Assembly (NCBI RefSeq): GCF_000767465.1
Contig: NZ_CP009291.1
Coordinates: 62,001 to 126,000 of the forward strand
Origin: Novosphingobium pentaromativorans US6-1
GTDB lineage: Bacteria; Pseudomonadota; Alphaproteobacteria; Sphingomonadales; Sphingomonadaceae
Direction: 5' to 3'
DNA: 64,000 bases
The notes under the pieces are model-generated. The model ran no database searches, was not told the DNA's origin, and was given only the letters and a program-made list of their open reading frames with translations. Both the position numbers and the translations under genes were made by a program. This document shows, one piece after another, positions 1-64,000 of the stretch. How positions within the stretch are numbered: the first letter of the stretch is position 1; every line of letters begins with the position of its first letter.

Positions 1-120
1 GCCCAGGGACCCAAGCAGAAGCTTCTGCCGCCGTGCGGTCTTCGCGTTGAGGCTGGTTACTGGCGACGGCGATGCCGGATCGGCCTGTACCGGGGATGAG
101 ATCGAGGGAGCATCAGTCAT
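1..120 (-). CDS. traB: TraB-type conjugal transfer pilus assembly protein, N-terminus only (cut by window edge)
   Basis: Forty codons read from an ATG at 118-120 to the left edge without a stop. The start overlaps the end of traK (TGA at 113-115), as expected in a translationally coupled tra operon. The visible peptide is Ser/Pro/Ala-rich and then turns basic (KTARRQK) just before a Leu-rich stretch begins, which fits the cytoplasmic tail and first membrane segment of TraB. In F-type systems TraB is the inner-membrane, VirB10-like scaffold of the type IV secretion channel. The assignment rests mainly on gene order (A-L-E-K-B), since too little sequence is present to show family motifs. Confidence 0.6.
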   Translation of the reverse strand, partial: MTDAPSISSPVQADPASPSPVTSLNAKTARRQKLLLGSLG

Positions 121-871
121 GGCCCAACCCTCCGTTCGAACCGACAATGAAGGCGACCGTGCTTTCTCCCGATTTGAGAGTGGGCTGGGCGATGGAGATT
201 GCGAGTGTCTGGGAGGACGCGAGATCAGCTTCGGCAAGCGTCAGCGGCTTGCGGCCACGGTTCGCCAGGCGGATGACCTTTCCGGCAAGCGCGCTGCCGC
301 GGTAATCGGCGATGAGCTGGATTTCGAGATCGCCGACCCGTGCCGGAAGGGCGGAGGACTGCCTGACTTCGAAGCCATCGACCGTCCGGTCATTGGCCAT
401 GGCCTGGATGAGCCGCACTGCGCTCGTCTCCAGCGGCGTTTCGCTTTCCCAGGCAGATGCCTTGTTTGTCGCGATCGCCGGGTTGGTGATGAAGACCTGC
501 ACTGCCGGGACAGGCTCGACCTGGCAGGAAACCTTGTAGACGAAGCCCTTCTTGGTCGTGGCGAAGAAGCTGATCGACCGCGCCGCATAGGTCTCGGGCA
601 CCGACACGTAGATGTCGCCGCGCAGCGGTTCGTTGGTGACCGCAAAATCGTTGTAGGGCGTGCCGGTCGAGATCTTCGAGACGCTGGCAAACTGGTCGTC
701 GATAAGCGCGAAGCGCGTCAGCTCGCGGGCCGACACGGCGCATTCGATGCTTGCTCCATCTGCAGCCTGTTTGAACTGATCGGCGGCCTGAGCGCCGCTT
801 CCTGAAAATGCGAGCATGATGCTGGCGCAAAGAGCCAGGCTCCACGCGCGCGTCTTGCGTCGGTAAGCCAT
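113..871 (-). CDS. traK: TraK-type conjugal transfer protein, F-type T4SS secretin-like component
   Basis: 252 codons. The start ATG (869-871) overlaps the traE stop as ATGA. An N-terminal signal peptide is visible: basic MAYRRKTRAW, a hydrophobic core, then an AQA-A cleavage site near residue 30. The mature part is beta-rich with a C-terminal domain typical of TraK/VirB9-like periplasmic proteins. In F-type conjugation TraK sits with TraB and TraV in the envelope-spanning core complex. Position between traE and traB supports the call. A much longer frame continues upstream in this phase but runs antisense-like through traE, traL and traA, so it is not coding. Confidence 0.8.
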   Translation of the reverse strand: MAYRRKTRAWSLALCASIMLAFSGSGAQAADQFKQAADGASIECAVSARELTRFALIDDQFASVSKISTGTPYNDFAVTNEPLRGDIYVSVPETYAARSISFFATTKKGFVYKVSCQVEPVPAVQVFITNPAIATNKASAWESETPLETSAVRLIQAMANDRTVDGFEVRQSSALPARVGDLEIQLIADYRGSALAGKVIRLANRGRKPLTLAEADLASSQTLAISIAQPTLKSGESTVAFIVGSNGGLGHD

Positions 872-1443
872 CACTGGGCCTCCTTCGTTGGGTCTTTGGG
901 TGGCAACTGGCTGAAGCCTGACAGCGCGAGACGCAGGCCCCGGTAGGTCCAGTTGAAGCGGAAACGGCGTTCGTCGCTCGCGATGACCTGGGCGCCGACA
1001 AATGTCTTGAGCGTGCCCGTCACATCGGAAGTCAGCCCCTTGGGGTCGACGGTCATCGACCGGATGACGAAGGCCTGGGTGACATCCGAACCCCGCTGCT
1101 CTTCGACAATCCGGACGAGATCGGCCTTGAGGCGCCCGTAGCTTGCCGGATCGGCGAGCTTCAGGATCTCGTCCATCCAGTAGTCGAGGCCTTCGGGGCT
1201 GCGATTGAGGAGAACAAGCGCGGCATCGCGGGTCACGAGTTCGAGATAGTCGGCCTCGACCCCCGCGCTGCTGACGGTGAGCTGCTTGGGGAGCGTTGGC
1301 AGGAGCACGACTTCGCGGTCGCGGGTGGCAGCAAGGCTGACGGCGACGACAAGCGCAATGCCGAGCCCGGCGCTGGTGAGCGCAAAGAGGTTGCGCTGGC
1401 GCAGCAGCGACTGCTGACGCTCGTGTGAAATGTCGGCAAACAT
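871..1443 (-). CDS. traE: TraE-type conjugal transfer protein
   Basis: 190 residues with one hydrophobic segment near the N-terminus (about residues 20-40, after RQRNLFAL), followed by a soluble periplasmic domain. This is the topology of TraE/VirB8-like proteins, which nucleate the T4SS inner-membrane complex and pilus assembly. The C-terminal part contains the F-type signature of paired aromatic residues around RFRFNWTYRGLRL. Its stop overlaps the traK ATG, and traL ends 12 bases upstream, so all three are one operon read leftward. Confidence 0.85.
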   Translation of the reverse strand: MFADISHERQQSLLRQRNLFALTSAGLGIALVVAVSLAATRDREVVLLPTLPKQLTVSSAGVEADYLELVTRDAALVLLNRSPEGLDYWMDEILKLADPASYGRLKADLVRIVEEQRGSDVTQAFVIRSMTVDPKGLTSDVTGTLKTFVGAQVIASDERRFRFNWTYRGLRLALSGFSQLPPKDPTKEAQ

Positions 1444-1455
1444 GGATATCTCCCC

Positions 1456-1743
1456 TCAACCGGCAAGCAGGCGGCAGTGGGAAGGCGGCGTCGATTTCAG
1501 GCCCAACAATCCGGCCGGCAGATACCAATAGGCGGCATGGGCTACCCAGGAGCTGGCGCGTCCTGCTTTTGCCTTTCGCAGCGCGAACCAGGCGCCGAAG
1601 GCAACGATGATGCCGACAAAGATATGCTGGCTGAGGATTCCCCAGGTGAAGGGGATGAGCATCCCGGCGAACTCGTCGATGGTCCAGAAGCCGATGAGCT
1701 CCGGATCGTCGAGCCGACGCGGGATGATGTATGGGTCTGCCAT
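1456..1743 (-). CDS. traL: TraL-type conjugal transfer protein
   Basis: 95 residues. The sequence opens with the family-typical polar segment (IIPRRLDDPELIGFWTIDE) and then has a long hydrophobic region that can form membrane helices (about 27-50), ending with a second hydrophobic patch around YWYLPAGLLGL. TraL is a small VirB3-like inner-membrane protein needed for pilus assembly. It lies between traA and traE, which is the F-plasmid order. Confidence 0.85.
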   Translation of the reverse strand: MADPYIIPRRLDDPELIGFWTIDEFAGMLIPFTWGILSQHIFVGIIVAFGAWFALRKAKAGRASSWVAHAAYWYLPAGLLGLKSTPPSHCRLLAG

Positions 1744-1769
1744 GGCGACGCGCCTTCCCGTCCGACGCG

Positions 1770-2114
1770 TCAGATGACCGCGGTGACGACCGAGGTGACG
1801 ATCGGAACACCCGTGCCGACGCCGATGCCGACACCGACCGGAACAGCGACCTGTCCGAGCGAGAACCGGCCCGAGGCGAGACCGATGAGGCCGCCTGCAA
1901 GGCTGAGGACCGTGATGATCTTGCCGCCCGAGCCTTCGAGGAAATCGGTGAATTTCGTGAGGGCAGGGGTGAAGGTCGTGTCGGCGCCCGCGTAGGCGGC
2001 GCTTGCGGCCAGTGCTGCGACCGCAAGCGGTACCGCAAAGGTCATGGCCCGCCCGAACTTCGAGGGGTTGTGATCAACGGCGCCGGAACGCCGGGAGAGG
2101 GTGAGAGACTGCAT
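1770..2114 (-). CDS. traA: TraA-type pilin (propilin)
   Basis: 114 residues from the ATG at 2112-2114, chosen because a GGAG lies about 6 bases upstream; an in-frame ATG at 2126 has no comparable site. The protein has a long leader (about 45 residues) ending in a hydrophobic stretch with an AAYA cleavage site. It then has a short mature pilin of roughly 70 residues with two hydrophobic helices separated by a short polar loop (ASGRFSLGQ). This is the architecture of F-type TraA pilins, which are cleaved to a small two-helix subunit. First gene of the leftward tra operon. Confidence 0.8.
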   Translation of the reverse strand: MQSLTLSRRSGAVDHNPSKFGRAMTFAVPLAVAALAASAAYAGADTTFTPALTKFTDFLEGSGGKIITVLSLAGGLIGLASGRFSLGQVAVPVGVGIGVGTGVPIVTSVVTAVI

Positions 2115-2462
2115 ATGGAGCTCCATCTGGAGGGGTGAACCCAGCGTTCTTTCGTTCGCTGTGTGTTCCACATGCATCTAGGAAATCGATGTAGGAAAGT
2201 TGGATCGCCGCTGGGGCTGAAGTGGCGGACGGATATGGACGCATCAATTGGCCGGCGTCGGCGATAATACGCAGAAACAGCGGCTTATCTGGTAATGAAC
2301 GTCGACGAATCCCGACAAGCGTCGCGGTGATTGTCGGCGACTCGGGCCTAGGGGATGATTCGCCTAGAAACGAGATGTTCCGTAAATGTTCTTTTCATTT
2401 TCCTACATCGATCGCGCGCGATATGGCTACGACTCAGTTCCTCATCGTTGGAGTTTTTGTCG
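2115..2462. promoter_or_regulatory. Divergent control region between traA and the HTH gene, with three copies of a 13-bp motif
   Basis: This 348-base gap has no gene. Read toward traA, two directly abutting copies occur: TTTCCTACATCGA (2197 to 2185) and TTTCCTAGATGCA (2184 to 2172). Read toward the HTH gene, a third exact copy lies at 2399-2411. Copies one and three extend to a 14-bp perfect inverted repeat (2184-2197 with 2399-2412). Each set lies about 50-70 bases upstream of the gene it faces and in the same orientation relative to it. That suits an operator for a shared regulator, probably one of the two HTH proteins encoded to the right. The binding protein is inference. Confidence 0.5.
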
Positions 2463-2924
2463 ATGCATCAGCCCGCGCCATTCCGAGGCGAAGCCAACAC
2501 CAGCCTCGCGCACATTCTTGCCCATGCAATCGAGTCGTCTGACAAGCCCAAGCACCAGATCGCTCGAGAAGTCGGGATCCACCGCGAGACGTTGCTTCGT
2601 GTCATGCGCGGCGATCGGCCGATCGGCCTTGATGAAGCCGCGCGCGTTCTCGATGTCTGCGGCGCCTTTCCCCGCGCCAGCATGATCCTCGCCTTGGCAG
2701 GTCAGGAGGATCTCGCCTGCGAATGGATGCGCAGCGAAATGGGAGAGTTTCTCGAGGACTTCTTTACGGCCTTGCCAGGCCAGCTCGAACGAACGCTTGG
2801 GCGACGCGTCGAAGATTTGCGACCGCGGTGGGCGAATGGCACTTCGCAGCTCGTCGCCCGCATGCTTGCCAAGCACATCGATGATTTTGTGGGCCGCGAC
2901 ATTTCGATGGCGCTGCCGCGCTGA
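2463..2924 (+). CDS. Small HTH (Cro/CI-like) transcriptional regulator
   Basis: 153 residues from ATG 2463, which has GGAG about 9 bases upstream. Residues about 15-60 form a lambda-repressor-like helix-turn-helix (KHQIAREVGIHRETLLRVM, then LDEAARVLDV). The C-terminal half is predicted helical (FLEDFFTALPGQLERTLGRR), with no recognised enzymatic motif. It is divergent from the tra operon and followed by an AlpA-like gene, so a role in controlling transfer or element maintenance is likely. Its exact family is not identified. Confidence 0.7.
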   Translation: MHQPAPFRGEANTSLAHILAHAIESSDKPKHQIAREVGIHRETLLRVMRGDRPIGLDEAARVLDVCGAFPRASMILALAGQEDLACEWMRSEMGEFLEDFFTALPGQLERTLGRRVEDLRPRWANGTSQLVARMLAKHIDDFVGRDISMALPR

Positions 2925-2973
2925 TCCAATTCACCTCGGAGGGGACCGAGCTTCACCAAGACAGGAAAGACGA

Positions 2974-3216
2974 ATGACTGCTGTCTCCTCCAACGATGCC
3001 GTCTCTCTGCACGCTGGCGAGCCGGCGCCTCTGCCCACCCGACTTCTGCGCTTGCCAGATGTCATGGCTCGAGTGGGAATGAAGCGTTCCGCGATCTATC
3101 AGCGGATGAGCGAAGGCAGGTTTCCGAAATCGCGATCGCTGGGCCCGAAATGCGCTGTGTGGGTCGAAGCGGAAATCGACGATTGGATCGCAGCTGTTGC
3201 CCGTTCTCCAGATTAA
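2974..3216 (+). CDS. AlpA-family DNA-binding protein
   Basis: 80 residues from ATG 2974, with AGGAAAG about 4 bases before it. The fold signature is clear: RLPDVMARVGMKRSAIYQRM (MerR-like winged helix), then FPKSRSLGPKCAVWVEAEIDDWI, the classic AlpA/phage-regulator ending. AlpA proteins are small activators or excision regulators carried by prophages and integrative elements. It follows the HTH regulator by 49 bases and is likely co-transcribed. It supports the view that the left part of the window is an integrated conjugative element. Confidence 0.8.
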   Translation: MTAVSSNDAVSLHAGEPAPLPTRLLRLPDVMARVGMKRSAIYQRMSEGRFPKSRSLGPKCAVWVEAEIDDWIAAVARSPD

Positions 3217-3445
3217 GAGCGGAGCGAAGCGCAGCCCACGACAGGTCAGCGGGCCGCACAGCCGCCGCGAGGGAGCAAAGCGCCACGTGCCGAATTGCTC
3301 ACTTGCAGTAAAGCAACCTGCTGGGTAGTCGCAGCCGGGCAGCTGCGAGTTGTGGGCGGCAGATCAGAAAATTGCCAGGACAACGTGGTTGGGCCCTCAG
3401 ATGCGGACGACAACTCGCAGGCGCTCATTGTTCCGAACGCTGTTG

Positions 3446-5740
3446 TCACTCGTGCCTGCGATCGGGACGAACTTCGTGTTCGGTTTGCGTGGAGGAGGTG
3501 CGGATCGCTCGGCGCGTGCGGCCATTCTTGTCAGGTCCCTGAAGAGCTTTGCGGAATTCGTCCCTTTTTCCGTGGATGGAGGCAATCACCCGCCCCATAG
3601 GAATGCCGATATTGACCAGGATAGCTTCTGACAGCTGGAGGCTTGCCTCGATCGCCTCAGGCACGGCATCAGTGACGTCCAGATCATAGAGCCGGACCGC
3701 GGGCTCGGCATCTCGGGCGCGTGCAACTATGACGAGATCGGGCTGTTCGGCGCGCGCGGCCGTGACCACCGACTCCACCACGGGTGGGCTGGCCATGGTC
3801 ACGACCAGAGCTTTGGCCGAAGCGATACCGAGGCGCCCCAACACCTCCGGACTGGCAGCGTCACCGTAGAGGATTGGTGTGCCCTTCCGCCGCTCACGCG
3901 CGACCAGAGTCGAATCGTTATCCAAGGCGATGTAGGGCACCTCATGCCGGGTGAGCATGTCACTCACGAGGCTGCCGACACGGCCATATCCCGCGATGAT
4001 CACCTGGGGCTGACTTTCAGAAGCAGCGGTGGCGAGTGCTCCCGGCTCCAACTTTGTCGCAGCCTCCTGCGTTATGCAATCTTCGTCGAGGTCGGTAATT
4101 TGTCTGGCTGCAGATGTTGCCGCATCGTCGAAGGGGTTGAGGACTAGGTCCACACCGCCGGCTTCCCGAAGGTGCCTGCCTTCCTGGTCGCTGCGCGCGG
4201 CCATGGCAACGCGTCCGCCAAACTTGTGGCTTCGGATGGCGGCGAGCAGGCCGCTGCGCGGATCCGTTTCCGTCAGCAGGATCGTGTCGTAAGGGACCGA
4301 GAGGACAACCCACCGTGCCTGCCTGAGCGGAAGTTCGGCCCAGAACTCCTGCTCGGTCACGTCGCCGAAGCGCACCTGATAGCCTTTGTCCGAGTAGCGC
4401 TTGACCGTTTGCGGGTCTAGGTCGACGCCAAGGACGCTGTAGCCGGCGTCCTCAAGGCGCCTCAGGAGCTCGCTGCCGAAGCGGCCAAGGCCGAACACGA
4501 TGACATCAACGGTGGGACCGTCTTCATCGTTTTCGGCCGCTTTTTCCCTCCAGAACCCGAAGTCAAGCGGGCGCAGCAGGGGACGACACCTGACGTAGAG
4601 CTGCTGGGAGTAGGTGATCATGTAGACCGAGAGGGCTATCGTGACGAGCCCGACAAGCGTGACGAGTCCGACTGCGGACTGGTCGACATGTCCGAGGTTC
4701 AGTCCCATGGCCATGAAGACCAGCGAAAATTCCGAAATCTGCGCGACCGTGAGACCAGCCAGGAAGCCTGTGCGCGCGCGATATCCCATCCATGCCATGA
4801 TGAGGATGACGATGAGCGGATTACCGATGAGCACGAACAGCGAAAAGACAAAAGCGCGCGGGATGTCCTGCCCCAGCGTCGACAGGTCCAGCGTCGCACC
4901 GATCGACAGGAAGAAAAACAGCAGGAGGAAGTCCCGCAGCGCGCTCAACCGCGCCGCGACCATGTCGCGATAGGCCGTCGAGCCGATCGAGATTCCCGCC
5001 GCAAGCCCGCCGAGCTCCTTGCCGAGCCCAACCATATCGCCGATGGCGGCCGCAGTCGCAGCCCAACCGATGGAGGCGATGACCAGCAGCTCAGGGGTAC
5101 GGGCGAGCCGCGCCATCAGCGGATCGGCTAAATAGCGAACGAATAGCACTAGAGCCGCCACTACCCCGAGCAGCGATCCGCCGATAGTAAAGATTTCGAC
5201 GGGACCGCTGCCGACCTGCGTGGATCCAACCCCAATCGTCGACAGCACGACCATGGCGATCACGACCACAATGTCCTGGACGATCAGGAAGCCAAGGGCG
5301 ATGCGCCCGTGCAGCGTCTCCAGCTCACGCTTGTCGCTCAGCAGCTTTACAATGATAATTGTCGAGGAAAAAGTCAGCGCGACGGCGACATAGAGGCTGG
5401 TCAACCAGTCGAGCCCAAGCGCAAGCCCTATCGGGAAGCCGATACCCGCCGTGAAGGCTACCTGTCCGAGCCCAGTAGCAAGCGCCACAGGACCGAGAGT
5501 TTTGATCAGGCGCACATCGAGCTTCAGGCCGACCAAGAAAAGCAAGAGTGCGATCCCTAGTTCGGCGAGAAAGCGTATCTGGGTCGCAGTCTCTGGACTG
5601 CTGTCAATAAAGGCAGCAGCTCCAATCCCTACCGCGATAAAGCTCACGATCACAGGTTGACGCAGGACAGTGCCCAACAACCCGACGGCAGCAGCGCCGA
5701 GCAGCAGCCATGCGATCTCATGAAAGACGACGTCGGTCAT
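3446..5740 (-). CDS. KefB/YbaL-like monovalent cation:proton antiporter (CPA2) with two TrkA-N domains
   Basis: 764 residues from ATG 5738-5740, chosen for the near-perfect AGGAGG about 3 bases upstream. The first ~390 residues are about a dozen membrane helices of a Na+/H+-exchanger fold. Two NAD-binding RCK/TrkA-N domains follow: one opens with VIVFGLGRFGSELL near residue 410 and a second with VIIAGYGRVGSLV near residue 560. One such domain is usual for KefB/KefC, and some CPA2 relatives carry a second. Likely role is K+ (or Na+) efflux coupled to H+ uptake, gated by nucleotide or thiol ligands, at the inner membrane. It diverges from a USP gene, a pairing seen in other stress islands. Confidence 0.85.
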   Translation of the reverse strand: MTDVVFHEIAWLLLGAAAVGLLGTVLRQPVIVSFIAVGIGAAAFIDSSPETATQIRFLAELGIALLLFLVGLKLDVRLIKTLGPVALATGLGQVAFTAGIGFPIGLALGLDWLTSLYVAVALTFSSTIIIVKLLSDKRELETLHGRIALGFLIVQDIVVVIAMVVLSTIGVGSTQVGSGPVEIFTIGGSLLGVVAALVLFVRYLADPLMARLARTPELLVIASIGWAATAAAIGDMVGLGKELGGLAAGISIGSTAYRDMVAARLSALRDFLLLFFFLSIGATLDLSTLGQDIPRAFVFSLFVLIGNPLIVILIMAWMGYRARTGFLAGLTVAQISEFSLVFMAMGLNLGHVDQSAVGLVTLVGLVTIALSVYMITYSQQLYVRCRPLLRPLDFGFWREKAAENDEDGPTVDVIVFGLGRFGSELLRRLEDAGYSVLGVDLDPQTVKRYSDKGYQVRFGDVTEQEFWAELPLRQARWVVLSVPYDTILLTETDPRSGLLAAIRSHKFGGRVAMAARSDQEGRHLREAGGVDLVLNPFDDAATSAARQITDLDEDCITQEAATKLEPGALATAASESQPQVIIAGYGRVGSLVSDMLTRHEVPYIALDNDSTLVARERRKGTPILYGDAASPEVLGRLGIASAKALVVTMASPPVVESVVTAARAEQPDLVIVARARDAEPAVRLYDLDVTDAVPEAIEASLQLSEAILVNIGIPMGRVIASIHGKRDEFRKALQGPDKNGRTRRAIRTSSTQTEHEVRPDRRHE

Positions 5741-5959
5741 GCACCTCCTATAAGCCCGCTGAGCCGAAGGCTGGGATGCCAAGGCTAACCCGAACCGTGC
5801 TTTTCAGCATCGACTTCGTTCTCCACTGTACAGAAAAATCGCGGGCATTTGTGCTATACTTGCAACCCTGCCACCCGCGGTTGCGTAGCGTCCAGCGCGA
5901 AGGCTATGTGTGTACAGGACAATCGAACCGCCGCGCACACTTGAATGAGGAGCGAGAGG

Positions 5960-6832
5960 GTGCAACGGATAGCTTTGGCCACCGACTTTTCGACCCGCTC
6001 AGATCGCGCTCTGCGCCGGTCGATCCTTTTGGCACGGCAATTCTCTGCGGAGATCGTTCTGGTCCACGCCGTGGATGACGATCAACCCCCGCGGCTTGTC
6101 GCGGCTGAGCAGGGGGCCGCGGACGTCCTGCTCAGCGAGCTCGCCGCTACCCTGCGCTCAGTTGACGGCGTGGATTGCGAGACGCGCGTGGTTCTTGGAG
6201 AGCCGTTTCAGGCGATTGCCGAAGCGGCGGAGCGCGTCAACTCGGATATTCTTGTCATGGGACCCCACCGGCGACAAGCTCTGCGGGATGTGTTCATCGG
6301 CACCACGGTCGAGCGGACAATAAGGGAAAGCCGGCGGCCCGTAATCATGGCCAATGCTCTTCCAGCAGGGCGCTACGATCGGGTGCTCATCGCGACCGAC
6401 CTATCGGAATGCTCTGAACGCGCACTAATGGAGGCCGGCAGGTTGGGCCTTCTCGATTGCGTCGAGACTCTCGTTTTCCATGCCTACGATGCCCCGGCCC
6501 GGAGCATGATGGGCCGCGCGGCTATGACAGCCGATGAGTTGAACGACTACATCGCAGATGAAGAGGATCGCGCCGGCAACGAACTGTCCGAGTTCCTGCA
6601 GAGGGTCGACCTGCTGCCTAGCCAGAGGTTCATCGAACTCATCGAAGCACCTGTCTACGAGATGGTCCGCGAGTGCGTCCGAAAGCAGAAGGTGGATCTC
6701 ATCGTGATGGGAACCCACGGCAGGACAGGGGCCAGCAAGTTCTTTCTGGGAAGCGTGGCAGAAGAAGTACTTCGCTACTCGGACGTCGATGTGTTGATTG
6801 TCCCGTCGGACAGTGGCGCGATACCCGAGTAG
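5960..6832 (+). CDS. Tandem universal stress protein (UspA x2)
   Basis: About 290 residues with two Usp domains. The C-terminal domain carries a complete ATP-binding loop (VMGTHGRTGASKFFLGS, the G-x2-G-x9-G-S pattern). The N-terminal domain has VMGPHRRQALRDVFIGT, with the second glycine replaced. I prefer the GTG at 5960 because AGGAG sits 7 bases before it; an in-frame ATG at 5945 has no ribosome site. An extended -10 (TGCTATACT, 5852-5860) lies about 100 bases upstream, with only a poor -35. Cytoplasmic; probably binds ATP and protects cells during growth arrest. Confidence 0.85.
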   Translation: MQRIALATDFSTRSDRALRRSILLARQFSAEIVLVHAVDDDQPPRLVAAEQGAADVLLSELAATLRSVDGVDCETRVVLGEPFQAIAEAAERVNSDILVMGPHRRQALRDVFIGTTVERTIRESRRPVIMANALPAGRYDRVLIATDLSECSERALMEAGRLGLLDCVETLVFHAYDAPARSMMGRAAMTADELNDYIADEEDRAGNELSEFLQRVDLLPSQRFIELIEAPVYEMVRECVRKQKVDLIVMGTHGRTGASKFFLGSVAEEVLRYSDVDVLIVPSDSGAIPE

Positions 6833-7088
6833 GCCAATGATGCTGTTGGACAAACGCTGCTCGGTTTCCGCCTTTTTTACCCCATCCAAGTAGACCGGAA
6901 TTGTGATCGTTCCATATAGTGCGGCATTCCTGCTAGAAATGTTAGCGCTTAACACGATTGCTTCCCACGCGCTTAGACGTTCTTTGACTTTTGATGGTCC
7001 TAGGTGTCGGATGCAGATCCCTATGGAATAGAAGTCCGGTTAACGTGTCAAAGCGATTTGGTCGCGAGTAGTCCGAAATCGGTTAGCC

Positions 7089-8684
7089 TCATCCTTCTTG
7101 CTTCCGCTGAAATCGATGATCGCTGTACGATCTCAGGATCGAATTCATTTTGGCAAGAGCTTCTCGTCGGGCCGAGGCGCTATCGATGCTGTTCAGTGCG
7201 CTCTTGAGGCGTGTCGCAAACTCAGCATAGTCATTCTGCCAATCCCGGCTGACTGCGTCGTGGAGTTCAGGCTTGCCTGTTTTCAAGCGACGGGCCGCAG
7301 AGGCGCTGGGCAGAGCGTAGCATTCCCCTATCTGCGGCAGGACAATCGTGTGATTGGTGCAAACTGGTTGGGCCATACGCCGCAAAGTCTCGGTCGCTCC
7401 AGTCTCTCCGTGCGAAAGGAACAGGCTGCCCGCGATCGGTTGGCGCGCTTCAATCCAGCGTAGCAGATCGTCCTGGTCGGCATGAGCCGAATAGCCTTCC
7501 AGCCGGCGGATTTGTGCTCGTACGGATACATCATGACCTGAAATGCGGACCCGGTCGGCCCCGTCGAGTATCGTCCGGCCAAGCGAACCGGCTGCTTGAA
7601 AGCCTACGAACAGGACGGTTGACTGACGCCGGCTGAGATTGTGCCTGAGATGGTGGCGAATCCGCCCCGCCTCGCACATCCCGGAAGCGGCCATGATAAT
7701 CGCCCCCGACATCTGATTAAGACGCATCGATTCAGTCGCGCTGGCGACATAATGGAATGATGGATGCTGGAAGACCTCGCCATCGCCCATGTCTTCCAAA
7801 TCATTGGCGTGTCTTGCGAATACCTCGGTGGCGCGGCTCGCCAGTGGAGAGTCTATGAAGACGCGAGGGTGAGGCAATCGACCGCTGTTGATCAAGCTGG
7901 CGATGTCCAGCAATAGCTCCTGGGTCCGCTCCAGAGCAAACACCGGAATGACCAGGTTGCCTCCTCGCGTCAGCGCAGCTTTGATTTCCGCTTCAAGTAG
8001 GGTCCGACGCTGCTCGATAGTTACCTCTTCCCTCACGCGGTCGCCGTACGTACTTTCGCAGATGACGTGGTCGAAGCCCGCAGGCGCTTCCGGATCAGGG
8101 TGAAATGCCTTGTGGTTCGGGCCCAGATCGCCCGAGAAGAGCAGGCGTGAGCCGCCGACTTCCAGTTCTACCGAAGCCGATCCGAGAATATGTCCGGCAT
8201 TCCAGAAGCGGGCCTTAAATCCTGGGGCCGGCTCAAACCATTGCTTGAAGCCCAGCGGGTGCGCCTGATTGAAAGCTGCAAGCGCGTCAGCCTCGGTGTA
8301 AACTGGCTCGATTTCCCCTGCGTCAGCGCGATCGGCGCGGCGGTTGCGTCTCTCCGCTTCATATTCCTGTATCCGACCGGCATCAGGGAGCATGTGGTAA
8401 AGCAAGTCCCGTGTCGCGGCAGTGCAGAAAATCGGTCCGGAGTATCCCGCGGCAACGAGCTTGGGCAGCAAGCCACTATGATCGATATGGGCATGGGTTA
8501 AAATCACCGCGGAGATGCCGTCGACTTCGAACGAGAACGGCTCGTAGTTCAGCTTCTCGAGAGTACGTGTTCCCTGGAACAATCCGCAATCCACCAACAC
8601 CCTGCTGGTACCATGCCGGACTTCCATGCAAGACCCCGTAACAGTCCCTGCCGCCCCGTGAAAGGTGATGCTTGGGTTTTTCAT
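7089..8684 (-). CDS. Beta-CASP metallo-beta-lactamase-fold RNase/nuclease
   Basis: 531 residues. The metal-binding motif HAHIDH is at residues 64-69 (H64, H66, D68, H69). Further ligands appear in the order expected for beta-CASP nucleases: NAGHILGSA, then LLFSGDLG, the beta-CASP insert with IDSPLA and MAASGMCEAGR, and a C-terminal SAHAD and FLSHGE. These proteins (CPSF73/YSH1 relatives) are zinc-dependent RNA endonucleases or 5' exonucleases. Homologues are often found beside USP genes in low-oxygen gene clusters, so an RNA-turnover role in growth arrest is plausible but inferred. It ends facing the upstream USP gene. Confidence 0.85.
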   Translation of the reverse strand: MKNPSITFHGAAGTVTGSCMEVRHGTSRVLVDCGLFQGTRTLEKLNYEPFSFEVDGISAVILTHAHIDHSGLLPKLVAAGYSGPIFCTAATRDLLYHMLPDAGRIQEYEAERRNRRADRADAGEIEPVYTEADALAAFNQAHPLGFKQWFEPAPGFKARFWNAGHILGSASVELEVGGSRLLFSGDLGPNHKAFHPDPEAPAGFDHVICESTYGDRVREEVTIEQRRTLLEAEIKAALTRGGNLVIPVFALERTQELLLDIASLINSGRLPHPRVFIDSPLASRATEVFARHANDLEDMGDGEVFQHPSFHYVASATESMRLNQMSGAIIMAASGMCEAGRIRHHLRHNLSRRQSTVLFVGFQAAGSLGRTILDGADRVRISGHDVSVRAQIRRLEGYSAHADQDDLLRWIEARQPIAGSLFLSHGETGATETLRRMAQPVCTNHTIVLPQIGECYALPSASAARRLKTGKPELHDAVSRDWQNDYAEFATRLKSALNSIDSASARREALAKMNSILRSYSDHRFQRKQEG

Positions 8685-8778
8685 TCTATTCTTTCTGCAG
8701 CGGCGTGTGATTACTCGTAGCCTCGCTTGTCAACACCATCCCGGGATGGGAAGCTAGCGGAGCTGACAGGAGCGTTTC

Positions 8779-9735
8779 ATGACCCGCATCGCGACCCTTA
8801 CCCTCAACCCGACAATCGATGGCTCCAGCGACGCCGAGACAGTGCAGCATACCCGTAAAATCCGGACGGCCAATGAGAGATTTGATCCTGGCGGAGGCGG
8901 GATCAATGTAGCGCGCGTGTTGGCGCGGCTCGGGGGCGATACGGAAGCTGTTTACCTGGCTGGGGGTGTTACGGGGCCAGTCCTCAGTGGGCTGCTCGAA
9001 CGGTTAGGGCTATCTCACCGGGCCATTCCGATCGAGGGGGATACCCGGATCAGCTTGGCCGTGCATGAGCGGCAAAGCGGCAAGGAATTTCGCTTTGTGC
9101 CACAGGGGCCAACCGTCAGCGAGGAGGAATGCCAGCAATGCCTCGGCATGATCAGAAGTCTGGAATGTTCATGGCTGGTGCTGAGCGGTTCGTTGCCGCC
9201 CGGCGTGCCCGATGATTTCTACTGCCGGATTGTCGAGATCGCGCGCGCTCAGAACGTGCCGGTCGTGCTGGATACGTCGGGAGGAGCGCTGAAAGCCACG
9301 TTGGCAAGTGGCGGCGTGCGATTGGTCAAGCCCAGTCTTGGCGAGATGGAGCAGATTGCCGGCCGCCCCTTGCGAGATGGCGAGCAGATCATCGAAGCCG
9401 CAAAAAGCCTGGTGGCATCAAGTGGAGCCGAGACAGTTGCTGTCAGCATGGGGCACGGGGGGGCGCTGCTGGTCGAAGCTGCGCAGGTTGTCGCATCGCC
9501 TGCCATTCCGGTGGATGCGCGAAGCGCCGTAGGAGCCGGGGACAGCTTTGTTGCCGCAATGACCTTTGGGCTGGCTCATGGATGGGAGAGCCGCCGTGCT
9601 TTCCACCTGGGCATAGCGGCCGGAACGGCAGCCGTGCTGACGCCTGGAACGGACCTGTGTCATCGTGCTGATGTCGAGCGCCTCGCGGCGCCCCTTGGCA
9701 TCGGCAATCTAAGTGAAGGAGGGCAGACAAAGTGA
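8779..9735 (+). CDS. pfkB: PfkB-family sugar kinase (6-phosphofructokinase II or 1-phosphofructokinase type)
   Basis: 318 residues. N-terminal NPTID and [16 protein letters not shown] are the PfkB sugar-binding signature. The C-terminal [12 protein letters not shown] contains the catalytic Asp and anion-hole glycines. The NPTID opening resembles E. coli PfkB (Pfk-2) and FruK rather than ribokinases, so fructose-6-phosphate is the most likely substrate, but 1-phosphofructokinase or tagatose-phosphate kinase cannot be excluded. RBS AGGAG is 6 bases before the ATG. Its stop overlaps the next gene (GTGA), so glycolytic flux and lactate formation are coupled in one operon. Confidence 0.8.
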
Positions 9736-10741
9736 AAGTCGCCGTGTTCAGCACCAAGCCCTACGATCGCGAGTTCCTTACGCAGGCAAACCAGATCAAG
9801 CGTGCGGATCATGAACTCCGGTTTCTTGAGCCGCGGCTGAGCATCGAAACCGCTGCACTCGTGCATGACGCTACGGCGGTCTGCGGGTTCGTCAACGACG
9901 TGTTGGACAGGCCAGTGCTGAGGATGCTTGCCGCCGGAGGCATCAGGCTGGTGGCTTTGCGCTGTGCTGGCTTCAACAATGTGGACCTTGTTGCCGCACG
10001 GGAACTGGGCATCACCGTGGCGCGGGTACCGGCCTATTCGCCAGAGGCGGTGGCAGAGCATACCGTTGCCCTGATGCTTTCCCTCAATCGCAACATCCAC
10101 CGCGCCTATGCGCGCGTCCGGGAGGGCAATTTCGCGCTCGATGGCCTGCTCGGCTTCGATCTCAAAGGCCGCACGATCGGCATCGTCGGCACAGGCAGGA
10201 TCGGCATCTGTGTGGCGCGAATCATGACTGGCTTCGGTTGCAAGGTACTTGGGCCGATCCGCGGCACGCCGCCGAATTCACGGGCCTTGGTGGGCGCTAC
10301 ACGCATATGGACGAACTGTTGTCGCGATCCGACATCATCACGTTGCACTGTCCGCTGACGCCTGAAACCCGCCACCTCATCGATGCAGAAGCGATTGGGG
10401 CGATGAAGCAGGGTGTGATGATCATCAATACCGGTCGCGGCGCGCTCGTCGAGACACGGGCGCTGATCAGGGGTCTGAAGAGCGGAAAGATCGGCCATGT
10501 CGGTCTCGACGTCTACGAAGAGGAAAGCGATCTGTTCTTCGAAAACCTATCCGAACAGATCATCCAGGACGATATCTTCGCGCGCCTGCTAACCTTTCCC
10601 AATGTCTTGATAACCGGGCATCAGGCATTCTTCACCCGCGAGGCGCTGACGGCGATCGCCGAGACAACGATCGGGAACATCACGCAGTTCGAGCGCGCAG
10701 GCCAGCCCACCCATCCAGTCTCGGTAGAAATGCTGGCCTGA
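9732..10741 (+). pseudogene. ldhA: D-lactate dehydrogenase (2-hydroxyacid dehydrogenase family), frameshifted by one missing G
   Basis: Begins at GTG 9732, overlapping pfkB. The first frame gives a normal LdhA N-terminus, including [10 protein letters not shown], the [13 protein letters not shown] segment and the NAD-binding GIVGTGRIG. It loses sense after GFGCKVLG. The second frame resumes immediately with [31 protein letters not shown] and GLDVYEEE, then runs to the stop at 10739-10741. Adding one G to the GGG at 10251-10253 restores a full ~336-residue protein. No other damage is visible, so either a recent null mutation or a sequencing error is possible. Enzyme would reduce pyruvate to D-lactate in the cytoplasm. 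Confidence 0.8.
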
Positions 10742-10744
10742 CGT

Positions 10745-12229
10745 ATGGCGCCCTGGCTCGCACTTCTTCCGATCCTCCTGCTGTTGCTCAGCATGGTGGT
10801 CATCGGCTGGTCTGCTGCCAGATCTGGTGTGGTCGGGGCGGCGGCTGCCACCACGCTGGCCATCTTTGCCTTCGATTACGGAACTGACGGCGTCAGTCTT
10901 ATCGGCCCCGTGCTTGAGGCGGGCTTCACGACCGCGACGATCCTGTGGATCGTGTTTCCGGCCCTCGCGCTGCACGAGGTGCAGACCCGATCAGGCGCAT
11001 CGAAACGCATAGGCACCTGGCTAACCTCGGTTTCAGACAAGCCCGCAATCCTCGTTCTGATCCTCGCCTGGTTTTTCGCCTTATTGCTGGAGGGTGCCGC
11101 CGGGTTCGGCACACCGGTCGCTTTGGTTGCGCCCATGCTGGTGGCGCTCGGCTTCTCGCCCCGCCGTTCGTTGGTGCTTGCGTTGATCGGACATGCTGCC
11201 GGTGTATCGTTCGGAGCGGTGGGCACCCCGATTCTACCACTTGTGGAGGTGCTGCCTGTCGATACCAGGGATCTCTCGTTCACCATCATGCTACTGCATG
11301 CAATGCTGGGTTGGACGCTTGCATCAATGGTGTTTCGGCTTGCCGTGAGCGAGTGGCGTACTGGGAACTGGGTGCTGGTACCCCTGGCAGCCTTCCTGTT
11401 CCTGCTCCCCGCGCTGGGGCTGGCCTGGCTGAGCGGACCAGAACTGCCCACGCTGGGCGGTGCCCTGATCGGCGGAGCGGTTTTCATTGCTATCGTCAAA
11501 TGGAGGCACCCCGCATCACAGCCTGAAATAAACCGTACCGGCGAGGGCGTGATCCTTGCAGTGCTGCCCTATGCGCTGGTTCTCGTGGCGATCCTCGCCA
11601 CGCGCATGGCTCCGCCGCTGACTTCGGCGATGAAGGCATTCGTGCTGGAATGGGATGTGGCAGGCCGTTTCGGCGGTTCAGCCATGCCGCTCTACCATCC
11701 GGGGACGCTGCTGCTCCTGGCTCTTGCGGGCTCGGTCATCGTTCGGCCAGACAGCCGGACCGTCGTTAGCCCGTCAGTCGCCGCTGCCGCTCGCCGTCTG
11801 CCTTCGGTGGCTATCGCGCTCGTCTCGGTCCTGGCGCTTTCCCGGATCATGGTTCACAGCGGCATGATCGACACTCTGGCCAGCGCTGCGGCAGCACTTC
11901 TCGGGCCGGCCTGGCCGGTGGCCGTTCCGATGGTTGGAGCCCTGGGGTCCTTCATCACCGGATCCGCCACGGCTTCCAACATCCTTTTCGGAAAGTTTCA
12001 GGTTGCCGCAGCGGAGGCATCGGGGCTGGCACCCCTGCTTGGCCTGGCGGGGCAGGGCTTCGGCGCGGCAATCGGCAATGTCATCGCGCCTCACAACATC
12101 GTTGCCGGAGCGGCGACGGTCGGGCTGGTAGGCAGGGAAGGCGCCATACTGAAAACGACGCTGCCGGTTTGCATGGCTTATGCGGCGGTTGGGGGCCTGT
12201 TGCTGATGGCCATGGCGGTGGTTCCGTGA
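10745..12229 (+). CDS. lctP: L-lactate permease family transporter (LctP/LldP)
   Basis: 494 residues, strongly hydrophobic, with about 12-14 predicted membrane helices. Family-typical segments are LEGAAGFGTPVALVAPMLVALGF (seen in shorter stretches around residues 113-135) and GSFITGSATASNILFGKFQ, both hallmarks of the lactate permease family. It begins 3 bases after the ldh stop, so it is the third gene of a pfkB-ldh-lctP operon. It would move lactate (or glycolate) with protons across the inner membrane, probably exporting fermentation lactate or re-importing it. Confidence 0.85.
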   Translation: MAPWLALLPILLLLLSMVVIGWSAARSGVVGAAAATTLAIFAFDYGTDGVSLIGPVLEAGFTTATILWIVFPALALHEVQTRSGASKRIGTWLTSVSDKPAILVLILAWFFALLLEGAAGFGTPVALVAPMLVALGFSPRRSLVLALIGHAAGVSFGAVGTPILPLVEVLPVDTRDLSFTIMLLHAMLGWTLASMVFRLAVSEWRTGNWVLVPLAAFLFLLPALGLAWLSGPELPTLGGALIGGAVFIAIVKWRHPASQPEINRTGEGVILAVLPYALVLVAILATRMAPPLTSAMKAFVLEWDVAGRFGGSAMPLYHPGTLLLLALAGSVIVRPDSRTVVSPSVAAAARRLPSVAIALVSVLALSRIMVHSGMIDTLASAAAALLGPAWPVAVPMVGALGSFITGSATASNILFGKFQVAAAEASGLAPLLGLAGQGFGAAIGNVIAPHNIVAGAATVGLVGREGAILKTTLPVCMAYAAVGGLLLMAMAVVP

Positions 12230-12233
12230 TTTC

Positions 12234-14627
12234 TCACGCGGCAGAAGCTTCCGCGGCCGCTATGACGGAACAGGTTTTCACGAAACTGTCGGGATTGAGC
12301 GAGATGGAGTCGATTCCCTCGCGCACCAGAAATTCGGCAAAATCGGGATAGTTGCTGGGCGCCTGACCGCAAATGCCGATCTTGATGCCGGCGCCGTGCG
12401 CCTTGCGGATAGCTTCGGCAATCGCCTGCGTCACCGCCGGATCGCGTTCGTCGAACATGGCAGCAAGCAGTTCGGAATCGCGATCGACCCCGAGCAGCAG
12501 CTGCGTGAGGTCGTTCGACCCGATCGAGAAACCATCGAAGCGCCGGGCGAACTCCTCCGCCAGGATGACGTTCGACGGGATCTCGCACATCATGTAGACT
12601 TGCAGGCCGTTTTCGCCCCGGCGCAGGCCGTTCTCGGCCATCGCGGCAAGTACGCGATCGGCCTCCGCCGGTGTCCGGCAGAAAGGTACCATCACGACGA
12701 CGTTGGCAAAACCCATGTCCTCACGTACCGAGCGAAGCGCCCGGCATTCCAGCGCGAAGCCATCGCGATAGCGTTCGTCGTAATACCGCGAGGCCCCCCG
12801 GAAGCCGAGCATCGGATTCTCTTCGCTTGGCTCGAAGGCATCGCCGCCAACCAGATGGGCATACTCGTTGGTCTTGAAATCGCTGAGCCGCACGATGGCG
12901 GGGTGGGGGAAAAACGGTGCCGCCAGACGCCCGACGCCGCGCGCCAGCGTCTCGACGAAATAGTCCGCCGGGCTGGCGTGCCCCTTGACGAGTTGACGGA
13001 TATGGCGGTTGTCGGACGCGGAGACGCGGTCCAGGTGCAACAGCGCCATGGGATGGACCTTGATCAGGTTGTTGATGATGAATTCCATCCGCGCGAGGCC
13101 CACGCCCTTCGCGGGCAGCCGCCACCACTGGAACGCCGCGGCCGGATCGGCGATGTTCAGCATCACTTCTGTGCGGGTTTCGGGAATAGCGGAAAGATCG
13201 ATGTCCTCGACGACATAATCGAGCAGGCCTTTGAAGATCAGCCCCTTGTCACCGCTGGCGCAGGACAGCGTAATGTCCTGGCCATCGTGCAGGGTTGATG
13301 TCGCCATGCTGGTCCCGACCACAGCCGGAACCCCCAGCTCCCGGCTGACGATGGCAGCGTGGCTGGTGCTGCCACCGCGGTCCGTGACGATGCCGGCGGC
13401 GCGCTTCATGATCGGCACCCAGTCAGGATCGGTGTTGCCGGTAACCAGGATCGCGCCGTCCTGAAAATGGGCAATGTCGGCAGCGTCGCGGATCAGGCAG
13501 ACCTTGCCGCTGGCTATGGCGCTGCCGATGGCAACGCCGGACAGGACAGGATCGGCTTTGGTCCTGATGCTGTAATGTCGGAAGCCGGAGTGGCTGGCAT
13601 CGCCATGAATGGTCTCGGGACGGGCCTGCACCAGATAGAGCAGTCCGTTGCTGCCGTCCTTCGCCCATTCCAGGTCCATGGGCCGCCCGTAATGCCGCTC
13701 CACCGCAACCGCCCAGCGTCCGAGTTCGAGGATCTCGTCATCGTTGAGGACGAATGACTGGCGTTCGGTCGGTTTCGCCGGGATGATCCGGGTCTGTCTG
13801 CCGCCTTCTTCGGCGTAGATCATGCGTATCGCCTTGTCGCCCAGCGCCTTTTCGATAATCGGTCGCGCACCCGGAGTGCCGAGCAGAGGCTTGAAGACCA
13901 CATACCGGTCGGGGTTCACCGTACCTTGCACGATCGTCTCGCCCAGGCCCCATGCCGCGCTGATGGTGGCAATGCCGGGAAAGCCGGATTCCGTGTCGAT
14001 CGTGAACATCACGCCCGAGCCAGCAAGGTCCGAGCGAACCATCTGCTGGACGCCAACGGAAAGCGCGACGGCGAAATGATCGAAACCCTTTGCTTCCCGG
14101 TAACTGATGGCACGGTCTGTAAAGAGCGAGGCGAAACAGCGCAGGCAAGCATCGAGGAGGGCCTGTTCGCCGCGGACGTTCAGGTAAGTCTCGTGCTGTC
14201 CGGCAAAGCTTGCGTCAGGCAGGTCTTCAGCGGTCGCACTGCTTCGAACTGCTACCGGTGGATCTACGGTCTCCGTCGTCTCCGCAAGCTTGCGATAGGC
14301 GGCGCGGATCTGATCGGCGAAAGCGGTAGGAAGCTGGCTGGCAAGCACAAGCTCCCGGATCGTATGGCCAGCATCCTGAAGCGTCTCGTCTCCCGCCCGG
14401 TAACGCCTGATGTGTTCGCGCATCTTGGGCTCGATAGCGCTGACATCTATGAAATCGCGAAAGGCCCTCGCGGTCGTGGCAAAGCCGTTCGGCACGCGAA
14501 CGCCGGCTTTGCCGAGCTCGCGGAGCAACTCGCCCAACGAGGCATTCTTGCCGCCAACGGAGGGAATATCGCCGATCGCGATCTCGTCGTACCACAGGAT
14601 CTGCTGATCAGTTGATTTTGTTGCCAT
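12234..14627 (-). CDS. ppsA: Phosphoenolpyruvate synthase (pyruvate, water dikinase)
   Basis: 797 residues. Domain order is classic: ATP-grasp N-terminal domain (GGKNASLGELL), phosphohistidine swivel domain with GGSTSHAAIVSRELGVPAVVG near residue 430, and a PEP/pyruvate TIM-barrel C-terminus with GSNDLTQ and ICGQAPSNYPDF. It converts pyruvate + ATP to PEP + AMP + Pi, so it starts gluconeogenesis from lactate or pyruvate. It is the last gene of a leftward operon (nfeD, slipin, unknown, ppsA), overlapping the preceding gene by about 20 bases. It ends 4 bases from lctP, tail to tail. Confidence 0.93.
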   Translation of the reverse strand: MATKSTDQQILWYDEIAIGDIPSVGGKNASLGELLRELGKAGVRVPNGFATTARAFRDFIDVSAIEPKMREHIRRYRAGDETLQDAGHTIRELVLASQLPTAFADQIRAAYRKLAETTETVDPPVAVRSSATAEDLPDASFAGQHETYLNVRGEQALLDACLRCFASLFTDRAISYREAKGFDHFAVALSVGVQQMVRSDLAGSGVMFTIDTESGFPGIATISAAWGLGETIVQGTVNPDRYVVFKPLLGTPGARPIIEKALGDKAIRMIYAEEGGRQTRIIPAKPTERQSFVLNDDEILELGRWAVAVERHYGRPMDLEWAKDGSNGLLYLVQARPETIHGDASHSGFRHYSIRTKADPVLSGVAIGSAIASGKVCLIRDAADIAHFQDGAILVTGNTDPDWVPIMKRAAGIVTDRGGSTSHAAIVSRELGVPAVVGTSMATSTLHDGQDITLSCASGDKGLIFKGLLDYVVEDIDLSAIPETRTEVMLNIADPAAAFQWWRLPAKGVGLARMEFIINNLIKVHPMALLHLDRVSASDNRHIRQLVKGHASPADYFVETLARGVGRLAAPFFPHPAIVRLSDFKTNEYAHLVGGDAFEPSEENPMLGFRGASRYYDERYRDGFALECRALRSVREDMGFANVVVMVPFCRTPAEADRVLAAMAENGLRRGENGLQVYMMCEIPSNVILAEEFARRFDGFSIGSNDLTQLLLGVDRDSELLAAMFDERDPAVTQAIAEAIRKAHGAGIKIGICGQAPSNYPDFAEFLVREGIDSISLNPDSFVKTCSVIAAAEASAA

Positions 14628-15249
14628 GACGAACTGCTTTCTGATGCTGATTGCTCAATAGATCGGCCGACGACTCATCAATCGCGTCGCGCGGGAAATT
14701 GCCGCTCCGCTGGTCTGTACGGAAATGGATGTCCATGATCGCGAGCTTGTCGAGTATTTCGCGCTGGCGCTTCATGGGCCGCCAATCGTAGAGAAAGATT
14801 TCTGCCGGACGCCAGTTAGCCACCCAGCCAATGATCAACAGGCCCTCGCTCAGGAACTCGCCGAAGGGGGGAGGCACCGACTCGGTGGCCAGAAACCCGA
14901 GCCCCCAGCACAGCGCAAGGAAGCCCAGACCCATGGCCAGCGCCTGTCGCCCCTCGCGCAGCAACAATCTGAGTCTCCGGGCCTGGACTTCGCTTCGGTA
15001 CGCAAAATAGGAGCGTACGGCTGCGGCAATGGTTTCCTTGCTGTCCCTCTCAATGTTCGGCTCAGCGACATGAATCACCAGCCGGTAGGCCCGTTCGGGA
15101 AGTTCAAGCGCACTTTCCACGATGTAGGCTTCCACGTCATTATCAAGGTCCCGGCCGACCATCGGCGACGGGTCGAAGGCATGGAACATGTCGCCAGGCG
15201 TCCTGACCCGGAGATCAATGATGCCGCGGTGCCTCTCGGGGACTGGCAT
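14608..15249 (-). CDS. Unrecognised membrane protein in the nfeD-slipin-ppsA operon
   Basis: 213 residues, function not recognised. The N-terminal ~110 residues look soluble (RGIIDLRVRTPGDMF, ELPERAYRLVIHVAEP). A hydrophobic stretch around residues 105-122 (ALAMGLGFLALCWGLGFLA) and a second around 132-145 (SEGLLIIGWVANW) could form a two-helix hairpin. The C-terminus is polar, with the motif FLYDWRPMKRQREIL. It starts 4 bases after slipin and overlaps ppsA, so it is firmly within the operon. It may anchor or connect the membrane SPFH module, but nothing in the sequence shows a catalytic site. Confidence 0.75.
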   Translation of the reverse strand: MPVPERHRGIIDLRVRTPGDMFHAFDPSPMVGRDLDNDVEAYIVESALELPERAYRLVIHVAEPNIERDSKETIAAAVRSYFAYRSEVQARRLRLLLREGRQALAMGLGFLALCWGLGFLATESVPPPFGEFLSEGLLIIGWVANWRPAEIFLYDWRPMKRQREILDKLAIMDIHFRTDQRSGNFPRDAIDESSADLLSNQHQKAVRHGNKIN

Positions 15250-15253
15250 CTGC

Positions 15254-16021
15254 TCAAACCCGCGGCTTTGAGCTCTTCACGAGGTCCATGAGATCAAGCG
15301 GGAAGGGAAAGACGATGGTGGAGCTACGCTCGTTGGCAATGACGTTGAGAGTCGAAAGGTAACGCAACTGCATGGCTTCCGGCCGCTGACCGAGGATCTC
15401 GGCAGCTTCCAGCAGCTTCTGCGCCGCCTGCTGCTCACCTTCGGCGTTGATGACTTTGGCACGACGCTCGCGCTCTGCCTCTGCCTGCTTGGCGATGGCC
15501 CGGACCATCGATTCATCGATGTCGACATGCTTGATCTCGACGTTGGCAACCTTGATGCCCCAGGCATCGGTCTGGGCATCAAGGATTTCCTGAATGTCGG
15601 AATTGAGCTTGTCACGCTCCGACAGCATTTCATCGAGTTCATGTTTGCCGAGCACCGAACGCAGCGTCGTTTGGGCAAGTTCGCTGGTGGCCTGCATGAA
15701 ATTCTCGACCTGGATGGTGGCGAGGTCCGGCGCGATTACCCGGAAATAGAGCACGGCGTTGACTTTGACCGATACGTTGTCGCGCGAGATTACGTCTTGG
15801 GTCGGCACGTCGAGGACGATAGTGCGCAGATCGATCCGAACCATCTGCTGGACGAAGGGGATCAGGATGATCAGCCCCGGACCCTTGACTCCGGTGAAGC
15901 GGCCCAGCGTGAAGACAACGCCCCGCTCGTATTCACGCAGAATCTTGATAGCCGCCATCAAAAAGATGAGAGCGATGAGTACCAGAGGTATGTAGAAGCC
16001 GAAGTCGCCGAGAAGTTCCAT
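15254..16021 (-). CDS. Slipin family protein (SPFH/stomatin-like)
   Basis: 255 residues with one N-terminal membrane helix (about 10-26), then the SPFH/band-7 domain ([47 protein letters not shown]). A helical Glu/Ala-rich oligomerisation region follows ([22 protein letters not shown]). A strong AGGAG precedes the start by about 9 bases. Bacterial slipins are almost always next to an NfeD-type membrane protease, as here. They are thought to organise membrane microdomains and be processed or partnered by NfeD. Confidence 0.92.
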
Positions 16022-16044
16022 GGCTTGTCTCTCCTGTTACGGCT

Positions 16045-17427
16045 TCATGCCGCTGGTTCTAATGTCAACGTAAGGCCGTCGATTGCGACCACGCGGACAA
16101 GCTGGCCAATGTGAAACGCTGCCCCGCCAGTCGCACGCCAGCGTTCGCCGTGAATGTGGACGTGACCGCTTGATCCATTCCAGTCGACGATCCTGCCCGT
16201 GGCTCCGACCATCTGCTCGCGTCCGCTGACGACCTTGGCCTGACGCGATTTCAGTGCCAGCCGCATGGTCAGCAATGTCGCTCCGAGGCTGGCAACTGCG
16301 ACCGCCCCCAGCACCGGGACGGCTATGCGAAATTCCGGAATGTCGGTGTCGAACATGATCGTGGCGCCCAGGCCAAAGGCAACCACCCCGCCAATCCCCA
16401 AAATTCCGAATGACGGTGAAAAGGCTTCGGCCGCCATAAGAGCCATGCCGAGCACGATGAGGGCGATCCCGGCATAGTTCACGGGCAGGGCGGACAGCGC
16501 GTAGAGGCCGATGAGAAGGCAGATGGCGCCGATGGTTCCTGGATACAGGTCGCCGGGATTCATGAATTCGAACAAGAGCCCATAAGCTCCGATCATCATC
16601 AGGATCAGCGCAATGTTGGGGTCGGTGATGGCAGCGAGGAGCCGGGTGCGCCAATCGGGCTCGACCTCCGCTAGCACCATGCCTGTCGTGTCGAGCCGGA
16701 TCTCGGCCGCGCCAACCTGGATGGTTCGTCCGTTAAGCTGCGCCAGCAGATCCGCGCTGTCGCGGGCAACGATATCGATTACGTCTTGCGCCAGCGCCGC
16801 CTGCGCCGAAAGACTGTCCGCATCGCGCACCGCCGCTTCCGCCCAGTCCGCGTTGCGTCCCCGCATCTCCGCCAGCGACCGGATGTAGGCGATAGCGTCG
16901 TTGAGCGCCTTACGTTCACTTGCGCTTCCCGATTTCGATCCGTTGGCCTTGTCAGACCCAGGCTCGTCTTTAGCCTCGCCTTCTGGCTCGGCCCCCGGAG
17001 CAGCAGGCGCACCCATTTGCACCGGGGTGGCGGCACCGACGTTGGTGCCCGGCGCCATGGCCGCGACATGGCTGGCCAGCAGGATGAATGCGCCGGCACT
17101 GGCCGCCCGCCCGCCGCTGGGGCTGACGTAGGTGGCGACCGGTATCGGTGAATTGACAATCGCACGGATGATCTCGCGCATCGAGGTGTCCAGGCCTCCG
17201 GGGGTATCCATGCGGATCAACACCAACGGCGCGCCCGCTTCTCCAGCTGATGTAATTCCCTTGGTGATGTAGTCGGCCGTGGCAGGCCCGACGGCCCCGT
17301 TTATCAAGAGCACTGGGACTTCGCGCGCCGGGAGCTGCGGTTCAGCAAGAGCGGCCTGCCACAGTCCGAACAGCAGGCAAAGCAGGAGCAGCCATCGCAA
17401 AGGTGCAATGCAGTGTGATCTGTCCAT
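16045..17427 (-). CDS. nfeD: NfeD-type membrane-bound ClpP-class serine protease
   Basis: About 460 residues from ATG 17425-17427 (AAAGGA 8 bases upstream; another in-frame ATG at 17457 lacks one). It has a signal peptide, then a ClpP-like protease domain with the Ser-containing motif SPSGGRAASAGAFILLAS near residue 115. A low-complexity acidic/Gly-Ser insert follows (about 150-190), then a block of membrane helices, and a C-terminal OB-fold NfeD domain (ATGRIVDWNG, HIHGERW). This is the long, protease-containing NfeD form, partner of slipin encoded 23 bases downstream. First gene of the operon below the FNR-like box at 17565. Confidence 0.9.
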   Translation of the reverse strand: MDRSHCIAPLRWLLLLCLLFGLWQAALAEPQLPAREVPVLLINGAVGPATADYITKGITSAGEAGAPLVLIRMDTPGGLDTSMREIIRAIVNSPIPVATYVSPSGGRAASAGAFILLASHVAAMAPGTNVGAATPVQMGAPAAPGAEPEGEAKDEPGSDKANGSKSGSASERKALNDAIAYIRSLAEMRGRNADWAEAAVRDADSLSAQAALAQDVIDIVARDSADLLAQLNGRTIQVGAAEIRLDTTGMVLAEVEPDWRTRLLAAITDPNIALILMMIGAYGLLFEFMNPGDLYPGTIGAICLLIGLYALSALPVNYAGIALIVLGMALMAAEAFSPSFGILGIGGVVAFGLGATIMFDTDIPEFRIAVPVLGAVAVASLGATLLTMRLALKSRQAKVVSGREQMVGATGRIVDWNGSSGHVHIHGERWRATGGAAFHIGQLVRVVAIDGLTLTLEPAA

Positions 17428-17909
17428 GGGAAACGTCCTTTCCCTATGGCCGCGCATCGTCGAGCGAACCAGCTTTGCCGTCGTTCACGGTTCGTCATAT
17501 CATCAATGACGATGCGAGAGACGAATCATTAGATAATGATCTACCCGTTCAGCTCTCGTGCGCATTGACTCCAGTCAAAGACAGATTCGGTCGATCCTGC
17601 ATTTTCGCAGATGATGCCCGTCTACTGGCTGAGACATTGTGCATGCTGCTCAGTATGTCACTTTCAGCGGGTATCATTGTCAACGGCAGGATCGGCCTCC
17701 CACTGCTGGCTAACGTCGTGCCAATCCAAAAAGGCTTGAAGTCGTGAAATGCGCAATTAACATGAATTGTTGCGGGCCGGGCCCCTCTGGCGATCCAATA
17801 TGGTCGCGATGCCGGACCGCATCGGGTATGCCCGATGCCGGTGCTGCTGATTTCTCACAATACCGAGCGGGCTATTCGATTCCTTCAGTTGGAACGAGGT
17901 ACATAGCCG
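17428..17909. promoter_or_regulatory. Divergent control region between nfeD and a USP gene, with hairpin
   Basis: A 482-base gene-free gap. Besides the FNR-type palindrome (separate entry) it contains a perfect 8-bp inverted repeat, GCATCGGG-TATG-CCCGATGC, at 17819-17838, about 70 bases before the USP start. It is not followed by a T run, so it may be an mRNA 5' hairpin or operator rather than a terminator. A shorter inverted repeat CAATT-N6-AATTG lies near 17753. I see no convincing small gene. Confidence 0.4.
17565..17578. promoter_or_regulatory. FNR/FixK-type palindromic box
   Basis: TTGAC-TCCA-GTCAA is a perfect 5-4-5 palindrome matching the FNR/FixK/DNR site pattern TTGAY-N4-RTCAA. It lies between nfeD (leftward) and the USP-ATPase operon (rightward). 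Leftward, a weak -10 (TAGATC, 17543 to 17538) lies about 31 bases from the box centre, near class II spacing. Rightward, only CATTTT (17600-17605) is at the comparable distance. Low-oxygen control of one or both operons is inferred. Confidence 0.6.
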
Positions 17910-18755
17910 ATGACACGTGAAGCCTTGGCAAAGACTGTCATGCTCTACGCTACGGTCGATACTTTCGATATCGAGCGCGGACCCGCTGCTTTTTCCATGC
18001 GGTTCTGCGAGACGGCGAATGCCGGCCTGACAGCATTCTTACTGAATCTGGACGCCAATGCCCCACCCAGTCGGGAAAGCCGCAGTCTAGAGCAGCTCCG
18101 CGCGGAATCCGACCTTCGCGAGGTGCGTAACGCAACCAATGTCGAAGTGCTACTCGGCCGGGCCGCTCAATCCGGTATTGATGCCGTTGCCATGACCGCG
18201 ATTGACCATTCGCGTGGCATGATAGGTTGCGTTGCCGACCATGCGCGTTTGCATGACCTAGTGATCATCGGCACTGACAGCCGTGGCATGTTGAGCGACC
18301 GGATTATCGCGGAAAACCTGCTGTTTGAGATAGGGCGCCCCTTGATTGTCGTTCCGCCCAACTACTTGGCCGAATTCGCTTGCCACCGGATCGCGGCCGC
18401 ATGGGACAATAGCAGGGTGGCAGCACGCGCACTGGGTGATGCCCTTGCGCTGCTCCCGGGTATTGAGGAGATCGTTCTGCTGACGGTCGGCGGCGAAAAG
18501 GCGATCCTGTCGAGCATTGATCACGATGCCATGGTGCGCATGCTTGAACGCCGCGGGGTCTCTGCTCGGGTCGAGCGGCGTGATCTGAATGGAAGGTCGA
18601 TTGGCGAGGCGATCCAGGACGATGCGCTCGATGTCGGCGCGAACCTGCTGGTGATGGGCGGGTACGGACATTCGCGGCTCCGCGAGTTCATACTTGGCGG
18701 AGCAACGCTGTCCGTCTTCGCGAATCCACAGTTGCCAATACTAATGTCGCATTGA
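17910..18755 (+). CDS. Tandem universal stress protein
   Basis: 281 residues, two Usp-like halves. The C-terminal half has a recognisable nucleotide loop (VMGGYGHSRLREFILGGAT, with GG instead of GS), ending PQLPILMSH. The N-terminal half is degenerate (IIGTDSRGMLSDRI, then GRPLIVVPP). This two-domain form, with GGYGHSR and a C-terminal MSH/LSH, closely resembles the protein at 23789-24625, so the two are probably paralogues. It lies 72 bases before the cation ATPase on the same strand. Confidence 0.85.
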   Translation: MTREALAKTVMLYATVDTFDIERGPAAFSMRFCETANAGLTAFLLNLDANAPPSRESRSLEQLRAESDLREVRNATNVEVLLGRAAQSGIDAVAMTAIDHSRGMIGCVADHARLHDLVIIGTDSRGMLSDRIIAENLLFEIGRPLIVVPPNYLAEFACHRIAAAWDNSRVAARALGDALALLPGIEEIVLLTVGGEKAILSSIDHDAMVRMLERRGVSARVERRDLNGRSIGEAIQDDALDVGANLLVMGGYGHSRLREFILGGATLSVFANPQLPILMSH

Positions 18756-18827
18756 GCAAGTAACGTGCTGATGGGCACAGGCGCTGCCCGTGGGAGCCAA
18801 GTCCCAAGGAGGAAAAGCAAAACGGCC

Positions 18828-21566
18828 ATGAGCGAACATCAAACTCATGACTTTCACGCCCGTTCGGTTGCTGACGTCGTGAATGCGCTGCATGCAGAGC
18901 CGCAGGGGCTGGATCCCGCCGAGGCGGCTGCGCGGCTGACGACGTACGGGGCGAACCGGTTGCCAGAGCCGCGACGGCGCGGACCCGTCAGCCGCTTCCT
19001 TCGACATTTTCACAACATATTGATCTATGTACTGCTGGCGTCGGCGGCGGTCACGGCCGCGCTCGGCCACATGATCGACACCGGGGTGATCTTGGCGGTC
19101 GTGGTGGCGAACGCGATCATCGGGTTTATCCAGGAAGGCCGCGCGGAAAACGCGATGGCCGCGATCCGCGGCATGCTCGCTCCCCATTCGGCGGTGCTTC
19201 GCGGGGGACAGCGCCAGACCATCGACGCCGTCGAGCTTGTACCGGGGGACATCGTTCTGCTCGAAGCGGGCGATCGCGTACCCGCAGACGTGCGGCTGAT
19301 CGAAGCCCGCGGCGTTAAGGTCGAGGAAGCAGTCCTGACCGGAGAGTCGGTTCCGGTGGACAAGGACCCTGCGCCGGTGCGACCGGATGCATCGCTTGGC
19401 GATCGAGCATCGATGGCTTTCAGCGGCACCCTGCTGGTGTCCGGCACTGCGCGCGGCCTTGTCGTTGCGACAGGAGGCGAGACAGAAATCGGCCGGATCA
19501 GCGGGATGCTGTCCCGTGTCGAAACGCTGACGACGCCGCTTGTGAGGCAGATGGACCTGTTCGCTCGCTGGCTCACGCTTTTCATTCTGCTCGTCAGTGC
19601 GGGTCTGCTCGTCTTCGGCATCTTCGTCCGTCACCTGCCGTTCGATGAGATGTTCATGATCGTCGTCGGCCTGGCGGTAGCGGCGATACCAGAGGGCCTC
19701 CCGGCGGTTCTCACCATAACGCTTGCCGTGGGCGTACAGGCCATGGCCAGGCGCAATGCCATCGTGCGTCGTCTGCCGGCTATCGAGACCCTGGGCTCCG
19801 TTTCGGTGATCTGTACTGACAAGACCGGAACCCTGACTCGCAACGAGATGATGGTGACTTCCCTGGTCTCCGCCGATGATACGTTCACCGTCGAAGGCAG
19901 CGGCTATGCTCCGCTGGGCTTGCTCAGAAGCGGCGTCGGAACAGCCGATCTTGCCAGCCATGCTGTACTTACCGAGTTCGCTCGCGCAGCGGCCGTGTGC
20001 AATGATGCCGCGCTCATCGAATCCGGAGGGTGCTGGCGCGTGGAGGGCGACCCCATGGAAGGGGCGCTGCTGACCCTCGCCGGCAAGATCATGGACGGCG
20101 CATCAGCGCCTTTCGCGCATCTCACACGTACCGATGCAATCCCGTTCGACGCGGAATGGCGCTACATGGCCGTGCTGAGCCATGACCACGAGGGGCACGG
20201 CTTCGTGCACGTCAAGGGAGCCCCCGAAGCCGTGCTAGCCATGTGCCGCGATGTGCGCAAGAGCGACGGCGGCACGATGCCGCTCGATCATTCATATTGG
20301 CTTGGCCGGATCGAGGAACTGGCAGGTCAAGGCCAACGAGTCATCGCTCTCGCGGGACGTACAATGCGGCAGGATGACACAGTCCTCAACACCGTCGACC
20401 TTCACGACAAACTCACGCTGGTTGGTCTCGTCGGGTTGATCGATCCTCCTCGGCCTGAAGCGGTCGAGGCCGTTGCCGAGTGCCATGATGCGGGGATCAG
20501 AGTGAAGATGATCACCGGCGATCATGGCGCCACCGCACGGGCGATTGCCGAACAGATCGGCCTGCGCAATTGCTCGCGTGTCCTGACCGGGGCGGACATC
20601 GGTATGATGTCCGACAGCGAGCTGGCCGATGCCGCGTCCGAGACGGATGTCTTCGCCCGGACGTCTCCCGCCGACAAGCTGCGGCTGGTTACCGCCCTGC
20701 AATCGCGGGGACTGATCGTGGCGATGACGGGTGACGGCGTTAACGATGCACCGGCGCTCAAGCGAGCCGACGCGGGCACGGCGATGGGGATCAAGGGCAG
20801 CGAAGCCGCCAAGGAAGCCTCGGAGCTGGTTCTTGCCGACGACAACTTCGCGTCGATCGCCGCTGCCGTCCGGGAGGGTCGAACTGTCTACGACAACATC
20901 AAGAAAGTAATCAGCTGGACCCTGCCAACGAATGCGGGCGAAGCCCTGACGATCATGGTCGCGTTGTTCGCCGGGATGGCGCTGCCCGTCACGGCCGTTC
21001 AGATCCTGTGGATCAATCTAATTACTGCCACGACGCTTGGCATTGCGCTAGCTTTCGAGCCCAGCGAGAAAGGCACGATGAAGCGGCCGCCGCGCCCGCG
21101 TGACGCCCCGTTGCTGTCCGGCGAACTCCTCTGGCACATCCTGCTCGTATCGACCTTGTTCGTCATCGCCGTGTTCGGTGTCTTCGCCTATGGCGTCGAT
21201 AAGGGATACCCGGTTGCGCTCGCCCAGACCATGGCGGTCAACACACTGGTCGTGCTGGAAATCTTCCATCTCTTCTTCATCCGCAACATCTACGGAACCT
21301 CGTTGACCTGGAGCGCGGTGCGAGGAACGCCGATGGTCTGGTTTGCGGTCGTTACCGTCACGGTCGCACAGTTCGCGATAACCTATGCATCGCCGCTTCA
21401 GGCCGTGTTCGGCACGCAGGCAGTGCCGTTCCTAGACGGCGTCATGATCGTCGGGGTGGGGGCGACATTCTTTGCCCTGATCGAGGTGGAAAAGCAGATG
21501 CGCCTTGCATTCCATCGCCCCGCGCGTCCGAAGGGGAACAGGCAGTCAGCGCACGCTGTTGGCTAG
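18828..21566 (+). CDS. P2-type cation-transporting ATPase (PacL/SERCA-like)
   Basis: 912 residues from ATG 18828; an AGGAGG lies about 15 bases upstream, a little far. All P-type signatures are present: TGES in the actuator domain, PEGLP in helix 4, the phosphorylated Asp in CTDKTGTLTRNEMM, MITGDHGATARAIA, and TGDGVNDAPALKRADAG. The N-terminal cation_ATPase_N domain (GLDPAEAAARLTTYGANRLPEP) and ~10 membrane helices place it in the P2 group (Ca2+, Na+/K+ or Mn2+ pumps). The ion cannot be fixed from sequence. It ends overlapping the 3' end of the CoA-transferase gene by 21 bases. Confidence 0.88.
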   Translation: MSEHQTHDFHARSVADVVNALHAEPQGLDPAEAAARLTTYGANRLPEPRRRGPVSRFLRHFHNILIYVLLASAAVTAALGHMIDTGVILAVVVANAIIGFIQEGRAENAMAAIRGMLAPHSAVLRGGQRQTIDAVELVPGDIVLLEAGDRVPADVRLIEARGVKVEEAVLTGESVPVDKDPAPVRPDASLGDRASMAFSGTLLVSGTARGLVVATGGETEIGRISGMLSRVETLTTPLVRQMDLFARWLTLFILLVSAGLLVFGIFVRHLPFDEMFMIVVGLAVAAIPEGLPAVLTITLAVGVQAMARRNAIVRRLPAIETLGSVSVICTDKTGTLTRNEMMVTSLVSADDTFTVEGSGYAPLGLLRSGVGTADLASHAVLTEFARAAAVCNDAALIESGGCWRVEGDPMEGALLTLAGKIMDGASAPFAHLTRTDAIPFDAEWRYMAVLSHDHEGHGFVHVKGAPEAVLAMCRDVRKSDGGTMPLDHSYWLGRIEELAGQGQRVIALAGRTMRQDDTVLNTVDLHDKLTLVGLVGLIDPPRPEAVEAVAECHDAGIRVKMITGDHGATARAIAEQIGLRNCSRVLTGADIGMMSDSELADAASETDVFARTSPADKLRLVTALQSRGLIVAMTGDGVNDAPALKRADAGTAMGIKGSEAAKEASELVLADDNFASIAAAVREGRTVYDNIKKVISWTLPTNAGEALTIMVALFAGMALPVTAVQILWINLITATTLGIALAFEPSEKGTMKRPPRPRDAPLLSGELLWHILLVSTLFVIAVFGVFAYGVDKGYPVALAQTMAVNTLVVLEIFHLFFIRNIYGTSLTWSAVRGTPMVWFAVVTVTVAQFAITYASPLQAVFGTQAVPFLDGVMIVGVGATFFALIEVEKQMRLAFHRPARPKGNRQSAHAVG

Positions 21567-22850
21567 CTCGTCCCGGAAGCGCGGGTGGGCAAGGCCTATC
21601 AACGCGTCGGCCCGCTGGTGCATCGATTTGCCCCTGAGGTCTGCCCAGCCATATTCGGTGACGACGATGTGCGTATCGTTGCGCGGTGTCGTTACCGGAC
21701 CGTCGAGAACTGGAACGATGCGGGACACGGCGCCGTCACGTGCGGTCGACTGGCAGGCAATGATCGATTTACCCCCTTTCGATGCGGTTGCACCCCTGAC
21801 AAAGTCCAATTGCCCGCCCGAACCGCTGTACTGCCGGCCCAGGCGGTGTTCCGAATTGCAGGCCCCGCCAAGATCGATCTGCAGTGTGCCGTTGACCGAA
21901 ACGACATTGTCGTTCTTCGAGATATGCCGGGGATCGTTGACGAGGTTCACCGGCAGCGAATGGAACGCGGGATTGTCGTCAAGGAAATCGTAGAACGCCG
22001 CATCGCCCATCGCGAAGGTGAACACGCTGCGTCCGCGGTAGGTCGCCTTCGCCATGTTGGTGACCGCGCCGCACTCGATGAGCCGCGCTAGCGCCGGAGT
22101 CATCAGTTCGGTATGGATGCCGAGGTCCTTGCGGTCCTCGAGCAGGCCGCATACAGCAGCGGGAAGCGTCCCGATGCCCATCTGCAAGCAGGCGCGATCA
22201 TCGATCATGCCGGCAATGATGCTGGCGATCACCTGTTCCTCAGCGCTCGGCGTACAGCAGACGATTTCGGGCAGGGGACAATGATTTTCGACGATTGCAT
22301 CGATTTCGGACACGTGAAGCAGGGAGTCCCCGAAGACCCTCGGCATGGCCGGGTTGACTTCAACTATGAGCCGGCGGGCGCTGCGTGCGGCCGCGGAGGT
22401 GTAGTCGTTGCTCGTGCCGAAGGTAAACCAGCCGTGGCGGTCCATCGCCGAGACCGTGGTGATGCAGGCGTCAAGTTGCAACCGCTCTGAAAGCAGTTGG
22501 GGTGAACCGCTGAAAGCCACCGGCACGAACTCGATCGGACCATAGGCGGATCCGGATGGATCGCCCTTGATCAATGTCCTTTCGATGTGGCTCAGGAACA
22601 TGCAGTGGGGGCGCACCCGATCAAGCAGATCTTCACGCAATACCGTCTTCCCGGCGGCTTCCAGAGAATGGAAGTACCACAAGCACAGATCGCTGAAGTC
22701 GGAGTTCTCTATCCGGCGACCAAGCGCTTCCAGCAGGGCAGGCGGCTCTGCGGTTGCCATCCCCATCGAAACGTTCATTCCCGACCCGATCTGCGCTACC
22801 GCGTCATCCGCGGTGGTCAGTTTGGCGCGATAGAGGTCTTGTGGGCTCAT
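21546..22850 (-). CDS. Acetyl-CoA hydrolase/CoA-transferase family protein
   Basis: 434 residues with the two-part CoA-transferase fold. Visible family motifs are the N-terminal IGSGMNVSMGMATAEPPAL, the central GIGTLPAAV, and the C-terminal VTEYGWADLRGKSMHQRADALIGLAHP segment (seen in pieces). The closest recognisable relatives are 4-hydroxybutyrate/acetate CoA-transferases and succinyl-CoA:acetate transferases. It probably moves CoA between acetate and another acid, conserving the thioester without ATP. That makes sense beside an acetyl-CoA synthetase and PDH genes elsewhere in the block. Last gene of the leftward group starting at 26053. Confidence 0.85.
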   Translation of the reverse strand: MSPQDLYRAKLTTADDAVAQIGSGMNVSMGMATAEPPALLEALGRRIENSDFSDLCLWYFHSLEAAGKTVLREDLLDRVRPHCMFLSHIERTLIKGDPSGSAYGPIEFVPVAFSGSPQLLSERLQLDACITTVSAMDRHGWFTFGTSNDYTSAAARSARRLIVEVNPAMPRVFGDSLLHVSEIDAIVENHCPLPEIVCCTPSAEEQVIASIIAGMIDDRACLQMGIGTLPAAVCGLLEDRKDLGIHTELMTPALARLIECGAVTNMAKATYRGRSVFTFAMGDAAFYDFLDDNPAFHSLPVNLVNDPRHISKNDNVVSVNGTLQIDLGGACNSEHRLGRQYSGSGGQLDFVRGATASKGGKSIIACQSTARDGAVSRIVPVLDGPVTTPRNDTHIVVTEYGWADLRGKSMHQRADALIGLAHPRFRDELANSVR

Positions 22851-22932
22851 CGAAGGGCCTCGGCGCGTCGGGACAGGCGGTACTGTAACCAGTAAACCTT
22901 GGCAGCATGCAGCCCTGCACCGGGTCCGCAGT

Positions 22933-23760
22933 TCACGACGGTTCCCGAACCATCAGGGTATCGCATGGAACGCACCGGAGGAGTGACTCAGCCATGCTGC
23001 CGATTACAGCAGGTACGAAGCCGGTGCGACCGTGAGTGCCTAATACGACGAGGTCTGCTCCAACTTTCTCGACCTCGTTCCAGACCACGGTATGGGTTTC
23101 ACCATAGCCGATGCTGGAAGAAAGGCGGACCCGCAAACTTTCAGGGATGGCGGCGTCTTGGACGAAGGCATCGAGTTCCGCCTGCGCTTCGCGTGTCACC
23201 TCGTCCTTCACTTCCTGTGATCGCAGCCAGCCTTCATAAGGGACGTGATAGGCGTTCACCAAATGGATAGCGGCATCCGGGAATAGCCTCGCAGCGGTGA
23301 GGAGCGCGTGTCGCGAACAACTCGAATGATCCGTGGCGACCAGAATGGTTGTGTAAGGCCCGTGCGGACGTTGCTTGACGACCAGTACGGGTGCAGTGGC
23401 GTGGCGCACAACGTGATCGACTGCCGTGCCGATGAAGTGATCGCCCAAGTGATTGAAACGCGCTACGCCCATTACGATCAACCCGCAATCAAGTGACGCT
23501 GCCGTCTGGACGATCGTGCTCGGCGCTGATCCATTCCCGGGGACTATGTCTACGTCCGCCAGTGGGTTGGGTAGAACAGTCCGGATTACTTGCTCGGCAG
23601 CCTTTGAATCACTCTCAAGCTTGGATCCATGTTCGAGCACATGAATGACTATCAGCCGTGTATCCCATTGCTTGGCGAGCATTGTCGCTCGGTCTACCGC
23701 ACGATCCGAGCGGGCGCTGAGATCGGTGGCGACGAGGATTGACTTTGCCATGCTTGCCAT
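22933..23760 (-). CDS. Tandem universal stress protein
   Basis: 275 residues from ATG 23758-23760 (AAGGAA 8 bases upstream; a TTG directly before it is also in frame). Both Usp domains keep good nucleotide loops: VMGVARFNHLGDHFIGT in the first (partly changed) and VLGTHGRTGFVPAVIGS in the second. The N-terminal KSILVATDLSARSDRAV is the standard Usp opening. It is 28 bases after the next USP gene in the same leftward transcription unit. Confidence 0.88.
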   Translation of the reverse strand: MASMAKSILVATDLSARSDRAVDRATMLAKQWDTRLIVIHVLEHGSKLESDSKAAEQVIRTVLPNPLADVDIVPGNGSAPSTIVQTAASLDCGLIVMGVARFNHLGDHFIGTAVDHVVRHATAPVLVVKQRPHGPYTTILVATDHSSCSRHALLTAARLFPDAAIHLVNAYHVPYEGWLRSQEVKDEVTREAQAELDAFVQDAAIPESLRVRLSSSIGYGETHTVVWNEVEKVGADLVVLGTHGRTGFVPAVIGSMAESLLRCVPCDTLMVREPS

Positions 23761-23788
23761 CAATCGAGTTCCTTCTCTTGGCCAATGT

Positions 23789-24625
23789 TCAGTGTGATAA
23801 GAGCACGGGCATGCGGAGATTTTCTATGATCCCGCGCGTGGCTCCTCCGAGTACGAAGTCCCGCATCCGTGAATGACCGAAGCCACCCATCACGAGTAAT
23901 CCTCCCCCGATCTTGAGGGATTCATTCTGTAGGGTTTCTGCAATAGGTTGTTGGCCGCTGCTGAATTCGACGAGCCCGACATTCGCTCCTTGAGTCGTAA
24001 GAAACTCTGCCAACTTCGACCCGCTAGCATTTTCCGGCAACGCCTTTTCATCCGTAACGACTGCGATTGTCACTCTTTCAGCGCGTTCAATAAACAGACG
24101 CGCATCGCTGACTGCTCGCGCTGCGACGCGGCTGCCATCCCAGGCGATTACTACCTGGTCCAGCTGGTCGATTGTGTGTGCTTCGGGAAGCAAGACAACG
24201 GGCCTGCCTGACCCGAAGATGAGGGATTCCGCCAATGACTGCATAAGCGCATCACCGGGCAAGAGCCCGACCAGTACGAGATCGGAAAACCGGGCCGCCA
24301 CGGCCGCTTCGTCGCCAAATGCCGATGGGAAGCACTCGAGTTCGCTTGAGTGGACTTCTACGCCAACCGCCTTGGCCTCACGGTCCAGCGCCTCCAGCAA
24401 CCGCGCACCCTTCTTGCGACAGTTTTCTCTTGCACCTGCCATGAGGGAAGGGACGTCGAGCACGAGATTGCCCAGCGCGCTTGAAACCTTGGGGAATTTG
24501 GCTGCCAGCACAAGCGCATGGATACGGCCATGCACGTGGTTCGTTACAGCCACCGCCTGAGACAGGAGCGCTTCGCTGTTGCCATCCGGATAGGTTTGTA
24601 GGGGCAGGAAAACTTGAACGGACAT
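23789..24625 (-). CDS. Tandem universal stress protein
   Basis: 278 residues. The C-terminal domain has VVIAWDGSRVAARAV at its start and VMGGFGHSRMRDFVLGGAT as the nucleotide loop, ending MPVLLSH. The N-terminal domain lacks a clear loop. It closely parallels the USP at 17910-18755 and probably arose by duplication. Transcribed leftward between the alcohol dehydrogenase (130 bases upstream) and another USP. Confidence 0.87.
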   Translation of the reverse strand: MSVQVFLPLQTYPDGNSEALLSQAVAVTNHVHGRIHALVLAAKFPKVSSALGNLVLDVPSLMAGARENCRKKGARLLEALDREAKAVGVEVHSSELECFPSAFGDEAAVAARFSDLVLVGLLPGDALMQSLAESLIFGSGRPVVLLPEAHTIDQLDQVVIAWDGSRVAARAVSDARLFIERAERVTIAVVTDEKALPENASGSKLAEFLTTQGANVGLVEFSSGQQPIAETLQNESLKIGGGLLVMGGFGHSRMRDFVLGGATRGIIENLRMPVLLSH

Positions 24626-24754
24626 GTCGCTTCGCCTCGCTTTGACACCTTATCGGTTGCCACTAGGGATCCGAAGGTTTCTCACCTTATGGGTTGGGTG
24701 CCCTCAAGCACACTTGATGCGGTCCGGCATCACGGTTGCCTCTGCGGTAAGGTC

Positions 24755-25831
24755 TCACGGTGTGATTGCTACCTTGAGGACGCCGTCTCGCTGGTTGGCG
24801 AAGAGATCATATGCCTCCTCAATCTGGTCGAGGTTGAAGCGGTGTGTCACCAGCGGGCGCGTGTCGAGACGACCGGACGCGATCACCTCCATCAGTCGCC
24901 GCATGCGCTCCTTACCGCCGGGGCAGAGTGTCGTGACGATCGTGTGATCGCCTAGTCCCGCAAGGAAGGGGGCGAACGGAATTTTCAGGTCGCCGGAATA
25001 AACACCCAGCGAGGATAGCGTTCCGCCGGGGCGCAGGACACGCAGCGCCGCCTCGAACGTCTCCTGCCGCCCCAACGCCTCGATCGCAACATCACCGCCG
25101 CGACCATCAGTGAGACGCATGATCTCGTCGACTGGATCGACTTTAGTGAAGTCAACAACCTGGTCAGCGCCCATGCCGCGTGCAATGTCGACACGTGCGG
25201 GAACCGCCTCGACGCCTATGATCGTCGTCGCGCCCATCAGGCGTGCGCCCGCCGTGGCGCACAAGCCGATCGGCCCTTGCGCGAAGACGGCCACGGTGTC
25301 GCCGATCGTCACTCTGCCGCGCTCGGCTCCCGAAAATCCCGTCGACATGATGTCGGGACACATCAGGACCTGCTCGTCACTTAGACTGTCCGGAATAGGC
25401 GCGAGATTGGTCATGGCGTCGGGCACGAGCAGATACTCAGCCTGCGCGCCATCGATCGTGTTCCCGAAACGCCAGCCACCCATTGGCTTGAAACCGTGCC
25501 TGCTGCCCGCGCCGTCCTGCGAGTGGCAGCCGCACAGACATGCGGCACTATGTCCGCTCGGCGTGATAGCCCCGGCGATGACACGCTGCCCTTCATGATA
25601 GCCTTGAACAGCTGATCCGAGCTTCTCGATGACTCCGACCGGTTCGTGACCGATCGTAAGGCCCGGCGTGACTGGATACTCGCCCTTCAGGATATGGATG
25701 TCGGTTCCGCAGATCGTCGTCGTCGTGATGCGAATCAAGGCATCCAGCGGACCTACGTCCGGAATGGTTTTTTCGTCGAGGACGATCCGACCAGGTTCGA
25801 CGAAGATCGCCGCTTTCATCTTCTGCGCCAT
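24755..25831 (-). CDS. Zinc-dependent alcohol dehydrogenase (MDR family)
   Basis: 358 residues; AGGAG 6 bases before the ATG. Catalytic zinc ligands are visible in CGTDIHILKGEYP and GHEPVGVIEKLG. A Cys-containing insert (ACLCGCHSQDGAG) stands where the structural zinc site usually lies, but the normal four-Cys spacing is altered. The Rossmann segment is VAVFAQGPIGLCATAGARLMG. The relatives are secondary-alcohol/isopropanol or NAD-linked alcohol dehydrogenases. Likely role is redox balance by aldehyde or ketone reduction under low oxygen. Substrate unknown. It starts 9 bases after the HTH gene and shares its FNR-type promoter. Confidence 0.87.
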   Translation of the reverse strand: MAQKMKAAIFVEPGRIVLDEKTIPDVGPLDALIRITTTTICGTDIHILKGEYPVTPGLTIGHEPVGVIEKLGSAVQGYHEGQRVIAGAITPSGHSAACLCGCHSQDGAGSRHGFKPMGGWRFGNTIDGAQAEYLLVPDAMTNLAPIPDSLSDEQVLMCPDIMSTGFSGAERGRVTIGDTVAVFAQGPIGLCATAGARLMGATTIIGVEAVPARVDIARGMGADQVVDFTKVDPVDEIMRLTDGRGGDVAIEALGRQETFEAALRVLRPGGTLSSLGVYSGDLKIPFAPFLAGLGDHTIVTTLCPGGKERMRRLMEVIASGRLDTRPLVTHRFNLDQIEEAYDLFANQRDGVLKVAITP

Positions 25832-25840
25832 GGTTCACTC

Positions 25841-26053
25841 CTAATCTTGGCCGGCCTGGGAAGCCACTTCGTAGGGAGGACGGTTGGCATGCCGCAGCAG
25901 AAACTGCTCGAGATCGGCAGGTGCGATCCGCCATTCGCGCCGCAAATCGACGGCGCGCAGATCGCCCGACTTGATCCAGGAGCGCACGGCAATTTCCCCG
26001 ACCTTCAAGAGGTCGGCGATATCCTTCACGGACAAAAACTGGCGGCTCAGCAT
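25841..26053 (-). CDS. Excisionase-family (MerR-like) HTH protein
   Basis: 70 residues; GAGG lies 7 bases before the ATG. The whole protein is one winged-helix domain: FLSVKDIADLLKVGEIAVRSW, then LRREWRIAPADLEQFLLRH, the standard Xis/MerR-like pattern. Such small proteins can be transcription factors rather than recombination factors. Here it leads an operon with alcohol dehydrogenase under an FNR-like promoter, and no integrase is nearby, so a local regulatory role is more likely. Confidence 0.82.
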   Translation of the reverse strand: MLSRQFLSVKDIADLLKVGEIAVRSWIKSGDLRAVDLRREWRIAPADLEQFLLRHANRPPYEVASQAGQD

Positions 26054-26079
26054 TTGACTGCCTCTGAGTTGCGATCAAC

Positions 26080-26128
26080 GCATTTCATCATAGCTGATGC
26101 TGCTTTTGGGATATTTGACCGAGATCAA
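26080..26128 (-). promoter_or_regulatory. Leftward FNR-type class II promoter for HTH-adh
   Basis: Reading leftward, the FNR-type box (26128 to 26115) is followed by a -10 hexamer TATGAT (26092 to 26087). A predicted start near 26080 puts the box centre at -41.5, the class II FNR position. This leaves a ~27-base leader before the HTH start at 26053. No -35 match is needed for such promoters. Confidence 0.6.
26115..26128. promoter_or_regulatory. FNR/FixK-type box shared by two divergent promoters
   Basis: TTGAC-CGAG-ATCAA fits TTGAY-N4-RTCAA. The centre (26121.5) lies exactly 32 bases from the centre of a -10-like hexamer on each side (TATGAT leftward, CATAAT rightward). One bound dimer could therefore activate both operons. 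It is the best regulatory signal in the window. Confidence 0.7.
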
Positions 26129-26163
26129 CGCTTCTGATGATCTGAATGTTCATAATGTTCGTT
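26115..26163 (+). promoter_or_regulatory. Rightward FNR-type class II promoter for the USP-ndvB-acs-pdh operon
   Basis: Reading rightward, the box is followed by CATAAT (26151-26156), five of six matches to TATAAT, with a predicted start near 26163. The remaining ~275 bases before the USP start at 26438 form a long leader. An in-frame ATG at 26171 exists but has its GGGAG only one base away. Confidence 0.6.
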
Positions 26164-26437
26164 AGGGAGCATGGTCGACCAAGCATCTGGTCGGCACAAG
26201 CAACCGATAGTATCGTTTTTTGGCAAAGTTTCGGTTCGACTCGGAAGGGTTCTTGTGCGGAACCGATGGGCAACCGAAGCTCAGGTGCCCCTGAACCCGC
26301 TCGAGCAGAAAGCTGTTGCTCAGCGCAGGCCACACCGCCGAAAGCCCACTTCGGTGATGTTGCGTATATTCGATAGTGGCGTGATCGCCGATCCTGATTT
26401 GGTTGGCGTCATGTGGAACCGGTCGAAGGAGGCGATT

Positions 26438-27496
26438 ATGAACTGCCAGTCCAACGAAATGGACGAACCTGCCACCAGGTCAGCCTTCTTCAACGATGAT
26501 CGAACGTGCGCCGTCCTGGACCGATCCGTCGAAAAAGCCCGGAGCGGCATTCGAATTCTCGTGTGTGTCGATGACAGTCCAGCAAGCAGTTCGGTTGTTC
26601 TTCACGCGATCGCGGCGGGTGAAGGACTGAGTCTACCCTTGACGCTCGCCCGAGTGGTCGAGACCGTGCCGGGATCCGGTCGACCGCCCGATCCCATCGA
26701 GTGGCAGATCCGGCGCGACGAGCATCGTCTGCAATTGCGAAAGATAGCCGCATTTCCGTCGGACAATCCTGCACAGATAGACACTGTCCTGTTGACCGGG
26801 TCTGCAGCCGACCGGCTGAATGATTGGGCAATCGAACATCGAGCGCCACTCCTCGCGCTCGCAACTCACGGGCGTGTGTCGAAGCATGTCGGGCTTGGCG
26901 CGACCGTCCAGAATATCCTTGCGCGGGGTTCGACTTCCTTGTTGCTGGTTCCGCCGGAGCCCATTCCAGCGCGCGAGAAGATCATCTATCGCAAACTGCT
27001 TGTGCCGCTCGACGGATCGTGTCGGGCAGAAAGCGTTCTACCGTTGGCTTCGCGCATTGCCCGCAAGCACGGCGCGGAGATTGTGCTTGCCCATGTGGTG
27101 CCGAAGGCAACGCTCGTCGCCGGCCGAGCAGAACTGGAATCCGAGCTTTGCGGCAAACTTGAGGCCTACAACCAGCGCCGCGCGCGCGAATATCTAGATG
27201 ACCTGCGCGCCAAGTTGCGCGCCGACGGCGTTCGCGCGAGTACGATCGTAGCGCCGAACGGGGATGCCCGGACGGAACTGCGGCTCTTGGCGAAGCGGCA
27301 GCAGATCGATCTCATTGTCCTTTCGTCACACGGTCAGAGCGGATTGATGGACATGCCCTGCGGTAGCGTCACCGAATATCTGGCGGCTCATGCGCCCGCG
27401 CCGATGCTGATCGTGCGCCCGGGCTTCATACATGGGTTCAGCGCTCTGGAAGCTCGGCCGATGCCCGTGCTCCAGGTTCAGCCGCTCGCAAACTAG
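26438..27496 (+). CDS. Tandem universal stress protein heading the glucan-synthase/PDH operon
   Basis: 352 residues from ATG 26438, which has AGGAGG 5 bases upstream. The frame stays open back to an ATG at 26171, but that extra 89-residue stretch looks non-protein-like. Two Usp domains: the first with LATHGRVSKHVGLGAT, the second with LSSHGQSGLMDMPCGSV as nucleotide loops. A ~40-residue N-terminal extension precedes the first domain, which starts at GIRILVCVDDS. The stop TAG shares a base with the GTG of ndvB. Confidence 0.85.
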   Translation: MNCQSNEMDEPATRSAFFNDDRTCAVLDRSVEKARSGIRILVCVDDSPASSSVVLHAIAAGEGLSLPLTLARVVETVPGSGRPPDPIEWQIRRDEHRLQLRKIAAFPSDNPAQIDTVLLTGSAADRLNDWAIEHRAPLLALATHGRVSKHVGLGATVQNILARGSTSLLLVPPEPIPAREKIIYRKLLVPLDGSCRAESVLPLASRIARKHGAEIVLAHVVPKATLVAGRAELESELCGKLEAYNQRRAREYLDDLRAKLRADGVRASTIVAPNGDARTELRLLAKRQQIDLIVLSSHGQSGLMDMPCGSVTEYLAAHAPAPMLIVRPGFIHGFSALEARPMPVLQVQPLAN

Positions 27497-30400
27497 TGGC
27501 CGAACACGATCCAAATTTGGGCTGGTTTCTGGAACAGTCCGCGCGAGAATTAGGTTCCCGTCATCGCCTCTCGGATCAGGCGGCCCTGCCGATCCCGGCG
27601 TGGGCCGGTCTCGGCGCGGGGTTTGATTGGCTGCACGATGTTCGCTGCGCCTGTTCCGCAGCCCCGCCCGAGGCAAGCAAGGCCGCCGAATGGCTTCTCG
27701 ACAACGACTATCAGATTCACCGGGCATTGCGCCAGATACGTGAGGACCTGCCCAAGAGCTTCTATGCGCGCCTGCCTGCGCTCGCTTCCGAACCGGGAGA
27801 ACGCCTGCCTCGCGTCTTCGTGCTGGCTCACGCAATGCTGCATACCACCAAGCTGCAGGTGTCGCTCGCCAATGCGGTACGGTTCGTTGCGGCCTATCAA
27901 GACGAATCCGCCCTGACGATCGCCGAACTCTGGGCGTTTCCTACCATGCTGCGGATCGCCAGTTTCGAAATCCTCGTCTCCGCCTTGTCACCATTGGTTT
28001 GCGGCGAGCGCAAGCTGCCCTTCCGGATCACCGATTGGGCGCTCGATCCGGAATCGCTCGACCCGACAGAGCGTGTGGCGCGCTCGGTCTCGAACCTCGC
28101 CGCGATCACCGCAATTCCCTGGGAGCAGTTCTTCGACCGGACAAATCGTGTCGAGGAGATACTCACCAAAGACCCTTCCGGTTTCTACAGCCAGATGGAT
28201 TTCGAGAGCCGCGATCGATACCGACGCCGCGTCGAAGATCTGGCTCGCTACAGTTCGACCAGCGAGTCCGACGTCGCTGCCGAAGCTGTCGAATGCGCGG
28301 CTGCTCACCAGTCTGACCGGGCCCCGGGGCATGTCGGCCATTGGCTCGTGGGACCCGGTGCGCCTGAGCTCGAGACCCGCACCGGCGCGCGCTTTCCTTT
28401 CAAGCAAAAGCTGAAGCGGCTGGTTCTCCGAAATCCGGGAAAGTTCTATGCAGCTGCGCTTCTGCTGGCGGGCCTCGGCGCGTTCATCATTCCGGGAGCC
28501 TATCTCGCCTCGGTCGGGGCGGACCTGTCCGGCTGGATCGCCGGACTGCTGCTGTCCTTCATCCCCGCATCGATCCTCGCAATCGCGGTGGTTCACTGGA
28601 TGATCACACGCTGGCTGCCGCCGCGTGCGCTCTACAAGCTGGATTTCAGCAATGGCCTGGGCGAAGGCTGCCGCACGATCGTCGCCGTCCCCGTGATCGT
28701 GGCGAAGGCTTCCGATGCAGCGCGGCTTGCCGAGCAGATGGAGTCGCACTGGCTGGCCAATGCCGATCCGCTGCTTCAGGTGGCGTTGCTGGCCGATCTG
28801 CCGGATGCGGTAGAAGAACGTCTTCCGGGCGACGAGGAAGTCGTGGCCGAGCTGGTCAGCCAGGTCCGCAGACTGAACGAGCGTCACCAGATGGATGGCC
28901 GGGGGCCGTTCCATCTGTTGGTCCGGCCAAGGCTCTACAATCCTGTCCAGGGCTGCTGGCTTGGCTGGGAGAGAAAGCGCGGAAAGCTCGAGCAATTCAA
29001 CCGCCTCCTGATCGAGGGGGAACGCTCCGCCTTCAGCATGCATGTCGGAGATGGTGCGGCACTTGAAGGCGCCCGGTTTGTCGTGACCGTCGATGCGGAC
29101 ACGATGCTCCCGCCGGAAGCCGTCGCCAGGCTGGCCGGCGTGCTGGCCCACCCGCTCAACCGGCCGGTGGTGGACCATGCCACGGGCAGGATCGTCTCGG
29201 GCTATTCAATCATCCAGCCGCGGGTCGAGATCTCTCCCCAATGCGGCGTTCGGACATTGTTCACCCGGCTTTTCACCGGCGATACGGCGATCGATATATA
29301 CAGCCGCGCGGTATCGGACGTCTATCAGGACCTGTTCGGTGCGGGCATCTTCGTCGGCAAGGGAATCTACGATCTCGCGGCGTTCCATGAAAGCGTCGAC
29401 GGCCGGGTGCCCGAAAACAGAATTCTCAGCCATGACCTTTTCGAAGGGATTCACGGGCGGGCAGCGCTCGCGACAGACATCGTCCTGTATGAAGGATTTC
29501 CGGCGAGCTATCCGGAGTATGCCTCGCGGATGCACCGCTGGATCCGGGGGGACTGGCAACTCCTGCCCTGGCTGGGACGGAAGGTGCCCGCGGCCGACGG
29601 GTCGCGTTTCGCCAACAGGCTCAGCGGGGTCGACCGCTGGAAAATGATCGACAACCTCCGCCGTAGCCTGGCGGCACCAGCGCTCCTGCTGCTCGCGCTT
29701 GGTGACTGGTTCTTCCTGCCCGGCTCCCCGTGGTTCTGGACCCTGCTGGTCGTGTTCGCGCCCGGTTTCCAGCTGTTTACCGAGATTGTCAGCGGTCTCG
29801 CTCGCGGCCGCCGGCGGGGGCGGCGCTGGGTCTGCTGCCCCGCCTGTCCGATCAGACCGGCCGCTGGCTGCTCGCCATCGTCTATCTTCTCTACGAAGCA
29901 GTGCTCTCGCTCCATGCGATCGGCATCACCCTCTGGCGCCTACTCGTGAGCCGCCGCCGGATGCTGCAGTGGACGACTGCCGCCCAGGTGGCCGCAAAAA
30001 TGAGAGGGCGAGACACCCGTACTGCTGCCTGGCGGGAGATGTGGTGGGTTCCTGTCATTTCGCTCGCGATTGCGGTTGGTCTGGCTTTCGTCCGGCCTCA
30101 TGCGATGCCGGCCGCACTGCCATTACTCCTGCTGTGGATCGCATCGCCTGAGATCACCTTCCGGATCGGAAGACCCCGCAGGTCGGAGAGCGAGCCTTTG
30201 ACTGCGGACCAGCGTCATTTTCTGCGACTGCTCGCGCGCAAGACGTGGTTCTTCTTCGAAACCTTTGCCGGTCCCGACGACAACTGGCTCCCGCCCGACA
30301 ACTACCAGGGCGAACCCCATGAGGAGACTGCGCACCGCACCTCTCCCACTAATATCGGAATGTTGCTGCTTTCGACCGCCGCGGCCTGGGATCTCGGTTA

Positions 30401-33400
30401 TATCGGACGCAAGGAGCTGGCGACCCGCACGCGTAATATCCTCGACAGTCTCAACCAGTTGGAACGGTACCGCGGTCACTTCTACAACTGGTACGACACG
30501 ATGAGCCTGAGGCCACTCGAGCCGCGGTATGTATCGACGGTTGACAGCGGCAATCTCGCCCTGAGCCTGATCGGCTATGCCGAAGCGCTGCGCCAGGCGG
30601 CTGACGTCAAGCAGTTGGAGCCGCAAAGATGGGACGGTCTGAACGACGTGCTCGCACTGCTCGACTCTGCACTGGCGGTCGTGGATGCAACCGAGGCTCG
30701 CGAGGACATCGCCGAAATCTGCGACCGATTGATGATTCTGAGGAGCAATCCGGATTCGCGCCGTGCGCAGCTTGAGTCGATGCTACAGTCCGACGTTCCC
30801 CGACTGGAGGCGCATGTAGCCGCTGCGGTGGCGCCGCCGAATGCCGTGCCCGTCGAAACCCTTCGCGAACTGCACGCCTGGATCGATCGCTTTCGGCAGC
30901 AAGTCAGAACCATGATGCGGGACCTCGATGCACCGGGGCAGGGGGAAGAGGATTTCGAAGCCATGGCCGCAGAAACGGCAGCTCTGGCATACGGGATGGA
31001 TTTCGCGCCGCTTTACTGTGCCGAGCGCGGCCTGTTCCACATCGGCTACAATGCCAGTTCCGGCAAAATCGACCAGCACTACTACGACCTGCTCGCCTCC
31101 GAGGCGCGGATCGCCAGCTTCTTCGCGATCGCCAAGGGAGATGTGCCGGTCGAACACTGGTTTCATCTCGGCCGACCGATCACGCGCAGCGGTCGCCGCA
31201 TCGGGCTGATCTCCTGGAACGGCTCGATGTTCGAATATTTGATGCCGCGCCTGTTCCTGCGCGGCGAGCCGGAAACGCTTCTTTTTGAGAGCGAGCGCAC
31301 GGCCGTCCGCATCCAGCGAACCTATGGCGACCGGCATGGCGTTCCCTGGGGCATATCGGAATCCGCCTACGCTTCCCGCGATCCCGATCATCGCTATCGT
31401 TACCAGGCATTCGGTGTTCCCGGACTCGGCCTGAGACGTGGTCTGGCCCGCGATATGGTCGTGGCACCCTACGCATCGGCTCTGGCGCTTGCGGTGTCAC
31501 CGGCCGAGGCCGCAGGCAACCTGGCCGAGTTGTCGCGGCACGGGGCCGGGGGACGGTTCGGGTTGTTCGAAGCGGCGGACTTTACCCCGGCACGGCGAGC
31601 ATCCGGCGAGCGCTTCGCGCCTGTCGCCGCCTATATGGCGCACCACCAGGGAATGATCCTTTGCGCGATTGCCAATGTACTGGGCGACGATGTCCTGGTG
31701 CATCGCCTTTTGCGGGACTCTCGCCTGAACCTCGTTTCATTGTTGCTGAGCGAGCGTCTTCCGACCGAACTGCCCGCCGAGATCGAGCGGCTGGAAGAAC
31801 TTGAACGGCCAAGCGAGGAAGAGAGGAGCGCTCAGCCGATCGGTTCGTGGGAGCCGCCCACGTCTGCGCTGTTCCCGCAAGTCCTGCTGCTTGGCAACGG
31901 GCGGCTTTCGAGCTGGATATCGGAAGGCGGTGGAGGAGGACTGCGCTGGCACGGCCAGGCGCTGACACGGTTCGCGCCAGATGTGACGCGCGACGCGGAT
32001 GGCTTCTGGATATATGTCGCCGATGACGAGACCGGCGCCCTGTGGTCGGCGACGCGGCAACCGACCCGGGCAAAGCCGGATGAATACCGAGCGGTCTTCC
32101 ATCCTCACATGGCCGAGTTTCATCGCCGTGACAACGGAGTGGAATTGCGCATGGAGACCGGCGTGGCCGCCGGCGACGATATTGAAATACGCCGTATCGT
32201 CATTGCCGACGAGAGCGGCAGGCCGCGTTCGCTGCGTCTCACGAGTTATGCAGAAGTCGTGCTTGCGCCGCCGCTCGAGGATGAGCGGCACCCAGCCTTC
32301 AGCAAGCTCTTTGTGACGAGCGATCGCATCCCGCATCTGGGCGGGCTCATGCTTTCCCGGCGGCCGCGCAGTCCGCGCGAAGCCCCGCCCGTGTTGTTGC
32401 ACTTTGCGCTCGGGCCTGACGGGCCGATCCAGGGCGCGGGGTTCGAGTCCGACCGGCGCATATTTGTCGGACGTGGAAACGATCCGCAACGGCCGGCGGG
32501 GGCTACGGCCGATCTCGGCGGCGGCAGCGGTTGCACGCTCGACCCGGTCGCCGCGCTGCAGGTCAAACTGGATCTCGCCCCTTACGAGCGCCGTGAAATA
32601 TACTTTCTCACGGTCGCGGCGGCGAGCCCGGAATCCGCGACGGAGATCGCGGAGCGCCATCTAACCCCGGTGTCAGTCGATTGGGCCTTGCGGGACGCCG
32701 CACTGGAGACGGGACGGGCGGTTCGGCATCTGCGCCTGGGACCGCGCAGCCTGCGCCGTGCCCAGACGCTCGGATCGCTGCTGATCCACTCCAACGGCGC
32801 GCTTCGGGCAAATTCGCCAGGCGCTCGCGCCAATCGGCTGGGTCAACCATCCCTGTGGGGAATGGCGCTATCCGGCGATCTTCCGATCGTTCTGCTGCAA
32901 ACCGTGCAAAGCAGCGGCGAGATGCTCGAGGAGCTTGTGGGCGCCCACCAGTTTTGGTGCCGCATGGGCCTCGAAACCGACCTCGTCGTCCTGCAGTCCG
33001 GCGGGTCGGCCTACATCGAACCCCTGCGCGACGAAGTGCTCGAGTCACTGCGCAATATCGGCGCGATCGAAATGCTCGGACGCAAGGGCGGCATCCACCT
33101 GTTGTTCTCCGACCAGATCGGCTCCGATCAGGTCCACTTGCTCGAGGCCGTCGCGGCCGTCGCGCTCGACGAGGCGCAAGGCAGCCTGGCGGAGCAACTG
33201 GATCTGGCCAGTGTGAGGCCCAGTCCATTGCCGCTCTTTATTCCCTCCATGCCGGAATATGACACGGCGGACCGGGCCGGAGAGAGACCGGTCGATCTGC
33301 TGTTCGACAACGGCATCGGCGGATTTTCCGCAGATGGCAGGAACTATGTGATTCATCTCGAAGCGGGGGAATCCACGCCTGCGCCGTGGTCCAACATTCT

Positions 33401-35747
33401 TGCCAATGACGATTTCGGCTGTCTGGTCACCGAAGCCGGCGGCGGTTTTTCCTGGGCGATAAACAGCGGCGAAAACAGGCTCACACCGTGGACGAACGAC
33501 CCGGTTACGGACAGACCGACCGAGATAGTCTATCTCCGCGACGAGGAAACTGCGGCAGTCTGGAGCGTGACACCCGCACCTGCGGGTCATGACACGGCAA
33601 CCCGGATCCGCCATGGCGCGGGCTACAGCGAATGGCGCAAATGCTCGCACGGGCTGGATCAGGAACTGCTCGTCTTCGTGCCCACCGACGCTCCGGTGAA
33701 GATCATGCGCCTGCGCATACGCAATCAATTATACCATCATCGGCGCCTGACCGCGACCAGCTATGTCGAATGGTTGCTCGGATCACTGCCCAGCATGGCC
33801 CGTCCCCATGTGCGGTGCGGTTATGACGCCGGCACCGAGGCGCTCCTGGCTTACAATCGGTGGAATCCGGACTTCGCCGATCGGGTCGCCTTCCTCACCG
33901 CAAGCAGGAAATCTCACGGCTTCACGACGGACCGGCAGGAATTTCTGGGCTTCGAGGCCGATCTGGCCCGCCCTGCCGGTCTCGGTCGCTGGGGCCTGAG
34001 CGGCGACATCTCGGGCGGGCTTGATCCCTGCGCCGCCTATCAGGTCCACCTAGACCTCGCTCCGGGCGAGACCGAGGATGTCGTCTTCGTTCTTGGGCAG
34101 GGCAGGGACGAGTCCGAGGCCCTGGCGCTGGCCGGACGCTGGCGCGATCCCGAACAGGTGGAACGGGCGCTGCACCAGCTTCACGAGCATTGGGACATCT
34201 TGCTCGGCGCAGTCGAGGTGCGCACACCCGATCCGGCGTTCGATCTCATGGTCAATCGCTGGCTTCCCTATCAGAGCCTCTCGTCGCGAATTCTTGCCCG
34301 CACCGGCTTCTACCAGGCGAGCGGTGCAATTGGTTTTCGCGACCAGCTGCAGGATGTCCTCGCCTTCTTGCACAGCGATCCGCGGCGCGTTCGCGACCAT
34401 ATCCTGCTTTGCGCGGCCCACCAGTTCGAAGAAGGCGACGTGCTCCACTGGTGGCATCCTCCCTCCGATCGCGGCGTTCGAACTCGTTGCAGCGACGACA
34501 TGCTATGGCTTCCCTATGCCGTCGGGACCTATGTCTCGGCGACCGGCGACCTATCCATTCTTCACGAACGGTTGCCCTTCCTTGACGCACCGCCTCTCGC
34601 CGCAGGAGAAGAGGATAGATACGCATCTTTCGAACGCACCGTTACCCGCGAGCCGCTCATCGATCATTGCGAGCGGGCTCTGGAACGCGCTCTGGTCGAA
34701 GGGGTCCATGGACTGCCTCTGATCGGCGGGGGCGACTGGAACGACGGCATGAACAGGATCGGACAGGCCGGCCGAGGCGAGAGTGTCTGGCTGGCTTGGT
34801 TCGCCTCGGTCACGGCCGAAGCCATGGCGGACCTCAATTCGCGCGTCGGCCGCGGAGGCGAGGCCGAACGGTGGCGCAAGCGTTCGCGGGAACTCTGCCG
34901 GAGCGCGGAAGAAGCCGGATGGGACGGTTCTTGGTATCGCCGCGCCTACGATGACAGCGGTCACCCGTGGGGTTCGGCGCAGAGCGAGGAATGCAGGATC
35001 GATTCGATCTCGCAGTCATGGGCCGCTTTCGCCGGCGCCGATCCGGCGCGAGTGGACATGGCCCTTGCTTCGGCATTCACTGAACTCGTCGATGAGAAGC
35101 ATCGAATTGCGAGACTGCTGTGGCCTCCATTCGATCGCGCGCTGCACGATCCGGGCTATATCAAGGCCTATCCGCCCGGAATTCGGGAGAATGGTGGGCA
35201 ATACACGCATGCGGCCGCATGGCTCGGTCTTGCCCTTGCCAGAACCGGCAAGCCGGATGCGGCGATGGACATATTCCAGATGCTCAGCCCGATTGGGCGC
35301 ACCGCCAGCCGCGCCAGCGCCGAGCATTACCGCGGGGAGCCCTATGTCGTGGCCGGTGACATTTCGGCCGGAGAACAGCACGGCGGGCGCAGCGGCTGGA
35401 CCTGGTATACCGGTTCCGCCGCGTGGACATGGCGTTTCGCCGTCGAAGGCATGCTCGGCCTGAGCCTGGTCGATGGGCGGATTCGCTTCGACCCCTGCAT
35501 TCCATCGGGCTGGCCCGGTTACGAGGCGAGGATCAGGCGCCCGCACGGAACATTGAAGGTGCGCGTCGAGAGGGTGGATGGTGGCTTGGACGAGCGGCTG
35601 GACTTGAATGTCGGCGGCGAAAGCCATCCCCGGTCCGAGATCGATTTCCCCGATGACGGTAGCGAAAGAAACGTGACAGTGCGGGTGAGAGGCGGCACGA
35701 CGGGGACGGAAAAGTATTCCAGCCCGTTCGCCGGAGTAGTCGAATGA
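27496..35747 (+). pseudogene. ndvB: Cyclic beta-1,2-glucan synthase (NdvB/ChvB type), frameshifted by one missing G
   Basis: Two frames form one ~2750-residue protein. The first (27496 to about 29815) has an N-terminal domain and a membrane GT84 glucosyltransferase with VTVDADTMLPPEA and SRMHRWIRGDWQ. The second (from about 29820) adds membrane helices, a glycoamylase-like domain (YNASSGKIDQHYYDLLASE, WNGSMFEYLMPRLF), then a GH94 phosphorylase domain with ASGAIGFRDQLQDVLAF and catalytic GGGDWNDGMNRIG. One added G in the GGGGG at 29816-29820 joins them. NdvB makes and cyclises periplasmic beta-1,2-glucan from UDP-glucose. It is unusual for this gene to sit between a USP and acetyl-CoA synthetase. 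Confidence 0.88.
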
Positions 35748-37540
35748 GGGAAGGGCACTCGAGTGATTCCGGCCAGCCCGCCAGCGCCTTGATCGCAAAG
35801 AATCCCGCAAGTCTGACCCCGCCTCCTCATCTGCTCGACTATGATCGCGAGTGCGCGGAATTCTCATGGGAAAAGGCCCGCGCCCTGCTCGATGGTCTGC
35901 CCCAGGGCAGGGGGCTCAACATCGCCCATGAAGCCGTCGATCGGCATGCCGCTGGCCCCAAAGCAGACAGAGTGGCCTTGCGCTGGATCGGAAAGGCGGG
36001 CGCTCGACGGAACCTCACCTATCGCGAACTTCACGAGGCGACGAATCGCTTCGCCAATGCCCTGAAGGCAATGGACGTGGAGCGGGGAGAGCGTGTATTC
36101 GTGCTGATGGGCCGGCTGCCCGAACTCTATGTGGCGGTGCTGGGCGCGCTCAAGGCGGGTTGCGTGGCATCTCCCCTGTTCTCGGCGTTCGGGCCCGAGC
36201 CGATTGCCCTTCGCCTGGAAATTGGCGATGGGCGCGTACTGGTCACAACTCCTGGTCTCTTTAACCGCAAGGTGGCCGCCATCCGCGACCAGCTCCCCGG
36301 TCTCAGGCATGTCATTCTGGTCGGCGAGGAGCAGGCCAAAGGCGACGGCTTGCACGACTGGGCGGAGGTGGTCGAAACCGCAGACAACGACTTTGTCATC
36401 GCCCCCACGGACCCCGAGGACATGGCGCTGCTGCATTTCACCAGCGGCACCACCGGCCGGCCGAAGGGGGCCATTCACGTCCATGAGGCAATCGTCGCCC
36501 ATCACGTGACCGGACGCTATGCCCTGGACCTGCACGACGACGATGTCTTCTGGTGCACCGCAGATCCGGGCTGGGTCACCGGAACGAGCTATGGCATCCT
36601 TGCTCCACTGACCAACGGCGTGACTAGCATCGTCCTCGAGGCGGAATTCGATGCGGCGATGTGGCTCGACATCCTGGAGCAGGAGCGCGTCAGCATCTGG
36701 TATACTGCGCCCACCGCAATCCGGATGATGATGCGACAGGGAACGGAACTGGCCCGGGGGCGCGACCTTTCTGCGTTGCGTTTCATGGCCAGCGTCGGTG
36801 AGCCGCTCAACCCCGAGGCGGTCATCTGGGGCCAGCAGGCCTTCGGTATCCCCTTTCACGACAACTGGTGGCAGACGGAAACCGGCGGCATCATGATCTC
36901 CAACTTCGCTGCGCTGGACATCAAGCCCGGCTCGATGGGGCGGCCGATGCCCGGGATCGAGGCAGCGATCGTCCGGCGGCTTGAGGATGGCGACGTTTCG
37001 ATGATCGAAGAAGCGATGGTTGACGGTGAGCTGGCGTTGCGGAAAGGCTGGCCGTCGATGATGCGCGGCTATCTCCATGAGGAGGAGCGCTACCGCAAAT
37101 GCTTCGCCGGCGACTGGTACCTCACCGGCGATCTCGTCCGGCGCGACAGCGATGACTATTTCTGGTTCGTCGGCCGGGCGGACGACGTGATCAAGTCGGC
37201 CGGCCACCTGATCGGTCCGTTCGAAGTCGAAAGCGCACTCATGGAGCATCCCGCCGTGGCCGAGGCCGCGGTAATCGGAAAGCCCGACCCCACCATCGGC
37301 GAAATGGTCAAGGCTTTCGTGAGCCTGCGTCCCGGACACCTGCCGGACGAAGCCATGCGGCGCGAACTGCTGGGCCATGCCCGCAAGTGCCTGGGCGCCG
37401 CCGTCGCGCCCAAGGAGATCGACTTCCGCGAGAACCTGCCCAAGACCCGTTCGGGCAAGATCATGCGCCGACTGCTCAGGGCTCGCGAACTGGGCCTGCC
37501 CGAAGGCGACCTCTCGACGCTCGAAAGCGACGAGAGATGA
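35744..37540 (+). CDS. acsA: Acetyl-CoA synthetase (acetate--CoA ligase, AMP-forming)
   Basis: 598 residues. Adenylate-forming motifs: [20 protein letters not shown] (A3 P-loop) near residue 230, [10 protein letters not shown] (A5), [26 protein letters not shown] (A7/A8, in pieces), and the C-terminal [13 protein letters not shown] with the acetylatable Lys of A10. The WWQTETG motif is specific for acetyl-/propionyl-CoA synthetases. It is shorter than E. coli Acs and closer in length to AcsA-type ligases. Start ATG overlaps the ndvB stop (ATGA) and its own stop overlaps pdhA. Confidence 0.9.
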
Positions 37541-38523
37541 GCGCGAAGCTGATGATCGACCGCAGTCACGGTCAGCATCTCTTTCGCGAGATGCTGCGCA
37601 TCCGCCGCTTCGAGGCGAAATGCATGGAACTCTACCAGGCGCAAACGATCAGGGGCTTCCTTCACCTTTACGACGGGCAGGAGGCCGTCGCGGTCGGGAT
37701 CATGCAGGCGCTGGACGAGCGGGACGCCGTGGTCGCCACCTACCGCGATCACGGCCATGCGATCGCCCGCGGGCTGGGGATGGGGCCGATCATGGCCGAA
37801 ATGTACGGCAAGCTTGAGGGGTGCAGCCGGGGCCGGGGCGGATCCATGCACCTGTTCGACCGCGCTTCGCGCTTCCTCGGCGGCAACGCCATCGTCGGCG
37901 GCGGGCTCCCGCTGGCGGTCGGCACCGCCATGGCCGACCAGCAGTTGCACCCCGGCGCCGCGACGGTGTGTTTCTTCGGAGAGGGCGCTGCCGGAGAGGG
38001 CGAATTCCACGAAAGCATGAACCTGGCTGCCCTGTGGAAGCTGCCTGTCCTGTTCGTGTGCGAGAACAATCTCTATGCCATGGGCGTGCCGCTGGAAGTG
38101 GCCGAGGCCGACACCGAGATCATCCACAAGGCCAAGGGTTACAACATGCCTGGCGAGCAGGTCGACGGCATGAACCCTGTGGCGGTCGAGGTCGCGGCGC
38201 GCCGAGCCGTGGAATCGATCCGGGCGGGCAACGGTCCCTGGTTCCTCGAATGCCGCACCTACCGTTTCCGCGCCCATTCCATGTTCGATGCCCAGCAGTA
38301 TCGCACCAAGGAGGAAGTGGCGCACTGGAAGGAGCGCGATCCGATCGTGCGGATGCAGGCCTGGCTGCTGGAGGCGCACCTGATGACACCGGCGGAATTG
38401 GATGAGATCGAGGCGGCGGTCGATACCGAAGTCGCGGCCGCCGTCGCCTTTGCCGAAGCCGGGACCTGGGAGAGCGTGGACGAACTTGAGCGCTTCGTAA
38501 CTATGGACGAGGTTCCATCGTGA
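37537..38523 (+). CDS. pdhA: Pyruvate dehydrogenase E1 component, alpha subunit
   Basis: 328 residues from ATG 37537 (ATGA overlap with acsA). The thiamine-diphosphate motif is complete: [20 protein letters not shown], then [15 protein letters not shown]. Substrate-binding [13 protein letters not shown] and [11 protein letters not shown] segments are typical of PDH/acetoin-dehydrogenase E1alpha. With the next two genes it would decarboxylate pyruvate (or acetoin or a branched oxo-acid) and acetylate E2. The acetyl-CoA context favours pyruvate or acetoin. Confidence 0.9.
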
Positions 38524-39515
38524 ACGAACAGGCACCTGATCGCATGACCTATCGGGAGGCTTGCCGACAGGCGATCCGCGACGCGCTCATCCGCGATCCT
38601 CGTTGCTTCGTCATGGGCGAGGATGTCGGTCTCTACGGCGGCTGCTATGCCGTGACCAAAGGTTTGCTCGAGGAATTCGGGCCGGAACGCATTCGTGACA
38701 CACCCCTTGCCGAAAGCGTTATCACGGGAGCCGGGATTGGCGCCGCCATCGGCGGATTGCGTCCTGTCGTCGAGATCATGACCTGCAATTTCAGCCTGCT
38801 GGCGCTCGACCAGATCGTGAACAATGCCGCCACTATTGCGCACATGTCTGGCGGGCAGTTCGCGGTGCCGCTGGTCATCCGGATGGCAACCGGCGGCGGC
38901 AGGCAACTCGCTGCGCAGCATTCGCACAGCCTGGAAGGCTGGTATGCGCATATTCCGGGCATCACGGTGCTGGCTCCCGGCACGATCGAGGATGCGCGCC
39001 TTATGCTTGCCGCAGCACTCGCTGACCCTAACCCTGTTTTGATCTTCGAGCACGTCGTGCTCTACAATGCCGAAGGCGAACTCGATCCCGCCATCACGTC
39101 AGTCGATATCCGCAAGGCCAGGATACGCCGGGAAGGCAGGGACCTGACGATCCTGACCTACGGCGGCAGTCTGCCCAAGGCGCTGGCCGCCGCAGGAGAA
39201 CTGGCGGCAGCGGGCATAGAGGCGGAGATCGTCGATCTGCGCGTCCTGCGTCCTCTCGACAATGAGACCATCTATGCTTCGGTCGGCCGCACCCGGCGCT
39301 GCGTGATCGTCGACGAGGGCTGGCGCAGCGGCTCGCTGTCTGCCGAACTTGCCGCCCGTCTTGCAGAAGACCTGTTCTTCGAGCTCGACGCGCCGATCCG
39401 CCGGGTCTGCACCCGCGAAGTGCCGATTCCCTACGCAGCGCACATGGAGGACGCGGCCCTGCCGCAGGTGGCGGACATCGTCGAGGCCGCGCGGGGCTTG
39501 GTAAGGCCGGAATGA
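38520..39515 (+). CDS. pdhB: Pyruvate dehydrogenase E1 component, beta subunit
   Basis: 331 residues from GTG 38520 (GTGA overlap with pdhA). Shows the transketolase-type pyrimidine-binding domain ([55 protein letters not shown]). The C-terminal domain carries [18 protein letters not shown] and VDEGWRSGS. It forms the alpha2beta2 E1 heterotetramer with the gene before it. Acetoin dehydrogenase beta subunits are very similar, so substrate is not settled by sequence. Confidence 0.9.
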
Positions 39516-40693
39516 GCGATTTCGTGATGCCCTCGCTCGGCGCCGACATGGAAAGCGGCAAGCTGGTCGAATGGCTCGTGAAGCCGGGGGATGCCGTCCA
39601 CAGTGGCGATGTCGTGGCGGTGGTCGAGACCCACAAGGGTGCGATCGACGTGGAGATATTTGAGAACGGTACCATCGCCGAACTCGTTGCGAGGGAAGGG
39701 GAAACCGTCCCGGTCGGTGGCGTGTTGGCGCAACTGCGGTCTTCGGCGGAAGCCGCAGTCACGGCCCCGGGGCGGCCTGCTCCGCCGCCTGCGCTAGGAC
39801 CTGCGCAGAAAGCAGGCGTGCCGCCCGTTCCGGACCGGTCTGCGCCGGCCGGACGCATCAAGGTCTCACCCGCGGCAAGGCGCCTGGCGGCCGAATTGGG
39901 GATCGACCCGGAAGCGCTCTCTGGCACCGGGGTCGATGGTTCGGTTTCCCTCGCCGACGTCGAACTCGCGCGGGCCCGAGGCGCGACGGCGCCGGCGCCC
40001 TTGCCGTCTGCCCGCAAGCGTGGTTTTGATCCCGCCGAGATGCGCCGCGCCATCGCCGCGGCTGTGAGCCGTTCCAAGCGGGAAATACCCCATTATTATC
40101 TGTCGAGTACGATCGACATGGCAGCCTCGCTCGCTTGGCTAGCCGGCTACAACGAAGCCCGTCCTCCCGGCGAGCGCATGCTGGCCGGCGCACTTCTCCT
40201 GAAGGCCACGGCGCTCGCCTTGAGCAAACATCCTCAGCTCAACGGATTCTGGCGGGATGACGCATTCGTGCAGGCCGAGGACATTAATATCGGCTGGGCA
40301 ATCTCTCTGCGTGGAGGTGGCCTAGTCGCGCCGGCGATCCATGCGGTGGACCGGATACCCCTGCCGGAATTGATGGCCAGGCTGCGCGATCTCGTTGCTC
40401 GCGCCCGCTCCGGAGGTCTGCGTAGCTCGGAACTGATGGACTCGACCGTAACCGTCACCAGCCTCGGCGAACGGGGCGCCGACAGCGTGACCGGAGTGAT
40501 CTATCCGCCGCAGGTCGCCATATTGGGATTTGGCAGGATTTCCGAGCGTCCATGGATATCCGATGGTCAGATCGTGTCGCGCCCCTTGGTCGAGGTGTCG
40601 ATTGCCGCGGATCATCGCGCCAGCGACGGCCACGTTGGCGGCCTGCTGCTGTTCGCCATCGAACAATTGTTGCAGGAGCCCGAGAAGCTGTGA
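39512..40693 (+). CDS. Dihydrolipoamide acyltransferase (E2) of the 2-oxoacid dehydrogenase complex
   Basis: 393 residues from ATG 39512 (ATGA overlap). One N-terminal lipoyl domain with lipoyl-Lys at residue 42 ([12 protein letters not shown]). A Pro/Ala linker follows, then a peripheral-subunit-binding domain ([22 protein letters not shown]) and the catalytic domain ending in the His-x3-Asp-Gly active site ([12 protein letters not shown]). A single lipoyl domain and short catalytic core are typical of the heterotetrameric-E1 group. No E3 (lipoamide dehydrogenase) is encoded in the window, so a housekeeping E3 must complete the complex. Confidence 0.88.
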
Positions 40694-40926
40694 CCCAGGC
40701 TGAAATCCGCAAGCTCATACTGACCGAGCTTTCAGGCATCGCGCCCGAGGCCGATCTTTCCTCCCTTGCCGACGATGAGGAACTGCGCGAAGTTCTTGAT
40801 CTCGATTCCATGGATTTCCTCAATTTCTTAACCGCGCTGCATGAGGCGACGGGCGTGGATATTCCGGAAGCCGACTACGGAAAGCTTGCCACTCTGGGCG
40901 ATGCGATCGACTATCTGGGCAAATGA
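40690..40926 (+). CDS. Acyl carrier protein
   Basis: 78 residues from GTG 40690, overlapping the E2 stop (GTGA). It is acidic and four-helix, with the phosphopantetheine attachment Ser40 in LDLDSMDFLNF, followed by GVDIPEADYGKLATLGDAIDYL. It is not the housekeeping AcpP, which sits with fab genes and has LGADSLD. As the last gene of an operon making acetyl-CoA it may carry an acyl group derived from that complex, or an octanoyl/lipoyl intermediate. Its partner enzymes are not in the window. Coding ends here. Confidence 0.85.
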   Translation: MTQAEIRKLILTELSGIAPEADLSSLADDEELREVLDLDSMDFLNFLTALHEATGVDIPEADYGKLATLGDAIDYLGK

Positions 40927-41030
40927 GGCCCCTGATCGCGCTCCTGTCCGAAAGGGCGCCGCCAGATAAAGGCTCGAAGGCAGCAGGCTTCGCCGAGACA
41001 AGCTCCGCTCCCCGGCCCACAGGTAGTAGG

Positions 41031-41135
41031 TCACGAAATCTCACGAACCATGAGGGTGTCTTACGACATGCAGCAAGGAATCTGCCAACACGCACGCGGA
41101 TTGGGCGACGTTCGATTTCCCGCCAAGTTTAAAGC
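41031..41135 (-). pseudogene. Decayed C-terminal remnant of a universal stress protein
   Basis: Read leftward, about 35 codons resemble the end of a USP: LGG...VAQSA..LADSLL in one frame, then a shift, then DTLMVREIS and a stop (TCA at 41031-41033). The last part matches the ending of the USP at 22933 (CDTLMVREPS) almost exactly. No start, ribosome site or upstream domain remains. Probably the tail of a lost duplicate beside the intact USP at 41169. Confidence 0.45.
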
Positions 41136-41168
41136 CACAGGATCCGGTAGGGAATAGCAGATCAGGTT

Positions 41169-41612
41169 CTATCGCACTACGAGGACTGGGACGTGGCCAT
41201 GTGCCACGACTTCCCAGGTTTTGCTGCCGAGCATGAGACGACCTATTCCCCGACGTCCATGTGATCCCATTACAATGAGGTCGCAGTTGCGTGACTTCGC
41301 CGCTTCCAGAATAGCCTCCGCTGGTGGTGCATCAGGCACATGCACTGTGTCCGCATCAACCCCAGTGCTTTTTGCGGTCTGGCTAGCCGCTGCCAAGATG
41401 GCGTTCGCTGCATCTTGTTGGCCGGACCCATAACTGGACACCATTGTTTCACTCACCATCCCAAAACCATTGCCAGCATAAAGCGGAAGTGCTTCGGTGA
41501 CGGTGATAATCGTGACTCGAGAACTCAGGTTTCGCGCGAGCGAGAGTCCGTGATCAACCCCCTTCTGCCCTACCTCGGATCCATCCGTCGCGATGAGGAT
41601 ATGCTTGTACAT
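41169..41612 (-). CDS. Single-domain universal stress protein
   Basis: 147 residues from ATG 41610-41612, with AGGAG 6 bases upstream. One Usp domain: MYKHILIATDGSEVGQKGV at the start, then a complete ATP loop VMGSHGRRGIGRLMLGS, ending HVPVLVVR. This is the usual single-domain, ATP-binding UspA form, unlike the two-domain proteins elsewhere in the block. It faces the acyl carrier protein operon and marks the right end of the accessory gene cluster. Confidence 0.9.
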   Translation of the reverse strand: MYKHILIATDGSEVGQKGVDHGLSLARNLSSRVTIITVTEALPLYAGNGFGMVSETMVSSYGSGQQDAANAILAAASQTAKSTGVDADTVHVPDAPPAEAILEAAKSRNCDLIVMGSHGRRGIGRLMLGSKTWEVVAHGHVPVLVVR

Positions 41613-42307
41613 GGGCCTCTCCTGATCAATCGTACACAATCTGTAACCTTTAGGTACCGCAATCCATACAGCTACACACCTCGATTCTGAACGACAAAGT
41701 GCCTGTGGGTGGACCGCTCCCCCGCCGAGGTAATGTCGATGATGCAGTGGCGGGAAGCAATGTGCCTTGCGTTTTGTCGTCCAGCGGAACTGTCGATTGT
41801 CACTGTCTAGCATAGGCCCTTGTGCGAATTCGCCACGGACTGCGCTGGACCAAGGGCGTTCGACCAGAACGGTTCAACTGCTAACAAGTCGCCAGCGAGA
41901 GCTGCTGACCTCGGCTCTCCACGCCGCAACCGAATGGGAGGCGGTCCACGAACGGCGATCTTACAGTTCGAGGTTGACAGTCGGCGTGCCGCGTCTGGTT
42001 GCATTCGTATCAGCGGCGGCGAATGCCGGGATGAGAAGTTCGGCCGGCTTCACGGATGCAATGGCAACCGGCGCCTCCGAACTTGCACTTGGCACGGCGC
42101 GTCTGTCATCGCCGCCCACCGAACGCTCGTTAGCACTGAACTTTCGCCTGCCTAGGGTAGCTGATTCTTGTTTGACGCCGTTCCGAGCTGCCGAATAGAG
42201 CCTTGAGCGGAATATTTCTCAGCTACCTAGAGAGCTACCTAGCGGAGAATCCGGTAGATAACGGCACCTTTCAAATCTAGGCAACGCCCTGAATAATTAG
42301 GAAAATT
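41613..42307. other. Gene-poor junction with no supportable gene
   Basis: About 695 bases. Open frames exist on both strands (for example 41820-42155 and 41807-42004), but they have no ribosome site, no recognisable family features and no agreement in codon use. A direct repeat AGCTACCTAG occurs at 42221-42230 and 42233-42242. The region reads like decayed DNA at the edge of the accessory block. Confidence 0.5.
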
Positions 42308-42352
42308 TGGTGGACGCACTAGGGCTCGAACCTAGGACCCGCTGATTAAGAG
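42308..42352 (-). repeat. 3' fragment of a tRNA-Lys(CTT)-like gene, probable attachment-site remnant
   Basis: Reading leftward from 42352, the sequence is the anticodon loop CTCTTAA, the 3' anticodon stem TCAGC, variable loop GGGTC, a T arm (CTAGG-TTCGAGC-CCTAG), the acceptor strand TGCGTCC and A-CCA. The 5' half (acceptor, D arm, 5' anticodon stem) is missing; upstream bases do not pair. Loss of everything 5' of the anticodon loop is what tyrosine-recombinase integration leaves at one end of an element. An intact copy beginning GGACGCA would be expected elsewhere. Confidence 0.65.
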
Positions 42353-42518
42353 GAGGATTTGCTCCCCTAGGAGGGGGCGTCTCTCTCGATCTCGTGCTGG
42401 AGGCAAACACTGTTCTAACGCAAACTGGATGCGCTTCGCGTCCGCGTGCGTGCGCATGGATATATTTGACGCATATTTGACGAAGAGGAGGATATTTCCT
42501 CCAAGTCATTGATTTTTA

Positions 42519-42594
42519 TGGTGACCCCTACGGGAATCGAACCCGTGTTTCAGCCGTGAGAGGGCCGCGTCCTAGACCGCTAGACGAAGGGGCC
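42519..42594 (-). tRNA. tRNA-Glu (anticodon CTC)
   Basis: 76 bases including an encoded CCA. Acceptor GGCCCCT pairs with AGGGGTC. D arm GTCTAGCGGTCTAGGAC; anticodon stem-loop CGGCC-CTCTCAC-GGCTG gives anticodon CTC; T arm ACGGG-TTCGATT-CCCGT. All arms fold and the discriminator is A. Confidence 0.95.
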
Positions 42595-42632
42595 ATATAG
42601 CCATTTGAAAGCCTGCCTGGCGCAGCACCGGA

Positions 42633-42708
42633 TGGTGACCCCTACGGGACTCGAACCCGTGTTTCAGCCGTGAAAGGGCCGCGTCCTAGACCGCTAGACG
42701 AAGGGGCC
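42633..42708 (-). tRNA. tRNA-Glu (anticodon TTC)
   Basis: 76 bases including encoded CCA. Nearly identical to the neighbouring tRNA-Glu, with differences in the anticodon loop (CTTTCAC, anticodon TTC) and the T loop (TTCGAGT). Two tandem glutamate isoacceptors 38 bases apart probably form one transcript read leftward. Confidence 0.96.
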
Positions 42709-42824
42709 ATTCCGAGCTGCGCCGGAGGCAGGACCGGCCCTCTAGCGGTGGCTTGCGGGGGGGTCAACCCCCTGATCGCAGATAAATTGCACTCTTTTTG
42801 GCACGCTATTGAGGCAGGCTGGTT

Positions 42825-44612
42825 TCAGTCCGCAAATGCGGCATCGTCGATATGCAATTCGGCCTGTGGGCGGCTGCCCCAGTCGTCGATCTTTGCCCGT
42901 CCGGCAAGCCAGAGGCGGCGCCCCTGCGAGGCATGGAGGAGGGCCTGGCCCATCTCGGTTTCGGCCGAACGGAAGGCCATGGCCTTGAAACGGCCCCCAT
43001 CCGTTCCGCCGACGATCAGCCGGACGTGGTCTGCGCCCACGATGTCGGCCTTGACGATCCGCACCGGGCCGACTGCGACGCGCGGCCCCGGCCAGCCCAT
43101 GCCGTAGGGACCAGCGCTTTCCAGCGTTTCGACCAGCGTAGGCGTCAATCCGCCCGGTGCGAGTGCGAGGTCGAGCAACATCGCCTGGTTCGCGCTGGCA
43201 TGCGACACATCGGTGGCAAGACGCGAATCGAGCCATTCGGACAGGGCTTCGAGCTTGTCGGGAGCGATAGTCAGTCCTGCGGCCATGGCATGGCCTCCGC
43301 CCGCGACGAGCAGGCCAGCCTCGCGCGCGGCAATGATCGCGGCGCCAAGGTCGACCCCGGTAATCGAGCGTCCCGATCCCTTGCCGTTGCCTGCCTCGTC
43401 CGCGTCCAGCGCGATGACGAGCGTGGGCTTGCCGGTCTTTTCCTTGATCCGCCCGGCCACGATGCCGATGACCCCCGGGTGCCATCCGGCTCCGGCGAGC
43501 ACGAGCACCGCGCGGTTGTGCTGGCGATCGATCTGCGCTTCGGCCGCTTCCTGAACCGCCTGCTCGATCGCGCGCCTCTCTTCGTTGAGGCGTGAGAGCT
43601 GGGCAGCGATGTCACGCGCTTCGTCGGGATCGGTGGTGGTCAGCAGGCGCACGCCCAGCGTCGATTCGCCCACGCGGCCTCCGGCATTGATGCGCGGGCC
43701 GAGGGCAAAGCCCAGGTCGCTGCACGTGGGTGCGCGGTTCAGGCGGCTTGCGTCGATGAGGGCCGACATGCCGATGTTGTCGCGCCGGGCCATGACCTTG
43801 AGGCCTTGGGCGACGAGGGCGCGGTTGAGGCCGTGGAGCGCGGCAACGTCGGCCACGGTGCCCAGCGCCACGAGGTCGAGAAGGGCGAAAAGATCTGGCT
43901 CGCGGCGCTCGGCGAAGAAGCCCTGACGGCGCAAGGTGCGCACAGTGGCGACGGCAAGCAGGAAGGCGACGCCGACAGCGGCCAGGTGGCCGTGATTGGC
44001 GCCGATGGTGCTTTCGTCGAGGCGGTTGGGATTGACCAGAGCCGCCGCGCGCGGCAGTTCCGGCGAGCACTTGTGATGATCGACGACGATCACGTCGACG
44101 CCCGCGCCGTGGGCCATTTCCAGCGCTTCATGCGCCATCGCGCCGCAGTCGACGGTGACGATCAGGCTGGAGCCTTCCCCGGCAATGCGCACGAGCGCCT
44201 CTCCCGAGGGCCCGTAGCCCTCGAGCAGGCGGTCGGGAATGTAGTAGCGGGCATCGTGACCCAGTGAGCGCATCAGCAGGATAAGCAGGGCTGCGCTCGT
44301 CGCGCCGTCGACGTCGTAGTCGCCATAAACCGTCACGGCCTCGCCGGTCATGATCGCCTGCGCCAGCCTTTCGGCGGCGGCGTCCATGTCGCGGAATTCG
44401 GACGGATCGGGCAGGAAAGCCCGCAGCGAGGGGGTGCGATGGCGGTCCAGCTCCTCACGCGGGACGCCTCGCGAAAGCAGGAGCTGGGTGACGATGTCGT
44501 TTTCCAGCCCGCCCGGGCCGTCCGAGAGGTCCATGTTGCCGCCGCGCCAGCGCCAGGCCTTGCCGGTGAGGGATTTGTCGATGCCGAAGAGCGAAGCAGA
44601 TCGAGAAGCCAT
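42825..44612 (-). CDS. recJ: Single-stranded-DNA-specific 5'-3' exonuclease RecJ
   Basis: About 595 residues from ATG 44610-44612. DHH-family motifs: VTVYGDYDVDGATSAALL, VDHHKCSPELP, and the DHHA1 motif GGGHAMAAGLT, followed by the RecJ OB domain. RecJ degrades 5' ends of single strands in recombination and mismatch repair. A TATAAT hexamer (44627 to 44622) ends about 10 bases before this ATG. If used, the transcript would be nearly leaderless; other in-frame ATGs lie at 44639 and 44669. Confidence 0.9.
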   Translation of the reverse strand: MASRSASLFGIDKSLTGKAWRWRGGNMDLSDGPGGLENDIVTQLLLSRGVPREELDRHRTPSLRAFLPDPSEFRDMDAAAERLAQAIMTGEAVTVYGDYDVDGATSAALLILLMRSLGHDARYYIPDRLLEGYGPSGEALVRIAGEGSSLIVTVDCGAMAHEALEMAHGAGVDVIVVDHHKCSPELPRAAALVNPNRLDESTIGANHGHLAAVGVAFLLAVATVRTLRRQGFFAERREPDLFALLDLVALGTVADVAALHGLNRALVAQGLKVMARRDNIGMSALIDASRLNRAPTCSDLGFALGPRINAGGRVGESTLGVRLLTTTDPDEARDIAAQLSRLNEERRAIEQAVQEAAEAQIDRQHNRAVLVLAGAGWHPGVIGIVAGRIKEKTGKPTLVIALDADEAGNGKGSGRSITGVDLGAAIIAAREAGLLVAGGGHAMAAGLTIAPDKLEALSEWLDSRLATDVSHASANQAMLLDLALAPGGLTPTLVETLESAGPYGMGWPGPRVAVGPVRIVKADIVGADHVRLIVGGTDGGRFKAMAFRSAETEMGQALLHASQGRRLWLAGRAKIDDWGSRPQAELHIDDAAFAD

Positions 44613-44773
44613 GCCTTCCCGATTATACGAGCGCGTCATCAGCGGGAAGGCTCCAGCCCACAGGTTCATGCCCTTTCAACAAGACAAGGCGTGACAGGTT
44701 GGCGCGATCGCGCCTAGTTTTGTCGGATGGATGCGTTCCAATTCTCGTCTGCAAGGCGCCCGGCGCGCCCGGA

Positions 44774-45265
44774 ATGCCCGTGAGCGATCCCGTTCTCGCC
44801 GTCATCTGGCACAGCCGTACCGGCGCGTCGCAGGCCATGGCGATGCAGGTCGCCCAAGGGGCGGGCGACCGGGCGCGCCTGATTGCCGCCGCCAACGTCG
44901 TGCCGCAGGATCTTCTGGACGCCGCCGCCTACGTTTTCGTCTGCCCTGAAAATCTCGCGACGATGTCGGGGATGATGAAGGAGATGTTCGATCGCTGCTA
45001 CTACCCGGTTCTCGGCCGGATCGAGGGAAGGGCCTATGCGACGGTCATTGCCGCGGGATCGGACGGGGCGGGCGCGCAGGCGCAGATCGATCGGATTGCC
45101 ACGGGCTGGCGCCTCAAGCGCGTGGCCGAACCGATCATCGTCAATCTTCAGGCACAGACGCCGGAGGAGATCCTTGCCGAAAAGACGGTGCCGCGAGACC
45201 GATTGCAAGAATGCCGCGATCTGGGTGTCGCCATGGGCGAGGGACTGTCGCTCGGCATTTTCTGA
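44774..45265 (+). CDS. Flavodoxin/NAD(P)H-dependent FMN reductase-like protein
   Basis: 163 residues from ATG 44774. The N-terminus VLAVIWHSRTGASQAMAMQVAQGA is the flavodoxin-type phosphate-binding loop. YVFVCPENLATMSGMMKEMFDRCYY matches the flavin-binding region of small oxidoreductases of this fold. The C-terminal part is short and has no extra domain. Substrate unknown; probably FMN-dependent reduction in the cytoplasm. It diverges from recJ. Confidence 0.75.
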   Translation: MPVSDPVLAVIWHSRTGASQAMAMQVAQGAGDRARLIAAANVVPQDLLDAAAYVFVCPENLATMSGMMKEMFDRCYYPVLGRIEGRAYATVIAAGSDGAGAQAQIDRIATGWRLKRVAEPIIVNLQAQTPEEILAEKTVPRDRLQECRDLGVAMGEGLSLGIF

Positions 45266-45392
45266 CAGGTGCGCATAGCCGCGGCGTGGGCGAACGGGTT
45301 CAGCCGATTAAGTTTCGGAAACCGTCTCGACGGTACCCGGGGGTAGCAGGCAAACCGACCATACTAGCCCCAAGTCCCTGAAAGTATGTCTC

Positions 45393-46124
45393 ATGTCTCC
45401 TTCAGGCAGCCCTCGTGAAGACAACGGCCTCGGTGCGTCGCTGATTTTCGGCAAGGGAACACGGCCCTCGGCTTGCGCCGTCGTCTCCCTGCTCGAATCC
45501 CCGGCCATGTTCGGAATCGCCTCGATCATCGCCAATAGACCCGATCAAGCTGGCGATGCGATCGAGGTGCTTTCCGCCGGCCTGGCTTTCGAACTGCGCC
45601 TGCCTGATGTGCCAGCGCCCAGGGGGCATCCAGGCACTGGCGTCCCGGCGGAAGAGGTGATCCGGATCGTGCCGGGCGGACATGTGGCTGCCGGGCTCGG
45701 CTTGCTCCCGGTCGTGAAGGCACTGGCCGGCCTGACCGCAAACCTGGCGCTCCACTCGCCGGTCGCTGCGATTTCCTGGGACCTGGCAGGCACGAGGGTT
45801 CCCCCGCGCGAGTTTTCCAGCTCCGTACTCAACTGGCTGGCCGGCGGTCCATTCCCGGCACGGAGCCTGACGGCGCTATCGATCCGGCCGGACGGCAGTG
45901 TCGTCAGCGAAGGGCTGGTGCAATTTAGTGGGCAGGAAATGCACCTCGTCGGTTCGCAGGGCGAGGGCGAGGAAGCGACCATGCGCCTTGCGGTCGGCGT
46001 GGTCGACCAACTGGTGCGTCAAGGCCGCCTCCAGCTTCCGCAGGAACTGACCGTCGCCGGGACCGGGCTACTGGCCGAGCCTTCGCAGTTCGAGGATCGC
46101 GTCTGGATCTGGCGCAAGCGCTAG
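45393..46124 (+). CDS. Conserved-looking hypothetical protein
   Basis: 243 residues, not recognised. No signal peptide or membrane helix is evident. The N-terminal half contains SLLESPAMFGIASIIANRPDQAGDA and a Gly/Val-rich stretch (GGHVAAGLGLLPVVKALAGL). The C-terminal half ends with VVDQLVRQGRLQLPQELTVAG and DRVWIWRKR. It stands alone, with 127 bases before it and 10 bases after it to the convergent nitronate monooxygenase. Its codon use resembles the neighbouring core genes, so it is probably real. Confidence 0.6.
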   Translation: MSPSGSPREDNGLGASLIFGKGTRPSACAVVSLLESPAMFGIASIIANRPDQAGDAIEVLSAGLAFELRLPDVPAPRGHPGTGVPAEEVIRIVPGGHVAAGLGLLPVVKALAGLTANLALHSPVAAISWDLAGTRVPPREFSSSVLNWLAGGPFPARSLTALSIRPDGSVVSEGLVQFSGQEMHLVGSQGEGEEATMRLAVGVVDQLVRQGRLQLPQELTVAGTGLLAEPSQFEDRVWIWRKR

Positions 46125-46134
46125 GGGGCGTCCG

Positions 46135-47085
46135 TCACGCCTCCCCCATGCGTGCGCGCAGGTCCGCCTTCGCCGCCTCATACTGTTCCTGAAGCCTGGC
46201 GACGCGTTCGGCAACCGGCTCGATGGCCTTGATTGCGCCAATCCCTTGTCCGGCGCCCCAGATATCCTTCCAGGCCTTGGCTTCCATCGCGCCGCCCGAG
46301 CCGAAATCCATCTGGCTCTTGTCTCCTTCGGGGAGATTGTCGGGGTCCATGCCTGCCGCTTCGATCGAGGGGCGAAGGTAATTGCCGTGAACGCCGGTAA
46401 ACAGGCTGGAATTGACGATGTCGGCGGCGTGGCTATCGACGATCGCTTGTTTGTAACCGTCGGCGGCATTGGCTTCGGGGGTCGCGATCCACGGCGAGCC
46501 GATATAGGCAAAGTCCGCGCCGAGCGCCTGTGCGGAAAGGATCGAGCGGCCGTTGGCGATGGCGCCGGAGAGTGCGAGCGGGCCATCGAACCACTCGCGG
46601 ATTTCCTGCACCAGCGCGAAGGGCGATTGCGCTCCGGCGTGGCCGCCGGCCCCTGCCGCCACGGCGATCAGGCCGTTGGCGCCCTTTTCCACGGCCTTGC
46701 GGGCAAAGCGATCATCGATGACGTCATGAAAGACGAGACCGCCCCAGTTGTGGACCGCGGCATTCACGTCCTCGCGTGCGCCGAGCGAGGTGATGATGAG
46801 CGGGACCTTCCACTTGGCACAAGTCGCCAGATCCTCATCGAGCCGGGTGTTTGAGCGGTGGACGATGAGATTCACCGCAAACGGCACGCCGCAATCGGCG
46901 GTTTCCTCATTGATCCGGTGCAGCCACTCGTCGAGCTGGCTCGCGGGGCGGGCATTGAGGGCCGGAAAGCTGCCGACAATTCCTGAGCGCACTTGCGCAA
47001 TAACGAGTTCCGGGCTGGAAACGATGAACATCGGCGAGCCGATGACCGGGAGGCGCAAATTGTCGAAGATTGAAGGCAGGGCCAT
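46135..47085 (-). CDS. Nitronate monooxygenase (2-nitropropane dioxygenase family)
   Basis: 316 residues of an FMN TIM-barrel. Motifs: PVIGSPMFIVSSPELVIAQVRSG at the start (in pieces), VAAGAGGHAG (phosphate-binding), ALSGAIANGRSILSAQALGADFAYIGSPWIATPEA near the C-terminus. The catalytic His region is within GGHAG. The enzyme oxidises alkyl nitronates with O2; several relatives have unknown natural substrates. Transcribed leftward as a single gene. Confidence 0.88.
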   Translation of the reverse strand: MALPSIFDNLRLPVIGSPMFIVSSPELVIAQVRSGIVGSFPALNARPASQLDEWLHRINEETADCGVPFAVNLIVHRSNTRLDEDLATCAKWKVPLIITSLGAREDVNAAVHNWGGLVFHDVIDDRFARKAVEKGANGLIAVAAGAGGHAGAQSPFALVQEIREWFDGPLALSGAIANGRSILSAQALGADFAYIGSPWIATPEANAADGYKQAIVDSHAADIVNSSLFTGVHGNYLRPSIEAAGMDPDNLPEGDKSQMDFGSGGAMEAKAWKDIWGAGQGIGAIKAIEPVAERVARLQEQYEAAKADLRARMGEA

Positions 47086-47200
47086 GTCTGTTCCGTTTAA
47101 CCGTACGATTAAACGGCACGACTAATGCCGTCGGTCACCGCTGTCGAGAGGCTGCGTGAATCCCTCAGACGAAGGACTGACGGGATGCCTGAAGAAAGCG

Positions 47201-47232
47201 AATGGGGCCCGCCATTCCGGCAAGGCCCCATT
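47201..47232 (-). terminator. Intrinsic-terminator-like hairpin after leuA
   Basis: Nine-base stem AATGGGGCC/GGCCCCATT with a 14-base loop, 17 bases after the leuA stop. Followed leftward by a T-rich stretch (CGCTTTCTTC). Confidence 0.55.
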
Positions 47233-47248
47233 TCCGTTTTCCATGCGA

Positions 47249-48928
47249 TCAGGCGCCGTTGCTGGCGGCATTCGCCGCGCTGAGCACGGCCCTTACGCTC
47301 GCCGTTGCGACATCCTCGTCTATGCCGACGCCCCAAATCGTGCGCCCGTCGGTCGTCAGGCATTCCACGTAAGCGGCCGCGCGGGCGTCCGAACTCGAGC
47401 CCATCGAGTGCTCGGCGTAGTCGCGCACTTCGAGGGTTACGCCAAAGCTCTCGGCCAGAGTGGCGGTGACGGAGGATATCAGGCCATTGCCACGGCCCGA
47501 AACGGTCTGTTCCCTGCCGTCGACACCGATCTTGCCGGCGAAGATGCGGGTGCCGTCCGAGGCGCGCCTTTCGTCCCAGTCGATCAACTGGAAGTGCTGC
47601 GGTTCATCGATGCGATAGACCTTGCGGAACACTTCCCAGATATCGCCGGCCTGCAGTTCGCGGCCCAGCTCGTCGGCCAGGTCCTGCACGTGGCCGGAGA
47701 AGTGCGCCTGCATGCGCTTGGGCAGCTTGAGGCCCTGGTCCTGCTCGATCACCCAGGCAAAGCCGCCCTTGCCGGACTGCGAGTTGACGCGGATGACCGC
47801 CTCATAGTTGCGGCCCAGGTCCGCCGGGTCGATCGGCAGGTAGGGCACCGCCCAGGTCTCGTCGTTGCGCTTCTCGCGCGCGGCGAAGCCTTTCTTGATC
47901 GCGTCCTGGTGCGATCCGGAGAAGGCCGTGAAGACCAGTTCCCCGCCATAGGGATGGCGTTCGGGGACCTTGAGCTGGTTGCAGTACTCGACGGTCTGGA
48001 TGACTTCGTCGATGTCCGAGAAATCCAGCCCGGGATCAACGCCTTGCGTGTACATGTTGAGAGCGACTGTCACCAGGCAGCAGTTGCCGGTGCGCTCACC
48101 GTTGCCGAACAGGCAGCCCTCGACGCGGTCGGCGCCGGCCATCAGCCCCAGCTCCGCTGCAGCCACGCCTGTGCCCCGGTCGTTGTGGGTATGCAGGCTG
48201 ATCACCGCGCTTTCGCGGTTGGGCAGGTTGCGGCAGAAGTACTCGATCTGGTCGGCGTAGATGTTCGGCGTCGCTGCCTCGACGGTCGCCGGCAGGTTGA
48301 GGATGATCGGATGTTCCGGCGTGGGCTGGAGCACTTCCATTACCGCTTCGCAGCATTCGATCGAGAAATCGAGTTCGGCGGTCGAGAAGGTCTCGGGCGA
48401 ATACTCGAAGTGCCACTTTGTCTGCGGATACTTCGCGGCCTGATCGCGCATGACCTTCGCGCCGTTAACTGCAATCTGGCGGACTTCGGACTGGTCCATG
48501 CCGAAGACGACCTGACGCCACAGCGGCGAGACGGCGTTGTAGAGGTGGACGATGGCGGCATGAACGCCTGCCAGGCTCTCGAACGACTTCTCGATCAGGT
48601 CCTGGCGCGACTGGGTCAGCACCTGAACCAGCACGTCCTCGGGGATGCGTCCACCATCGACCAGGCCGCGGATGAAATCATAGTCGGTTGCGCCCGAACT
48701 GGGGAATCCGACTTCAATCTCCTTCAGGCCGACCTTGACGAGCAGGTCGAAGAAACGGGTCTTCTTTTCCGAGCTCATCGGATCGATCAGCGCCTGGTTG
48801 CCGTCACGCAGGTCGGTGGAGAGCCAGCGCGGCGCCTTGGTGATGACCTGCGAGGGCCACTGGCGATCCTGCAGCTGGATCTGCGGGAAAGGGCGGTATT
48901 TGACCGAAGGGTCTTTCAGCATTGTCAT
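47249..48928 (-). CDS. leuA: 2-isopropylmalate synthase
   Basis: 559 residues, the longer (type 2) LeuA form. The catalytic HMGL-like barrel shows STDLRDGNQALIDPMS near residue 38, LHTHNDRGTGVAAAELG for metal binding and GCLFGNGERTGNCCLVT. The C-terminal LeuA dimer/regulatory domain includes the part after DLADELGRELQAGDIWEVF. It condenses acetyl-CoA with 2-oxoisovalerate, the first step of leucine synthesis, and is normally inhibited by leucine. It stands alone here, with the ilv genes about 1.5 kb to the right. Confidence 0.95.
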   Translation of the reverse strand: MTMLKDPSVKYRPFPQIQLQDRQWPSQVITKAPRWLSTDLRDGNQALIDPMSSEKKTRFFDLLVKVGLKEIEVGFPSSGATDYDFIRGLVDGGRIPEDVLVQVLTQSRQDLIEKSFESLAGVHAAIVHLYNAVSPLWRQVVFGMDQSEVRQIAVNGAKVMRDQAAKYPQTKWHFEYSPETFSTAELDFSIECCEAVMEVLQPTPEHPIILNLPATVEAATPNIYADQIEYFCRNLPNRESAVISLHTHNDRGTGVAAAELGLMAGADRVEGCLFGNGERTGNCCLVTVALNMYTQGVDPGLDFSDIDEVIQTVEYCNQLKVPERHPYGGELVFTAFSGSHQDAIKKGFAAREKRNDETWAVPYLPIDPADLGRNYEAVIRVNSQSGKGGFAWVIEQDQGLKLPKRMQAHFSGHVQDLADELGRELQAGDIWEVFRKVYRIDEPQHFQLIDWDERRASDGTRIFAGKIGVDGREQTVSGRGNGLISSVTATLAESFGVTLEVRDYAEHSMGSSSDARAAAYVECLTTDGRTIWGVGIDEDVATASVRAVLSAANAASNGA

Positions 48929-49189
48929 GGGTAATGTCTCGCTCGGGAAAGTCTGCGCTTTTCGTGTCGTCTTGTCAGGTCCCTTGAGCGCCGAGCGCGC
49001 CGACCGGACGACGCGTCACCTCACGCCCAAGGGCGGGTAAGTCGCAGAAGAAGGCCAAGCCGGAGAGTCATGACTGTGCCTATGGGGACAGGCGGATGAG
49101 ATGTAAAGGGTTAAACGCGGCCGATCCCGTGCGCCGCGGATCGCAGCGCAGCGGGATGGCCGCGGCGGTGCGGGCCTGCTGTCAGCGGG

Positions 49190-49510
49190 TCAATTGCACT
49201 CGAACTTCTCGATCATGCCCTTGTCGTCGAGGAACACGTTGAGACGGTTAGGGCGGTAATCCATCGTCATGGCCGAACCGGGCTTGAGCACGCGGATCGG
49301 ATTGTCGCCGCGCCATTGCCGGATGAGGCCGAGCACTTCGTCGCTCGCAGGCTGGCCGACATAGGAACCGAGCTGCTCGGCTCCGCAGCTCTGGGCGACA
49401 GGCGCGGGCGGCGCGGTCTCCGGCGCGGCCTGGTCGGCGGTGCATGCGCTCAATGCGAGGAGGCTGCCGCCCAGGGCGGCGGCAAGCATGAGCGGACGGT
49501 TTGCAGGCAT
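49190..49510 (-). CDS. Small I78-type peptidase-inhibitor lipoprotein
   Basis: 106 residues from ATG 49508-49510 (GGAG about 9 bases upstream). Lipoprotein signal: hydrophobic MLAAALGGSLLALSAC with lipobox LSAC, so a lipid-anchored Cys near residue 23. The mature part has CGAEQLGSYVGQPASDEVLGLIRQW, then DYRPNRLNVFLDDKGMIEKFEC, the inhibitor I78 (Potato-inhibitor-like) pattern. Likely outer- or inner-membrane bound, facing the periplasm. Confidence 0.75.
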   Translation of the reverse strand: MPANRPLMLAAALGGSLLALSACTADQAAPETAPPAPVAQSCGAEQLGSYVGQPASDEVLGLIRQWRGDNPIRVLKPGSAMTMDYRPNRLNVFLDDKGMIEKFECN

Positions 49511-49605
49511 CTTTTCGTACTCCATTTCAGGAAGTTACCCATAATGACTTGGGGCGCTGCCGCAATGCGCATGTATCGCCGGTGGCCCGGCGCATCGGCC
49601 TGCAT

Positions 49606-50322
49606 TCAGGGCGCCGCCTTGGCTGCGTCCTTCATGAAAGCGGCTGCGATCTTGAGTTCGACCTGGTCTGATACCATCGGAATCCCGAAATCGAGCCCGA
49701 AGTCGCTGCGCTTGAGCGTACCCGTCGCATCGAATCCAAGTCCTTCGCCGCCGCCCATCTGCGGCGGCACCGTCCCGGCGCCGTGGAAGAGAACCTGCAG
49801 GGTGACGGGCTTCGTGATGCCGTTGAGCGTGAGATTGCCGGTCATCTCCGCCTGCTGGTCCCCGGTGATCCTGACCAAGGTGGAGACGAAACGCGCGTCT
49901 TCCGGCTTGGGGCCGAAGAAGTCGGGCTTCCCGCCTTCACTGGCGGGCGGTTTCATCAGGTGTGCCTTCAGGTCTGCACTGGCGACCGTGATGCTTGTGA
50001 CCGGAATGGTCATCGCGATGCGGGCCTGCTCGGGCCGTTTCGGGTCGAGGTCCAGCGTTCCCGAGATGTCGGAGAACAGTCCGAAATAGGGCGTGAAGCC
50101 AAGGTGATCGACGCTCCACTCAACGAGCGTATGGTGCGGATCAGCCTTGTAGTGGCCGCCTGTAACCAGCGAGGGATCGGGTTGGCCGAATGTGGACGCC
50201 GGGGCGGCCGGTGTGGCTTCTGCCTCCGCTTCCTGCGCCGGGAGCGGCGAGGACAGCGCGAATGCAGCGGCGAAGGCGAGGGCGGGCGGCAGGGCGCAGG
50301 CTGCGCCGAGCAGTCGGTTCAT
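49606..50322 (-). CDS. YceI family periplasmic lipid-binding protein
   Basis: 238 residues from ATG 50320-50322. Signal peptide MNRLLGAACALPPALAFAAAFALS ends near LPAQ. The YceI beta-barrel is clear: HTLVEWSVDHLGFTPYFGLFSDISGTLDLD, then GNLTLNGITKPVTLQVLF and the C-terminal ELKIAAAFMK. YceI proteins bind isoprenoid or fatty lipids in the periplasm; specific ligand unknown. Ends 95 bases before the I78 lipoprotein on the same strand. Confidence 0.88.
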   Translation of the reverse strand: MNRLLGAACALPPALAFAAAFALSSPLPAQEAEAEATPAAPASTFGQPDPSLVTGGHYKADPHHTLVEWSVDHLGFTPYFGLFSDISGTLDLDPKRPEQARIAMTIPVTSITVASADLKAHLMKPPASEGGKPDFFGPKPEDARFVSTLVRITGDQQAEMTGNLTLNGITKPVTLQVLFHGAGTVPPQMGGGEGLGFDATGTLKRSDFGLDFGIPMVSDQVELKIAAAFMKDAAKAAP

Positions 50323-50382
50323 CAGGAAACTCTCCCGGTCGTGACGTTCTGTTGCGAACGGCCCGGCCGGGAGTTTGTTCCG

Positions 50383-50412
50383 AAAAGACGAACGACGCAA
50401 GCCGTTCGTCTT
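50383..50412 (-). terminator. Terminator hairpin after ilvC
   Basis: Perfect 10-base stem AAGACGAACG/CGTTCGTCTT around an 8-base loop, extended leftward by further T residues (CTTTT). It begins about 15 bases past the ilvC stop. Confidence 0.7.
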
Positions 50413-50427
50413 TCAGCAGGTTTTGAC

Positions 50428-51557
<1,130 letters not shown>

Positions 51558-51588
51558 GAAGTTCATAGTTGCTCAATTCGAATTGTGA

Positions 51589-52110
51589 TCAGGCTTCTTC
51601 CGCTCCGCGGATCATCGCCACGATGCCGGTACGTCCGACCTCGACGAGGCCGAGTTCACGCATCAAGGTGACGAAGGTATCGATCTTGTCCGGTGCGCCG
51701 GTCAGCTCGAAGATGAAGCTGCCGGTCGTGGTGTCGACAGGCTTGGCGCGGAAAACGTCGGCGATGCGCAGCGCTTCGACGCGCTTCTCTCCAACGCCTG
51801 CCACTTTCACCAGCGCCAGTTCGCGCTGCACGTAAGGGCCGACTTCGGTGAGGTCGACGACCTTGTGGACCGGCACCAGGCGCTCCAGCTGCGCGTGGAT
51901 CTGGTCGATCTGGCTCGGCGGGCCGTGGGTGACGATCGTGATCCGGCTTACCGAGTGGTTCTCGGTGATGTCGGCCACGGTCAGGCTGTCGATGTTGTAG
52001 CCGCGCGCGGTGAACAGGCCGGCGATCTTGGCCAGGATACCGGCCTCGTTGTCGACCGTGACGGTCAGGACGTGCCGTTCTTCGGCCTCGTGCTTGATAT
52101 GCATCATCAT
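51589..52110 (-). CDS. ilvN: Acetolactate synthase small (regulatory) subunit
   Basis: 173 residues from the first of three Met codons. N-terminal ACT domain RHVLTVTVDNEAGILAKIAGLFTARGYNIDSLTV (in pieces), followed by the C-terminal domain containing VARELALVKVAG. It binds valine and confers feedback inhibition on the large subunit encoded 19 bases upstream. Also called IlvH. Confidence 0.95.
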   Translation of the reverse strand: MMMHIKHEAEERHVLTVTVDNEAGILAKIAGLFTARGYNIDSLTVADITENHSVSRITIVTHGPPSQIDQIHAQLERLVPVHKVVDLTEVGPYVQRELALVKVAGVGEKRVEALRIADVFRAKPVDTTTGSFIFELTGAPDKIDTFVTLMRELGLVEVGRTGIVAMIRGAEEA

Positions 52111-52129
52111 GTTTTCCTTCGGGGCCGGC

Positions 52130-53872
52130 TCAGACGAGCGCCTTGGCTTCGTCGTCCATGGTACCGGCCACGGTGTCTCCGTAGAGGATCATCTCGGTGT
52201 GCGAAGCGCCCGAGGGGATCATCGGAAAGCAGTTCGATTCCTTGGCGACCAGGCAATCGACGATGACCGGGCCATCATGCTCGATCATGGCCTTGATGCC
52301 CGCGTCGAGCTGGCTTTCGTTCTCGATGCGAATGCCCTTCCAGCCATAGGCCTCTGCCAGCTTCACGAAGTCTGGCAGGCTGTCCGAATAGGAGTTCGAA
52401 TAGCGGCTCTCATACGTGAGTTCCTGCCACTGGCGGACCATGCCCATCCACTCGTTGTTGAGGATGAAGACCTTGACCGGCAGGCGATACTGCGTGGCGG
52501 TGCCCATCTCCTGGATGTTCATCTGGATCGAGGCGTCGCCAGCGATGTCGATGACCAGGCTGTCCGGATTTCCGCACTGGGCGCCGATCGCGGCGGGCAG
52601 GCCGTAGCCCATGGTGCCGAGGCCGCCCGAGGTCAGCCACTTGTTCGGACCGAAGAAGTGGAAGTGCTGCGCCGCCCACATCTGGTGCTGGCCGACTTCG
52701 GTGGAGATCACCGGATCCTTGTCCTTGGTCAGCTCGAACAGCCGCTGGATCGCCAGCTGAGGCATGATTGCCTCCTTGCTGAGCGGGAACGACAGGCTCT
52801 TCCTTTCGCGCCAGCTTTCGATGCGGCCCTTCCACGCGGTCAGGTCCTGCGGCTTGCGACTGCCCCAGCCATCGAGGATCTGCTCGATCACCGAAGCGCA
52901 GTCGCCGACGATGGGCAGGTCGACCTGGACCGTCTTGTTGATCGACGAACGGTCGATGTCGACGTGGATTTTCTTCGAGTTCGGCGCAAAGGCGTCGAGG
53001 CGGCCGGTCACGCGGTCGTCGAAGCGGGCGCCGAGGCAGACGATCAGGTCCGATTGGTTCATCGCCATGTTGGCTTCGTAGGTGCCGTGCATGCCCAGCA
53101 TGCCCAGCCAGTCCGCGTGGTCGGCCGGGAAGGCGCCCAGGCCCATCAGCGTCGAGGTGACGGGAGCGCCGGTCTTCGCCTGCAGTTCGCGCAGGAGCTG
53201 CGTCGCGCGCGGACCCGAGTTGATGATGCCGCCGCCGGTGTAGAGGACAGGAGCCTTGGCCGCGGCAATCATGTCGATGGCCTGCGCGATCTCGTCAGCG
53301 CCGCCCTGCGTCGGGGGCGAGTAGCGGTTGCGGCGCTGCGCGGGGGCGTCGGTCCAGGGCGCGGTGGCGATCTGGACGTCCTTGGGAATGTCGATCAGGA
53401 CCGGGCCGGGACGGCCGGTCGTCGCGATCTGGAATGCCTCGTCGATGGTCGCGGCCAGATCGGCCGGATCCTTCACCAGGTAGTTGTGCTTGGTGCAGTG
53501 CCGCGAGATTCCGACGGTATCGGCTTCCTGGAATGCATCCGAGCCGATCAGCGCGGTCGGAACCTGACCGGTGATGACGACGAGCGGAATCGAATCGAGG
53601 AAGGCATCGGCAATGCCGGTGACGGCATTGGTCGCGCCCGGGCCGGAGGTGACCAGCACGACGCCGGGCTTGCCGGTCGAACGGGCATAGCCTTCGGCGG
53701 CATGGGCCGCGCCGGCTTCGTGACGCACGAGGATGTGCCGAAGCCGTTCGTCACCGAAGAGAGCATCGTAGATCGGAAGCACGGCGCCACCGGGATAGCC
53801 GAATACGAATTCGACTCCCTGACGGACCAGGCTTTCGACCAAGATGTTCGCGCCGCTGCGCTCTTCACTCAC
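52130..53872 (-). CDS. ilvB: Acetolactate synthase large (catalytic) subunit
   Basis: 580 residues from GTG 53870-53872, with AGAGG about 8 bases upstream. An upstream extension to 53965 is possible but lacks family-like sequence. ThDP-enzyme motifs: VFGYPGGAVLPIYDALF, the catalytic Glu in HEAGAAHAAEGYAR, GPGATNAVTGIADA, and the C-terminal GDASIQMNIQE...NNEWMGMVRQW cofactor motif. It condenses two pyruvates or pyruvate plus 2-oxobutyrate. First gene of the ilvBN pair. Confidence 0.94.
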   Translation of the reverse strand: MSEERSGANILVESLVRQGVEFVFGYPGGAVLPIYDALFGDERLRHILVRHEAGAAHAAEGYARSTGKPGVVLVTSGPGATNAVTGIADAFLDSIPLVVITGQVPTALIGSDAFQEADTVGISRHCTKHNYLVKDPADLAATIDEAFQIATTGRPGPVLIDIPKDVQIATAPWTDAPAQRRNRYSPPTQGGADEIAQAIDMIAAAKAPVLYTGGGIINSGPRATQLLRELQAKTGAPVTSTLMGLGAFPADHADWLGMLGMHGTYEANMAMNQSDLIVCLGARFDDRVTGRLDAFAPNSKKIHVDIDRSSINKTVQVDLPIVGDCASVIEQILDGWGSRKPQDLTAWKGRIESWRERKSLSFPLSKEAIMPQLAIQRLFELTKDKDPVISTEVGQHQMWAAQHFHFFGPNKWLTSGGLGTMGYGLPAAIGAQCGNPDSLVIDIAGDASIQMNIQEMGTATQYRLPVKVFILNNEWMGMVRQWQELTYESRYSNSYSDSLPDFVKLAEAYGWKGIRIENESQLDAGIKAMIEHDGPVIVDCLVAKESNCFPMIPSGASHTEMILYGDTVAGTMDDEAKALV

Positions 53873-53996
53873 AACACATTCCTCTTCGTATTCTGGTGTG
53901 CGACCCGCAAGAGTCCGCCTCAGAAAGCTCGCCTCCATAAGGGGATCGACCCCGGAAACAAGCATTTCCGAAGGTCACGCGCTCTCTAATGAAACC

Positions 53997-54026
53997 GACC
54001 CGACACGACAATCGTCGCGCCGGGTC
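53997..54026 (-). promoter_or_regulatory. Strong hairpin in the ilvB leader, possible attenuator
   Basis: Thirteen-base stem GACCCGGCGCGAC/GTCGTGTCGGGTC (two G-U pairs) with a GATT loop, 125 bases upstream of the ilvB GTG. No leader peptide rich in Ile, Leu or Val codons was found, and the T run after it is poor. Confidence 0.35.
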
Positions 54027-54089
54027 ATCCTCTCCTCCCTGCATAACTTCCACCAGCAGGTGATGGAGGCCTCTACGGGACGTTAAATG

Positions 54090-55076
54090 TTACGTCAAAT
54101 GAAAAATGCGAAATAAAATGTCGTGTAGATAGGTGGAATCAAAATTTTCAAACGAGACGCGCTGCCAGTCTTCCGGCGGTTGGTGGCGCAACCACGTGAA
54201 CTGGCGTTTGGCGTAGTTGCGGGTCGCCTGGCTGCCGCGGGCGATGGCTTCCTCGAGCGTCCACTCACCGCGCACGACTCCGGCGAGTTCAGGGACGCCG
54301 ATAGCCCGCATGACGGGCAGGGCCGGATCGAGTTGCCGGGCGAGAAGCGCTTCGACTTCGCCCAGTGCGCCGCGTTCGATCATCCGTTCGAAGCGCAGGT
54401 CGCAGCGGCGGTAGAGCGCCTGGCGCTCAGGCAGGAGGATTGCCGGGTAAACCGTGACCGCATCGCCGATGCCGCCTGAAGTCTCAGCCTGCCATTGCGC
54501 CAGTGTCTTGCCGCTGGACCGGACGACTTCGAGTGCACGGGCGATGCGGGCGGTGTCCGCTGGGGCGAGGCGACTGGCACGCTCCGGGTCTTCCTGCCGG
54601 AGCGCGGCAAAGGCCTCATCGACGGGCAGCGCGCGAACCGCCTGCCGAATCCCGGGATCGATCGCCGGGACCGGAGCGATACCTTCGAGCAGAGTCCTTA
54701 TATACAGGCCGGTACCGCCGACGAGGATGGGCAGGGCGCCTTCAGCGTGGATCGCCGAGATCGTGTGCCGCGCAGTTTGCGCCCAGTCGGCCGCGGAGCA
54801 GCTTTGCGACCCGTCCCAGTTTCCGAACAGGCGGTGCTCGATCCCGCCCATTTCCTCGTGCGTCGGCCGCGCGCTCAGGACCTGCAGGTCGGCATAGACC
54901 TGCGAGCTGTCGGCATTGACGACGACGCAGCGCCGCCCGCGCCTGTGCAGTTCCTGTGCCAGCATGACCGCACAATCGCTCTTGCCGCTGGCGGTCGGCC
55001 CTGCGATGAGCGCCAGCGGTGGCCGGTCTGCGGCCGCGATATTCAACGATGCATCAAGGATATTTGCAGTGCTCAT
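54090..55076 (-). CDS. miaA: tRNA dimethylallyltransferase
   Basis: 328 residues. P-loop LIAGPTASGKSDCA at residue ~23, ADSSQVYADLQVLSARP, the conserved GGTGLYIRTLLEG, and the C-terminal TRNYAKRQFTWLRHQ. It adds dimethylallyl to A37 of UNN-reading tRNAs. Its start codon overlaps that of serB on the opposite strand (serB GTG at 55069). Confidence 0.94.
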   Translation of the reverse strand: MSTANILDASLNIAAADRPPLALIAGPTASGKSDCAVMLAQELHRRGRRCVVVNADSSQVYADLQVLSARPTHEEMGGIEHRLFGNWDGSQSCSAADWAQTARHTISAIHAEGALPILVGGTGLYIRTLLEGIAPVPAIDPGIRQAVRALPVDEAFAALRQEDPERASRLAPADTARIARALEVVRSSGKTLAQWQAETSGGIGDAVTVYPAILLPERQALYRRCDLRFERMIERGALGEVEALLARQLDPALPVMRAIGVPELAGVVRGEWTLEEAIARGSQATRNYAKRQFTWLRHQPPEDWQRVSFENFDSTYLHDILFRIFHLT

Positions 55077-55953
55077 TGCCCGGCTGATAGCAGAACCGGA
55101 TCATCTCTCCGCAAGAATCGACGCGGCCCGTGCCGACATGGAGCAACGGGGCGTGCGCCTGGCCGAGGCATCGATGCTCGATTTCTGCGGACAGACGATG
55201 CAGATCGAGTCGCCCGACAGCGATGCGCTGGCCATGCGCGCTTCGCTCGATGCGCATTTCGAGGTGACCGACGGCCTCGTCTGCGAAAGCGAGCCGCAAG
55301 TGCCCGCGCTGTTCATTTCCGACATGGATTCGACCATGATCGGGCAGGAATGCATCGATGAACTGGCGGACTTCGCTGGCCTGAAGGATCGCATCGCCGA
55401 CATTACCGAGCGGGCCATGCAGGGTGAGCTGGACTTCGAGCAGGCCCTTCGCGAACGCGTCGGATTGCTTGAGGGCCTGTCGGTCGAAGCGATCGACCAG
55501 TGCCTTGCCGGTCGTATCCAGCCCATGCCCGGATCGAAGGTTATGGTGCAGACGCTCAAGAAGCTGGGTTGCCGTACCGTGCTGGTAACGGGCGGCTTCC
55601 ACCACTTCGCCGATCCGGTCGCCGAATGGCTGGGCTTCGAAGAGGTCGTGGGCAATCGCCTTGAAGTTGCGGATCGCAAGCTGACCGGCGGCCTTGTCGG
55701 CGGCATCGTCGACAGTTCGGTGAAGAAGGGCACGCTGCTTTCGATCATGGCCGAGCTGGCCGAAGGTGCGACGAGCCTTGCCACAGGCGATGGCGCCAAT
55801 GACATCCCGATGCTTGAAGCGGCCACTTACGGCATTGCCTACCACGCCAAGCCCAAGGCGCGCGCTGCCGCAAATGGCTGGATCAACCGCGGAGACCTCA
55901 CTTCGGTCCTGCGCCTGCTGGGCATTCCCGAGAAGGACTGGGTCCGCGATTGA
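55069..55953 (+). CDS. serB: Phosphoserine phosphatase
   Basis: 294 residues from GTG 55069 (AAGGA 8 bases upstream). The HAD catalytic motif FISDMDSTMIGQECIDELA is near residue 85, followed by GSKVMVQTLKKLG, VTGGFHHFADPVA and GDGANDIPMLEAATYG. The N-terminal ~80 residues form the short extra domain of SerB. Dephosphorylates phosphoserine, the last step of serine synthesis. Alternative upstream starts lie inside miaA antisense and are unlikely. Confidence 0.9.
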   Translation: MLIARLIAEPDHLSARIDAARADMEQRGVRLAEASMLDFCGQTMQIESPDSDALAMRASLDAHFEVTDGLVCESEPQVPALFISDMDSTMIGQECIDELADFAGLKDRIADITERAMQGELDFEQALRERVGLLEGLSVEAIDQCLAGRIQPMPGSKVMVQTLKKLGCRTVLVTGGFHHFADPVAEWLGFEEVVGNRLEVADRKLTGGLVGGIVDSSVKKGTLLSIMAELAEGATSLATGDGANDIPMLEAATYGIAYHAKPKARAAANGWINRGDLTSVLRLLGIPEKDWVRD

Positions 55954-55979
55954 TGGCGGGGTTGTACCTTCGCTGAGTT

Positions 55980-56006
55980 CCTCCCCGTTGCGAAGCAATG
56001 GGGAGG
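55980..56006. terminator. Hairpin between convergent serB and purL
   Basis: Twelve-base stem CCTCCCCGTTGC/GCAATGGGGAGG with a GAA loop (one G-U pair). No T run in either direction, but it is placed 26 bases after serB and 30 bases after the purL stop, so it could stop transcription both ways. Confidence 0.5.
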
Positions 56007-56036
56007 GAAATCAGCCGCCGGACTGGCGGAAGGGTG

Positions 56037-58196
56037 TTACGCCTCCATCCAGTCCCGGAAGAACGCCTCGTTGGCTTCGCGAAGATCCGCGATTTTGACG
56101 CCAGCGACCTTGCTTCCGCCCACGCTGCCGATTCTGACCGCACCGGGCAGTTCGGTTCCGGCCGGGGCCGTCACGACGTAGCGGCCCTGATCTTCGCCGA
56201 AAGCTTCGGCAGTGGAAAGAGCGCTGTCGAGGGTGCAGCCCTTGCCGCTGGCGAGGGCCATTTCGGCAAGCGCGACCAGCAGGCCGCCGTCGCTGATGTC
56301 ATGGACGGCGGTAACTTTGTCCTGACCGATCCATTCACGCACGGTTGCGCCGTTGGCACGTTCGGCATCGAGATCGACCTTCGGCGCTTCGCCCGCTTCC
56401 TGACCGGCAATCTCGCGCAGCCACAGCGACTGGCCCAGGTGCGTGCCCGAACCGCCCAGCACGAAGATGTCGTCGCCTTCGTTCTTGAAGGCGATGGTAG
56501 CCATCTTGTCGTGGTCGACGAGCAGGCCGACGCCGCCGATTGCCGGTGTCGGCAGGATAGCCGAGCCGCCGCCGGTGGCTTTCGATTCGTTGTAGAGCGA
56601 GACGTTGCCGGACACGATCGGATAGTCGAGCGCGCGGCAGGCATCGCCCATGCCGTTGAGGCAGCCGACGATCTGAGCCATGATCTGCGGGCGCTGTGGG
56701 TTCGCGAAGTTGAGGCAATTGGTGATTGCCAGCGGCAGGCCGCCGACCGCGCAGATGTTGCGGTAGGTCTCTGCGACCGCCTGCTTGCCGCCCTCGTAAG
56801 GGTCGGCATAGCAGTAGCGCGGGCTGCAGTCGGTGCTGATCGCCAGCGCCTTCTGCGTGCCGTGGACGCGCACGACCGCGGCATCGCCGCCCGACTTTTG
56901 CATGGTATCCGCGCCGACCTGGCTGTCGTACTGTTCCCAGATCCACTTGCGCGAGGCGAGGTCCGCCCCGCCCATCAGCTTGAGCAGATCCGCGCCCAGG
57001 TCTGTGCTTTCGGGCACGTCGCCCAGCGCGGGCACCTTGGCCCATGCCTTGTACTCTTCGGGGCTGACGTAGGGCCGCTCGTATTCCGGCGCATCGTCGG
57101 CGAGCGGGCCGAGCGGAATGTCGCAGACCACTTCGCCGTCGAACTCGAGGACCATGTGGCCGGTATCGGTGACTTCACCGATCACCGCGAAGTCGAGTTC
57201 CCACTTCCTGAAGATCGCTTCGGCCATGGCTTCCTTGCCCGGCTTGAGGACCATGAGCATGCGCTCCTGGCTCTCCGAAAGCATCATCTCGTAAGGCGTC
57301 ATCGCCTCTTCACGGCAGGGCACCTTGTTCATGTCGAGCCGGATGCCCGCGCCGCCCTTGCTGGCCATTTCGACCGAGGAGGAAGTAAGGCCCGCCGCGC
57401 CCATGTCCTGGATCGCGACGATAGCATCGGTCGCCATCAGCTCGAGGCAGGCCTCGATCAGCAGCTTCTCGGTGAAGGGATCGCCGACCTGCACGGTCGG
57501 GCGCTTCTCGTCCGAGTTCTCGTCGAAGTCGGCAGAGGCCATGGTGGCGCCGTGAATGCCGTCGCGGCCGGTCTTCGAGCCGACGTAGACGATGGGGTTT
57601 CCCAGGCCGGTGGCGGCGCAGTAGAAGATCTTGTCGGTTTCGGCCACGCCCACGGTCATCGCGTTGACGAGGATGTTGCCGTCGTAGGCCTTGTGGAAGT
57701 TCGTCTCGCCGCCGACGGTGGGCACGCCCACGCAGTTGCCGTAACCGCCGATTCCCGCGACTACGCCCTGCACGAGGTGCTTCATCTTCGGGTGCTCGGG
57801 GCGGCCGAAGCGCAGCGCGTTCATGTTCGCGACCGGGCGCGCGCCCATCGTGAAGACGTCGCGCAGGATGCCGCCGACGCCCGTCGCCGCGCCCTGGTAG
57901 GGCTCGATGTAGCTGGGGTGGTTGTGGCTCTCCATCTTGAAGATGGCCGCCTGGCCGTCGCCGATGTCGATGACGCCGGCGTTTTCGCCGGGGCCCTGGA
58001 TGACCCAGGGCGCCTCGGTCGGCAACTTCTTGAGGTGGAAGCGACTCGACTTGTACGAGCAATGCTCTGACCACATGACCGAAAAGATGCCGAGTTCCAC
58101 AAGGTTCGGCTCTCGGCCGAGCGCATGAAGGACGCGCTCGTATTCCTCGGGGCTGAGGCCGTGGGCCTCGACGACTTCAGGGGTGATTCCGCTCAT
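56037..58196 (-). CDS. purL: Phosphoribosylformylglycinamidine synthase, large subunit
   Basis: 719 residues from ATG 58194-58196 (AAGG 8 bases upstream). AIR-synthase-type domains occur twice. N-terminal [18 protein letters not shown]-binding [16 protein letters not shown]; later [13 protein letters not shown] and [16 protein letters not shown]. This is the small form (PurL-II) that works with PurQ and PurS, neither of which is in the window. Makes FGAM in purine synthesis. Confidence 0.95.
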
Positions 58197-58340
58197 GCGA
58201 CGCGCCTTAGCCATGTCATCGCGCGCGCGCTAGTCCGCTTTCACGCCCTGATTCAGGGTTCCTGACGCCAAGGGCATGGCAAAACGCGATTCTCCGGTTC
58301 CCACCTTGACCGTGTGACACGAGACGGCCATTGCTGCGGC

Positions 58341-58595
58341 ATGAACGGAGAGACCCCGAACATCGACGCCTTGAGCTTTGAGGATGCGCTGCGCGCGCTG
58401 GAAGACGTAGTGCGCAAGCTCGAAAGCGGCGATGTGCCGCTCGAAGATTCGATCACGCTTTACGAACGTGGTGAAGAGCTGCGCAAGCATTGCCAGAAGC
58501 GCCTCGATGCGGCCCAGGCACGGATCGAGAAGATCGTCGCCGGACCTGACGGGGTGCCGTCCGGCACCCAGCCTTTCGATGCCGCGGATCGCTGA
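58341..58595 (+). CDS. xseB: Exodeoxyribonuclease VII small subunit
   Basis: 84 residues from ATG 58341. Classic XseB helical sequence: SFEDALRALEDVVRKLESGDVPLEDSITLYERGEELRKHC. It binds XseA, which is encoded elsewhere. Three bases separate it from ispA, the common xseB-ispA arrangement. Confidence 0.93.
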   Translation: MNGETPNIDALSFEDALRALEDVVRKLESGDVPLEDSITLYERGEELRKHCQKRLDAAQARIEKIVAGPDGVPSGTQPFDAADR

Positions 58596-58598
58596 GTC

Positions 58599-59504
58599 GT
58601 GGCCCAGGGCGTAACCGACTCGCTGCTCGCAGAGGGTCTTGCGCGCATCGCGTCCGAGATCGACGGCGCTTTCGATGCACTGTTGCCGGTTCCGGAAGAT
58701 GCGCGCGCGCGCCTGATCGAAGCCATGCGCTATGCCGCGATCGGCGGCGGCAAGCGGCTGCGTCCGCTCCTGCTGACCTCGGTGGCCGAAATGTACGGCG
58801 TCGACCGCGGGGCCGCGGTGCGGGCGGCCGTCGCGATCGAAGCGATCCACGTCTATTCGCTGATCCACGATGACCTGCCGTGCATGGACGATGATGCGCT
58901 GCGCCATGGCAAGCCGACCGTCCACATCGCTTTCGACGAGGCGACGGCGGTTCTGGCCGGGGATTCGCTGCACGTCTTCGCATTCGAGGTGCTGGCCGAT
59001 CCGGCGACTTGCGCCGATCCCTTCACCCGCATCGAACTGGTCCAGGCGCTTGGCCATGCCAGCGGCGCGCACGGCATGGCGGGCGGCCAGATGATGGACC
59101 TCGTCGCCGAGACGAGCGAGTTCGATCTGCAGACCGTCACCCGCCTGCAACAGCTCAAGACAGGGGCCCTGCTGGGAGCAGCGGTCGAGATGGGCGCGAT
59201 CCTGGGCCGGGTCTCGCCGGAAGGGCGCACGCACCTTCGCGGCTATGCGCGCGACATCGGGCTGGCCTTCCAGATCGCCGACGACCTGATCGATTATGAA
59301 GGCGATGCCGCCACCGCCGGCAAGGCGGTGGGCAAGGATGCCAGCGCCGGGAAGGAAACCTTCGTGTCGCTGCTCGGCCCCGAACGCGCACGCGAACAGG
59401 CGCGGCTGCTGGTTGATCAGGCGATCGCGTACCTTGCGCACTACGGCAAGGAAGCAGAACTGCTGCGCGCCGTGGCGCGCTACATCATCGAGAGGGATCA
59501 TTGA
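58599..59504 (+). CDS. ispA: Polyprenyl (farnesyl) diphosphate synthase
   Basis: 301 residues from GTG 58599. First Asp-rich motif HDDLPCMDDDALRHG near residue 90, second motif AFQIADDLIDYEGDAA. GGGKRLRPLLL binds IPP. These identify a short-chain trans-prenyl synthase making farnesyl (or geranylgeranyl) diphosphate. Its stop overlaps the coaD start. Confidence 0.93.
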   Translation: MAQGVTDSLLAEGLARIASEIDGAFDALLPVPEDARARLIEAMRYAAIGGGKRLRPLLLTSVAEMYGVDRGAAVRAAVAIEAIHVYSLIHDDLPCMDDDALRHGKPTVHIAFDEATAVLAGDSLHVFAFEVLADPATCADPFTRIELVQALGHASGAHGMAGGQMMDLVAETSEFDLQTVTRLQQLKTGALLGAAVEMGAILGRVSPEGRTHLRGYARDIGLAFQIADDLIDYEGDAATAGKAVGKDASAGKETFVSLLGPERAREQARLLVDQAIAYLAHYGKEAELLRAVARYIIERDH

Positions 59505-60034
59505 TGACGGCCTTGAAGACCGCTGGCGAACGCGTCGGCGTTTATCCCGGCACTTTCGATCCGATCACGCGCGGTCATGCCGACATCATCCGGCGCGGTG
59601 CCAAGCTGGTCGATCGGCTGATCATCGGCGTCACAACCAACATGTCGAAGAACCCGCTGTTCGCCCCCGACGAGCGCATCGCGATGGTGGAGCGTGAGGT
59701 GGAGAATCTGGGCATCGACAACGTCTCGGTGGTGGGCTTCAACGCACTGCTAATGAAGTTTGCCGAAAAGCAGGGAGCAACGGTCATCGTGCGCGGCCTG
59801 CGGGCCGTTGCCGACTTCGAGTACGAGTACCAGATGGCCGGCATGAACCAGCAGCTCAACGCGAACATCGAGACCGTCTTCCTCATGGCCGATGTCAGTC
59901 TCCAGCCGATCGCATCCAAGCTGGTGAAGGAGATCGCCATGTTCGGCGGCGATATCTCCAAGTTCGTCAGCCCTGCGGTTCGCGACGACGTGGTCGAACG
60001 CATCGCCGCGACCGGCCTCAAGGGCGACTACTGA
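59504..60034 (+). CDS. coaD: Phosphopantetheine adenylyltransferase
   Basis: 176 residues from ATG 59504, overlapping the ispA stop. Nucleotidyltransferase motif VYPGTFDPITRGHADI near residue 12, then GLRAVADFEYEYQMAGMN, the substrate-binding segment. The usual ISSTLVREIA region reads PIASKLVKEIA here. Penultimate enzyme of coenzyme A synthesis. Third gene of an xseB-ispA-coaD operon. Confidence 0.94.
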   Translation: MTALKTAGERVGVYPGTFDPITRGHADIIRRGAKLVDRLIIGVTTNMSKNPLFAPDERIAMVEREVENLGIDNVSVVGFNALLMKFAEKQGATVIVRGLRAVADFEYEYQMAGMNQQLNANIETVFLMADVSLQPIASKLVKEIAMFGGDISKFVSPAVRDDVVERIAATGLKGDY

Positions 60035-60120
60035 ACAGATCAGTCCGTTTCGTTCATTGTCACGTCATCGCCGGCGCTCTATCGCCCCCACGATGACTGG
60101 CTCCAGCTTGTGAGTAATCG

Positions 60121-60807
60121 ATGAAATTTCGCCTTCCTCTCACCGCGACGATGATCGGGCTTGCGCTGGTGGCTGCACCGGCCCTGGCGAAGAAAAAGGA
60201 AGTACCCGCACCGGTCGCACCGGCGCTTTCCCCGGTAGTCGATACCGACATGTCGCACGATCCGCAGAACATCCTGGTGCTGGATCTTTCGGACGGCGGC
60301 CGCGTGGCGATCCGCCTGATGCCGGAATGGGCGCCCCACCATGTCGAGCGGATCAAGACGCTGGCCGAGCAGGGCTTCTACAACGGGGTGATCTTCCACC
60401 GCGTGATCGACGGCTTCATGGCGCAGACCGGCGACCCGACGGGCACCGGCCAGGGCGGTTCGCAGCTCCCCGACCTCGAGGCCGAATTCAATTCGCTGCC
60501 GCACCTGCGCGGCACCGTATCGATGGCGCGCACGAACGATCCGAACAGCGCGAACAGCCAGTTCTTCATCGTTTTCTATCCGCGCTTCTCGCTCGATCAC
60601 AAGTACACGGTGTTCGGCCGCGTGATCTCGGGCATGCAGTACGTCGATGCGATTCATCGCGGCGAGCCGCCGCAGAACCCGACGCGCATCGTCCAGGCCT
60701 CGCTCGCCTCGGACCACAAGGCACCGCCTGCACCGGGCACTGTCGCGGCGTCGGCCACGGCGGCTCCGATCACCGCGGACCAGCTCAGCAATTCCAGTTC
60801 CGACTGA
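60121..60807 (+). CDS. Exported cyclophilin-type peptidyl-prolyl isomerase
   Basis: 228 residues. Signal peptide MKFRLPLTATMIGLALVAAPALA, then a Lys-rich start. Cyclophilin core: FHRVIDGFMAQTGDPTGTGQGGS, then NDPNSANSQFFIVFY and the C-terminal YTVFGRVISGMQYVDAIHRGE. It has a low-complexity C-terminal tail. Assists folding of periplasmic or outer-membrane proteins; 83 bases separate it from queA. Confidence 0.93.
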   Translation: MKFRLPLTATMIGLALVAAPALAKKKEVPAPVAPALSPVVDTDMSHDPQNILVLDLSDGGRVAIRLMPEWAPHHVERIKTLAEQGFYNGVIFHRVIDGFMAQTGDPTGTGQGGSQLPDLEAEFNSLPHLRGTVSMARTNDPNSANSQFFIVFYPRFSLDHKYTVFGRVISGMQYVDAIHRGEPPQNPTRIVQASLASDHKAPPAPGTVAASATAAPITADQLSNSSSD

Positions 60808-60890
60808 GCGCGGCGCAAGGCGGCGCTCAGTCGCGCGCAATCGCAACGCACGATCTTGTCGAAATCCGCGCGCTGCTCTAGCGCGCGGCC

Positions 60891-61919
60891 ATGCGCGTTG
60901 ACCTCTTCGATTTCGACCTTCCCACCGAACGCATAGCCCTTCGTCCGGCGAGGCCGCGCGATGCCGCGCGGATGCTGGTGGTCGATGGCGATGCGCCGTT
61001 CTCGGACCGCCATGTCCGCGACCTGCCACAGATGCTGCGCAAGGGAGACGTGCTGGTCTTCAACGACACCCGCGTCATTCCCGCCCAGCTCGAAGGCCGC
61101 CGGGGTGAAGCTCGGATCGGCGCGACCCTGCACAAGCGCATCGACCTGCGCCGCTGGCAGGCCTTCGTGCGCAATGCCAAGCGCCTCAGGCCCGGCGACC
61201 GGGTCGAGTTTCCGGCCGAAGTTACCGCGATTGCGGAAGCGCGGCACGAAGACGGCAGCTGGACGCTCGCCTTCGAGGGCGACGAACCGGTCGAAGTGCT
61301 GCTCGAGCGGGCAGGGCGCATGCCGCTGCCGCCCTACATCGCCGGCAAGCGCGATACCGACGAGGCCGACCGCTCGGACTACCAGACGATGTTCGCGCGC
61401 GAGAAGGGCGCGGTTGCCGCCCCGACTGCGGCGCTGCACTTCACCCCTGAACTCGTCGAGCGGCTCGATGAAGCCGGCATCGCCCGCGAGACGCTTACGC
61501 TCCATGTCGGGGCGGGTACCTTCCTGCCGGTGAAGGCCGACGATACCAGCGATCACAAGATGCATGCGGAATGGGGGCGGATCGACCAGGCCACGGCGGA
61601 CCGTCTCAATGCCGCGCGCGCCGCTGGCGGTCGCCTGATCGCCGTAGGCACGACAAGCCTGCGCCTGCTGGAGAGTGCCGCAGGCGAGGACGACGTGATC
61701 CGGCCCTTCGAAGGCGACACCTCGATCTTCATTACCCCGGGCTATCGCTTCAAGGCGATCGACGGATTGATGACGAACTTCCACCTGCCCAAGTCGACCC
61801 TGTTCATGCTGGTCAGCGCACTGATGGGTCTGGACAAGATGCAGGCGGTCTATGCCCACGCCATCGGCGCGCAATACCGCTTCTATTCCTACGGCGATTC
61901 CAGCCTGTTGCTCCCCTGA
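60891..61919 (+). CDS. queA: S-adenosylmethionine:tRNA ribosyltransferase-isomerase
   Basis: 342 residues. N-terminal [29 protein letters not shown] (in pieces), central [37 protein letters not shown], and C-terminal [18 protein letters not shown] are the QueA signatures. It transfers the ribosyl group of SAM to make epoxyqueuosine in tRNA anticodons. Confidence 0.95.
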
Positions 61920-62010
61920 CTGGATACAGGCGGTCCAACTTGTGGGAATTGCGTCGCAATCTCACGGTCCAGGTCTTGGAACTGCCATCGTCATGCCCCA
62001 TCAAGGCATG

Positions 62011-62945
62011 ATGGAATCCATTCTTGAAATTCGCGGTCTCACCAAGACTTACGCGGGCGGCTTTACCGCGCTTCACGGCGTCGACCTCGACATCCGCAAG
62101 GGCGAGATCTTTGCCCTGCTGGGCCCGAACGGGGCAGGCAAGACGACCTTGATCGGAGCGGTGTGCGGACTGGTGCGGCCCAGTGCGGGCACGATCCGCG
62201 TTTTCGGCGAAGATCTGCGCTCGCACTGGCGCAGCTTGCGCGCCCGGATCGGACTGGTGCCGCAGGAACTGGCGACCGACATGTTCGAAACGGTCATGCA
62301 CACGGTCAATTATTCGCGCGGGCTGTTCGGACTCGCGCCGGACGCGGACAAGATCGAGGAGATCCTCAAGGCGCTCAGCCTGTGGGACAAGCGCAATGAG
62401 CAGATCCGCGCCCTGTCCGGTGGCATGAAGCGCCGCGTGCTGATCGCCAAGGCGCTGGCACACGAACCGCAGCTGCTGTTTCTTGACGAGCCGACAGCGG
62501 GCGTCGACGTCGAACTGCGCCGCGACATGTGGCAGCAGATCGCCAAGCTGCGCGACCTGGGCACCACGATCATCCTGACGACGCACTACATCGAAGAGGC
62601 CGAGGAAATGGCCGACCGGGTCGGCATCATCCAGGCCGGACGGATCCGCATGGTCGAGCGGACGTCGGTCATGATGAAGCAGCTTGGCAGGACAGAAGCG
62701 CACATCGCGCTGGCCCAGCCGCTTTCGGACATTCCAGCGTCGCTGGAGCGCTTCGCGGTTACCCTTGGCGATGGCGGCAGCGAGCTGTGTTACCGTGGCG
62801 GCGACGGCGCGGGGGCGGCAAGGCCGAAGTGGCCGAACTGACCAAGGCGCTGGTCGCAGCCGGCATCGACTACACTTCCATCGATATTCGCGAATCGAGC
62901 CTCGAAGAGATCTTCGTCAATCTGCTTGAAGGAGAGGCGAAGTGA
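62011..62945 (+). pseudogene. ABC-2 exporter ATP-binding protein, frameshifted by one missing G
   Basis: About 310 residues. Walker [15 protein letters not shown], signature [21 protein letters not shown], Walker [13 protein letters not shown] and the H-loop [14 protein letters not shown] are all intact. The frame then runs out at 62841, just after YRGGDGAG. The +1 frame continues with [21 protein letters not shown] and [16 protein letters not shown], the normal C-terminus, to 62945. One G added to the GGGGG at 62811-62815 restores it. I chose ATG 62011 (AAGG just before); 61993 and 62008 are alternatives. Confidence 0.82.
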
Positions 62946-63712
62946 TCGCATTCAACGCCCGCAGCGCCTGGACCATCTACAAGCGCGAAGTCTCGCGCGC
63001 GCTGCGCACCGCCATGCAGTCCATCCTTGGTCCGGTGCTGACTACCGTGCTTTATTTCGTCGTCTTCGGCGCGGCCATCGGTGGCCGTATGCAGACGATG
63101 GACGGGGTCAATTACGGGGCCTTCATCGTGCCCGGCCTGCTTTTGCTCACGCTGCTCAGCGAAAGTACGTCCAACGGCAGCTTCGGCATCTACATGCCGC
63201 GTTTCACCGGAGCGATCTACGAGTTGCTCTCCGCACCGGTCGGCACGGCCGAGACGCTGGTGGGCTTCGTTGGGGCGGCAGCGACCAAGTCACTGATCCT
63301 CGCCGCGATCATCCTGGGGACGGCGACCTTCTTCGTCGACTACACGATCCTGCACCCGCTCTACACGCTGGGCTTCATCCTGCTGGTATCGGCCAGTTTC
63401 TCGCTATTCGGCTTCATCCTCGGGATCTGGGCCGACAGCTTCGAGAAACTCGGCATCGTGCCGGTCCTGTTCATCGTTCCGCTGACCTTCCTCGGCGGTA
63501 CGTTTTATTCGATCGATGTCCTGCCCGAGCCCTGGCGCTCGGTGGCCATGGCTAACCCGGTCGTCTATCTCGTCAACGGTCTGCGCTGGTGCTTCTACGG
63601 TAGCTCGGACTTCTCGATTGCCACTTCGCTGGGGATGACTCTGGCGTTCCTCGCGATTTGCGTGGCCTTCATCGCATGGATCTTCAAGACGGGCTGGCGG
63701 TTGCGTTCCTGA
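62942..63712 (+). CDS. ABC-2 type exporter permease
   Basis: 256 residues from GTG 62942, overlapping the ATPase stop (GTGA). Six predicted membrane helices, and the ABC-2 membrane motif in the N-terminal domain ([25 protein letters not shown], in pieces). The C-terminal signature [37 protein letters not shown], in pieces, is typical of drug, polysaccharide or unknown-substrate exporters. Pairs with the ATPase before it. Confidence 0.9.
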
Positions 63713-63733
63713 TTTCATAGATTCGATTCGGTC

Positions 63734-64000
63734 ATGCCCTTGAAGACGTTCCTCCCGGTCGCCCTCCCGTCCCTGCTGCTTGCCGTCCCCGTTCAGGCCC
63801 AGCCTCTCGAAGAGCCGAGGCTGTCGGTCGACGAAGGGCTGGTGGATTTCGCGCCCGAACCGCTGCGCCTGGACCTGCCGGACTATCCCTGGCCGACGCC
63901 GTTCATCGAAGTCCCGCCGCCCAGCCTGCCCAAGAACGTCAAGGCGATGATCGAGGCGGCAATCGATACGGACGATTCCGCAACGGTGGCCGCCGTCGTG
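63734..64000 (+). CDS. Exported protein, partial (possibly DUF481 family), cut by window edge
   Basis: 89 codons open to the right edge, with no stop. The N-terminus is a signal peptide ending near VPVQAQ. It is followed by an acidic Pro-rich segment, then SLPKNVKAMIEAAIDTDDSATVAAVV. That last motif resembles the spacer found before the DUF481 barrel in sphingomonads, but the diagnostic domain is outside the window. Confidence 0.55.
   Translation, partial: MPLKTFLPVALPSLLLAVPVQAQPLEEPRLSVDEGLVDFAPEPLRLDLPDYPWPTPFIEVPPPSLPKNVKAMIEAAIDTDDSATVAAVV

Follow-up and report, generated by a model that had tools for sequence, protein, structure and literature searches.

The region between positions 26080 and 26163 of the window (the whole stretch of 64,000 nucleotides of Novosphingobium pentaromativorans US6-1 DNA that was analysed) raises the question of whether a single FNR-type box can serve two promoters that face away from one another. 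Judged from sequence, we consider it probable that this region is a bidirectional FNR-dependent promoter, in which two predicted class II promoters share one box. The elements concerned are the following.

26115..26128, no strand assigned: FNR/FixK-type box TTGACCGAGATCAA, a perfect match to the alphaproteobacterial palindrome TTGAY-N4-RTCAA
26087..26092, minus strand: -10-like hexamer TATGAT of the leftward promoter, with a predicted start near 26080 and the box at -41.5
26151..26156, plus strand: -10-like hexamer CATAAT of the rightward promoter, with a predicted start near 26163 and the box at -41.5

TATGAT and CATAAT each agree with TATAAT at five of six positions and each has its centre 32 bases from the centre of the box which, given the usual distance between a -10 element and the transcription start, places the box at -41.5 in both directions. 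The leftward promoter accordingly combines the perfect palindrome with TATGAT at class II distance, and the rightward promoter has CATAAT at the same distance, both starts being predicted. The sequence-only reading had pointed to this box and to a -10-like hexamer 32 bases away on each side, and its coordinates and spacing were confirmed; its placement of the box at -41.5 both ways, i.e. at class II spacing, holds by the hexamers, with predicted starts. No sigma-70-type hexamer pair with at least 9 of 12 matches was found in 25830-26560, which is weak evidence as shuffled sequences give just 0.3, and from which it would follow that each promoter should need the bound dimer. A sub-threshold match to a eukaryotic snoRNA, the one Rfam match, was set aside as chance.

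The genes that would be served by the two promoters are listed below.

25844..26053, minus strand: HTH_17/excisionase-family small DNA-binding protein of 70 codons, first leftward gene (Pfam HTH_17, E 1.1e-11; TIGR01764)
24755..25831, minus strand: zinc-dependent alcohol dehydrogenase (adh), second leftward gene (Pfam ADH_N and ADH_zinc_N), many orthologues of which have an upstream box
23789..24625, minus strand: universal stress protein (USP)-like, leftward group (Pfam Usp, 22.7 bits, slightly under the 24-bit cut-off)
22933..23763, minus strand: universal stress protein, leftward group (Pfam Usp, 2.9e-40)
21546..22850, minus strand: acetyl-CoA hydrolase/CoA-transferase, leftward group (Pfam)
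26438..27496, plus strand: two-domain universal stress protein, first rightward gene (Pfam Usp, 3.3e-39), putative start
27496..40693, plus strand: cyclic-glucan-synthase-like (two frames), AMP-binding (acs-like), and E1 alpha, E1 beta and E2 of a 2-oxoacid dehydrogenase, a candidate shared transcript

The start of the HTH_17 gene lies 68 bp from the box centre, and its stop codon occupies 25843-25841. The open frame of the rightward USP opens at ATG 26171, while the sequence AAGGAGG precedes ATG 26438; the start is therefore placed at the latter codon, where the protein probably begins, and the leader would then measure approximately 275 nt. Further along, the cyclic-glucan-synthase-like gene (27496-35747, plus strand) is divided between overlapping frames, one (27496-29949) encoding a glycosyltransferase domain and the other (29730-35747) GH94 domains, a split that reflects either a frame change or an assembly error.

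The genome itself contains FNR-type regulators, as an FNR-dependent class II promoter presupposes. A search restricted to the Pfam Crp signature (PF00325) returned two proteins, L001 and L002, both of which carry a CxxCx7C motif near the N-terminus, a later cysteine and the sequence ETVSR, the cysteines including residues 23, 26, 34 and 122 in L001 and residues 4, 7, 15 and 103 in L002. Displacement of the third cysteine by two residues is given as typical of the FnrN group in the accessible text of PMC7713065, and the cysteine spacing of both proteins matches that description. The FnrL model scores best for both, yet remains under its cut-off of 300.

Perfect boxes are rare in the window, where two occur against 0.16 expected and where two were reached in none of 100 shuffles. 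Genome-wide, 19 perfect boxes were counted against seven for the reversed pattern, a background at which some of the 19 may have arisen by chance. When the flanks of all 19 (15 loci and four further stretches) were compared, a 5/6 hexamer no more than one base away from class II spacing was found at the window box alone, where both flanks have one; among the 36 flanks of the other 18 boxes, none reaches 5/6 within the same tolerance, one reaches four matches and the rest have three or fewer. In random first-order versions of the window flanks, a fraction of 3e-5 of the trials had 5/6 hexamers on both sides at the exact position, and a fraction of 2.2e-4 had them when a tolerance of one base was allowed, figures that are post hoc and concern one site; the earlier view had likewise been that a two-sided match is unlikely to arise by chance. 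The second perfect box in the window, TTGACTCCAGTCAA, lies at 17565-17578 between an NfeD-type gene (16045-17457, minus strand) and a USP-like gene (17910, plus strand), and its flanking hexamers are weaker, at 4/6 and 3/6.

Relatives of the small HTH protein were used to follow the arrangement in other genomes. A DNA search of 41 genomes of the genus (its own included) returned the window itself only, and a protein search of 195 genomes of the genus returned the window and four weak matches of 35-41% identity, on the basis of which the cassette looks accessory within the genus. A genome scan with the HTH protein yielded two loci: L024, from a Bauldia MAG, in which a USP gene is divergent to an HTH-adh pair with a perfect box between them, and L025, a contig-end fragment without an upstream region. 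A plasmid search gave 12 records, eight at 47-54% identity and four weaker, of which seven loci were analysed (left out were H23, whose record length and match scores are the same as those of H22, and the records from Azospirillum, Alicyclobacillus and, twice, Streptococcus). All seven have a USP gene and the HTH gene in divergent orientation, and the hosts belong to the Rhodobacterales, Hyphomicrobiales and Rhodospirillales; the gene behind the HTH gene is a cation:proton antiporter in L094-L097, a P-type ATPase in L098 and L099, and an oppositely oriented chemotaxis gene in L100. A profile search of 385 genomes led to 30 analysed HTH loci; tblastn detected no neighbouring USP, adh or ATPase gene in 19 of them, and four have a perfect box (the window, L102, L115 and L130).

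Taken across these searches, 16 loci (window included) have a USP match on the strand opposite the HTH gene and upstream of it. A perfect box is present in eight (the window, L024, L096, L097, L098, L099, L100 and L102) and absent from the other eight (L094, L095, L103, L112, L113, L114, L119, and L129, which has a site with one mismatch); the count includes L103 and L129, where the USP match ends 500-630 bp from the HTH gene and adjacency is uncertain. Retention of the box and of the two hexamers in relatives, the check proposed with the sequence-only reading, was examined in this way: half of these loci have a perfect box and half lack one, and several hexamers are weak. In the eight loci with a box, its centre lies 63-70 bp from the HTH start as placed by homology; the annotated start of L097 is 18 bp further, giving 88. 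The locus L130 was kept out of the count because adh lies between the HTH gene and the USP match: in L130:286-1437 (turned to the HTH strand) adh adjoins the HTH gene on the opposite strand, a perfect box separates the two, the USP match lies beyond adh and a P-type ATPase match lies behind the HTH gene, so that the partner differs and the box is kept. In L117 an adh match lies behind the HTH gene and there is no box. The boxless USP/HTH intergenic regions L094:3868-4000 and L095:3871-4000 have a duplicated -10-like stretch upstream of the HTH gene (TTATAATACGCTATAATA; CTATACTACGCTATATTA), perhaps an FNR-independent promoter.

The position of both hexamers was then scored in ten loci where a perfect box lies close to a relative of the HTH gene (L115, L130 and the eight USP/HTH loci), which had been picked on the box and not on the hexamers. 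Matches to TATAAT were summed, taking the best of two adjacent positions, and class II spacing (-40.5/-41.5) was compared with other shifts. Of 59 shifts, the class II position ranked first on either side, with 35 on the HTH side (mean of the others 19.8) and 35 on the partner side (mean of the others 17.9), the shifts not being independent and the set of relatives being small, with some near-copies. With the near-copies L098 and L100 and the window itself removed, the remaining seven loci scored 23 against 13.9 on the HTH side, tied with a neighbouring shift, and 22 against 12.9 on the partner side, and none of the 59 shifts scored above the class II position on either side. In the Frigidibacter locus the USP-side hexamer is TATAAT and the HTH-side one TATCCT; weak hexamers also occur among the relatives (TGTCTT, CAGCCT and CAAGCT). 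A six-locus alignment of the intergenic region has 13 invariant columns, nine of them in the box and two corresponding to the A and T of the HTH-side -10 element. The window and its box-bearing relatives thereby share the layout of a bidirectional site, namely a palindrome approximately 40 bp from two divergent starts, these being predicted.

The adh gene provided a contrast set of 11 non-window orthologues with at least 76% identity, lower-identity matches having been left out. A box with at most one mismatch lies 54-88 bp upstream in eight of the 11, against 0.036 expected per locus, and the three without are L032, L034 and L035. Among the eight, the class II position on the adh side ranks second of 34 with a neighbouring shift first, and on the far side there is no peak, the class II position ranking 37 of 59. 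This one-sided peak may fit a second hexamer that accompanies the divergent partner gene. On plasmids, adh matches were found in 60 records, and five of the nine that were analysed have a box (at most one mismatch) within 420 bp; the other four are L056 (Sinorhizobium meliloti), L088, L090 and L092.

At the level of the class, a looser mirror criterion was applied to 172 alphaproteobacterial genomes, with xAxxxT on both sides at class II spacing. In these genomes mirror sites were not significantly enriched, being found at 28 of 3304 boxes (the window's included) against 2 of 596 reversed-pattern sites (p = 0.30). Twenty-five mirror loci were analysed individually, some of which look as if they sit between low-oxygen gene pairs. 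By their translations, the mirror-type box in L073 and L083 (box at 1529) lies between what we take to be nitrate/nitrite-transporter-like and CRP/FNR-like genes, and that in L085 presumably lies between moaA-like and moaB-like genes.

Were the bidirectional promoter to function as proposed, a dimer of an FNR-type protein, L001 or L002, would bind the single box when oxygen is low, presumably sensing it through an iron-sulfur cluster, and the bound dimer would stand in for a -35 element at either class II promoter. The leftward output would comprise the HTH_17 gene, adh, the two USP genes and the CoA transferase, and the rightward output would comprise the USP and the genes behind it, with predicted starts and putative operon extents. 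In established class II geometry the polymerase covers the activator box, so two polymerase footprints would overlap on this box and one copy of the DNA would be expected to fire one way at a time. The polymerase would thus use one side of the dimer at a time, and the two groups would share an oxygen signal and compete for its use. The sequence supports the sequence-only reading insofar as one dimer may switch both groups; that they switch together would apply to the population only, and HTH_17, not adh, is the first gene leftward.

On a rival explanation only the leftward HTH-adh promoter would be a true FNR class II promoter, CATAAT being a fortuitous AT-rich match and the USP being driven from elsewhere within its long leader; the one-sided class II pattern of the adh orthologues speaks for it. 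The probable USP start at 26438, some 275 nt past the predicted transcription start, points the same way, as the uncertain start and a leader of perhaps this length may imply a different promoter for the USP, and blastp shows that the USP encoded at 22933-23763 resembles the HTH-divergent USP of the relatives more than the window's own divergent USP does. We nevertheless regard this explanation as unlikely: CATAAT stands at the exact position, the partner-side peak persists in the seven loci without the window, with the TATAAT of Frigidibacter among them, and 25830-26560 offers no other sigma-70 pair, though shuffles give just 0.3.

Two further explanations concern the box itself. The protein that chiefly binds it might be a different member of the CRP/FNR family, FixK- or Dnr-like and responding to NO or another signal instead of oxygen, with the same two-way class II mechanism; the principal activator of the bidirectional site in D. 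shibae is DnrD, according to the accessible text of PMC5398030, and the PF00325 search of the genome may have left further family members uncounted. The FnrN-group cysteine spacing of L001 and L002, for which FnrL is the best model though below the cut-off of 300, makes this somewhat improbable in our view. That the box is a repressor site or a silent one, flanked by unused hexamers, appears very unlikely given that class II spacing is seen on both sides and recurs among the relatives, even if some FnrL-bound sites in R. sphaeroides repress or gave no regulated transcript, as described in the available part of PMC2908626. We therefore retain the bidirectional, FNR-dependent promoter as the preferred interpretation. 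If it is true, USPs, alcohol dehydrogenase, and acetyl-CoA and 2-oxoacid dehydrogenase enzymes would be tied to one oxygen signal through one site, and the related divergent promoters with and without the box would constitute a natural set for measuring competition for a single FNR dimer.

A broader and doubtful idea is that of a mobile alphaproteobacterial cassette made up of the HTH_17 gene, a stress partner and the mirror FNR promoter, in which the partner (USPs, adh) and the gene behind the HTH gene (adh, cation:proton antiporter, P-type ATPase) change while the promoter stays, and whose HTH protein might act back on the shared region so as to set the direction. No description of a USP/HTH_17 cassette was found in the accessible text of the few papers returned by searches of the open-licence literature.

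Single sites serving two promoters are known in other systems. E. coli CRP bound at one target reportedly activates divergent promoters, to go by the title of a study by El-Robh and Busby from 2002; this resembles the present case in having one dimer and two promoters, the protein being CRP rather than FNR. In R. sphaeroides, one FnrL-bound site between RSP0466-4 and RSP0467-8 is listed for both of these operons, each marked as increased by FnrL, the spacing to -10 elements not being given in the accessible part of the source (PMC2908626). The core FNR regulon predicted in the same source includes a uspA, and its predicted FixK list contains a zinc alcohol dehydrogenase; uspA is described as a direct FnrL/FNR target in three species in the accessible text of PMC4634722. 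The Fnr consensus of Sphingopyxis granuli, TTGAc/t-N4-g/aTCAA, which is mostly located at approximately -41.5 and includes a uspA site at -41.5, is matched by the window box, and two FNR genes are present in both organisms; the authors of that study raise the possibility that ompW, divergent to ccoN, is served by the ccoN site as well, whereas a mirror pair with two mapped class II starts does not appear in the accessible text (PMC7713065).

The closest likeness is to D. shibae, where, in the accessible text of PMC5398030, the starts of nirS and nosR2 stand 39.5 and 41.5 bp, respectively, from one Fnr/Dnr site, lacZ is expressed in either direction from a 118-bp fragment and mutation of the palindrome ends abolishes nirS expression, and where hemA3-dnrE also has a bidirectional FnrL/Dnr site. 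Both there and in the window a single FNR-type palindrome lies between divergent genes, approximately 40 bp from both starts; the D. shibae sites differ in serving denitrification and heme genes, in the box TTAAC-N4-GTCAA and in having mapped starts, where those of the window are predicted (PMC5398030). The mirror FNR architecture is therefore already known from D. shibae, and what is new here is its recurrence beside stress-protein genes in several bacterial groups; since the principle is established, what gives the present locus its value is the cassette that recurs and the small HTH protein encoded in it.
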